Below are positions 1 to 45,806 of a stretch of DNA of 45,806 nucleotides, in pieces. The DNA is from Gluconobacter thailandicus F149-1 = NBRC 100600 (GTDB lineage: Bacteria; Pseudomonadota; Alphaproteobacteria; Acetobacterales; Acetobacteraceae): NCBI RefSeq assembly GCF_000964465.1, contig NZ_BANH01000001.1, positions 1 through 45,806 of the forward strand, given 5' to 3'. Made by a program: the position numbers and the translations under genes. Position 1 is the first letter of the stretch. Each line of letters opens with the position of its first letter. The notes beneath the pieces were generated by a model. It was given only the letters and a program-made list of their open reading frames with translations, was not told the DNA's origin and ran no database searches.

Positions 1-1338
1 CCCCTGCCGTTCACGGCGGGTACAGTTGCCGCCGCACCGACAGACGAACAGCTTCACCACTATTATGACAACCATCCGCAGGATTTCCGCACCACGGAAT
101 ACCGTCATGCCAAGATGGTCGTCATGACGGCAGACAGCGTCGCCAAGACAATCGAAGTTCCGGACGACGTTTTGCACAAGCTGTATGATTTCCAGGCCCG
201 CACCTACAACGTTCCTGAAACACGGACACTTCAGGTTCTGACCTTCCAGGACGAGGCAAAAGCCAACGCAGCCGCAACAGCATGGCGCAACACGAACGCG
301 TGGGACACTATCCAGAAGGCCTCTCCGGACGCCGCAGCCGTTGCTCTTCCGCATGTACGCCAGAGCGACATCCCGAACCCGGAACTCGCCAAGCTGGCTT
401 TTGCTGCACCCGCCAATCAGATCAGCGGCCCGACGAAGACGGCAGCTGGCTGGGTGGTGTTCAACATCATGGATGTTGTCGCACCGCATCAGACAAGCTT
501 CGAGCAGGCCAAGAACGATCTGCGCGATCAGGTTCAGAAGCAGGAAGCCTCACAGGCCCTGCAGGCTCGACTCACGCAGTTTCAGGACGCGATTGCGGGC
601 TCGACAACACTTGAAAAAATTCCGTCCAATCTTGGTGCGGTGCCGGCAGCAGGCTCCCTTGATGCCCATGGCATGACTCAGGACGGCATACCTGCTCCGA
701 TCCCGGGCGATGCAGGCCTGCGCCAGTCTATCATTCAGCATATCTTTTCCCAGAAAAAGGATGCACAACCGGTCGTTGTGAATGGTCCGGACGGATCTGC
801 CTTTGCGGTTGCCGTTGACGAAATTCACCCTGGCACCCTGCGCCCCTTCACGGAAGTGCGCGATCAGGTCGTTCAGGCCTGGACCGCAGACCAGCAACGC
901 CATGCCGCCGACGCACGCGTCACAGCCCTGTTCACGGAAGCGAAAAAGAGCACTCTGGCCAAGGCTCTGGAAAACCAGCCGGAATCCGCCAATCTGCGCA
1001 AGGATGTTGCCGTTTCCCGCATCCATCCCGACCAGTCCCTGCCGCAGAACGTCCTGCGGGCTGCCTTTGGCCTGAAGGTCGGCACCACAGGCATGTATGA
1101 AGGTCCGGATGCTTTCTGGCTGGTCAACGTGACCGCGCAGAAGCCAGGCGATGCCGGGGATAGTCAATCCCTGCGCCACGATCTGGACGCTCAGTATGTT
1201 CAGTCCCTCCAGGCTGACATTCCGATGGCTCTGGACGCAGCGCTGGAAAAGACCGTTCCCGTCTCACACATGAACATGAACCTGTTCAATCAGGTTGTCG
1301 CCTCGACATCTCCGGCGGCCGCTAACGGAGCGCAGTGA
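1..1338 (+). CDS. Peptidyl-prolyl cis-trans isomerase, parvulin/PpiD-type (5' end outside window)
   Basis: The reading frame is open from base 1, so the gene begins upstream of the window. The first in-frame ATG, at 115, is internal. The visible part fits the C-terminal half of a PpiD/SurA-like periplasmic folding chaperone. A parvulin-like segment (VRQSDIPNPELAKLAF, then QISGPTKTAAGWVVFNI) covers roughly codons 115-160 of the visible frame. It is followed by a helical Gln/Ala-rich region and a second partly parvulin-like repeat (VSRIHPDQSLPQNVLRAAFG). The stop codon overlaps the trpE start as TGATG, so trpE is probably translated by coupling. Family assignment is from motif appearance. The N-terminal membrane anchor expected for PpiD cannot be seen. 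Confidence 0.82.
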   Translation, partial: PLPFTAGTVAAAPTDEQLHHYYDNHPQDFRTTEYRHAKMVVMTADSVAKTIEVPDDVLHKLYDFQARTYNVPETRTLQVLTFQDEAKANAAATAWRNTNAWDTIQKASPDAAAVALPHVRQSDIPNPELAKLAFAAPANQISGPTKTAAGWVVFNIMDVVAPHQTSFEQAKNDLRDQVQKQEASQALQARLTQFQDAIAGSTTLEKIPSNLGAVPAAGSLDAHGMTQDGIPAPIPGDAGLRQSIIQHIFSQKKDAQPVVVNGPDGSAFAVAVDEIHPGTLRPFTEVRDQVVQAWTADQQRHAADARVTALFTEAKKSTLAKALENQPESANLRKDVAVSRIHPDQSLPQNVLRAAFGLKVGTTGMYEGPDAFWLVNVTAQKPGDAGDSQSLRHDLDAQYVQSLQADIPMALDAALEKTVPVSHMNMNLFNQVVASTSPAAANGAQ

Positions 1339-2750
1339 TGCCAATTGTTCACAGTATTGAAGCCGCTGACCTCCTGACCCCGGTCTCAGCCTATCTGCGC
1401 CTGTCCCGTCTTTCCGATGATCCTTACAGGATGCTGCTGGAAAGCGTGGAAGGCGGAGCGGCGAGGGGGCGGTATTCCGTCATCGCCCTTCTGCCTGATC
1501 TGGTCTGGAAGTGCCGGAACGGGGAAGTGACCCTTGATGGAACGCCACTTCAGGGCAAACCACTGGACACGCTGAAGGACATCATCGACCAAAGCCAGAT
1601 GAACCTTCCGGTTGATATGCCGCCAATGATCGGCGGTGTGTTCGGCGTGCTGGGCTACGATATGGTCCGCCAGATGGAGTTCCTACCGAACGCCCCGGTC
1701 AATGACGTGGATCTGCCGGAAGGCATCATGATCCGTCCTCAACTCTTTGCCGTATTTGATTCGGTCCGTGATGAGTTGACGCTGGCTGTGCCGGTCCGCG
1801 GCGCCATGACGACGGCAGAAGCTCATGCCCTGCTGGATCGGGCACGGGCTGCGCTGGCTGCGCCTCTGGAAGATGCGACGGAAACTCTGCCTGCCGACAC
1901 CGAGCTCGCTCCCCCATCCTCCAACATGACGCAGGAACAGTTCGAGGCGAATGTCAGAACCGCACAGGATTACATCGCGGCCGGAGATGCGTTCCAGATC
2001 GTCCCAAGTCAGCGATTCACAACACCATTCCCGCTGTCTCCGCTTGCGCTGTACCGGAGCCTGCGTCGCATCAACCCGGCGCCGTTCCTGTTCCTGATGG
2101 AGCTGGAAGATTACGCACTGGTTGGGTCTTCACCGGAAATTCTGGTCCGTCTCCGGGCAGGGGAAGTCACGGTTCGCCCCCTCGCTGGCACCCGTCCTCG
2201 CGGCAACGACCGGGCGCATGATCTGGAGCTTGAGAAAGAATTGCTCGCGGATCAGAAGGAACTCGCCGAGCATCTCATGCTCATTGATCTGGGACGGAAT
2301 GATGTAGGCCGTGTCTCGGAACTGGGGACGGTGCAGGTTCCTGATCAGTTCGTAATCGAGCGCTACAGCCACGTCATGCACATTTCCTCGACGGTTACAG
2401 GACAGATCAAGGCTGGAAAAACCGCCATGGACGCGCTCGTTGCTGCATTCCCGGCCGGAACCCTAACAGGCGCGCCAAAAATCCGTGCCATGGAAATTAT
2501 TGATGAGCTGGAGCCGACCCGCCGCGGACCGTACTCCGGCTGCGTCGGATATTTCGGTGCGGATGGAGAAATGGATACCTGCATCGGGCTTCGAATGGCC
2601 GTTCTGAAGAATGGTCAGATGTATGTTCAGGCAGGCTGTGGCGTTGTCGCGGACAGTGATCCGAACTCGGAATTCCGCGAAACGCAGGCGAAGGCGAGAG
2701 CACTTTTCCGGGCTGCGGAAGTCGCTGTCTCCAACGCTGCAAAATCCTGA
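1338..2750 (+). CDS. trpE: Anthranilate synthase component I
   Basis: TrpE converts chorismate plus glutamine-derived ammonia to anthranilate, the first step of tryptophan synthesis, together with TrpG. The 470 residues match the usual family length. The N-terminal domain carries the Trp feedback motif LLES at residues 33-36. The C-terminal chorismate-binding domain has PSQRF, GTRPRG, LIDLGRNDVG, GAPKIRAMEI (about 378-387) and GCGVVADSDP. The start used is the ATG at 1338, overlapping the upstream stop as TGATG; a GTG three bases earlier is also in frame. The intact LLES motif suggests the enzyme is feedback-inhibited by tryptophan. Any leader or attenuator would lie upstream of the window. 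Confidence 0.97.
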   Translation: MPIVHSIEAADLLTPVSAYLRLSRLSDDPYRMLLESVEGGAARGRYSVIALLPDLVWKCRNGEVTLDGTPLQGKPLDTLKDIIDQSQMNLPVDMPPMIGGVFGVLGYDMVRQMEFLPNAPVNDVDLPEGIMIRPQLFAVFDSVRDELTLAVPVRGAMTTAEAHALLDRARAALAAPLEDATETLPADTELAPPSSNMTQEQFEANVRTAQDYIAAGDAFQIVPSQRFTTPFPLSPLALYRSLRRINPAPFLFLMELEDYALVGSSPEILVRLRAGEVTVRPLAGTRPRGNDRAHDLELEKELLADQKELAEHLMLIDLGRNDVGRVSELGTVQVPDQFVIERYSHVMHISSTVTGQIKAGKTAMDALVAAFPAGTLTGAPKIRAMEIIDELEPTRRGPYSGCVGYFGADGEMDTCIGLRMAVLKNGQMYVQAGCGVVADSDPNSEFRETQAKARALFRAAEVAVSNAAKS

Positions 2751-2798
2751 AACAATGTTGCATTTGACGTAACGAAACGTGAAGGCCATCCTGTTGCC

Positions 2799-3395
2799 AT
2801 GATCCTGCTCATCGACAACTACGACAGCTTCACATTCAACATCGTGCATCATCTGGGTGCACTGGGTGTTGAGTGTGACGTACGGCGCAATGATGCCCTG
2901 AGTGTCGAGGAGGCTCTTGCTCTCAAGCCCTCCGCCATTGTGATTTCCCCTGGCCCCTGCGCACCCGATGGTGCAGGGATCTGCTGTGATTTGATCCGGG
3001 AAGCCGCGGGGAAAGTACCAGTCTTCGGTGTCTGCCTCGGCCATCAGGCGATCGGACAAGTTTTTGGCGCGAAAGTCGTCCGTGCCCCTGTTCCGATGCA
3101 CGGCAAGATCAGCGCGGTTGACCATGACGGCACGGGCGTTTTCGCAGGTCTCCCCAACCCTGTGAACGTTGTGCGCTATCATAGCCTGACGCTGGAGCCG
3201 GCGAGCATTCCGCCAGAACTGATCGTCAATGCGTCCACGAAGGACGGTATTATCATGGGCGTCCGCCACCGGGACCACGATGTGCATGGCGTTCAGTTCC
3301 ACCCGGAAAGCATCGCCTCGACAGCGGGCCGCGAACTGCTCGCGAATTTCCTGACGATCGCTGGCATTCCGCATAAAGCCGTAGAGACGGCATGA
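2799..3395 (+). CDS. trpG: Anthranilate synthase component II, glutamine amidotransferase
   Basis: This 198-residue class I glutamine amidotransferase supplies ammonia to TrpE. It begins with MILLIDNYDSFTFN, typical of TrpG/PabA. It has the nucleophile elbow GVCLGHQ with Cys79 and the HPES motif with His168 and Glu170, giving a complete triad. It is separate from TrpD, not fused as in E. coli. It follows trpE by 48 bases and overlaps trpD by ATGA. PabA-type dual use for folate synthesis cannot be excluded from sequence, but its position between trpE and trpD argues for TrpG. Confidence 0.95.
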   Translation: MILLIDNYDSFTFNIVHHLGALGVECDVRRNDALSVEEALALKPSAIVISPGPCAPDGAGICCDLIREAAGKVPVFGVCLGHQAIGQVFGAKVVRAPVPMHGKISAVDHDGTGVFAGLPNPVNVVRYHSLTLEPASIPPELIVNASTKDGIIMGVRHRDHDVHGVQFHPESIASTAGRELLANFLTIAGIPHKAVETA

Positions 3396-4483
3396 CGGCA
3401 GAAGCTGACTTTTCGGCCCTTCTGCGCCGCGTTGCTGATGGTGCCGTTCTGACTGCCGACGATGCCGAGAAAGCATTTTCGGCTATCATGGCAGGAGATG
3501 TGGAGCCTGCCCAACTCGCGGCCTTTCTCACGGCGCTCAAGATGCGCGGTGAAGCTGCTGATGAATTGACAGGGGCGGTGCAGGCCGTCCGCCGCTACAT
3601 GACGGTTCTGCCAGATGTTCCGGCAGATACGCTGGACGTCTGTGGAACGGGCGGGGACGGCCTTGGCACACTCAATGTTTCGACCGCCGTTGCTTTCGTT
3701 CTGGCGGGACTGGGCGTTTCAGTCGCCAAACATGGCAACCGCGCACTTTCTTCTCGGTCTGGCGCGACCGATGTTCTGGAAAAGCTTGGTGTTCCGCCGA
3801 TCGACGATCCTGCCTTCCAGAGCGAGCAGTTGCGGGACAATCACCTGGCGTTCCTTGCAGCACCGTTCCATCACCCAGCCATGCGTCACGCAGCTCCCGT
3901 CCGTAAAGCCTTGGGATTCCGAACGCTTTTCAATCTGCTTGGACCTCTTTGCAATCCAGCTCAGGTTCAACGTCAGCTTATTGGTGTTTTTGACGTTCGG
4001 TGGTGTGAGCCGGTCGCCCGGACCCTTGGCAGCCTTGGCAGCACGCATGTCTGGGCCATTCATGGTACGACGGACGAGGGCGGTAGCGATGAACTTACAC
4101 TAGCTGGCCCTGCTGAAATCGTAAGCCTTGAAAATGGAACGATCAGCCGGTTGTCCTTCGACCCTGATATGGCAGGCGTTACGTCAGCTCCCATTTCTGC
4201 CATCCGTGGCGGAGATTCCGATGCGAACGCACAGGCTTTGACCGCGCTTCTTGATGGAGCACGCGGACCTTACCGTGATACCGTTCTTTTGAATTCCGCA
4301 GCCGCGCTTCATGTGGCTGGACGCGGGAATGTCGTGCATAATGGCACGATTGACGCTGAGGCGTTCCGTAACAATATGGCACTGGCAGCCCGTTCCATTG
4401 ACGATGGGCACGCACGCATGGCTCTGACACGGGCGCGTAACGCCATGGCCTCCCTTACCAAGACAAACGCAGGACTATCATGA
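3392..4483 (+). CDS. trpD: Anthranilate phosphoribosyltransferase
   Basis: TrpD transfers phosphoribosyl from PRPP to anthranilate. The protein has 363 residues, slightly longer than the common ~340. It carries the glycine-rich PRPP loop CGTGGDGLGTLNVST, the KHGNRALSSRSGATDVLE motif, and AAPVRKALGFRTLFNLLGPL. It overlaps trpG (ATGA at 3392-3395) and trpC (ATGA at 4480-4483), so trpGDC is a coupled unit. Confidence 0.96.
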   Translation: MTAEADFSALLRRVADGAVLTADDAEKAFSAIMAGDVEPAQLAAFLTALKMRGEAADELTGAVQAVRRYMTVLPDVPADTLDVCGTGGDGLGTLNVSTAVAFVLAGLGVSVAKHGNRALSSRSGATDVLEKLGVPPIDDPAFQSEQLRDNHLAFLAAPFHHPAMRHAAPVRKALGFRTLFNLLGPLCNPAQVQRQLIGVFDVRWCEPVARTLGSLGSTHVWAIHGTTDEGGSDELTLAGPAEIVSLENGTISRLSFDPDMAGVTSAPISAIRGGDSDANAQALTALLDGARGPYRDTVLLNSAAALHVAGRGNVVHNGTIDAEAFRNNMALAARSIDDGHARMALTRARNAMASLTKTNAGLS

Positions 4484-5403
4484 CCTTCATGCATCAGCGA
4501 CCAGCGATGACCTATGCACCTGAAGGGGTAGAGCAGTTTCCTGACCCGGAAGTTCCGGAAACGACCACGCCGCCCATCAAGGACCCTTCCGTCGAAACAA
4601 CGGACCGGAGCGACGTTCTGGCCCGTATCTGCGCCCGCACCCGCGTGGACGTGGAGCAGCGATCCCAGATCATGTCGCTCAAGGACATTACGCTCCGGGC
4701 CCGTGAAGTCACGACGCCAACACGCGGCTTCGGGCAGGCTCTTCAGCATCTGACCGCGGACCGGCAGGTCGGGCTGATTGCCGAGATCAAAAAAGCCTCT
4801 CCGTCAGCAGGCGTCCTCCGCCCGACATATGATCCTGTTGGTATTGCCCAGGCCTATCAGGCAGCAGGTGCGACCTGCCTGTCCGTTCTGACGGAAGGGT
4901 CGTGTTTCCATGGCAGCACGGATGATATTCGTGCTGTTCGCGAAGCCTGCAGCCTGCCAATCCTACGCAAGGACTTCATTCTGGAGCCATGGCAGGTTCA
5001 TGAAAGCCGCCTGATCGGTGCGGATTGCATTCTGCTCATCATGGCCGCTCTCACGGAAACCCAAGCGTCCGAACTCATCGGTATCGCCCGTGGTCTGGAC
5101 ATGGATGTCCTTGTAGAAGTTCACGACGCCGACGAGCTGAATCGCGCGCTGGCTCTTGATACGTCGCTGATCGGCATCAACAACCGCAATCTTCGCACTT
5201 TGAAGACGGACATCCAGACCACTTTGAATCTGGCGCCGATGGTTCCACCAGACCGCCTTGTTGTCTCCGAAAGTGGCATCAAGACGCAGGACGACATGTT
5301 GAAGGTCGGTGAAGTTGGTGCAAGCGCCGTCCTCGTCGGTGAGAGTTTGCTTCGTGAAGATGATCCAGGAGCGGCGGCTCGCCGTCTCCTGGGCTTCAAC
5401 TGA
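4480..5403 (+). CDS. trpC: Indole-3-glycerol phosphate synthase
   Basis: TrpC closes the indole ring of CdRP to give indole-3-glycerol phosphate. It is a single-function protein of 307 residues, not fused to TrpF. The (beta/alpha)8 barrel motifs are clear: EIKKASPSAGVLRP, LRKDFILEPWQV, LVEVHDADEL, IGINNRNLRTL and VSESGI. The usual start of the family (LARICARTRVDVEQR here) is preceded by about 45 extra residues rich in Pro, Glu and Thr. The ATG at 4480 overlaps the trpD stop. In-frame ATGs at 4489 and 4507 would remove little, and no ATG, GTG or TTG lies nearer the conserved region. trpF, trpB and trpA are not in the window. Confidence 0.95.
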   Translation: MTFMHQRPAMTYAPEGVEQFPDPEVPETTTPPIKDPSVETTDRSDVLARICARTRVDVEQRSQIMSLKDITLRAREVTTPTRGFGQALQHLTADRQVGLIAEIKKASPSAGVLRPTYDPVGIAQAYQAAGATCLSVLTEGSCFHGSTDDIRAVREACSLPILRKDFILEPWQVHESRLIGADCILLIMAALTETQASELIGIARGLDMDVLVEVHDADELNRALALDTSLIGINNRNLRTLKTDIQTTLNLAPMVPPDRLVVSESGIKTQDDMLKVGEVGASAVLVGESLLREDDPGAAARRLLGFN

Positions 5404-5411
5404 CATTGGCT

Positions 5412-5457
5412 CCTGTTGAAGAGGTCGCCTGCGTGCATCTCTTCAACAGGCCGTTTT
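5412..5457 (+). terminator. Intrinsic terminator after trpC
   Basis: A perfect 12-base inverted repeat (CCTGTTGAAGAG at 5412-5423 and CTCTTCAACAGG at 5439-5450) encloses a 15-base loop and is followed by CCGTTTTCT. The stem starts 9 bases after the trpC stop. The T tract is short, so termination may be partial. It separates the trp unit from pdh. Confidence 0.75.
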
Positions 5458-5574
5458 CTATCAAGCTTCCGGACCCTGCTTTTCCTTTCGGAAATGTAAC
5501 TGGGGTCACTCTGGTCTTCCAGGCCGAGTATCGGTAAGAGCTTCCCCAGATTTGTGCATTTCCAGGAGACCGCC

Positions 5575-6579
5575 ATGGACGAGACAACGTCCGCTTCCAA
5601 CCGGAGCAACGGTCCGGCCCTTTCGCCGGAGACAATGAAGCGTGCCTACAAGGACATGCTGCTGGTCCGACGTTTTGAGGAAAAGGCCGGGCAGCTCTAC
5701 GGAATGGGGCTCATCGGAGGCTTCTGCCATCTGTATATCGGGCAGGAAGCCGTTGTGGTCGGCATCGGCCTGAACATGAAGCAGGGCGACAAATCTATCA
5801 CCTCATACCGTGATCATGGTCAGATGCTGGTTGCTGGCATGACGGCCCGCGGCGTAATGGCTGAACTGACGGGACGCTCCGGTGGCTATTCCCGCGGTAA
5901 GGGCGGCTCAATGCACATGTTCTCTCGTGAGAAAGAGTTCTACGGTGGCCATGGTATCGTGGGCGCGCAGGTTGCGCTCGGTACAGGGCTGGCCTTTGCC
6001 AACCATTATCGCGGTACGGATGAAGTCTCGATCGTCTATTTTGGCGAAGGTGCTTCTGCACAGGGACAGGTCTACGAGAGCTTCAATCTCGCCGCCCTGC
6101 ACAAACTTCCCTGCATTTATGTGATCGAGAACAACCGTTACGGCATGGGCACATCCATCGAGCGCGCATCTGCGTCCAAGGATCTGTCCCGCAATGCAGA
6201 GCCTTGGGGTATCCCGAGCCGCAAGGTTGATGGCATGGATGTATTTGCTGTGCACCAGGCTGCACAGGAGGCCATGGAGCATTGCCGCGCGGGCAAGGGA
6301 CCATTCCTTCTGGAAATGGAAACCTACCGCTACCGTGGACACTCCATGTCCGATCCCGCCAAGTACCGTCAGCGGACCGAAGTCGAAGAAATGCGCCGGA
6401 CGCGTGACCCTATCGAAAGCCTGAAGGCGGAAATGCTGCGCAACGGCATTGAAGAAGAAGCTTTCAAAGCTATTGAATCTGAAGTGAAAGCTGTCGTGGC
6501 GGACGCTGCTGAATTTGCACAGACTTGCCCGGAGCCGGATGCATCCGAACTCTGGACTGACATTCTGGTGGAGGCCTGA
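5575..6579 (+). CDS. pdhA: Pyruvate dehydrogenase E1 component, alpha subunit
   Basis: The E1-alpha subunit pairs with E1-beta to decarboxylate pyruvate with thiamine diphosphate. The protein has 334 residues. Family motifs include [53 protein letters not shown], and [15 protein letters not shown] with the regulatory-loop serines. The thiamine/Mg motif, normally GDG-x(24-27)-NN, reads GEG at residues 157-159, with NN at 186-187. The ATG at 5575 is chosen because CAGGAGA lies about 6 bases upstream; a GTG at 5554 is in frame but has no such site. First gene of a six-gene operon ending with ratA. Confidence 0.96.
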
Positions 6580-6584
6580 GTTCC

Positions 6585-7952
6585 ATGGCATCTCTGATTC
6601 TGATGCCGGCCCTGTCGCCGACCATGACCGAAGGTACGATTGCGCGCTGGCTCCGTCAGCCGGGCGAGACCGTAAAGTCCGGCGACGTGATCGCCGAAAT
6701 CGAGACCGACAAAGCCACGATGGAAGTCGAGGCTGTTGAAGACGGCGTATTAGGCAAGGTTCTGGTTCCCGAAGGCAGCGAAAGCGTTGCCGTCAACACA
6801 CCTATCGCCGTTCTGCTTGAAGAGGGTGAGGATGCGGATGCCGCAGAGAGCGTAACACGTTCCGCTGACCCGGCTGCTGACGCACCAGTCGCAATTGAAA
6901 CCCCATCCGCTCCTGCGATCGTTGAGGCTCCCGCCATCAAGCAGGCAGAAGAAGAAAAAGACTGGGGCGAGACAAAAAACATCACCGTTCGTGAAGCACT
7001 GCGCGATGCAATGGCTGCAGAACTCCGGCGTGATGAAGACGTGTTCCTGATGGGCGAAGAAGTCGCCCAGTATCAGGGTGCTTACAAGATCAGCCAGGGC
7101 CTGCTGGACGAATTTGGTGAAAAGCGCGTCATCGACATGCCCATCACCGAGCATGGTTTTACCGGCATGGCAGTCGGCGCAGCCCTGACGGGACTGAAGC
7201 CGATCGTTGAGTTCATGACCATGAACTTCTCCCTGCAAGCCATTGACCATATTATTAATTCCGCAGCCAAGACACTTTACATGTCTGGCGGCCAGATGGG
7301 CTGTCCGATCGTGTTCCGCGGCCCTAATGGCGCAGCAGCCCGTGTTGGTGCTCAACACTCTCAGTGCTTTGCAAGCTGGTATGCCCATATCCCAGGCCTG
7401 AAGGTAGTCGCTCCGTGGTCTGCTGCTGATGCGAAGGGTCTGTTGCGCGCGGCTATTCGTGATCCGAACCCGGTTGTGGTGCTGGAAAACGAGATCCTGT
7501 ACGGCCAGAAATTCCCATGCCCTACGGATGAAGACTTCATCCTGCCGATCGGGAAAGCCAAAATCGAGCGTGAAGGCAAAGACGTAACCCTGGTGGCGTT
7601 CTCCATCATGGTAGGCGTGGCTCTGGATGCTGCGGCCAAGCTGGCCGAGGAAGGTATTGACGCCGAAGTCATCAACCTGCGCACCCTGCGCCCGCTGGAT
7701 ACCGAGACCATCATCAAGAGCGTCAAGAAGACGAACCGGATTGTGTCCGTTGAGGAAGGCTGGCCTGTTGCAGGTATCGGTGCAGAAATCTGCACGGTTG
7801 CCGTTGAGCAGGCGTTCGACTGGCTGGATGCCCCCCCGGCACGTGTATGCGGTCTTGACCTGCCGCTGCCTTACGCATCCAATCTTGAAAAACTGGCACT
7901 TCCGAAACCCGAATGGGTTGTGGAAGCAGTCCGCAAGCAGTTCGGGGACTGA
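6585..7952 (+). CDS. pdhB: Pyruvate dehydrogenase E1 component, beta subunit, with N-terminal lipoyl domain
   Basis: The first ~80 residues are a complete lipoyl domain ([11 protein letters not shown], then [11 protein letters not shown] with the lipoylated Lys43). A linker rich in Ala, Pro and Glu follows (about 85-125), then the E1-beta transketolase-like region from residue ~130 ([52 protein letters not shown]). E1-beta proteins with a fused lipoyl domain are known in alphaproteobacteria; most other E1-beta proteins lack it. 455 residues. It starts 5 bases after pdhA and ends 6 bases before pdhC. The lipoyl-domain DNA is nearly identical to that of pdhC over a 44-base core. Confidence 0.96.
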
Positions 7953-7958
7953 CCGACA

Positions 7959-9191
7959 ATGGCAACCGATATCCTGATGCCGGCTCTGTCGCCGACAATG
8001 ACCGAGGGCAAACTGGCCCGCTGGCTCAAAAATGAAGGCGATACAGTTTCAGCCGGTGATGTGATCGCCGAAATCGAGACCGACAAGGCCACGATGGAAG
8101 TCGAAGCGGTGGACGAGGGCATACTCGGCCGCATTCTTGTTCAGGAAGGCGCGGAAGGCGTTGCGGTTAACACGCCAATCGCCATCCTTGTAGAGGAAGG
8201 CGAAGAGGTGCCAGTAGCGTCTTCCGGGCAGACGTCTGCTATCGCGGCTTCGGCCGCTGAGCCTGTTGCTGCTGCAAGTGCACCTGCGCCAAGCGCCAAA
8301 GCCGCCTCGAAAGAGGAGAGCAGTGAGCGTATTTTTGTCTCGCCGCTGGCAAAGCGTATGGCCAAAGAGCGGGGCATCGCTCTTGGCTCTCTGAACGGAA
8401 CAGGCCCGAATGGCCGTATTCTGAAACGGGACGTTGAGAAGGGCGGTAACGCTGCTCCAGCCGCACCGAAAGCTGCACCTGTAACGCCGGTTGCCGTTGA
8501 AGGTGACGTAAAGCGCGTTCCGAATTCCACGATGCGCAAGGTCATTGCGCGGCGTTTGACGGAATCGAAGACGCAGGTTCCGCATTTCTATGTCTCAGTG
8601 GACATCGAACTTGATGCTCTGCTCGCACTTCGCTCAAAGCTGAATGCGACCGCCGAGGAGAACAGCTTCAAGCTCTCGGTCAATGACATGATGATCAAGG
8701 CTGTCGGGCTGGCACTGAAAAAGGTACCGGGTCTGAACGTTCAGTTCACGGATTCCGAGACGCTGCATTTCGAGAATGTGGACATCTCAATGGCTGTATC
8801 CATCCCGGATGGCCTGATCACGCCGATCATCCGGAATGCGGACCAGAAGTCCCTGCGCGAAATCAGCCGTGAAGCCAAGGATCTGGCCAAGCGTGCGCGT
8901 GCGGGCAAGCTGAAGCCGGAAGAATTCCAGGGCGGTACGTTCTCCATTTCGAATATGGGAATGTTTGGCGTCCGGGATTTTGCCGCGATCATCAATCCGC
9001 CGCAGGCCGGAATTCTGGCCATTGCGTCCGGAGAGAAACGTGCCGTGGTTCGGGGAGACCAGCTTGCAATTGCAACTGTCATGACCGCGACACTTTCTGT
9101 TGATCATCGTGCCGTTGATGGCGCACTTGGGGCACAGTGGCTGAATGCCCTGCGCGATATCGTACAGAACCCTTACACTCTGGTGGTCTGA
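7959..9191 (+). CDS. pdhC: Dihydrolipoamide acetyltransferase (E2) of pyruvate dehydrogenase
   Basis: E2 forms the core of the complex and transfers acetyl groups to CoA. The 410 residues contain one lipoyl domain (Lys43 in [11 protein letters not shown]), an Ala/Pro linker, a peripheral-subunit-binding domain (VSPLAKRMAKERGI, then GTGPNGRILKRDV, about 125-162), and a catalytic chloramphenicol acetyltransferase-like domain. That domain ends with the active-site motif DHRAVDG near residue 380. A single lipoyl domain on E2 is complemented by the one on PdhB. It is encoded 6 bases after pdhB and 3 bases before lpd. Confidence 0.96.
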   Translation: MATDILMPALSPTMTEGKLARWLKNEGDTVSAGDVIAEIETDKATMEVEAVDEGILGRILVQEGAEGVAVNTPIAILVEEGEEVPVASSGQTSAIAASAAEPVAAASAPAPSAKAASKEESSERIFVSPLAKRMAKERGIALGSLNGTGPNGRILKRDVEKGGNAAPAAPKAAPVTPVAVEGDVKRVPNSTMRKVIARRLTESKTQVPHFYVSVDIELDALLALRSKLNATAEENSFKLSVNDMMIKAVGLALKKVPGLNVQFTDSETLHFENVDISMAVSIPDGLITPIIRNADQKSLREISREAKDLAKRARAGKLKPEEFQGGTFSISNMGMFGVRDFAAIINPPQAGILAIASGEKRAVVRGDQLAIATVMTATLSVDHRAVDGALGAQWLNALRDIVQNPYTLVV

Positions 9192-9194
9192 TCC

Positions 9195-10601
9195 ATGTCC
9201 GATACTTTCGATCTGATCGTTGTTGGTGGCGGTCCTGGCGGCTACGTTGCAGCGCTTCGGGCCAGCCAGCTTGGCATGAGCGTTGCCATCGTGGAGAGCA
9301 CGCATTTTGGTGGCGTCTGCCTCAACTGGGGCTGTATCCCGACCAAAGCGCTGCTGCGCTCCTCCGAAATTCATCATCTTTTGCATGATCTGAATACATT
9401 CGGCTTCTCGGCCGAGAACGTGTCCTTCGATCTGACCAAGATTGTGGCCAGATCCCGTGGCATTGCCCGCCGCATGGGCGGCGGCATTGCCCATCTGCTC
9501 AAGAAGGCCAAGGTCACGACCTTTGACGGTCGGGCGAAACTGGCTGGCCGGGCAGGGGAAGCCCACAAGGTTTCCATCACCAAGGATGGTGCCGAAGTGG
9601 CGGTCATCAAGTCGCCTAACGTCATTCTTGCTACCGGTGCACGCGGCCGTCAGCTTCCGGGTCTGGAGACAGATGGCAAGCTGATCTGGGGGGCACGCGA
9701 AGCGATGACCCCAACCGAACTGCCGAAGCGCCTGCTGGTCATCGGTTCTGGTGCCATCGGTATCGAATTTGCGTCCTTCTATCGCAACATGGGCAGCGAA
9801 GTAACGATTGCCGAAGTGGCGGACCGCATCCTGATCGCTGAAGATCCGGAAATCAGTGCAGCGGCCCGCAAGGCCTTCGAAAAGCAGGGGATGAAGATCA
9901 TCACCGGTGCGAAGGTTGGCCCGCTTCAGAAGGGTGAAAACGAGGTTTCCACCACCATTGAAAGTGCGTCCGGTACGATCGATCTGACTGTGGACCGCGT
10001 GATCTGCGCTGTCGGCATTGTCGGAAACGTTGAAGATCTCGGTCTGGAAGGGACCAAGGTTCAGGTTGATCGCACCCATATAGTTACGGATGGCTTCTGC
10101 CGCACGGCAGAACCAGGTATCTACGCTATCGGTGACGTTGCGGGCGCTCCATGGCTGGCCCATAAGGCAAGTCACGAGGGCATTCTCTGCGTTGAAAAGA
10201 TTGCTGGTCGTTCGCCGCAGCCTCTTCATGCACTGAACATTCCGGGCTGCACCTACTCCCGTCCGCAGATCGCTTCGGTTGGTCTGAGCGAGGAAAAGGC
10301 TATCGCTGCGGGGCACAAGGTTCGTGTTGGACGCTTCCCATTCATTGCCAACGGCAAAGCCGTGGCGATGGGTGAGACGGAAGGCATGGTCAAGACCGTG
10401 TTTGATGCCACAACCGGGGAGTTGCTGGGTGCTCACATGATCGGCGCGGAAGTTACGGAAATGATTCAGGGCTATGTCATTGCCCGGACAGGTGAACTGA
10501 CGGAAGCAGAACTGATCGAGACGGTTTTCCCGCATCCGACAATTTCCGAGACGATGCATGAAGCGACTCTGGCGGCCTTCGACGGTCCGCTCCATATCTG
10601 A
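9195..10601 (+). CDS. lpd: Dihydrolipoamide dehydrogenase (E3)
   Basis: E3 is an FAD flavoenzyme that reoxidises dihydrolipoamide and reduces NAD+. The 468 residues begin with the FAD-binding [12 protein letters not shown]. The redox disulfide is Cys42/Cys47 in [16 protein letters not shown]. The NAD-binding glycine motif is [11 protein letters not shown]. The catalytic dyad is His447/Glu452 in HPTISE. It has no lipoyl extension. Its place in the pdh operon suggests dedication to pyruvate dehydrogenase, though sharing with oxoglutarate dehydrogenase or glycine cleavage is possible. Confidence 0.97.
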
Positions 10602-10606
10602 GCACC

Positions 10607-11575
10607 ATGTCCCAGCGCATCACCATAGATCATCGTGAGATGTCCGCTCTCCGCCACCCGGAGAAGGCACATCGTCCCGACAACCCGATCCAGCGCAAAC
10701 CATCCTGGATTCGGGTAAAGGCGCCCAATCATCCCGTGTATCATGAGACACGGGCGCTGATGCGGGAGGCCAATCTGGTCACGGTCTGCGAGGAAGCAGC
10801 CTGCCCGAATATCGGGGAGTGCTGGTCCCAGCGTCACGCGACAATGATGATCATGGGCGAAATCTGCACACGGGCCTGTTCTTTCTGCAACGTGACCACT
10901 GGCCTGCCAAAAGCCCTGGATGCAGATGAACCACGACGCGTGGGAGAAGCCGTAGCAAAGCTCGGCCTCAAACATGTTGTCATCACATCTGTTGACCGTG
11001 ATGACCTTGCGGATGGCGGAGCACGCCATTTCGCACAGGTCATTCAGGCCATACGATCAGCGTCTCCGGAAACGACCATCGAGATCCTGACGCCTGATTT
11101 TCTTCGGAAACCGGGTGCACTTGAGATCGTGGTTGAAGCACGGCCAGACGTTTTCAATCACAATATCGAGACCGTGCCCCGTCTCTATCCCACAATCCGT
11201 CCCGGTGCGCGATACTATCAGTCATTGCGTCTACTGGACGGTGTGAAGAGGCTCGATCCATCCATTTTCACCAAGTCTGGCCTAATGCTTGGCCTGGGTG
11301 AAGAGAAGTTGGAAGTATGGCAGGTCATGGATGATTTCAGGGTCGCCGACGTCGATTTTCTGACGTTGGGACAGTACCTTCAGCCGAGCGTGAAGCATGC
11401 GGCGGTCGAAAAGTTTGTTACCCCTGAAGAGTTTGACGGCTATGCTGGTGCTGCCCGTTCAAAAGGATTTCTTCAGGTCAGCGCAAGCCCTCTGACACGA
11501 TCCTCCTATCACGCGGACAGCGATTTCGCGAAGCTCCAGGCTGCGCGGACCAGCCGTCTGAAAGAAAGTCTCTGA
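10607..11575 (+). CDS. lipA: Lipoyl synthase
   Basis: LipA is a radical-SAM enzyme that inserts two sulfurs into octanoyl groups on lipoyl domains. Both iron-sulfur clusters are visible: the auxiliary cluster [12 protein letters not shown] (Cys61, Cys66, Cys72) and the radical-SAM cluster CTRACSFC (Cys87, Cys91, Cys94). The C-terminal RSSYHAD serine motif is also present. 322 residues. It lies 5 bases after lpd. Placement in the pdh operon supplies the cofactor for the two lipoyl domains made by pdhB and pdhC. lipB is not in the window. Confidence 0.97.
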
Positions 11576-12057
11576 TGCCGACACATGCCGAGCAACGGTT
11601 GATCGCTTATACGCCGGAACAGCTTTTTGATCTGGTAGCAGATGTGGAGAAATATCCGCAGTTCCTGCCATGGTGTGTCAAGGCGACCATCAAGTCCCAG
11701 ACAGAGCAGGAACTTGTGGCAGAATTGACCATTGGGTTCGGTCCTTTTCGGGAAACCTTCACCAGCCGTGTCACACTTGAGCGTCCATCACGCATTAGAG
11801 TGCGCTACGAGAAGGGGCCTTTTCGGTATCTGAACAATGTCTGGACGTTCACGCCGGATCCGCGGGGTTGCCTTGTAGATTTCTTCGTGGACTTCGAGTT
11901 TCGATCCCGTCTGCTGCAAAATGCAATGGGTGTGGTGTTCAATGAGGGTGTTCGCCTGATGGTCTCCGCTTTCATCAAGCGGGCCCGGGACATTTATGGC
12001 GTGCAGACTGCTCAGAAGCCGTACACCCCAACCCGGATTATCCTGATCGAAAGATAA
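11575..12057 (+). CDS. COQ10/RatA-family START-domain protein
   Basis: A 160-residue single-domain START/SRPBCC protein: AYTPEQLFDLVADVEKYPQFLPWCV at the N-terminus, a central beta sheet, and a long C-terminal helix (NEGVRLMVSAFIKRARDIYG). This is the family of mitochondrial COQ10, which binds ubiquinone, and of bacterial RatA, described as a ribosome-association toxin. In alphaproteobacteria a ubiquinone-related role seems more likely, but that is an inference. The start overlaps the lipA stop as TGATG, making it the last gene of the pdh-lipA operon. Confidence 0.9.
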   Translation: MPTHAEQRLIAYTPEQLFDLVADVEKYPQFLPWCVKATIKSQTEQELVAELTIGFGPFRETFTSRVTLERPSRIRVRYEKGPFRYLNNVWTFTPDPRGCLVDFFVDFEFRSRLLQNAMGVVFNEGVRLMVSAFIKRARDIYGVQTAQKPYTPTRIILIER

Positions 12058-12076
12058 ATTTCGTAATATGTTATGA

Positions 12077-12120
12077 ACCATTCGGCGTACGGACCGTTTC
12101 AGGCCCAACCACCGAATGGT
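12077..12120 (+). other. Inverted repeat between ratA and the His-rich protein gene
   Basis: A 9-base perfect inverted repeat (ACCATTCGG at 12077-12085, CCGAATGGT at 12112-12120) has a 26-base spacer and is itself flanked by direct GTTATGAA copies. There is no T tract, so it is not a clear terminator. It could be an operator or a leader hairpin of the downstream gene, whose ATG is at 12140. Confidence 0.4.
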
Positions 12121-12139
12121 GTTATGAAAGGATTACGCA

Positions 12140-12460
12140 ATGAAGAAGCTTTCCTTCGGCGCATTTGCCCTCTCGGCTCTGATCGCTGCTGCATCTCCCG
12201 CCCTGGCGGCAGACCATCATGGGCATCATCATCACAAGAAGTCTGGTGAACACGCCCAGAAGTCTGATGAAGCTTCTGCCACGGATGCGCTGAACGCCCG
12301 TTCTCTTCAGCAGGCCCAGACCCCGGTTCAGGCACAGGCTCCAGCAGCCCCGATGCCAGTTGCAACAGCTCCGACATCCGCTGCTGTTCCGACGGCACCT
12401 GTTCCGCCAGCCCCTCCGGCATCCACAATGCCAGCGACGGCACCAAACGACGGCCAATAA
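12140..12460 (+). CDS. Small exported His- and Ala/Pro-rich protein
   Basis: 106 residues. A clear signal peptide (MKK, hydrophobic core, then SPALA-A at about residue 24) is followed at once by a metal-binding-like His cluster DHHGHHHHKK. The rest is low complexity, rich in Ala, Pro, Gln and Thr, and probably disordered. The ribosome site GAAAGGA lies about 8 bases before the ATG. No known family is recognised. The His cluster at the mature N-terminus suggests divalent metal binding in the periplasm, an inference only. The gene is monocistronic and ends at a strong terminator. Confidence 0.8.
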   Translation: MKKLSFGAFALSALIAAASPALAADHHGHHHHKKSGEHAQKSDEASATDALNARSLQQAQTPVQAQAPAAPMPVATAPTSAAVPTAPVPPAPPASTMPATAPNDGQ

Positions 12461-12482
12461 GCTCTCAGTCTCTTGGCCAAAT

Positions 12483-12516
12483 AAAAAAGCCCCTGCCAAT
12501 CAGCAGGGGCTTTTTT
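12483..12516. terminator. Strong bidirectional intrinsic terminator
   Basis: The stem GCCCCTG (12489-12495) and CAGGGGC (12504-12510) has an 8-base loop. It is flanked by six A (12483-12488) and six T (12511-12516), so it works in both directions. It sits between the plus-strand His-rich gene and the convergent minus-strand pncC. Confidence 0.93.
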
Positions 12517-12520
12517 CGTT

Positions 12521-13006
12521 TCAAACTTTCAGGATCATCTCCAGAGCGTGCCTGACTGTTGCATTTCGCACGTCAGACCTGCCCCCTGGAAAGACATGCC
12601 GCTCTGTACGGCTTGCACCCTGAAAAACTGATATTCCAAAACAGACCGTCCCGACTGGTTTGCCAGCCGTCCCCCCATCAGGGCCCGCTATTCCGGTAAC
12701 TGCTATGGCGATTGTCGCATCCGCTGCGTGCCATAATGCTCCCTCAGCCATGGCTTGCGCGGTCTCTTCACTGACAGCCCCACAACCGGCCAGGATCTCT
12801 TCAGAGACGCCAGCAGCGCTCATCTTCAGGGCATTGGAATAGGTGATTAGGCCGCCTTCAATGACATTCGATGAGCCCGGAATGTCTGTCAGCGCGGCGC
12901 AGATCATCCCGCCTGTGCAACTCTCAACCGTGATGAGACGCATGCCCCGGTCAGAAAGATGCTTCAGCACTTTTTCCGACAGTGTTCGGAAATCAGTTCC
13001 TGACAT
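12521..13006 (-). CDS. pncC: Nicotinamide-nucleotide amidohydrolase, CinA C-terminal domain family
   Basis: A 161-residue stand-alone CinA-C domain, which deamidates NMN to nicotinate mononucleotide in pyridine-nucleotide recycling. Motifs: ITVESCTGGMICAALTDIPGSS, GGLITYSN, the VSEETAQAMAEGA helix, and AVTGIAGPDGGTAGKPVGTVC. The start is taken at the ATG ending at 13006 (MSGTDF). A GTG three codons upstream is also possible. It overlaps the end of the lytic transglycosylase gene, so the two are probably coupled. The N-terminal MoaB-like domain of full CinA is absent. Confidence 0.92.
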   Translation of the reverse strand: MSGTDFRTLSEKVLKHLSDRGMRLITVESCTGGMICAALTDIPGSSNVIEGGLITYSNALKMSAAGVSEEILAGCGAVSEETAQAMAEGALWHAADATIAIAVTGIAGPDGGTAGKPVGTVCFGISVFQGASRTERHVFPGGRSDVRNATVRHALEMILKV

Positions 13007-14870
13007 TGGCTGCACTCACGCGATAGACCATCATATTGGCTTCAATATTTTCGATATACATTCGCGTTTCCCGATAAGGCAGGCGTTCAATCCAGTCCAG
13101 TAGTCCGTCTTTCGTCATCGGATTCGCGGGAGGGTTGGCTTTAAGCCAGAGGTCAACTCTATGCGGACCGGCATTATAGGCGGCCAAGGCGTATGGAATG
13201 GTATTTTCGAACCGCTCCAGAAGCTGAGACACATAGGCATTCCCAACAGTCAGATTGATATGCGGATCAAGCAAAGCGGCAGCCGAGACGTTCATGCTAC
13301 CCATATGTGCACGACGGACAACATCCTTTGCCGCAGCGGGCAAAATTTGTAGCAATCCAACCGCATGCGCACTGCTGATCGCAGCTGGATCAAATCCACT
13401 TTCCTGCCGAATAACAGCAGGAAGAAGGCCGTCCGGCACGGTAGATGCCTCAGGCCAGGGATCTGGGAACCCCTGAGGATAAAGTGCTACACCTTTTCGG
13501 GACAAAGCATGTGCTGCGAAGACTTCAGCCGCAGGAACATTCAGGTATCCCCCCAGATCAGCCACAGCTTTCTGACCTTCCGCAGAAGGATTGGCGATTT
13601 GAAGCAAAAGAAGAAAGTCCTTTGCGTGCTCCAGATCACCGGACTGAGCAAGGTCTGTGGCGGCTTCGACAAGATCCTGACGTTGCAAGGTGCCGGTTGA
13701 AAGAGACGGAAGACCCTGCAGGTCCTTTTGAAGAGCATGATCGAAATCTGGTGAAGACGCGCCAGAGACAAGAAAAGACTGTTCTCCGGTCAGCGCTGCC
13801 TGAGCAAGTTGACCATGAAAAGTCGTGGGAAAGCGTATTGCCTGCTGGAAGGCAGCCTGTGCACCACTTGCATCGCCCGCAGCCTGACGGGAACGCCCGA
13901 CCCAGTAGCAGCCACGCGCCTGCATGGAGAGGGACGTCGCCTGCTGTAACGGGACAAAAAACTGTTCGGCTTTCTGGGGATTATCAAGCAGCCGCAAAGC
14001 AATGAAGCCAGACAGGTTCTGTGCTTCCTGACGATCAATCTCGGTGAGGGGGAGCGTCATATCCTGAGCAAGTGCGTAGGCGTCTTGCACGCGGCCCGCC
14101 AGAAGAAAGGCTCGGGCAAGACTGGCACGCTCACTCGACCAGTCGTGAGACGGTGCATTTGATTGAAGGGCATAACCCGCGGACGTCCATAGGGCCAACG
14201 CCTCATCCAGACGATCGCCACGACGCAGCGCTTTCAAACGATAGCGTATCAGCGTGGGGTCCGACCGCTCCGTAGCGGACAAGGCATTAAAAGCCATATC
14301 AGCGTCCGGAGATGCAGCGCGCTCGGCAAGTCGGGCTTCCGCCAAAGGCTGACGATCAGCGGGAAGGCGATCAATCTGCCGGCTCGCTGCCGAGATCTGA
14401 CCCGAGCTTTCAAGACGCTCATATCGACGCCACTGGTCATCCGGCGTGAAGGCCGTGCCGTAGAGGCCCAGTAGCGTGGCTTCTTCCTGCGCATTACCAA
14501 CCCCTGAAATCCAAAGGTTACGAGCCATTGCCGCAGCATCAGGCAGGTGATCCGCACAAGCAAGGAACGCTGAAACCATTGTCAGCGGCAATGTCGGACA
14601 GAGCTGGTCCAGCGTGCCCGAATCAGACGTGTGGGAAAGGGCGGCCTGATACCGCCACATGATTTTCGTCCGCTGCGGCCATACAGGCGTCTGGATCAGA
14701 AAGGATTCGTAGCTCTCAGCAGGAAGATTACTCGCACCGGGAGCCACCAGTTGCAACCATTGAACGAGCCTCTCCCGAACAGGTGGTGCGAGGTTCGGAG
14801 GCGGAGCTGCTGCGCCCAGACACAGGGCAACAGCAAGAAGAACGGGGCGTTTAGCTCGGCAGCACAACAT
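12993..14870 (-). CDS. slt: Soluble lytic murein transglycosylase (Slt70-like)
   Basis: Cleaves the MurNAc-GlcNAc bond of peptidoglycan to 1,6-anhydro products in the periplasm. After a hydrophobic N-terminal signal (LLAVALCLGAAAPPP), a long alpha-helical, TPR-like superhelix spans about residues 60-460. The C-terminal SLT domain has the catalytic Glu490 in RQESGFD, then SAHAVGLLQILPAAAK and YALAAYNAGPHRVDLWL. The ATG ending at 14870 is preferred: GGAGGAG lies 12 bases upstream, and the longer frame needs a GTG at 14891. It overlaps terC by 20 bases and pncC by 14. Confidence 0.94.
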   Translation of the reverse strand: MLCCRAKRPVLLAVALCLGAAAPPPNLAPPVRERLVQWLQLVAPGASNLPAESYESFLIQTPVWPQRTKIMWRYQAALSHTSDSGTLDQLCPTLPLTMVSAFLACADHLPDAAAMARNLWISGVGNAQEEATLLGLYGTAFTPDDQWRRYERLESSGQISAASRQIDRLPADRQPLAEARLAERAASPDADMAFNALSATERSDPTLIRYRLKALRRGDRLDEALALWTSAGYALQSNAPSHDWSSERASLARAFLLAGRVQDAYALAQDMTLPLTEIDRQEAQNLSGFIALRLLDNPQKAEQFFVPLQQATSLSMQARGCYWVGRSRQAAGDASGAQAAFQQAIRFPTTFHGQLAQAALTGEQSFLVSGASSPDFDHALQKDLQGLPSLSTGTLQRQDLVEAATDLAQSGDLEHAKDFLLLLQIANPSAEGQKAVADLGGYLNVPAAEVFAAHALSRKGVALYPQGFPDPWPEASTVPDGLLPAVIRQESGFDPAAISSAHAVGLLQILPAAAKDVVRRAHMGSMNVSAAALLDPHINLTVGNAYVSQLLERFENTIPYALAAYNAGPHRVDLWLKANPPANPMTKDGLLDWIERLPYRETRMYIENIEANMMVYRVSAANVRN

Positions 14871-15462
14871 GATGCCAGATTTCTCCTCCACCGCGGATGA
14901 TGAGTTCTATCGCCACGGCCAGTACAACAAGCAGACCACACCACGCGATCCAGCGGTAACGGGCGAGAAGCCCCGCAATGAAAGACGCTGCAACACCCAT
15001 CAGCAGCACCGAGAATGACAGACCGCCCATAAGAATCCACGGATGACCCACAGCCGCTCCCGCGACGGCCAGAACATTGTCAAGGCTCATGGAGAGATCG
15101 GCAATGATAATCTTGAGAATGGCAGGACCAAGCCGGGCAGGGGCATCAACCTCGGCTTCCCCTTGGCTATACCGCAATTCCCGGTACATCTTCCAGCACA
15201 CCCACAAAAGAAGACAGCCACCGGCGAGTGTCAGTCCCACAATTGCAAGAAGGCGGGCTGCGACAAGGGCCAGAGCGATACGCAGCAGTGCTGCGAATGC
15301 GGTCCCAATAAGAATGGCCAGACGCCTCTGCTGCCCCTGAAGGCGCCGAACGGCCATCCCGATGACAACCGCGTTGTCTCCGGCGAGAGTGATATCAATG
15401 AGCGTAACCTGCGCCAGAGCGATCAGGGCATGCGTGAAGTTATCTGGGAACAAGGTTGTCAT
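14851..15462 (-). CDS. TerC-family integral membrane protein (YjbE-like)
   Basis: 203 residues with about seven membrane segments. Two paired family motifs are visible: DITLAGDNAVVIGMA near residue 25, and a second half-repeat IIIADLSMSLDNVLAVAGAA near 120. The conserved Asp/Asn pairs (GDN, LDN) are the hallmark of TerC and related LysE-superfamily proteins, which are linked to metal-ion (Mn) efflux and loading of exported metalloproteins. Tellurite resistance is not implied. It is first in the minus-strand unit terC-slt-pncC and divergent from purB. Confidence 0.9.
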   Translation of the reverse strand: MTTLFPDNFTHALIALAQVTLIDITLAGDNAVVIGMAVRRLQGQQRRLAILIGTAFAALLRIALALVAARLLAIVGLTLAGGCLLLWVCWKMYRELRYSQGEAEVDAPARLGPAILKIIIADLSMSLDNVLAVAGAAVGHPWILMGGLSFSVLLMGVAASFIAGLLARYRWIAWCGLLVVLAVAIELIIRGGGEIWHHVVLPS

Positions 15463-15543
15463 TCTTCCAAAAGGGGTCCGTGCAATCTCTTCGTATTTGG
15501 TCTAAGCAGCCTCCGTAAAGCCCCACTCGCTCCCGGAGTTCTC
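15463..15543. promoter_or_regulatory. Divergent promoter region between terC and purB
   Basis: An 81-base space between two divergently starting genes must hold both promoters or their 5' leaders. A ribosome site GGAG lies 5 bases before the purB ATG. No unambiguous -35/-10 pair or PurR-type box is recognisable. Confidence 0.45.
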
Positions 15544-16875
15544 ATGGTTCCGCGTTACAGCCGCCCCCAGATGACCGCAATCTGGTCGCCCGCCAACCGC
15601 TACCGGATCTGGTTCGAAATCGAAGCCCTGGCCTGTGAAGCCATGGCTCAGCAGGGCGCCATGCCTGCCGAATCAGCCAAAACGATCCGCGAAAAGGGAG
15701 ACGCCGCAATGGCTGCGTTCTCCGATGCTGATCTGGCCCGGATTGACGAGATCGAGGCCGAAACGCGCCATGACGTGATTGCGTTCCTGACCTGGCTTGC
15801 AGAAAAGGTCGGTCCGGACAGCCGCTTCGTGCATCTGGGCATGACGTCTTCCGACGTGCTTGACACCTGCCTGTCCGTTCAGATGACACAGGCCGCCGAC
15901 CTTCTGCTTGAAGATCTGGATCGCGTTCTGGACGCCCTCAAGACACGCGCCTATGAGCACAAGCTGACTGTCACGATCGGCCGCAGCCACGCCATTCATG
16001 CTGAACCGACGAGCTTTGGCCTGAAACTGGCTGGCCACTACGCTGAGTTTGCCCGTAACAAGGAGCGTCTGCTGCAGGCACGCAAGGAAATCGCCGTCTG
16101 TGCCATTTCCGGCGCCGTGGGTACCTACGCGCATATCGACCCGGCTGTTGAAGAGTATGTTGCTGACAAGCTCGGGCTTGTTGCCGAGAGCGTTTCCACG
16201 CAGGTCATCCCGCGTGACCGCCACGCTGCTTTCTTCTGCACGCTCGGCGTCATTGCAAGCGGCATTGAGCGTCTGGCCGTCGAAGTGCGTCACCTCCAGC
16301 GCTCGGAAGTCCGGGAAGCGGAAGAGTTCTTCCACAAGGGCCAGAAGGGCAGTTCCGCGATGCCGCACAAGCGGAATCCGGTTCTTTCCGAAAACCTGAC
16401 CGGCCTTGCCCGTCTGATCCGCTCGCATGTCGTTCCGGCGCTTGAGAACGTGGCGCTGTGGCACGAGCGGGACATCAGCCACTCTTCCGTAGAGCGGAAC
16501 ATCTGCCCGGACGGAACAATCGGGCTTGATTTCGCCCTGATCCGTCTGGCTGGCATGATGGAAAAGCTGGTGATCTATCCGGATCAGATGATTGCCAACA
16601 TGGAAAGCCTCGGTGGCGTGGTGCATTCCGGCGAAGTTCTGCTGGTTCTGGCCCGTGCCGGCATTTCCCGTGAAGACGCCTACCGGATTGTGCAGCGCAA
16701 CGCCATGGAGACATGGACGAAGCTGGGTAAGCCGGGCTTCCGCACGTTCCGCGAAAATCTGGAGGCCGACCCGGAAGTGTCAGGTCGTGTGAGCGCAGAG
16801 GTTCTGGACCGCGCATTCGATCCGGCACAGCATCTCAAGCAGATTGATCGTATCTACAGCCGCGTTTTCGGCTAA
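15544..16875 (+). CDS. purB: Adenylosuccinate lyase
   Basis: Catalyses two purine steps, SAICAR to AICAR and adenylosuccinate to AMP. 443 residues of the fumarase/aspartase superfamily. Features: MVPRYSRPQMTAIWS at the start, RHDVIAFLTWL, the GMTSSDVLDTCLS motif, and the signature loop SSAMPHKRNP at residues 270-279. The frame stays open upstream to 15043, but that extension is antisense to terC. The ATG at 15544, with GGAG just before it, matches the family start. Confidence 0.97.
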   Translation: MVPRYSRPQMTAIWSPANRYRIWFEIEALACEAMAQQGAMPAESAKTIREKGDAAMAAFSDADLARIDEIEAETRHDVIAFLTWLAEKVGPDSRFVHLGMTSSDVLDTCLSVQMTQAADLLLEDLDRVLDALKTRAYEHKLTVTIGRSHAIHAEPTSFGLKLAGHYAEFARNKERLLQARKEIAVCAISGAVGTYAHIDPAVEEYVADKLGLVAESVSTQVIPRDRHAAFFCTLGVIASGIERLAVEVRHLQRSEVREAEEFFHKGQKGSSAMPHKRNPVLSENLTGLARLIRSHVVPALENVALWHERDISHSSVERNICPDGTIGLDFALIRLAGMMEKLVIYPDQMIANMESLGGVVHSGEVLLVLARAGISREDAYRIVQRNAMETWTKLGKPGFRTFRENLEADPEVSGRVSAEVLDRAFDPAQHLKQIDRIYSRVFG

Positions 16876-16890
16876 TCTGGACAAATCTGG

Positions 16891-16949
16891 GCGGGAATAG
16901 TTTTCCCGCACTCTCGCGGTTCCGGTTCCGTAATGCTATGGAACCGGAA
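16891..16949 (+). other. Two tandem hairpins between purB and purC
   Basis: First hairpin: GCGGGAA (16891-16897) and TTCCCGC (16903-16909), loop 5. Second: a perfect 10-base stem TTCCGGTTCC (16920-16929) and GGAACCGGAA (16940-16949), loop 10. Neither is followed by a T run. They could be a factor-aided termination site, an mRNA-processing or stability element, or a leader of purC. Confidence 0.55.
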
Positions 16950-17018
16950 AACCGTCGCTGGACCAGCCGTTTCCGCATCCCTACGAACCGGGACGGCGCA
17001 ACGCAGTAAGGATTGCTC

Positions 17019-17783
17019 ATGGCCCGCCGCCGCCAGCTTTACGAAGGCAAAGCCAAGGTTCTTTTTGAAGGACCAGAGCCCGGAACGCTCGTGCAGTATT
17101 TCAAGGATGACGCCACCGCCGGAAACGGCGCGAAAAGTGGTATCATCACCGGGAAGGGTGTGCTGAATAACCGTATCAGCGAACATCTGATGATGAAGCT
17201 GCATGACATCAACATCCCCACGCACTTCATTCGCCGTCTTAACATGCGCGAGCAGCTGATCCGGGAAGTCGAGATTATCCCGCTGGAAGTTGTCGTCCGC
17301 AACGTGGCAGCTGGCTCCATCGCCAAGCGCCTGGGCATTCCCGAGGGAACGCGCCTGCCACGCACCATCATCGAATATTATTACAAGAATGATTCCCTTG
17401 GAGACCCGATGGTCTCGGAGGAGCATATCGCCGCATTCGACTGGGCCTCTCCGCAGGATCTGGATGACATGAACACCCTTGCTCTCAGGACCAATGATTT
17501 CCTGATGGGAGTTTTCATGGGTGTCGGCATTACGCTCGTTGATTTCAAACTGGAATTCGGCCGTCTGTGGGAAGGCGAGGAGATGCGGATCATCGTCGCT
17601 GACGAGATCTCTCCGGACAACTGCCGCCTGTGGGACGCCAAAACCAGCGAGAAGATGGACAAGGACCGGTTCCGCAGGGACATGGGCCGCGTCGAGGAAG
17701 CTTATCAGGAAGTCGCACGGCGTCTCGGGATTCTTCCCGAAGCCAGCAATGGAGACCTCAAGGGTCCGGAGGCAGTACAGTGA
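17019..17783 (+). CDS. purC: Phosphoribosylaminoimidazole-succinocarboxamide synthase (SAICAR synthetase)
   Basis: Joins aspartate to CAIR with ATP. 254 residues, the usual bacterial length. Motifs: [16 protein letters not shown] at the N-terminus, [33 protein letters not shown], and [17 protein letters not shown]. The ATG at 17019 is chosen over a TTG two codons earlier because TAAGGA lies 6-7 bases before it. The stop overlaps the purS GTG start (GTGA). Head of the purC-S-[Rap1a-like]-Q-L unit. Confidence 0.97.
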
Positions 17784-18022
17784 AGATCCGCGTTTTTGTT
17801 TCCCTGAAGGACGGCGTTCTTGATCCACAGGGCAAGGCTGTTGGCCATGCGCTTGAGTCTCTTGGCTTCAAAGGTGTTGGTGAAGTCCGCGTGAACCGCG
17901 TTGTCGAGCTGGACGTTCCTGCAACGGACAAGGCCGCAGCTGTCAAGCAGGGCGAAGACATGGCCCGCGCACTGCTGGCCAACGAAGTGATCGAGGATTT
18001 CAGCGTCGAGGTGGCAGCATGA
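17780..18022 (+). CDS. purS: Phosphoribosylformylglycinamidine synthase subunit PurS
   Basis: A small 80-residue subunit bridging PurQ and PurL in the three-part FGAM synthetase. Features: [20 protein letters not shown], then [21 protein letters not shown], and a C-terminal [12 protein letters not shown]. The start is the GTG overlapping the purC stop (GTGA at 17780-17783). The same frame is open to 17630 only as an out-of-frame shadow of purC. Confidence 0.95.
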
Positions 18023-18408
18023 AGCTCTTCTCCGCAGCCCTTCTGGCAACCGGTCTTCTGGCCGCGACTGCCGTTCCTGCTCACGCGCAACGCGTCTCCA
18101 AGGTCTCCGGCAAGGCCCTCGGCAATATGTGCTCGGCCAGCAAGTCCACCGCTCTGTGCGATGCTTACCTCGCTGGGGTGATGGACAGCGAAGTCTGGGC
18201 CAAGAAATACGACAGCTACGCGGATGATGCTGGTGCTCCAGTCGCGTTCTGCGTTCCGACGGGTGAGACCACTACGCAGGTTCGCGGCAAACTGATTTCA
18301 TGGCTGCACGCTCACACTGATGCTCTGACGCAGCCGGGTGGCAAGGCCGTTTATCGCGCGCTGCACGAGGCTTATCCGTGCCACGCTGCTTCGGAGGGCC
18401 AGAAATGA
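18019..18408 (+). CDS. Exported Rap1a/Tai-like protein inside the pur operon
   Basis: 129 residues with a clear signal peptide ([16 protein letters not shown], cleavage near AHA-Q at 23-24). The mature part has four cysteines (38, 47, 78, 121). Its pattern resembles the Rap1a/Tai immunity fold: a helix with [11 protein letters not shown], then [23 protein letters not shown], then a C-terminal ALHEAYPC. That family includes immunity proteins to type VI secretion amidase effectors and many secreted proteins of unknown role. It overlaps purS (ATGA at 18019-18022) and purQ (ATGA at 18405-18408), so it is cotranslated with purine enzymes although it leaves the cytoplasm. No effector gene is adjacent. 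Family call is by motif only. Confidence 0.8.
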
Positions 18409-19102
18409 AGGCAGGTATCGTCGTATTTCCCGGCACGAACCGGGAGCGCGACATGGTGCATGCCCTGAAGCTGGTTTCCGGTCAGGCCCCGAAAATGATC
18501 TGGCATCGTGAGACCTCTCTCGGTGATCTGGATCTCGTGGTTCTACCGGGTGGCTTCAGCTTCGGGGACTACCTGCGCAGTGGCGCCATGGCCGCTCATT
18601 CACCCATCATGCGCGAAGTCAAAGCCTTCGCAGAGAAGGGCGGTCACGTTCTGGGTGTCTGCAACGGTTTCCAGATCCTGGCGGAATCCCATCTTCTGCC
18701 GGGTGCACTGCTTCGGAATGCCGGTCTTCGCTTCCTGTCGCAGGACTGCCATCTGAAGGTCGAAAACGCGTCTTCCCCTTTCACTCAGGGCTGGTCTTCC
18801 GGTGATGTCTTCCGTGCACCCCTGGCGCATGGTGACGGCAATTATACAGCCTCTGACGAGACGCTTGCGCGCCTTGAAGGCGAGGGCCGGGTAGCCTTTC
18901 GCTACTGTGGCGCCAAAGGTGAGGTTTCGCATGATGACCGTCATGTGAACCCCAATGGCAGCGCTCGCTCTATCGCTGGTATTTTAAGCGAAAACGGCCG
19001 TGTCTGTGGCCTGATGCCGCATCCGGAAAACCTGACTGACCCGGAAATCGGTGACACTGATGGTGTGCCGCTCTTCAAAGGCCTTGTGGAGGCTCTCGTC
19101 GG

Positions 19103-19106
<4 letters not shown>
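18405..19106 (+). CDS. purQ: Phosphoribosylformylglycinamidine synthase, glutaminase subunit PurQ
   Basis: Supplies ammonia to PurL. 233 residues of the class I glutamine amidotransferase family: [29 protein letters not shown], the nucleophile elbow GVCNGFQIL with Cys86, and MPHPENL with the catalytic His and Glu. The start at 18405 is the ATG overlapping the preceding stop; the frame also opens slightly upstream at 18378, inside the neighbour. The stop overlaps purL by ATGA. Confidence 0.96.
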
Positions 19107-21307
<2,201 letters not shown>

Positions 21308-21310
21308 GTT

Positions 21311-21541
21311 ATGCCAATGAGTGCCGCTGAAATCGAACGTACGATTCTTGCTGCGATCCCGGATGCTGAAATTACAATCCAGGATCTTGCCGGAGATGGC
21401 GATCATTACGCCTGCACGGTTATCAGTGAAGCCTTTCAGGGGCTTTCCCGTGTACGCCAGCACAAACTGGTTTATGATGCATTCGGAAATCGAATGGGAA
21501 CAGAGCTGCACGCAATGGCTCTCAAAACCCTGACCCCTTGA
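21311..21541 (+). CDS. BolA-family protein
   Basis: 76 residues with the BolA/IbaG pattern: IERTILAAIPDAEITIQDL, a central DHYACTVISEAFQGLSRVRQH with the FxG..xxxRH element, and a C-terminal LHAMALKTLTP. The invariant His of the class is present (RQHKLVYDA). BolA proteins pair with CGFS monothiol glutaredoxins in iron-sulfur cluster handling, and grxD follows 90 bases on. An alternative ATG lies two codons downstream, at 21317. It lies 3 bases after purL and is probably the tail of the pur transcript. Confidence 0.92.
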   Translation: MPMSAAEIERTILAAIPDAEITIQDLAGDGDHYACTVISEAFQGLSRVRQHKLVYDAFGNRMGTELHAMALKTLTP

Positions 21542-21585
21542 ACTCCGGGGAAATCATTCCCTTCTGAAGTGACCGCCGACAGTGG

Positions 21586-21606
21586 GAGAGAGGTGTGACC
21601 TCTCTC
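21586..21606 (+). other. Hairpin between bolA and grxD
   Basis: A perfect 8-base stem GAGAGAGG (21586-21593) and CCTCTCTC (21599-21606) encloses a TGTGA loop. No T run follows. It lies 25 bases before the grxD ATG and could set relative expression by pausing, processing or partial termination. Confidence 0.5.
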
Positions 21607-21631
21607 TTCTGCCCATAAGAGGAAAAACCCA

Positions 21632-21967
21632 ATGTCCGAGACCGTGTTCCAGCACATCCAGAACCTGATCGACGCAAACCCGGTCATGCTGTTCATGAAG
21701 GGTGACAAGCTCTTCCCACAATGCGGCTTTTCTGCGCGTGTCGTGCAGATCCTGACGCATCTTGGTGTTCCGTTCGAGACCTGCAACATTCTTGAAAGCG
21801 CTGAACTCCGTCAGGGCATCAAGGATTTCTCCCAGTGGCCGACCGTTCCTCAGCTCTACGTCAAGGGTGAGTTCGTTGGCGGCTGCGATATCGTCACGGA
21901 CATGTACCAGAGCGGTGAACTTGAGACGCTGCTGACCGAAAAGGGAATCGCTACGGCGAACGCCTGA
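21632..21967 (+). CDS. grxD: CGFS monothiol glutaredoxin
   Basis: 111 residues. The active-site motif CGFS (Cys31) sits after MLFMKGDKLFPQ, with WPTVPQLYVKGEFVGGCDI contacting glutathione. This class binds a glutathione-ligated [2Fe-2S] cluster and delivers clusters, often with BolA, rather than reducing disulfides. Many homologues read FPQCGFS, as here. The ribosome site AAGAGGAAA lies about 8 bases before the ATG. Confidence 0.96.
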   Translation: MSETVFQHIQNLIDANPVMLFMKGDKLFPQCGFSARVVQILTHLGVPFETCNILESAELRQGIKDFSQWPTVPQLYVKGEFVGGCDIVTDMYQSGELETLLTEKGIATANA

Positions 21968-21973
21968 TTTGTT

Positions 21974-22010
21974 AATTCCGGCCTGTAAAATGGCCGGAAT
22001 TCAACTTTTT
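21974..22010 (+). terminator. Intrinsic terminator after grxD
   Basis: A perfect 10-base stem AATTCCGGCC (21974-21983) and GGCCGGAATT (21992-22001), 8-base loop, followed by CAACTTTTT. It begins 6 bases after the grxD stop and ends the purC-to-grxD transcription unit. Confidence 0.92.
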
Positions 22011-22011
22011 A

Positions 22012-22076
22012 CAAGGTCTGCGACTGCCACAATTCAGCCATGTTGTGCCCAAAAATGGCAAGACCTTGATTTTTTC
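22012..22076 (+). ncRNA. Candidate structured RNA element (second terminator-like hairpin)
   Basis: Directly after the grxD terminator, CAAGGTCT (22012-22019) pairs with AGACCTTG (22061-22068) and TGCCA (22025-22029) with TGGCA (22056-22060). An inner CACAA/TTGTG stem is also possible. ATTTTTTCT follows at 22069-22077. The nested stem with a T run is the shape of a small RNA 3' end or a large terminator. No promoter was identified and no known RNA family recognised, so the call is tentative. Confidence 0.35.
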
Positions 22077-22110
22077 TAAAACTTACCCAAACGGGGTTGT
22101 CGAACTCTGC

Positions 22111-22130
22111 GTTTACGTCATACGGTAAAC
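22111..22130 (+). promoter_or_regulatory. Palindrome upstream of the small exported protein gene
   Basis: GTTTAC (22111-22116) and GTAAAC (22125-22130) form an inverted repeat with an 8-base centre, 28 bases before the ATG at 22159. Its size and place suit a dimeric repressor site or a short leader hairpin. The regulator is unknown. Confidence 0.3.
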
Positions 22131-22158
22131 CCATCAGAACAGGGATGGGATCACGTCA

Positions 22159-22458
22159 ATGGCGCGACAGTGGGCTGGCCGAATTGCTCTCGGCATTATG
22201 GGAATTGGTCTTTGCATGGGGGCCGGAAAAGCTCATGCCCGTGCAGCAATTACTGATTTTGAAGCCAGCAAGCTGACATTCGACGCGCTGACTGCAACAC
22301 CAGTCTACCATCGCCCTGTCGTTCACTTTGCACGCCATCCTGCAAGCCATTCCATGGCATGGAGCGGACATCGCGCCGTGATCCGCAACGTGGCTTACCG
22401 TCCGCACGCCTCTGTTGCGACGACGGCTCATCGTCACACACGCAGCCGCCGCACCTGA
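22159..22458 (+). CDS. Small exported basic protein, unknown
   Basis: 99 residues with a plausible signal peptide (MARQWAGRIALGIMGIGLCMGAGKAHA, cleavage near residue 27). The mature part is basic and rich in His and Arg (HFARHPASHS, then TTAHRHTRSRRT at the C-terminus). No family is recognised. A similar-sized antisense frame (22156-22437) exists; the plus strand is preferred for its signal peptide. It ends 3 bases before the convergent yraN stop. Confidence 0.6.
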   Translation: MARQWAGRIALGIMGIGLCMGAGKAHARAAITDFEASKLTFDALTATPVYHRPVVHFARHPASHSMAWSGHRAVIRNVAYRPHASVATTAHRHTRSRRT

Positions 22459-22461
22459 TTT

Positions 22462-22829
22462 CTATGTTAGGCGTAGCGCATCCATGATGCGTCGCGCCTG
22501 TCCTTCGCGATCGACGACAATAACGTCGAACCTCGTGTTAGGACGGCACCATTCGGGTTTGGTTTCCAGAACATAACCGAATGACGCCATCAGGCGTTCT
22601 GCCTGACGAGGAGCAAGAGCGTCTGCGCCGTCCCGAAGCGTAGCGCGGCTTTTGACTTCTACCCCAATAATCCAGTTTTCATCCGCGACAAGCAGATCAA
22701 TTTCGCCATAGGGTGTCCTGAGCCTCTGAGCCAGAATGTCCAGCCCTGCCTCCACCATATGGCGCTTAGCGATCTCTTCGGCGTTCAGGCCTCCGTAATA
22801 AGCCTGGACGCCTTTCGCCCGACGGTTAA

Positions 22830-22830
<1 letters not shown>
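22462..22830 (-). CDS. yraN: YraN/UPF0102-family nuclease-fold protein with a non-canonical start
   Basis: The core motif GEIDLLV...VEVKSR of the UPF0102 family (restriction-endonuclease-like fold, function unproven) is clear. The first in-frame ATG, ending at 22758, would cut off the conserved N-terminus. The frame upstream still encodes family-like sequence (RRAKGVQAYYGGLNAEEIAKRH), and an in-frame stop at 22861-22863 closes it. The only starts there are a CTG (22831-22833) overlapping the hemB stop as CTGA, or an ATT (22828-22830) with GAAGAG 5 bases upstream. The ATT is used for these coordinates; the exact start is uncertain, the stop is sure. Last gene of the permease-hemB-yraN unit. 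Confidence 0.85.
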
Positions 22831-25287
<2,457 letters not shown>

Positions 25288-25379
25288 GAAAGATCCTCGT
25301 TGGAAACACGGATTGTTTTTGCCGCCGCGCGCATTCTGCGGTAGTGACGGGGCGAACTCACCCTGGAGAATGGACCACG
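25288..25379. promoter_or_regulatory. Divergent promoter region, permease/hemB versus glyA
   Basis: 92 bases separate the permease and glyA start codons. A CTGGAGAA ribosome site lies about 10 bases before the glyA ATG. No glycine riboswitch or clear promoter hexamers are recognisable. Confidence 0.45.
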
Positions 25380-26684
25380 ATGTCGGAACACGCCAGCCAG
25401 TCCACGCTGAATCCTTTTTTCCACGCGCCTCTGAAAGAGGCTGATGCCGAAGTTGCCTCCATCCTGAACGACGAACTGACCCGTCAGCAGGATGGTATCG
25501 AGCTGATCGCGTCCGAAAACATGGCATCTTTTGCCGTGATGGAAGCGCAGGGCTCTGTTCTGACCAACAAGTACGCTGAAGGTCTTCCGGGCAAGCGCTA
25601 CTATGGTGGCTGCGTGGACGTGGATCGCGTTGAAACCCTCGCCATCGAGCGCCTTAAAAAGCTGTTTGGCGCCGAATTTGCAAACGTGCAGCCGCATTCC
25701 GGCGCCAATGCCAATCAGGCCGCCTTCATGGCGATGGCAAAGCCAGGTGACACCATTCTGGGTCTGAGCCTCGCGGCTGGCGGACATCTGACCCACGGTG
25801 CCGCTCCGAACTATTCCGGCAAGTGGTTCAACGCCGTTCAGTATGGCGTACGCGCGCAGGACGGCCTGATCGATTACGATCAGATGGAAGAGCTGGCCCG
25901 TGAGCACAAGCCAAAGATCATTGTCGCAGGCAGCTCCGCCTATCCACGCGTAATCGACTTCCCACGCTTCCGGAAGATTGCTGACGAAGTTGGCGCTTAT
26001 CTGATGGTGGACATGGCACATTTTGCCGGTCTGGTCGCGGCTGGCCTGTATCCGAGCCCGCTGCCATACGCTGATATCGTGACGTCCACGACGCACAAGA
26101 CCCTTCGCGGCCCGCGCGGTGGCATCATCCTGACGAACAGCGCCGAGCTGGCAAAGAAGGTCAACTCTGCCGTGTTCCCAGGCCTTCAGGGCGGCCCGCT
26201 GATGCACGTCATTGCAGGCAAGGCCGTTGCTTTTGGTGAGGCGCTGAAGGAAGACTTCCGCGACTACCAGAAGCGCGTTGTGGCCAATGCGAAGGCGCTG
26301 GCCGACGAACTTCAACTGCGTGGCTTCGACATTGTGACAGGTGGCACGGACAGCCATCTCGTTCTCGTGGATCTGCGCCCCAAGAAAGTGACGGGTAAGC
26401 TTGCGGAAGAAATTCTGGAGCGCGCCGGCATCACGGCTAACAAGAACGCCATCCCGTTTGATCCGGAAAAGCCGTTCGTCACGTCTGGCATTCGTCTGGG
26501 CAGCCCTGCTGCAACGGCACGTGGGTTCGGCGAAGAAGAATTCCGCACCATTGCCCGCATGATGGACGAAGTTCTGACGGCGGCTCTGGAAGAGGGCGAC
26601 GTCAATGACACGACCACACGTGTCCATGAAGAAGTGAAGGCGCTCTGCCGTCGCTTCCCGATCTATGATCGCGCTTCGGCCTAA
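25380..26684 (+). CDS. glyA: Serine hydroxymethyltransferase
   Basis: PLP enzyme interconverting serine plus tetrahydrofolate with glycine plus methylene-THF. It feeds one-carbon units to purine synthesis. 434 residues. The PLP lysine is Lys240 in [12 protein letters not shown]. Also visible: [39 protein letters not shown] and [16 protein letters not shown]. The ATG at 25380 is preferred over an in-frame GTG at 25344. The stop overlaps the convergent stop of the next gene (CTAA). Confidence 0.97.
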
Positions 26685-27730
26685 GAGTTGAGGTGGACTG
26701 CGGTGCGTCTGGCCAGACGCACCGCAAGCTGCCCCTGTCTGGGGCACAAATTCGGGACGATCAGCAAACACTTGTCATAAGGTGTACAGATCAGATCATG
26801 CCCGTCCCGGGCAATAACGGTTCCCGCATTTGGAATGCAGGTATTGCCAATCCATGGCTCCACAAATCTGAAATCTGCACTCCGCGCCATGACGTTATCC
26901 GTCACGACAGCCATTTCCGCTGGCTGCTTTGTGTCCGTTCCACGCCCCTGAAAATGAATTCGCATCGCGTCTTTCAGAAAACGCTCGGAAATCCTGACCA
27001 TCATGTCCACGGTCTCTGGCTGCCAGTGCAGACCGGCTTCCAGAAGACAGGCTCGGCCGGTTCCACCAATCGCCATGAACCGGGAATGCTCAATCAGCCG
27101 TGAACCGCCATGATGTCCGAGATCTGTCAGAACCAGCGCGGCCGGATCCTCTTCCGAGGCCAGGATACAGGCAAAGTCGCTGGAACGTCGACGTGGCGGA
27201 ACGATAAAAACAGAATCGGACGGCCAGAGCGTGGAGTGAAGATCCAGCAGCAGGTCCGCTCGCTCAAGAAAAGGAAGAATTTCACGGGCCCGATCCAGTT
27301 CACTGGAGTGTTCATCACTTTTCAGTCGTGACGAATGCCACAGGCGATTCAGATCCTCGGTCAGGTAGCGGGACGTCATCGGAGCCGTCCGATCAAAGCG
27401 ATCGAAAGCCTCCAGATTGGCAAGGATCAGTGTGAGCCGCCCGGTAAGGGGGACGGGATGACTTTGGCGCAGAATTTCCAGAGCATGGCCACCAGCATAC
27501 TCGTTGCCATGCACCATACCCGTAATCACGAGATCCGGCCCGCTCTGACCAGAGTCAAAAATCTGGACGCCGGGAATGCCTGACGGAGGATTACGCCAGG
27601 CGGAAAGGTCGGGAGGGTCCAGGCAAACATTCAAAGGATAAGCCGGACGACCACATCCGGGCAGGTCTTCCGTCAGGCGAGGCTGGCGAATCCTGATCGG
27701 ATGATGTCTCTGACCAGCCTTGCAACTCAT
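26681..27730 (-). CDS. Succinylglutamate desuccinylase/aspartoacylase-family protein
   Basis: 349 residues of the AstE/AspA zinc carboxypeptidase-like family. Zinc ligands are visible as HGNE (in [10 protein letters not shown]) and the later His in [13 protein letters not shown], plus [11 protein letters not shown] and a C-terminal beta domain. Members deacylate N-acyl amino acids such as succinylglutamate or N-acetylaspartate, or act on other amides. It starts inside the argE stop (ATGA at 27727-27730). Pairing with argE suggests an N-acyl amino acid as substrate, but no ast genes are near. Confidence 0.87.
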
Positions 27731-28902
27731 GCCGTCCCGCTCACCCTCCGTGCAAAGTCCCGAAGCGCCTTTTCACAACGCTCCAGTTGCTCCCTGGCAA
27801 CAAACTCATCGGGACGATGCGCCTGCGCGATGTCGCCCGGTCCGCAGACGATGCTGTTCATACCGCCCCGTTGATAGATGCCAGCTTCAGTGCCGTATGA
27901 AACCATGCCTGTCGTGTTTCGGCCAGTGATCTGACAGGTCAGATCTGTCAGCGGATGATCCATAGGCAAAGCGAGCGGCGGAAGATCTACAAGTTGGAGA
28001 TAACTGATCCCGCCCTCGGGATTATCCTTTTTGAGATCCTTGTCCAAAGGCGCAAGAGTTTCCTTGAGTTTCTCAAACTCTTCAGCGCCTTCATCTCCCG
28101 GCACGTTCCGCCATTCCACATCAAACTGCGCATGCTCGGGAATGATATTGAGAATACTTCCCCCTGACGCCAGCCCGACCTGCATGGTGGTGTAGGGAGG
28201 CGTGAAACCTTCGATCCGGCGGCCCTCACGAGCAAACCGGTCTGCTTCATCAGCGCATAATGCAATGGCACGCCCCATGGCATGCAGCGCGTTTCGGCCA
28301 CCTTCAGGAAGGGAGGAGTGGCCGGGTTTCCCGGTCAGCCGAACCCGCACGGCAAAACGCCCCTTGTGAGCAATCACCGGGCTCATCATGGTCGGCTCAC
28401 CGACAATGCACAGCTCCGGCAACAGATCCGCACGACGAATATCTGCAATCAGAGACCGCGCGCCATCGCAGGTGATTTCCTCGTCACAGGTGAAAAGAAG
28501 ATGAACTGGCTTGGGAAGTTCCATGGCCTTGAAGTCAGGGATGGCTGCCAACATACAGGCTACATAACCTTTCATGTCCGCTGCGCCACGCCCGTAAAGA
28601 AGACCATTTTCTTCACGCAGAACGAAGGGATCAGATGACCAGTCCTGCCCATCGACCGGAACACAATCCACATGCCCGGCGAATGCTATGCCACCGGCAG
28701 TCTGAGGGCCGATAATGGCATGCAAGTTCCATTTCCCGTTATCTCCCCCCGGATAGCGAACGAAAAAGACCTCTTGGGACGCGAGGTAGGATTCAATCCA
28801 TTCGATGATCGGCAGGTTGGATCGGCTGCTCGTTGTATCAAACGATATCAATACCGAAAGAATCGTTTCTGCACTGAGGGGAATAGGGCGCTGATCCGTC
28901 AT
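27727..28902 (-). CDS. argE: Acetylornithine deacetylase
   Basis: M20-family metallopeptidase, 391 residues, hydrolysing N-acetylornithine to ornithine. Zinc-binding motifs: HVDCVPVDG, LYGRGAADMKGYVACML, the CDEEITCDGARS catalytic glutamate, EPTMM, and the final His in GDIAQAHRPDEFV. The dimerisation domain (GHSSLPEGGRNALHAM) lies in the middle. The ATG ending at 28902 is chosen; a GTG six codons upstream is also open. Other N-acyl substrates within M20 cannot be excluded. First gene of an argE-aspartoacylase-like operon. Confidence 0.92.
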   Translation of the reverse strand: MTDQRPIPLSAETILSVLISFDTTSSRSNLPIIEWIESYLASQEVFFVRYPGGDNGKWNLHAIIGPQTAGGIAFAGHVDCVPVDGQDWSSDPFVLREENGLLYGRGAADMKGYVACMLAAIPDFKAMELPKPVHLLFTCDEEITCDGARSLIADIRRADLLPELCIVGEPTMMSPVIAHKGRFAVRVRLTGKPGHSSLPEGGRNALHAMGRAIALCADEADRFAREGRRIEGFTPPYTTMQVGLASGGSILNIIPEHAQFDVEWRNVPGDEGAEEFEKLKETLAPLDKDLKKDNPEGGISYLQLVDLPPLALPMDHPLTDLTCQITGRNTTGMVSYGTEAGIYQRGGMNSIVCGPGDIAQAHRPDEFVAREQLERCEKALRDFARRVSGTA

Positions 28903-29070
28903 AGATTGCACTGTAAGCACGTTCCGCGCCCCTGATCATAGAGACTTTGAAGGATAGCAGCGTAGCAATGTGTCCGCCTGCAACATGTTGTAAAAAATAA
29001 GACACGAAAATTGTGGTTTTAATTTCTGACAGTGTTCGTCTGTTCCAAAAGACGCCTTGAAGGAATTTCT
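28903..29070. promoter_or_regulatory. Divergent intergenic region argE / glycosyltransferase
   Basis: 168 bases, notably more AT-rich than the flanks (TGTAAAAAATAAGACACG near 28988). It holds the promoters of both divergent genes. GAAGGAA, 5 bases before the GTG at 29071, is a convincing ribosome site. No clean promoter hexamers could be assigned. Confidence 0.45.
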
Positions 29071-30276
29071 GTGAAGCGCAGTACGGGCCTATCGTTTTTT
29101 CACAAGGTGTGGCGAAAATTTCCCCAGCAACAGAGACGCTGCTTCTTTGCCTGGGCTACAGCAGGCATAACGCCCGGCGTCCGATCAAGTTACCCCCGAC
29201 ATGCGTCCGGCGTTATTGTTGCGGGCGAGTTCAGCCGAGGCTCCGGCATGGGGGAAGGTGCACGCCTTATGGTGGCGGCCCTTCGCAAGCTCGGCATCCT
29301 GTGTGCCACATGGGACATTGATACATGCCGCCTGGACGGAGAGGCTGTCGGTCCGGGCGCACCACTGATCATGCATGTCAACGCGCCCATGCTTCCCGCT
29401 GCATTGCTCAGAATGCCGCGTACGCTCAAAATCGAACGGAAAGTCATCGGCTACTGGGCCTGGGAACTCCCGGTTGTGCCAGACACATGGAGACATGCAC
29501 GACGGCATGTTCATGAAATCTGGGCGCCGTCCCGCTTTACTGCTGATGCTCTGATCCCCTTGGGACGTCCCGTACGCGTCGTGGAACACCCCGTCGGACT
29601 GGCAGACCAGACCCCATCCGCGCGCGATCGTACGTCTTTCGGACTCCCAGAAAAGGCTGTCATTGTTCTGGTCTCTTTCAATCTGGCATCGAGCATGGTG
29701 CGCAAAAACCCGATCGATACGATTCTGGCATTCCGCGAAGCGTTTGGTGACAGCGAGGACCGCCTTTTGCTTCTGAAGATCGGCCATACGGAAAATTATC
29801 CCGAAGACATGGTTGCCATCCGGGACACCGTTGGAAATGCCACCAATATCCGCATAGATATGCACCATTACAGCGGTGCCGATCGACTGGCCCTGATGGG
29901 CTGCTGCGACATCGTGCTGTCCCTGCATCGCAGCGAGGGATTTGGCCTTGTTGTGGCCGAGGCGATGGCTCTGGGGCGATGTGTGATCGCGACCAACTGG
30001 TCTGCCACAGCCGAATTCATGGACAGCACCTGCGGGCTCCCTGTTGCTTATAGCCTCGTGCCTGCTCATGACCCGAGAGGCGTTCTGGAAATGCCCCAGA
30101 CATGCTGGGCGCTTCCGGACAGGCACGCAGCCGTGCAGGTCCTTCGTCTGGCAGCAGACAATCCTGATCTTCGGAAACGGTTGGGCAAAGCCGGTCAGGA
30201 CCGCATTGCAGAACATCTTCACGGGGCGAGCCTTCTGAACGCCATTAACGCCGCAGGAGTTGAAACGTGGCGGTAA
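29071..30276 (+). CDS. GT4-family glycosyltransferase
   Basis: 401 residues. A Rossmann-type C-terminal half has the GT4 retaining motif SEGFGLVVAEAMALGRCVIAT, an E-x7-E pattern. The N-terminal half has VIAGEFSRGSGMGEGARLMV and YWAWELPVVPDTWRH, typical of enzymes acting on surface glycans. The GTG at 29071 is chosen because GAAGGAATTTCT precedes it; a GTG at 29032 lacks a site. Donor and acceptor unknown. The 3' end overlaps the next glycosyltransferase by 10 bases. Confidence 0.88.
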   Translation: MKRSTGLSFFHKVWRKFPQQQRRCFFAWATAGITPGVRSSYPRHASGVIVAGEFSRGSGMGEGARLMVAALRKLGILCATWDIDTCRLDGEAVGPGAPLIMHVNAPMLPAALLRMPRTLKIERKVIGYWAWELPVVPDTWRHARRHVHEIWAPSRFTADALIPLGRPVRVVEHPVGLADQTPSARDRTSFGLPEKAVIVLVSFNLASSMVRKNPIDTILAFREAFGDSEDRLLLLKIGHTENYPEDMVAIRDTVGNATNIRIDMHHYSGADRLALMGCCDIVLSLHRSEGFGLVVAEAMALGRCVIATNWSATAEFMDSTCGLPVAYSLVPAHDPRGVLEMPQTCWALPDRHAAVQVLRLAADNPDLRKRLGKAGQDRIAEHLHGASLLNAINAAGVETWR

Positions 30277-31334
30277 AGACTGTCCTCGTCTGGCAATGGG
30301 GAAAAAGAGGGGCAGGGCCGCGCATAGCGGTTGATCTCGCGAATGGGCTGGCATCCTTACCGGATGTCTGTGTACGGCTTTCGCTTTCGGAAGAGGCTGA
30401 AATTCTTCACAGCCACCACGCACCGCAAGATGCTCTGGTGTTCAAAACCTACAAGTCTGCCCTGGGGCTGTTTGGCAGGTTTCTACAGGCTCCGCTGATC
30501 ATCACGCAGCTGTTCCTGTCGATGCTCCGTAACAGGCCAGACGTCGCAATCTGTGCAATGCCGGCCCCGCTTGATGTTCTGATGGCCCATGCCCTGCGGC
30601 GGGCAGGCGTAAAGGTCGTGACAATTGTTCATGATGCCCGAGCACATCCGGGAGACGGCTATCCGTTTCAGATGCTCCTGCAGAAAGCACTCATCAGTCA
30701 GTCATCCCTTCTGGTGACGTTCAGCCAGCACGTCGCCAATGTGTTGTCAGGAGACGCCATCTGTCGGGGGAAATCGGTTCTTTCTCTTTCGCATCCGCCT
30801 TTTGTAGGGACGGAAGCGCCGCCACCTTTCAGCCATGGAGGGAAACCAAGACTGCTGATGTTCGGGCGACTGCTCCCCTACAAGGGGCTCGATCTACTGG
30901 CAGATGCCCTTCCTCAGCTGGAATTTGCGATCGATTGCAGGATCATCGGCAAAGGGCCGCAAAGCCCGGAACTGCTTCGCCTTTCCGAAATACGGGATGT
31001 AACCGTCGAAAACAGATGGGTGCCGGAAGACGAACTGTCGCGGCTGATCGCCTGGGCAGATGTGCTGCTCCTGCCTTACCGGGAAGCATCCCAGAGCGGT
31101 GTAGGCGCAATGGCAGCCGCAGGGGGGCGATATGTGGTGGCAACCACTGTCGGCGGACTGTCTGAGCAGTTTTCCGCCAATCCTCAGGCTGTGCTCTGCG
31201 AGCCAGACGCACGCTCAATCGCGATAGCCATCATCCAGCTTCTGAACTCCCCGCCACCCATTGCTCCGGCTCCTGACAGCGCCGGGGCATGGCAGGAACT
31301 GGGGCAGAAAATCCTGAATGCAGCAAGCAATTAG
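30267..31334 (+). CDS. GT4-family glycosyltransferase
   Basis: 355 residues, GT-B fold. KPRLLMFGRLLPYKGLDLLADAL opens the nucleotide-sugar domain, and PYREASQSGVGAMAAAGGRYVVAT is the variant donor loop found in some GT4 enzymes (no second Glu of E-x7-E). The N-terminal domain has VVTIVHDARAHPGDGYPFQ. Starts with GTG at 30267, AGGAG spaced 7 bases upstream, within the previous gene. It converges on and overlaps the DEAD-box helicase stop by 4 bases. Confidence 0.88.
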   Translation: MAVKTVLVWQWGKRGAGPRIAVDLANGLASLPDVCVRLSLSEEAEILHSHHAPQDALVFKTYKSALGLFGRFLQAPLIITQLFLSMLRNRPDVAICAMPAPLDVLMAHALRRAGVKVVTIVHDARAHPGDGYPFQMLLQKALISQSSLLVTFSQHVANVLSGDAICRGKSVLSLSHPPFVGTEAPPPFSHGGKPRLLMFGRLLPYKGLDLLADALPQLEFAIDCRIIGKGPQSPELLRLSEIRDVTVENRWVPEDELSRLIAWADVLLLPYREASQSGVGAMAAAGGRYVVATTVGGLSEQFSANPQAVLCEPDARSIAIAIIQLLNSPPPIAPAPDSAGAWQELGQKILNAASN

Positions 31335-32506
31335 GTATCGAGAGCGTCTTCCGTCGCAATGCGGATCCGGTAACCAATATGCTTCTCAATATCGCGAAGG
31401 GACAGACGCTCATCGATATTGATGAGCGAGAAAGCAGCCCCTTTCTTACCCGCACGAGCCGTCCGTCCAATGCGGTGCACGTAAGCTTCGGGTGTCTCAG
31501 GCATATCCATGTTGATCACGAGATCCACATCGGAAATATCCAGCCCGCGGGACGCAATGTCCGTCGTAACCAGAACCGGCACGCGTCCCTGACGGAACAG
31601 ATCAAGCGCCTTGTTCCGCGCGCCCTGAGTACGGTCACCATGCAGAGTCTCAGACCTGATATTGTGCTTGCGCAGGATCCTCGCCAGCAAATCGACATTT
31701 GCCTTCGTACGGGTGAACACCATACTGCGGCCGGGAAAGCGTTGCAGGATACGTGCAACAGTCTCAGGCTTGTCTTCCTTTTCCACGAACATCGCACGCT
31801 GGCGGATCTTCTTGGGCGTAAAAGTCTCCGCAGCCACTTCGACGCGAACAGGATCACGCGTCACACGCTTGGCCAGATCCATAACTGGCTCAGGGAGCGT
31901 AGCGGAGCAGAAAACCGTCTGGGGCGGAACGTCCGGGAAGTAAGGCGTCAGAGCAGTCATGCTCTCCGAAAAATCTTCATCCAGAAGACGGTCAGCCTCA
32001 TCCAGAACAAGATATGTCAGATATTCAAGAACCAGTTCGCCCTGCGTGACGAGGTCCAGCAAACGACCATGCGTTGCGACAACGATATCAACGCCATCGA
32101 CAATGGAACGGACCTGCTGCTCACGTGATGTTCCGCCACAGATCACACGTGTCTTCAGGGAGAGGCGACGGCCGAGCTGGCGGCAGACCGCAGCTGTCTG
32201 GGCAGCCAGTTCACGGGTCGGCTCCAGAATCAGGGCACGCGGGCCATGGACACTCTCACCCTTGGACAGGATCTGAAGCATGGGGAGAACAAAAGCAGCC
32301 GTTTTGCCGCTTCCCGTCTGGGATGCGACAAGAACATCCCGACCCTTCAGCAAAGGCGGAATTGCCTGAACCTGAATCGTGCTGGGCCGCTTGTGTCCCA
32401 CCTGTTCCAGCGTAGCCAGAAGAGGAGAGATCAGACCAAATGCGGCAAAGCCGTTAGGAGCGTCGGTCGAAGGTGTGTCAGTCGAGGGTGTTTCAGGCAT
32501 CGTCAT
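31331..32506 (-). CDS. DEAD-box ATP-dependent RNA helicase (RhlE-like)
   Basis: 391 residues: Q motif (GFAAFGLISP...RPSTIQVQAIP), Walker A ASQTGSGKTAAF, PTRELAAQ, DEAD box VLDEADRLLD, motif III SATLPEP, and the C-terminal domain with TDIASRGLDI and HRIGRTARAG. Function is RNA unwinding in ribosome assembly or mRNA decay. The short C-terminus (ending RIATEDALDT) lacks the basic tail common in RhlE and DeaD. The ATG ending at 32506 with AAGAAG upstream is preferred over longer frames. It is inserted in opposite orientation between glycan genes. Confidence 0.93.
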   Translation of the reverse strand: MTMPETPSTDTPSTDAPNGFAAFGLISPLLATLEQVGHKRPSTIQVQAIPPLLKGRDVLVASQTGSGKTAAFVLPMLQILSKGESVHGPRALILEPTRELAAQTAAVCRQLGRRLSLKTRVICGGTSREQQVRSIVDGVDIVVATHGRLLDLVTQGELVLEYLTYLVLDEADRLLDEDFSESMTALTPYFPDVPPQTVFCSATLPEPVMDLAKRVTRDPVRVEVAAETFTPKKIRQRAMFVEKEDKPETVARILQRFPGRSMVFTRTKANVDLLARILRKHNIRSETLHGDRTQGARNKALDLFRQGRVPVLVTTDIASRGLDISDVDLVINMDMPETPEAYVHRIGRTARAGKKGAAFSLINIDERLSLRDIEKHIGYRIRIATEDALDT

Positions 32507-32567
32507 ATGCGCTTCTTGCCAAATTTCTTCCGTTTCGGGAAATAGCTCTTTTTTAAGGAGGCCCGCC

Positions 32568-33500
32568 ATGAAGGCGACAATCATCGCAGAAGACTTCGCC
32601 GGCATGCGAGCACAGGGGGCAGGCCTTGCCGAAAAGGCTGGTCTTGAGTGGGAGTTCCGCCCCGTCCTGATCCGCAAACCCTGGAACCATTTTCCTGCCC
32701 GCTACTGGCCGTCTCCTCTAAAGCGCATCGCGCCAATCAGCATTTCGCCCGACAGCCGGCTCATCATCAGCATTGGCGGAACGGGCGGGGTTGCCGGCGC
32801 GGCAGTTGCCAGACGGGAAGGGCTACCGGTCGTCCAGATCCAGAACCCCAGAACAGCACTGTCAAAGTTCGATCTCGTGATCGCAAATACCCATGATGGC
32901 ATCACCGGCGAGAATGTTTTGATTTCTCGCAATGCGCTGCATCCCGTAACGCCGCAGAAACTGGATGTCGCACGCGCCACGTGGGAAGGCCGCCTGAAAC
33001 AGGATGACAGACCCTTGCTGTCCATCCTGATCGGCGGAACGAATGGACGTTTTTCTCTTGGAGCCGCCGAAGCAGCAGAAATGGCTGATGGACTGATCGC
33101 TTTTGCCAGCCGCAATGGTATGCAGGCGGTGCTGACGCCATCCCGCAGGACGGATGCCGCCGCGCTTGCTGTCCTGAAGGAAAAGCTGATCCCGGCCGGA
33201 ATACGGATTCTTGAAGGGCAGGGCAGCGATAACCCTTATCTCGGGATGCTGGCCTGTGCGGACGTCATTGCGGTCACGACAGATAGTGTTTCGATGATTT
33301 CGGAAGCTGCGGCCACGACCGCACCGGTCATGATCCTGCCGCTTCCCGGAAAGTCCACCCGGATTGGCAGGTTTGTCGAAACCCTTCAGGACGCCGGGCG
33401 TATCCGGCCCTTCAGCCTCGACCTTGAACCCTGGTCCGTCCACCCGCTTGACGACACCCCTACTGCGGCGAGAGAAATGCGCCAACGACTGAAGCTCTGA
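32568..33500 (+). CDS. ELM1/DUF1022-family protein
   Basis: 310 residues resembling bacterial homologues of plant mitochondrial-fission ELM1. Motifs: KPWNHFPARYWP, SIGGTGGVAGAAVARREGLPVVQIQNPR, HDGITGENVLISRNALHPVT, SILIGGTNGRFSLG, and TTDSVSMISEAAATTAPVMILPL. The layout is GT-B-like, and a glycosyltransferase-type role in the envelope is possible but unproven. A strong ribosome site AAGGAGG sits 6 bases before the ATG. Divergent from the helicase; the next gene begins 11 bases downstream. Confidence 0.85.
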   Translation: MKATIIAEDFAGMRAQGAGLAEKAGLEWEFRPVLIRKPWNHFPARYWPSPLKRIAPISISPDSRLIISIGGTGGVAGAAVARREGLPVVQIQNPRTALSKFDLVIANTHDGITGENVLISRNALHPVTPQKLDVARATWEGRLKQDDRPLLSILIGGTNGRFSLGAAEAAEMADGLIAFASRNGMQAVLTPSRRTDAAALAVLKEKLIPAGIRILEGQGSDNPYLGMLACADVIAVTTDSVSMISEAAATTAPVMILPLPGKSTRIGRFVETLQDAGRIRPFSLDLEPWSVHPLDDTPTAAREMRQRLKL

Positions 33501-33511
33501 AAGGGCCCTCT

Positions 33512-35386
33512 ATGCTCGATATCCGCACGTTCGGTCCACAGGGTGGCAATGTGCTCTACAAGGCGCTGGCCCACCCGCTTGCCGCCGAAGCGCTGACGCG
33601 TATGGAGCAGGACTTCGCCGGGCAGAGTATCGCTCTTTATGATCCGGAAGATACGGTCCGGACGCTGGTGGCCCTTTATCCCGGCCTGCGCCCCTCCGTC
33701 GTTCTGGTTCACGATACGGAACAGGTCGGCCAGCCGGACGGGTTTGGCGGTGAGCGGAAAGCCCTCGTGGACCTGCCACATGTGGATGCGGACATTATCC
33801 TTGCGCTGTCTTTCGACGACGCAAAAATGCGGGGCCGCCTAGCGTCGCTTCTAAACGGTCGTGACCTTTATACCCTCGCTCCCGCACGCCTGCCGGACGA
33901 CATGATCGTTCGTGGCCGGCCATATCTCGACAAGCTCAATTTCGCGACAAATTTCGCATTTTTCCGCGATGACGACCGCTTTTCCACGCGGATCGTGACA
34001 GCAAACTACTGGTCCAATTATGGGACACAGAACCTGCGATACTGGCTGCGTCTCTATGACGGAACAGGTCAGATCATCGCCCAGTGGGAACAGCCGGTTG
34101 AACATGCAGGCGCTGGCATCACCATCGACAGTGCGGATGTCCGCAAGCGCTTCGGTTTGCCTGCTTTCATGGGGCAGCTATTCATTCACGTCATCGGTGC
34201 CCGCGGACATGACGTCGTGAAATATGCGCTCGACATGTGGGGCAAGAACGGCGATCCGAGCCTCTCCGTCACACATGATGCCAACGCCTGGCCATCCGTG
34301 CGGTATGCGACACTTCCTGCTCCCGAAGCCGATGAAACCCTGACGGTCTGGGTTCAGAACAGCCACGCCACGACCATTCCGGCGGGTGCCATTACGTTCA
34401 ATCCAATGGGCGTGGACGATCATCGGAGCGTAGATCATGCGATCGGGCCATTTGAGACAGTGGCCGTCAATGTCGGAGCCCTTTTCCCGGATCTGGCTTG
34501 GCCATCCCAGCTTGAAATGCGTTCAGGCCGTCATCTGGTACGGCCTCGCTATGAAATTGAGCAGCGTGGCCGGACGCGTATTGCTCATCTGAACGTTGAG
34601 CGGGACAATATTCGCCCAGACCCGGCTATCCGGAACTTCGCCCCATCGCTGGGCCGGGGATTCCTTCTACCATTCCCCATTCTGGACCCGGCAAAGTTCG
34701 AGAGCTTCGTTCAACCCAACCCAATGTCCGAAGCTCTGGAAACACTGCCTGTCCGGCTGGATATTTTCGACGAAACCGGTCAGCCCGTCGGCTCGCATTT
34801 CCTCGGCAATCTACCCCGCGATCATTCTACGGCGATTGCCCTTCATGACCTGACCGATCGTCCAGGCCACGCAGATCTTGTCTATGATTTCCGTGATGGC
34901 GGGGAGGCTGACGGCTGGCTTCACGCCCTGATGCGCTATCGCAACCGCAATACGGATCATGCCGCCGAAACCAGCTTTGGCGCCCACATCTTCAACACAC
35001 TAATGACGTGGCGTTCCGAGCCACAGTCCTATTCCGGGCCACCGCCGGGCCTGACGACCCGACTGTTCCTCAAGCTCGGCCATGATGCACTGCGGAGTTT
35101 CTGCTGCCTGATTCATCCAGCCTCCATCGAAGGCACAAGCCCATCCGAGACGGTATTGCTGCTCTATGCCGCAGATGGGCATCTCATCGCTGAGACCACC
35201 ATTCACATCCAGCCATCAGGCTCCTTCATGGTGCGTCCACACGAACTTTTCGAAGGCGCGCATCTGGAGCAGGCCGGTGTTGGCGGATATGTTCTGATCC
35301 GCGATCTGACGTGCAGATTGTTCGGCTATCACGGTCTCGAAAACGACGAGGGCGGCTTCTCCCTCGATCACATGTTCGGGTTCTGA
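33512..35386 (+). CDS. Uncharacterised 624-residue protein with repeated beta modules
   Basis: No family is recognised. Residues ~10-115 alternate beta/alpha and look Rossmann-like (QSIALYDPEDTVRTLV, then PSVVLVHDT, DADIILALSFDD). From ~164 on, four stretches share a pattern of a strand with (D/A)xxG, a Pro/charged turn, then a phi-x-phi strand: about 164-248 (YWLRLYDGTGQII), 280-350 (TVWVQNSHATTIPAG), 412-468 (VRLDIFDETGQPV) and 547-611 (LLLYAADGHLIAE). There is no signal peptide or membrane segment, so it is probably cytoplasmic. It is 11 bases after the ELM1 gene, thus probably cotranscribed, and its end overlaps the convergent acyltransferase by 19 bases. Confidence 0.85.
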   Translation: MLDIRTFGPQGGNVLYKALAHPLAAEALTRMEQDFAGQSIALYDPEDTVRTLVALYPGLRPSVVLVHDTEQVGQPDGFGGERKALVDLPHVDADIILALSFDDAKMRGRLASLLNGRDLYTLAPARLPDDMIVRGRPYLDKLNFATNFAFFRDDDRFSTRIVTANYWSNYGTQNLRYWLRLYDGTGQIIAQWEQPVEHAGAGITIDSADVRKRFGLPAFMGQLFIHVIGARGHDVVKYALDMWGKNGDPSLSVTHDANAWPSVRYATLPAPEADETLTVWVQNSHATTIPAGAITFNPMGVDDHRSVDHAIGPFETVAVNVGALFPDLAWPSQLEMRSGRHLVRPRYEIEQRGRTRIAHLNVERDNIRPDPAIRNFAPSLGRGFLLPFPILDPAKFESFVQPNPMSEALETLPVRLDIFDETGQPVGSHFLGNLPRDHSTAIALHDLTDRPGHADLVYDFRDGGEADGWLHALMRYRNRNTDHAAETSFGAHIFNTLMTWRSEPQSYSGPPPGLTTRLFLKLGHDALRSFCCLIHPASIEGTSPSETVLLLYAADGHLIAETTIHIQPSGSFMVRPHELFEGAHLEQAGVGGYVLIRDLTCRLFGYHGLENDEGGFSLDHMFGF

Positions 35387-36492
35387 ACCAGCACCGTCCG
35401 CCGGAACCGGGAGGCCACTTCCCGGTCCAGCAGGAAGGCAACCGGGCGGGAGAAGAAACGGGACACGACTTCTCCCAGCCCCCAGATCAGCACCAGACAG
35501 ATCGGATAGACGATCCAGCCCATGCTTTGTGGCCAATGGTTGTGTTTCCAGATCCGCACAGCGGCCATGACAACGAACATGTGGGTCAGATAGATTTCAT
35601 AGGACAACTGCCCTATCCGGCGGACCCACCAGCTTCCTGAGCCTCCTTCAAAAGACCGCCAGCCGCAGGCCAGAACCAGCATGGCGATGCCGGCGTAGAA
35701 GATGGCGATCAGACCATTCGGCAGCAGGTGCCACAAGGACATCGGGCCCCCCATCTCCGCCAACATCATCAGTAAGCCGACAGCCCCCATGACAACCGGC
35801 CAGTGCCCTCGAGGCCGATAGTTGGCAGCGACGATTGCCATGAGCACACCCATTGCAATGGTTCCGACGCCAGTCAACGTCGCCTGTTCTCGCCAGATTT
35901 CGTTACCATGCAATGTTGCACGGTAGATCGGCGCGGTAATGGCGAGAGCAACAAGGAGCCCCACCCGAATGCGACTGTTCAGGCGACAGAAGAACGGGAA
36001 GAACAGATAGAACAACTCTTCAATCGAGAGCGACCAAAGCACGGTCCAGCCTGCCACGCTCCAGCCATGCCGTGCCTGCCAGACATTAAAGTACAGACCG
36101 AACGCAGCCATTGCCGCACCGGAAAAGGTCTGACCCGGCTTAACGAAGCGATAGTCCTCGAAACCGATATAATCAAGCAGCCCCAACACTGTGACCAGCG
36201 CCACAAGGCATGGCAGAATACGTGCGGCTCGATGAGCAATAAAGGGCAGGGGCTGGATCTGATCCAGCGACCCAAATCTCTGAATGACGCGCGATGCAAT
36301 AAGGAAGCCCGACAGCACAAAAAAGATGCTGACAGCCTCACCACCATTATAATTCATGCCGACCAAAAGCCAGTGCGGCAGAACATTCCCTAGTACCGTA
36401 TGAGCAAGGGGAATACGGATCCCGAGATGGTTGCCAAGCACGAGAAGGATTGCAGCACCGCGCATACAATCCAGAGCCGCATTCCGTTTCAT
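35368..36492 (-). CDS. Membrane acyltransferase (Acyltransferase 3 / OafA-YrhL family)
   Basis: 374 residues with about ten membrane helices. The family signature is at the N-terminus: RNAALDCMRGAAILLVLGNHLG with the conserved His, then FFVLSGFLIASR and YLFFPFF. Such proteins O-acylate lipopolysaccharide, peptidoglycan or exopolysaccharide sugars across the membrane. The ATG ending at 36492 has AGGGG six bases upstream; the ATG two codons earlier abuts it. Context (glycosyltransferases, ELM1) fits modification of a surface glycan; the substrate is unknown. Confidence 0.92.
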   Translation of the reverse strand: MKRNAALDCMRGAAILLVLGNHLGIRIPLAHTVLGNVLPHWLLVGMNYNGGEAVSIFFVLSGFLIASRVIQRFGSLDQIQPLPFIAHRAARILPCLVALVTVLGLLDYIGFEDYRFVKPGQTFSGAAMAAFGLYFNVWQARHGWSVAGWTVLWSLSIEELFYLFFPFFCRLNSRIRVGLLVALAITAPIYRATLHGNEIWREQATLTGVGTIAMGVLMAIVAANYRPRGHWPVVMGAVGLLMMLAEMGGPMSLWHLLPNGLIAIFYAGIAMLVLACGWRSFEGGSGSWWVRRIGQLSYEIYLTHMFVVMAAVRIWKHNHWPQSMGWIVYPICLVLIWGLGEVVSRFFSRPVAFLLDREVASRFRRTVLVQNPNM

Positions 36493-36571
36493 TGCCATCC
36501 CCTGTCAGACAAAGTGTTTCTGAAGACGCAATGAGTTCAAAGAAAGGCGAGGGGATGGCGAAAAAAGCGTC

Positions 36572-36598
36572 TTGTCAGGGAGTTGGCCCACTGATAAA
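36572..36598 (+). promoter_or_regulatory. Likely promoter of tRNA-Val(CAC)
   Basis: TTGTCA at 36572-36577 and GATAAA at 36593-36598 (15-base spacer; ATAAAA one base on gives 16) lie 17 bases before the mature tRNA. The other tRNA-Val also has TTGTCA upstream (44854-44859). Confidence 0.5.
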
Positions 36599-36607
36599 AG
36601 CCCGTCC

Positions 36608-36695
36608 ATCGAATGGGCGCGTAGCTCAGCGGTAGAGCACTCCCTTCACACGGGAGGGGTCACAGGTTCAATCCCTGTCGTGCCCACCATTCGAT
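36608..36695 (+). repeat. Inverted repeat flanking tRNA-Val(CAC)
   Basis: ATCGAATGG (36608-36616) and CCATTCGAT (36687-36695) are perfect reverse complements at the tRNA ends. They could extend the acceptor-stem region in the precursor and guide end processing. Confidence 0.6.
36615..36689 (+). tRNA. tRNA-Val (anticodon CAC)
   Basis: 75 bases. Acceptor GGGCGCG pairs with CGTGCCC, and the gene encodes ACCA at its 3' end. The D arm has GCTCAGCGGTAGAGC. The anticodon stem CTCCC/GGGAG holds loop TTCACAC, so the anticodon is CAC. The T arm is CAGGTTCAATCCCTG. It reads GUG codons. Confidence 0.96.
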
Positions 36696-36946
36696 CTTCC
36701 TGAAAATCTACAGCACTCTTCCAGAAATCCCAATTTCCGAGCTGTATCAATAGAAAACTTCAGGCCTTAAGTTGCTATAGATACAGAAATGTCTGTGGGC
36801 TGCATTATTACATATATTTGCAGACGCCCGCACAGAGGGCTCTTTTTAGGTATTTTTCTGCGTCTCTACGAGCTCGTTTCTTTTTGTTTCAATATTGCCA
36901 TGATCTTACTGTTTCAATCCTGCGTTACGAACAGCAGGAGGGATAT

Positions 36947-37168
36947 ATGAACAAAATCATTAAAATTGGCACAGGCATCAGTCTGGCCCTCGCTCTGTCC
37001 GCATGCTGGGGGCCTGGTCCCGATGGTATGGGGCGCGGTGGACATCACGGTCATCATGGTGGTGGCCAGGGTGGCCCAGGCGGTTATAGCCAAGGTGGTG
37101 GCAGAGGCGGCGGCCCAGGCGGCAATATGGGCGGCATGGGCAACGGCGGCCCTGGAGGGAGAATGTGA
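36947..37168 (+). CDS. Small Gly/His-rich lipoprotein
   Basis: 73 residues. MNKIIKIGTGISLALALSAC is a lipoprotein signal with lipobox LSAC (Cys20). The remainder is Gly-rich low complexity with a His cluster (GGHHGHHGGG) and Met-containing repeats (GGNMGGMGNGG), suggesting surface or periplasmic metal binding. Ribosome site AGGAGGG lies about 6 bases before the ATG. The 257 bases between the tRNA and this gene are AT-rich and hold no ORF; they must contain its promoter. Confidence 0.78.
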   Translation: MNKIIKIGTGISLALALSACWGPGPDGMGRGGHHGHHGGGQGGPGGYSQGGGRGGGPGGNMGGMGNGGPGGRM

Positions 37169-37174
37169 TTTGGG

Positions 37175-37200
37175 AACCCGGCTCAGGCCGGGTTTTCTTT
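37175..37200 (+). terminator. Intrinsic terminator after the Gly/His lipoprotein gene
   Basis: An 8-base stem AACCCGGC (37175-37182) and GCCGGGTT (37187-37194) with a TCAG tetraloop, then TTCTTTT. It starts 6 bases after the stop codon. Confidence 0.92.
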
Positions 37201-37443
37201 TGCCTTGCCAGTAAGCGGTTCCGAGAATCGTAGCTTGCGTAGTCACGCCTTCTCAAACACCCGATCGCGGCATGTCAAAAGCAGCTTCAAGCAAGGCTGA
37301 GATGGCATTCTTGAAACAATATTTTCCTCTGATGAAAGAGGCTGGGCAGTGAGACCTAGCTGAACTATCTGGCTCGAATTCCCATAAATCTGCTCCACTG
37401 CGACAGACGGGAATTTTCTGATGAACGGCTGGATTTTCCGAAT

Positions 37444-38058
37444 ATGACTTCGCCATACGGGCCTGGCCTGCGCCATTCTCACGCAGAAGATGTCTACGCC
37501 TTTCTGATCGGCTGTTCCCTGATTGTCATGGGCCTGATGTGTCTTCACAAAGCAGGCCTGGTCACAGGGGGCGTGGCGGGCATTGCCCTGCTGCTGTCTT
37601 ACCTGGTGCCCCTGACGCCCGGAAATCTTTTCACACTCATCAACATTCCATTTCTTCTGTTTGCCATCAGAGCGATGGGACCGCAGTTCGCGCTCAAGAC
37701 AACCATTGCGAGCTTCGGCATCACGGCATTCGCCAGCGTGCTTCCAAGCGTTATGAACCTGTCATACGTTGAGCCGCTCTTTGCGGCCCTGTTCGGAGGG
37801 ACAGTCATCGGCATGGGCATTCTGTCTCTGGCACGTCATCAGGCAGGCGTAGGTGGAACGGGCGTCATGACCCTCTGGCTCCAGAAAAGTCGGGGGATCA
37901 ATGCAGGACGGGTCCAGATCATGATTGATGCTGCCATTGTGGCAACATCTGCTTTCTTCCTTCCCTGGGAAAAAGCATTGCTCTCCGCCCTTAGCGCTTT
38001 GGCCATGAGCAGCGTTCTGATGGTGTTTCACAGGCCGGGCCGTTATATTGGGCACTAG
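37444..38058 (+). CDS. YitT/DUF161-type membrane protein
   Basis: 204 residues with five to six hydrophobic helices. The pattern CLHKAGLVTGGVAGIALLLSYL resembles the YitT family, and a second Gly-rich motif QAGVGGTGVMTLWLQK follows. The family is widespread and its function is not established. The 243 bases before it (37201-37443) hold nothing recognised beyond a possible promoter. It converges on the GGDEF gene with a 17-base gap. Confidence 0.82.
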   Translation: MTSPYGPGLRHSHAEDVYAFLIGCSLIVMGLMCLHKAGLVTGGVAGIALLLSYLVPLTPGNLFTLINIPFLLFAIRAMGPQFALKTTIASFGITAFASVLPSVMNLSYVEPLFAALFGGTVIGMGILSLARHQAGVGGTGVMTLWLQKSRGINAGRVQIMIDAAIVATSAFFLPWEKALLSALSALAMSSVLMVFHRPGRYIGH

Positions 38059-38075
38059 GCCGGAAACAATCGTCC

Positions 38076-39521
38076 TTAAAGGACTGCGGACGGATTCATT
38101 TTGCCTTGCCCGGACAAGAATGGCGAAAGTTCAACCCGATTTCGTCCGTTAGCCTTTGCCTGATAGAGAGCCGCGTCCGCCTGCGCCAAAAGAACACGAA
38201 GTCTCACATCATCCGCAAACGGATGGTATGCCAAACCGATGCTAACCGTCATCTGAATGAAAATGTCTTCATTCAGCGGAATGGATATTTTCTCGACAGC
38301 GAGCCTGATCTTTTCAGCAAAACAAACCGCCTCTTCCAAGGTCAGACCCGATAGGGTGAGAGCAAACTCTTCTCCTCCAAGACGCCCACAGATCTGCCCC
38401 TCCGAGAGGAGGCTAGACATCGCCTCTGCAACCGCCACCAGAGCACTGTCACCAATAAAATGCCCGTACGTGTCATTGATCCTTTTGAAGTGATCAATAT
38501 CCAGCATGAGAATGGCAATACTTGGCGTATGACCCTGTTTTCCATTCTCAATAAAAGACAGGCTCTGCTCCAGATACGCCTGCCGGCTCAGAACTTTCGT
38601 CAGACTATCCCATGTAACTGACTGGTTAAGACGCTCTACAAGAGCTCGCTGCGTTGTCATAATGGCGGTTACGGTCAATGGTCCCAGAACCAGAAAAGAT
38701 AACCCCAGGCGAAAAGAGACAATCACGCCTGTCCGCTGGTTCATCTGGTCAAAATGCAGAATTCCCGTTTCGACCATACCCATGACTGTTGCATTGAAAA
38801 CAAGCACAATGAGACAAAGCGGCAGAACCGTATAGCTCAAGGCACACCACAAAAGTGCAGGAACCGGAAACGCTATGGCGCCAGGACCACCCGTAATGGC
38901 GGCAAGGCCCACTGAGGCGGCCAGGCTGCCTGCAGGGGCAATATTCACCTTCCAGATATTAAAAATACTGCGCCAGTGAGAGAGACGCTGTTTGGAAAAC
39001 CATTCCCAGCCGGCAAAACACACAGGCAGAAGAACAAGATGTCGATTGAGTTCACTGCTGAACCACAGGATGAAGCGGCTCCACGCCGTACTCCCGGGAA
39101 TGGGCTTGGAAAGACCCGTTCCGACCAAGGCAGATGCTCCCGCCGCACCACTACAGATAAGCAGAAGGTAAAGAACAGACTTAGGACCGATAAGCCCTTC
39201 ATTGTCCCGCTTCAAAGCCTTGAAGAGTATATAGCCGACACCCACACCCGCCAGATTGGCAGCTCCAAGCCAGACATTGATTATAAGGGTGTCATTCATC
39301 ACCCAGCCTGCCAGAAAATAGCCGGTACAGGCCCCAAGCCAGCCAGACGCTCTGGCAAATCGGGAATAGGTAATCATGAGCCAGAGAAGCAGGGCATTAG
39401 CAGGCCATATCTGCGCAAGCTGACCAAAGTGTCTGGAATAAATGCCTGTTACTGCTGCAAAAAACACAACCCCCGCAACGACAAGTGCAGGAAAGTAATT
39501 TTTTGCGATACGGGAAAACAT
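38076..39521 (-). CDS. Membrane diguanylate cyclase, MASE1-like sensor plus GGDEF
   Basis: 481 residues. The first ~300 form about eight membrane helices resembling a MASE1 sensor (IWPANALLLWLMITYSRFAR, then VWLGAANLAGVGVGYILF). The C-terminal GGDEF domain (about 315-475) has LTKVLSRQAYLEQSL, MLDIDHFKRINDTYGH, the active site RLGGEEF (GGEEF at 382-386) and VSIGLAYH. It should make cyclic di-GMP. No RxxD inhibitory site is seen five residues before GGEEF (SEGQICG), so product inhibition at that site is probably missing. Confidence 0.92.
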   Translation of the reverse strand: MFSRIAKNYFPALVVAGVVFFAAVTGIYSRHFGQLAQIWPANALLLWLMITYSRFARASGWLGACTGYFLAGWVMNDTLIINVWLGAANLAGVGVGYILFKALKRDNEGLIGPKSVLYLLLICSGAAGASALVGTGLSKPIPGSTAWSRFILWFSSELNRHLVLLPVCFAGWEWFSKQRLSHWRSIFNIWKVNIAPAGSLAASVGLAAITGGPGAIAFPVPALLWCALSYTVLPLCLIVLVFNATVMGMVETGILHFDQMNQRTGVIVSFRLGLSFLVLGPLTVTAIMTTQRALVERLNQSVTWDSLTKVLSRQAYLEQSLSFIENGKQGHTPSIAILMLDIDHFKRINDTYGHFIGDSALVAVAEAMSSLLSEGQICGRLGGEEFALTLSGLTLEEAVCFAEKIRLAVEKISIPLNEDIFIQMTVSIGLAYHPFADDVRLRVLLAQADAALYQAKANGRNRVELSPFLSGQGKMNPSAVL

Positions 39522-39905
39522 ATGATTCCGGATTATTCCTGGGATGGCGAGTAACAGACCCAGTAAAATCTGCCTCAGTAACTTGCTCTAAAACCTTAAA
39601 ATATTAACAAATCCTGAATAAGGATTCTCTCGTGCTTTATGGTAATTCAAGACGAAACAAAGACCTAAGAAGTAAATCGTAACAAACAGTGCATAATTTC
39701 ATAAGGCCTGTATAGCCAGATGCAAAGACATATTCCGTTTTCTTTTGCTCCACCTAATCAGGAGCTGACTGAACGGATACATATCACTCCAAATGTAATC
39801 AAGAAAATGTGAGCGTCGTAAACCTGTTTTTGCCACGGCAACGTCAAACTCCCTGCGTTTCCTACAGCACCTCTAAAGCTCAAAACGGGCAAAAAGGAGA
39901 CGGCC
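39522..39905. other. AT-rich intergenic region before the MFS transporter
   Basis: 384 bases between the divergent GGDEF and MFS genes. The first ~280 are clearly more AT-rich than the flanks. Small inverted repeats are present: AATCCT/AGGATT (39610-39615, 39621-39626) and TTGCC/GGCAA (39830-39834, 39837-39841), the latter a possible operator. AAGGAG at about 39894-39899 is the ribosome site of the next gene. No convincing ORF or RNA gene. Confidence 0.6.
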
Positions 39906-41378
39906 TTGCAGAAACATGTCCAGGACTTCCATTCTTCCATCCGGGCATTCCAGGATGGGAAACCACTGGAAACGGATATTTCTGCACGACTGGACCGACT
40001 ACCCTGGTCCCGGTTCCATATGCTCATCGTCATTGCTCTGGGCATCACCTGGGTCCTTGACGGGCTTGAAGTAACCGTTGTTGGCTCACTCGGACCCTCA
40101 CTCCAAAGAGCAGATACTCTTCACCTCAGCGCAGAAGGAGTAGGTCTTGCATCTTCTGCCTATGTGACAGGCGCCGTACTCGGTGCTCTTGTCTTCGGGT
40201 GGATGACTGATCGCCTGGGACGCAAACAGATCTTCTTCCTTACCCTTGGATTGTATGTGCTCGGTGTGGGTGCGTCTGCCTGTGCGTGGGGTACAGTCAG
40301 TTTTGCTCTGTCCCGTATGGTGACTGGCCTTGGCATCGGGGGAGAATATGCTGCGATCAACTCTGCCATTGATGAGCTTGTACCCGCGCGTCTACGTGGC
40401 CGCGTGGATCTCATGGTCAATGGAACATTCTGGGCAGGAGCCGCCCTCGGGGCTTTAGGGTCTATTGCTCTTCTGAACAACAGCCTTCTTCCTGTTTCCA
40501 TAGCGTGGCGGGTATCCTTCGCCATCGGAGCCATGCTGGGTATTGTCATTCTTTTCCTGCGGGCATTTGTTCCTGAAAGTCCCCGCTGGCTGATGACACA
40601 TGGTCGCATACAGGAGGCAAACGCTATCGTTTCGAGAATGGAGGCCCATTCCCCAGGGCTGGAGAGCAACAGCGTACTTCCGAAAGTCCTCATCTATCCG
40701 GCAGGTGTTTTCATGCCGTTGGATATGATCCGGATCATGCTACAGGATTATCGGGGCAGAACGTTTTATGTTCTCGTCCTGATGATCGCGCAGGCGTTTC
40801 TCTATAATGCGGTCTTCTTCACCTATGGCATGGTTCTGACCAACTACCTCTCCGTACCTACGGGGCATGTCGGCTGGTATATCCTGCCTCTGGCGCTTGG
40901 AAACCTTCTGGGGCCCTTCCTCCTGGCACGCTGGTTCGACACGATCGGGCGCCGTCGCATGATTGGAACCAGCTACGCAATCTCGGGGGTGCTCATGATT
41001 GTCGTCGCCTTGGCCATGCACGCCCATATGCTGACTGCGCTAACCCAAACACTGGGCTGGAGTGCAGTGTTCTTTTTCGCCTCAGCCGCAGCGTCTTCTG
41101 CCTACCTGACTGCCAGCGAGCTTTTCCCGCTGGAAATGCGCGCTTTCGCTATCGCCGTTTTCTATGCCTTGGGTACACTCTTCGGAGGAGCGGCGGCACC
41201 AGTCCTCTTTGGATACCTGATCGAGACGGGCAACATTGATTCCGTCGTGGCAGGTTATGCGTTTGCAGCGGTTCTCATGCTCGGCGCAAGTATTGTCGCC
41301 TGGATCTTTGGCATCGATGCCGAGAACAAATCCCTTGAAGAAGTGGCTCCGCCACTGTCGAGCTTTCGATCAAACTGA
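39906..41378 (+). CDS. MFS transporter, sugar/metabolite family
   Basis: 490 residues, twelve membrane helices. Helix 1 has WVLDGLEVTVVGSLGPSL; the loop 2-3 signature is GWMTDRLGRKQIF; the 6-7 region has FLRAFVPESPRWLMTHGR (PESPRWL is typical of the sugar-porter/metabolite family); the loop 8-9 repeat is FDTIGRRRMIG. The start is a TTG at 39906, with AAGGAG about 7 bases upstream and no better ATG near. Substrate unknown; a polyol, sugar acid or other organic acid is possible. Confidence 0.9.
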   Translation: MQKHVQDFHSSIRAFQDGKPLETDISARLDRLPWSRFHMLIVIALGITWVLDGLEVTVVGSLGPSLQRADTLHLSAEGVGLASSAYVTGAVLGALVFGWMTDRLGRKQIFFLTLGLYVLGVGASACAWGTVSFALSRMVTGLGIGGEYAAINSAIDELVPARLRGRVDLMVNGTFWAGAALGALGSIALLNNSLLPVSIAWRVSFAIGAMLGIVILFLRAFVPESPRWLMTHGRIQEANAIVSRMEAHSPGLESNSVLPKVLIYPAGVFMPLDMIRIMLQDYRGRTFYVLVLMIAQAFLYNAVFFTYGMVLTNYLSVPTGHVGWYILPLALGNLLGPFLLARWFDTIGRRRMIGTSYAISGVLMIVVALAMHAHMLTALTQTLGWSAVFFFASAAASSAYLTASELFPLEMRAFAIAVFYALGTLFGGAAAPVLFGYLIETGNIDSVVAGYAFAAVLMLGASIVAWIFGIDAENKSLEEVAPPLSSFRSN

Positions 41379-41391
41379 CAACAGAGGGCTG

Positions 41392-41646
41392 TCACCATCC
41401 TCCGGCCGGGCTGCCTGGAGACGAATTTCGCAGCCCGTTTCTCACCCCCGAACCTGCGCCAAAGCCGGAGCTCATCGACATGGAGCCGTGCACTTTTCCG
41501 CTCTTTGAAAGGGTCGAGAAATCGTTTGCTCCCGAATGATCGCCTTTGACTGGCCTCAAAAGATCTGCCCGAGTGTCTGGCCTCTTGTGATCCGCACAGG
41601 CAGACAGACCCAGTATCGCAACCAGCATCAAACCGTAAGAACGCAC
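41392..41646 (-). CDS. Small lipoprotein, unknown
   Basis: 84 residues. MRSYGLMLVAILGLSAC is a lipoprotein signal with lipobox LSAC. The remainder is Ser/Gly-rich (GSMSMSSGFGAGSGVRNG) with no recognised domain. The GTG ending at 41646 is chosen: GGAGGA lies 7 bases upstream and gives a textbook short signal. The ATG at 41661 lacks a ribosome site. It converges on the MFS gene. Confidence 0.68.
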   Translation of the reverse strand: MRSYGLMLVAILGLSACADHKRPDTRADLLRPVKGDHSGANDFSTLSKSGKVHGSMSMSSGFGAGSGVRNGLRNSSPGSPAGGW

Positions 41647-41703
41647 CCCAAAATCCTCCATGCAAAAGCAAGGACCTGTTTTTAACAGAATGGATGAGGC
41701 GCC

Positions 41704-42303
41704 TTAACGGCCCAGACGCTCGGAGAGACGTTTTGCCGCCTTTCGAAACGCTTCATAAAAGTCGGCATCGACTGAAATTTCGCCACCGGAAAATCCAATG
41801 AACCCGTCAATCATGCCATTCTGATACAGACCTTCGGAGTGAGCCAGCATCCCATCCGGGTCTTCCATGCTACCCGAGGCCGGGGCTCCATCTTCACTCC
41901 GGGCCCGTAGAGGTTCCCGCCAGGCATCGCGCCAATACGCTTCGACTTTTTCAGGATAGAGGCGTCCATCCACGGTGTAGCCCTCCATAGGCTTACCCAG
42001 GCCGTGCATGTAGCCAATTTCAACCGCAGTGCCGGGGTCCATGTCAGCCGAACGGCGGAAAGGGTCGACGCAGAACAATCCTGCCTCACACTGATCCATC
42101 AGTTCCCGATCTGCACGAACGAACGCCAGAATAGTGTCACGCCCTGGCGGCATGAGCTTCGCCTCTGCCTGCCCATCAAATGGAGCAACCCCCTCAAGCC
42201 CGACCTCAGCACAAATGACCTTCAGGCGATCAAAGAGAGCCAAGGCGTTCGGGCGAAAGACCAGATCACCAGCCAGATAAACGGAAGGAAGTTTTGCCTG
42301 CAT
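41704..42303 (-). CDS. Nucleoside 2-deoxyribosyltransferase-like protein
   Basis: 200 residues. VYLAGDLVFRP at the N-terminus, ILAFVRADRELMDQCEAGLFCVDPF, and MDPGTAVEIGYMHGLGKPMEGYT match the NDT fold, where the Glu in GTAVEIG is the usual nucleophile. Such enzymes exchange bases on deoxynucleosides or cleave nucleotide N-glycosidic bonds. The ATG ending at 42303 has AAGGG 8 bases before it. A TTG at 42372 overlapping the xylB stop (TTGA) would extend it by 23 residues. Same strand as xylB, likely one transcript. Confidence 0.83.
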   Translation of the reverse strand: MQAKLPSVYLAGDLVFRPNALALFDRLKVICAEVGLEGVAPFDGQAEAKLMPPGRDTILAFVRADRELMDQCEAGLFCVDPFRRSADMDPGTAVEIGYMHGLGKPMEGYTVDGRLYPEKVEAYWRDAWREPLRARSEDGAPASGSMEDPDGMLAHSEGLYQNGMIDGFIGFSGGEISVDADFYEAFRKAAKRLSERLGR

Positions 42304-42368
42304 AAGACCGGCCCTTACCATGCCAGCGTCGCAGGCAAAACATCTTCTTTCAAACCTGAGTTTCGCGC

Positions 42369-43829
42369 TCAAGCATCCTGAATATCACGGAGTGCCGGAT
42401 AGATACGACGATAACGGCTATAAGCCTTTTTGTAGGCAACCTGCAGTTCCGGGTCAGGATCAGTGGCGGAAATCCGCTCAGGCGCCGTGCACACGCTCTC
42501 CACGCTTTCACCCGTTGCCGCAATTCGGGCCAAACGTGCGGCACCAAACGCACCTCCATGTTCCCCATGCGCAAGACTATGCAGCCGCAATCCGAGAACT
42601 GAAGCAAGAACGGAGATCCAGAACGGACTACGCGATCCGCCGCCAATCACATCCGCCTCCGTGATCAAGGAGCCAGAAGCAATCAGTCCTTCCAGAGCAT
42701 CACGGAAAGAAAACGCCACACCTTCAAGAACAGCCTGCGTCAGTTCCGCGCGGCTCGTATCGTGAGACAACCCGATAAATCCGCCCCGAATGGTTCCGTC
42801 ATTGTGAGGCGTTCTTTCACCCGACAGATAGGGAGCAAAAAGCACTGACGAAGGACGGGCAGGGCGCTCTGGCAGTTCGGCCAAAAGTTCACGCTCTGTC
42901 ACGCCACATACCTTTGCCCACCACGCGAGGGATGCTGCTGCAGAAAGCGTAACCCCCATCTGATGCCAGGTTTTCGGTACAGCATGGCAAAAAGCATGAA
43001 TGGCGGACTGATGTTCAGCCCTGAACTCATTCGTCGTCACCCAAACAACGCCAGACGTTCCCAGAGAAATAAAGGCATCGCCGTTGCGGATTGCCCCCAG
43101 CCCCACTGCTCCGGCCGCGTTGTCTCCAGCACTTCCAGCAAAAACAGGCGGGGACGCCATGCCCCAACGGTTTGTAAGGTTTTTACTCAGATACCCGGCG
43201 GGAGCCGTACCTTCACAGAGCGCAGGCATGTTCGCCAGCGTCAGACCGGTCGCCTTCAATGCTTCAGCCGACCATGCGCGTTTTCCGACATCGAGCCAGA
43301 GCGTGCCGGATGCGTCCGACATGTCCTCGATCATCTCGCCAGTCATCCGATAGCGTAGCCATGCTTTCGGAAGCAGAACATGCCTGATCCGTGCGAAAAT
43401 TTCAGGCTCGTGCCGGGCAATCCAAAGGAGCTTTGGAGCGGTAAAGCCCGGCATGGCAATATTGCCTGTCACTTCGCGACTGAGCGGAAACCGCTCTTCA
43501 AAAAGCGCGCATTCCGCTTCTGCACGGGTGTCATTCCAGAGAATGCAGGGCCGCAGAACATGCCCCGACGTGTCTACCAGAACCGCGCCGTGCTGCTGGC
43601 CAGAGAGACCAATGCCCCGGATCGCTGCGACAGCTTCAGGGTGCTGACTTTGCAGCACGTCAATGGCGCGACAGGTTGCTTTCCACCAGTCCTCCGGATC
43701 CTGCTCGCTCCATCCCGCATGAGGTCGGCTAACCGTAAGGCTTTCCGTGTGGGACGCGACTTCCCGCTGGTTTTCATCCACCAGCAGAGCCTTGATTCCG
43801 GATGTCCCAACGTCAATTCCCAGAAACAT
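42369..43829 (-). CDS. xylB: Xylulokinase
   Basis: FGGY-family kinase phosphorylating D-xylulose to enter the pentose phosphate pathway, 486 residues. MFLGIDVGTSGIKALLVD is the phosphate loop. GLSGQQHGAVLVD and ILWNDTRAEAEC identify the xylulokinase subgroup. FAGSAGDNAAGAVGLG, PYLSGERTPHND and IGGGSRSPFW follow. The start ending at 43829 fits the family; in-frame ATGs 10 and 15 codons earlier exist. Acetic acid bacteria oxidise pentitols to xylulose, so this gene could serve pentitol use. Confidence 0.93.
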   Translation of the reverse strand: MFLGIDVGTSGIKALLVDENQREVASHTESLTVSRPHAGWSEQDPEDWWKATCRAIDVLQSQHPEAVAAIRGIGLSGQQHGAVLVDTSGHVLRPCILWNDTRAEAECALFEERFPLSREVTGNIAMPGFTAPKLLWIARHEPEIFARIRHVLLPKAWLRYRMTGEMIEDMSDASGTLWLDVGKRAWSAEALKATGLTLANMPALCEGTAPAGYLSKNLTNRWGMASPPVFAGSAGDNAAGAVGLGAIRNGDAFISLGTSGVVWVTTNEFRAEHQSAIHAFCHAVPKTWHQMGVTLSAAASLAWWAKVCGVTERELLAELPERPARPSSVLFAPYLSGERTPHNDGTIRGGFIGLSHDTSRAELTQAVLEGVAFSFRDALEGLIASGSLITEADVIGGGSRSPFWISVLASVLGLRLHSLAHGEHGGAFGAARLARIAATGESVESVCTAPERISATDPDPELQVAYKKAYSRYRRIYPALRDIQDA

Positions 43830-43940
43830 GCACTTGTCCAAACTCAGATTCAAAACCATCACCTTAGGGCACATTTCCCAAAAGCACTCACCGCAAATTT
43901 AAGTGACTATTCCAGCGGACAAAAGGCCATAAAAAAGCCA

Positions 43941-44822
43941 TCAGGACAGTGATGAGACCTGTGATGAAATCGCGGAATACAGGCGTTCTTCAGCAAAACA
44001 CGCCAGTGTCTCCAGCAAGCCGGACATATCGTTCTGAACCTGCTGGAAACCCCGCGATGGCTGTAAGGTCGCTGCGTTCAGATAGCGTGAGCGACAGATC
44101 TCCAGTTGAAAGGCATGTATCCCTTCTGCTGGATGGCCATAATGACTTGTGATGTAACCACCTGCATAAGGGACATTCCGGCGAACCTCATATCCAAGTT
44201 GAAGCAGATAATGCTCCACAGCCTCTGTAAGATCCGGAGAGCAGGATTTTCCATGCACATCTCCAATCACCATATCGCATGCACGCGCCTGGGGAAGGCG
44301 AGGCATGGAGTGTGCTTCCAGCAAAATCACCACACCAAACTGCTGCCTCAACCCTTCCAACAACTGATTGAGGGCTTCATGATAGGGAAGCCATCCCAAC
44401 TGCAACCGCCGATGAACCTCTTCCGCAGGAAGACAGTGAGTATAGATCGGGCGGCTTTGGGAAGCACATCGCGGAATGACACCAAATCCTGCTCTGACTT
44501 TCGCACTTCGCAATAACCCTTCATTCAAAAGGGCGGGGCGAAACATACCTGAGTCCAGTTCCCGGCAATCCCTGTTCACATCGCACCAGACGCGCGGAAA
44601 TTCTGTTGTAAGCAACGTCCCTCCCATTTCGGGAGCGCGCTCAAACAGTCGATCAACAAACCTGTCTTCCGTCTGTTGAAGCTCCCTTAAAGACAGCCGG
44701 GTCGTCTCCAGAAAATCAGGAAAATATTTTTCTCCGGAATGAGGAGAAGAAACCACGATCGGGACGGCGGTTTTCTGAGGTTTTTTAATGATAACAGCAG
44801 GATAGGGGGAAAGGGTCGTCAT
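43941..44822 (-). CDS. N-formylglutamate amidohydrolase family protein
   Basis: 293 residues. Motifs: PIVVSSPHSGEKYFPDFL at the N-terminus, RFVDRLFERAPEMGGTLLTTEFPRVWCDVNRD, VILLEAHSMPR (zinc-ligand Glu/His), and NVPYAGGYITSHYGHP. HutG-type enzymes release formate from N-formylglutamate in histidine breakdown. No other hut genes are near, so the substrate could differ. The convergent flank is the tRNA-Val at 44900. Confidence 0.91.
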   Translation of the reverse strand: MTTLSPYPAVIIKKPQKTAVPIVVSSPHSGEKYFPDFLETTRLSLRELQQTEDRFVDRLFERAPEMGGTLLTTEFPRVWCDVNRDCRELDSGMFRPALLNEGLLRSAKVRAGFGVIPRCASQSRPIYTHCLPAEEVHRRLQLGWLPYHEALNQLLEGLRQQFGVVILLEAHSMPRLPQARACDMVIGDVHGKSCSPDLTEAVEHYLLQLGYEVRRNVPYAGGYITSHYGHPAEGIHAFQLEICRSRYLNAATLQPSRGFQQVQNDMSGLLETLACFAEERLYSAISSQVSSLS

Positions 44823-44890
44823 AACCTCAATGCATTTTTTTCATTTTGGGGGGTTGTCACCCCGAGCTGATACAGCTAAACACCGCCTCA

Positions 44891-44984
44891 CCGGATCGGG
44901 GGCGCATAGCTCAGCGGTAGAGCACTACCTTGACATGGTAGGGGTCACAGGTTCAATCCCTGTTGCGCCCACCACCCGATCCGG
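44891..44984 (+). repeat. Inverted repeat flanking tRNA-Val(GAC)
   Basis: CCGGATCGGG (44891-44900) and CCCGATCCGG (44975-44984) are perfect reverse complements just outside the tRNA. They would form a precursor stem below the acceptor arm, as seen for the other tRNA-Val at 36608-36695 with unrelated sequence. Confidence 0.65.
44900..44974 (+). tRNA. tRNA-Val (anticodon GAC)
   Basis: 75 bases. Acceptor GGGCGCA pairs with TGCGCCC, and ACCA is encoded. The D arm GCTCAGCGGTAGAGC is identical to that of the other tRNA-Val. The anticodon stem CTACC/GGTAG encloses TTGACAT, giving GAC. The T arm is CAGGTTCAATCCCTG. It reads GUC/GUU. TTGTCA at 44854-44859 is a likely -35; the -10 is unclear. Confidence 0.96.
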
Positions 44985-45236
44985 TCAGAATTTCCCTAAG
45001 AAATCTTAGTCAATCAAGCGACTTCGACCTTGCGTATCATCGGTCATCGCTGTGAGCAGGCTGCCGCTAAGTGTCGTTTTCGACCGAATAGTGTCGCGAC
45101 TCACCGGTAAAATCCGTGCAGAAATTGAGTTCTGCCCGAATTGTTTCTCGCTTGCACGGGATTTGATGCGTGCCGTAGGATTCTTGGGCTGCAACAGCGT
45201 GGATGGAGATGCGACTGTGGGGTGCCTTCCTAAGCC

Positions 45237-45470
45237 TTAAAACATTAAGGTAGTAGGCCAAGCATCTTGCGAGAGATGTATGCCTGTTGACCCAAAGCCG
45301 GATGCGGAGAGGGGGAAGGCAGCCGGTGAGAAATCACCCACTTCTGCATCCGTTCCATCAAGCCGCGCCAGCACGCCATCCTCAGGCGCAGACTTGTTTG
45401 CCTGAGCCTGCGCCATCGCTTTGACCTTCTCAGTGATTACCTTTGCGCTATCAGTCGCGGCCTCTGCCAT
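45237..45470 (-). CDS. Hypothetical short protein (doubtful)
   Basis: 77 residues. An N-terminal helix rich in Ala, Lys and Gln (MAEAATDSAKVITEKVKAMA) and a Gly/Ser/Pro-rich end. No family recognised. Its ATG lies 3 bases after the stop of another short minus-strand frame (45473-45724), an arrangement like small phage genes. It could equally be chance. Confidence 0.25.
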   Translation of the reverse strand: MAEAATDSAKVITEKVKAMAQAQANKSAPEDGVLARLDGTDAEVGDFSPAAFPLSASGFGSTGIHLSQDAWPTTLMF

Positions 45471-45750
45471 GGTTACGGACGCGTTTTTTTCCGGGCCGGT
45501 ACGAGAACCAGATCAGCCAGGCCAACAAAGGTGAGAGCAATGACGCCCCCGCCGATGTAAACGTGCTGGCTCAAGCAGTCGCAACCGTTTCGGTTTTTCC
45601 CTCCAGCACCGTGACGAGGGAAGCGATATTGCCAGCCAGACCGACGAGAGCTGCCTGGACTTCTACCGTATCGCAGTTCCTTAAACGGCTTACCGACAGG
45701 CTTTTTGCGCTGTTGTATCAGCACTGTCCTTCATAGGCCAAACCTATCAT

Positions 45751-45806
45751 CCGGCCCCGACCAGCACAAGCACAAGCACAAGCACAAGCACAAGCACAAG
45801 CACAAG
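45751..45806 (-). CDS. Possible 3' end of a gene entering from beyond the window (Leu-Val repeat tail)
   Basis: Read on the minus strand, the terminal repeat gives alternating Leu-Val codons followed by GAG and a double stop TGATAG (TGA at 45749-45751 region). A hydrophobic LV run of this kind could be a membrane helix. Only about 18 codons are visible, so the call is speculative. Confidence 0.2.
45763..45806 (+). repeat. Hexanucleotide tandem repeat (AGCACA)n at the window edge
   Basis: About 7.3 perfect copies of AGCACA run from 45763 to the last base and may continue outside. Being perfect and in multiples of six, it preserves any reading frame while changing length. Confidence 0.9.

Follow-up and report, generated by a model that had tools for sequence, protein, structure and literature searches.

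An unnamed protein with modules of predicted ASRAH fold encoded beside a KdoT-like ELM1 gene in Gluconobacter thailandicus and other Alphaproteobacteria

Sugar or small-molecule binding has been proposed for the ASRAH superfamily from context and structure (PMC2739507), and several of its members combine more than one module. In tetrads with four modules per chain, mostly from photosynthetic bacteria (Roseiflexus and Chloroflexus, for example), the secreted protein also carries a peptidoglycan amidase, while actinobacterial dyads are secreted lipoproteins of two modules linked to a glycosyltransferase gene (PMC2739507). U624, the protein of 624 amino acids analyzed here, resembles the former in its module number but shows neither an amidase nor an evident signal peptide; it shares with the latter the link to a glycosyltransferase gene but belongs to another phylum. 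The closest solved family is that of TM1070 and ASRT (PF07100), whose fold is predicted for modules 1 and 2 of U624, with the differences that the U624 chain has a Rossmann-like domain followed by four modules and that no sequence similarity is found at the profile level.

The gene preceding U624 has a described relative of its own. An ELM1-like protein of Acinetobacter baumannii is reported by VanOtterloo, Voss and Trent to be KdoT, a CMP-Kdo transferase with Kdo2-lipid IVA as acceptor; its activity is said there to depend on an SRRT motif and to be sufficient alone in vitro, and a Rickettsia homologue is described as complementing it in part (PMC12856342). Five Acinetobacter outer-core proteins had earlier been placed in the same family, PF06258, their function being given at that time as unassigned (PMC10327509). 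Both the PF06258 domain and the SRRT motif are present in the ELM1 protein of the window, that is, of the 45,806 nucleotides of Gluconobacter thailandicus F149-1 = NBRC 100600 (contig NZ_BANH01000001.1) that were analyzed. The counterpart of KdoT is the neighbor of U624 and not U624 itself, and the activity of the window ELM1 is putative.

Conservation and spread of the U624 gene

The U624 gene extends over positions 33512..35386 on the + strand, with an ATG start codon 11 bp past the ELM1 stop. Twenty-one relatives distributed over the class, which share 39-60% identity with the window protein, align along its length, and 92 of the 624 positions are invariant in the resulting 22 diverse members, which establishes U624 as a real gene and not a chance frame. 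A larger set of 104 sequences, obtained by reducing the window protein and 126 matches to distinct sequences, contains 140 positions that are at least 97% identical; since many of these are close Acetobacteraceae, conservation was recounted on the 22 diverse rows. The first alignment comprised the window and 24 of 49 loci picked for spread, with L030 and L046 omitted because their match length is not a multiple of three.

These 49 distinct loci were retrieved by a search of genome contigs, the closest named relatives being Gluconobacter proteins (97% for G. frateurii). The genome of the strain itself holds one copy. Within the same family, U624 occurs in 210 of 397 genomes, representing 67 of 102 genera; the other 187 gave no match, and several among the 20 of these that were listed are 4.5-6 Mb in size. 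Across the class, it was found in 86 of 385 genomes drawn, mostly as full-length matches. Relatives in two pieces were seen at G557:C55 and G509:C8, one G557 piece containing a TGA, as a result of decay or assembly error.

The preliminary description of this DNA had recognized no family for the protein, and that statement holds across Pfam, NCBIfam, PHROGs, PADLOC and PDB sequences. Pfam and NCBIfam yielded no credible match, and no family in either was matched by more than two of the 22 members even at E values up to 1; PHROGs and PADLOC gave no match, and a PDB sequence search returned nothing usable. PF07100 in particular matched neither U624 at E up to 0.1 nor the 22 members at E up to 1, and no PF07100 protein was found in the strain's own genome.

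Domain architecture and module-end histidines

The full-length AF2 model of U624 (pLDDT 83.4, pTM 0.86) begins with an alpha/beta region, in agreement with the Rossmann-like N-terminal part described earlier. This domain covers residues 1 to about 142 (33512..33937, +), in which K17, H21, P22 and D44 are invariant among the 22 diverse members. Each of the four following modules is modeled as eight strands, s1 to s8, with a short helix after s5, a count that takes short bridges as strands for s4 of module 2, s5 of module 3 and s8 of module 4. Module 1 (residues 145-260; 33944..34291, +) carries Asn165 close to where strand 2 ends and is closed by His255 on strand 8; module 2 (residues 256-375; 34277..34636, +) has Asn283 and His359 at the ends of the same two strands. 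The same strand order is seen in module 3 (residues about 380-495; 34649..34996, +), from AF2 secondary structure and a weak profile match to modules 4 and 1, with His492 two residues past strand 8. A highly conserved linker of low model confidence (residues 494-514; 34991..35053, +; pLDDT below 50) leads to module 4 (residues 515-624; 35054..35383, +), which is delimited by the AF2 model, profile comparison and conservation, and in which strand 8 is modeled as a very short one, with His620 lying within this last strand.

Modules 1 and 2, each folded alone, match the same solved protein, and the predicted structure of both contains the TM1070-type beta-sandwich that defines the ASRAH superfamily. 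On these models, at least two of the four modules have an identifiable fold, that of ASRT/TM1070. Modules 3 and 4 show a TM1070-like strand order in the full-length model only, with a weak profile link to module 1, and may share the fold. In one of the single-module fold searches, ASRT entries (7.3-6.9) score level with carbohydrate-binding modules (6.6) and only 1nc7 stands clear, a tie that counts against an ASRAH-based reading. So does the comparison of the module profiles with ASRT, which reveals no link (E 0.14-0.48, against 0.20-0.88 for reversed controls); the ASRT profile was built from eight of 11 loci, L136, L137 and L139 having failed the motif filter, and a second draw added no sequence. 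Individual ASRAH traits are distributed unevenly. None of the strand 2 sequences of U624 contains SHEshChhN, the ligand signature of ASRT. The asparagine at the end of strand 2 is found as N165 in module 1 (99% of the 104 sequences) and N283 in module 2 (100%), with no conserved equivalent in modules 3 and 4. The tryptophan at the start of strand 1 has a possible equivalent in W260 (97%), which precedes strand 1 of module 2 by a few residues, and no tryptophan occurs on strand 1 of the other three modules.

By analogy, sugar binding of the ASRAH type is proposed for U624. De Souza et al. suggest that intracellular ASRAH versions are sugar sensors acting through protein contact, and the predicted fold of the modules would suit a metabolite sensor with a sugar or sugar nucleotide as ligand, which would adjust ELM1 or its pathway by contact. 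We consider this improbable: no regulator domain was found in U624 with Pfam, the invariance seems to exceed the needs of a tuner, and contact with ELM1 is putative.

The four beta-modules of the preliminary description are borne out by the predicted structure, provided that the bridges are read as strands, while the sequence signal for a repeat is weak. Profile-profile comparison gave E values of 6e-4 for modules 3 and 4, 7e-4 for modules 1 and 4 and 4e-3 for modules 1 and 3, against 0.19, 0.13 and 0.12 for the respective reversed-profile controls and a background of 0.013-0.026 for unrelated pairs (0.026 for the N-domain with module 3, 0.013 for module 1 with reversed module 2). Modules 1, 3 and 4 thus repeat weakly in self-alignment. 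Module 2 is not linked by sequence, its scores with modules 1 and 4 being no better than control and that with module 3 reaching E 0.046; it joins the set by its fold match to the same solved protein as module 1. An apparent score of 2.6e-5 for modules 1 and 2 is void, as the slices overlapped by seven residues. The (D/A)xxG motif said to recur in the segments is present as DGTG in module 1, DETG in module 3 and AADG in module 4, module 2 offering only NPMG.

An independent sign of the four-fold repeat is a conserved histidine at or near the end of the last strand of each module (H255, H359, H492 and H620), which is present in 99-100% of the 104 sequences and invariant in the 22 diverse members. 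The strand limits were fixed after these histidines had been noticed, and a scan of 19 residue types over the 16 ends of eight strands served as correction. The module-end histidine is the only coincidence shared by all four modules in that scan. On the 104-sequence track, any four-out-of-four coincidence at a strand end arises by chance in eight of 2000 rotations and eight of 2000 shuffles, and on the 22-member track in none of 2000 rotations.

The density of 92 invariant positions in 624 is more like that of an active site than that of a plain binding module. U624 could accordingly be an inner-core enzyme, its Rossmann-like domain holding a nucleotide or sugar nucleotide and its pseudo-four-fold body carrying an active site of conserved His, Arg, Tyr and Asp. 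The invariant residues, retained in 21 other members only 39-60% identical to the window protein, include K17, H21, D44, H233, H255-D256, R344, R346, H359, H471, H492, C601-R602 and H620, with a histidine closing strand 8 in each module. Substrate loops could be formed by two stretches, 257-264 and 494-514, that are conserved yet modeled with low confidence. Yet U624 matches no enzyme family, the nearest fold among solved structures belongs to a presumed binding protein, and the N-domain has no specific fold match. The enzymatic explanation, although the main rival of the one preferred below, appears rather unlikely.

Gene neighborhood and co-occurrence

The ELM1 gene (PF06258) encodes a KdoT-like candidate glycosyltransferase with the SRRT motif, which is found in 114 of 119 ELM1-like ORFs of the loci examined. 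It occupies 32568..33500 (+; Pfam E 1.7e-85 for 32562-33497). The listed GTG start at 32379 is likely wrong, since a good ribosome-binding sequence, aaggagg, precedes the ATG at 32568. The strain's genome also encodes WaaA (PF04413, E 7.2e-57), which makes an acceptor for the candidate CMP-Kdo transfer plausible. A DEAD-box helicase gene (31334-32677, -; Pfam E 6.3e-46) diverges from ELM1, its true start being probably below 32568. A + strand ORF of 279 amino acids between the glycosyltransferase genes and ELM1 (31289-32128) was rejected as a neighbor gene because it is antisense to this helicase. Farther away, the + strand of the window at 115-12054 carries genes for a PPIase, anthranilate synthase and further tryptophan-pathway-like proteins, pyruvate-dehydrogenase-type E1/E2/E3, a lipoyl-synthase-like radical SAM protein and a polyketide-cyclase-like lipid protein.

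The tight link to ELM1 noted at the outset proves strong. ELM1 lies upstream of U624 on the same strand in 49 of 49 relatives, at no more than 170 bp in 48 of them (L046 shows only a partial U624 match), and keeps this place while other neighbors change. Other parts of the glycan setting are less constant. Two GT4-type glycosyltransferase genes (29032..30276 and 30267..31334, both +; PF13692/PF00534) have same-strand equivalents upstream in 23 of the 49 relatives. The link to an acyltransferase does not stand: the convergent acyltransferase 3 family gene (35368..36498, -; PF01757), which shares 19 bp with the end of U624, has a homologue in the flanks of only nine of 49 relatives, two of them more than 1 kb off, some flanks being short.

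In the class-wide draw, 79 U624 rows were retained, excluding three own-family rows, pieces of G509, G546, G557 and G727, and the second row of G517; 18 of them have no listed ELM1 row, which leaves 61 carriers. Of these, 49 have ELM1 no more than 6 kb upstream in the same orientation, the gap being 600-1000 bp in 29. The gap is filled by a 2OG-Fe(II) oxygenase gene in all 14 cases examined among the 29. Such a gene is found in 23 of 98 U624 loci, representing 20 genomes (for example at 8436-9053 of L124), and is absent from the window and its 49 relatives (L001-L050). The oxygenase is a candidate sugar hydroxylase. The 2OG-Fe(II) oxygenase KdoO converts Kdo to Ko. Ko is reported from Granulibacter and Acetobacter pasteurianus, and Kdo from other Acetobacteraceae, in PMC8036547, whose references name a Kdo hydroxylase. 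Three U624-adjacent oxygenases were scanned and all contain PF13640, while none matches Kdo_hydroxy (PF11004); the connection with Ko is a hint only, as they fall outside that family. A Kdo_hydroxy search of the strain's own genome gave no match, but neither did any of its controls, which makes the result uninformative.

Conserved gene order offers another explanation, namely that U624 is unrelated to LPS and owes its place to an old arrangement running from carA-greA to trxB. The class-wide locus is otherwise one of housekeeping genes, so the position of U624 could be inherited: CarA, GreA, thioredoxin reductase and a LysR regulator surround the ELM1/U624 pair in L124, and among 20 distant loci they recur as blast clusters (CarA six, GreA nine, thioredoxin reductase eight, LysR four). 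A gene of 1085 amino acids between CarA and GreA is presumably CarB. Three observations make this explanation unlikely. Adjacency to ELM1 persists in the 49 relatives despite changing neighbors. ELM1 is still present in the 12 of 61 genomes where it is not within 6 kb upstream (on different contigs in nine, on the same contig but distant in three), although some of these 12 may have a nearer copy, as genomes with several ELM1 genes such as G599 were judged by listed rows only. Lastly, a single U624 carrier of 86 is without ELM1, G620, which is 70% complete.

The remaining 85 carriers, counted by eye and including U624 fragments, contrast with 229 of 299 non-carriers that have ELM1 (Fisher 7e-8, shared ancestry ignored). 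WaaA is present in 63 of 66 carriers versus 208 of 256 others in a 322-genome draw (Fisher 0.004, shared ancestry ignored), a count in which G056 is left out and G575, G620 and G700 are scored as lacking WaaA and may be outside the draw. In G727, all that is left of U624 is a stretch that matches profile positions 543-627 and has one stop, and an intact-looking ELM1 ORF is found at 8051-9097 of L128 (G727:C18:20000-39000); U624 can thus be lost with ELM1 retained.

A possible place in inner-core assembly

The explanation we prefer, tentatively and at somewhat less than even chances, is that U624 and the KdoT-like ELM1 belong to one pathway, in which U624 binds a core sugar and serves its transfer or a following step. 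The protein would be a cytosolic one and would join the Rossmann-like domain to a covalent tetrad of ASRAH-fold beta-sandwich modules. The ligand of these modules may be a sugar of the octulosonic-acid type or the growing inner core of LPS, which they could hold or present for transfer by ELM1 or for subsequent modification. No signal peptide was seen by eye at the N-terminus, which makes a surface scaffold, as once suggested, unlikely. The suggested role in a surface polymer retains its glycan setting and is narrowed to the LPS core, given that an ELM1-like protein is now reported as a Kdo transferase (PMC12856342).

Gene conservation, the repeated histidine and the linkage and co-occurrence with ELM1 are observed, and the fold of modules 1 and 2 is modeled; the cytosolic location, the fold of modules 3 and 4, sugar binding, a role in the LPS pathway and any contact between U624 and the glycosyltransferase are inferred. 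Against this preferred explanation, KdoT is described as working alone in vitro, so that Kdo transfer needs no U624-like partner, and ELM1 is common in genomes devoid of U624, as the 229 of 299 indicate. A fuller version, which seems doubtful, would make U624 an alphaproteobacterial factor of the LPS inner core and a fourth ASRAH family: its four sandwiches, fused behind the Rossmann-like domain and each contributing one invariant histidine, would form a pseudo-tetramer within a single chain that serves as a dedicated core-binding enzyme or chaperone. Its partners in building a non-enterobacterial inner core would be a KdoT-like transferase and, in numerous genomes, a 2OG oxygenase.

The fold of the modules is already known; a tetrad behind a Rossmann-like domain would add a new architecture, and this combination, its distribution across the class, the recurring histidine and the association with ELM1 were not found in the literature searched, which held mostly papers outside subscription. 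If the assignment is true, the ASRAH superfamily gains a new domain architecture, in an unnamed family carried by roughly half of the genomes sampled from its bacterial family and by a fifth of the class sample. Kdo transfer by the ELM1 gene family was, according to PMC12856342, reported only in 2025. As its gene travels with a relative of a core-building enzyme, U624 may be an unrecognized partner in the assembly of the outer-membrane sugar core, and its pairing with ELM1 makes alphaproteobacterial inner-core assembly directly testable.
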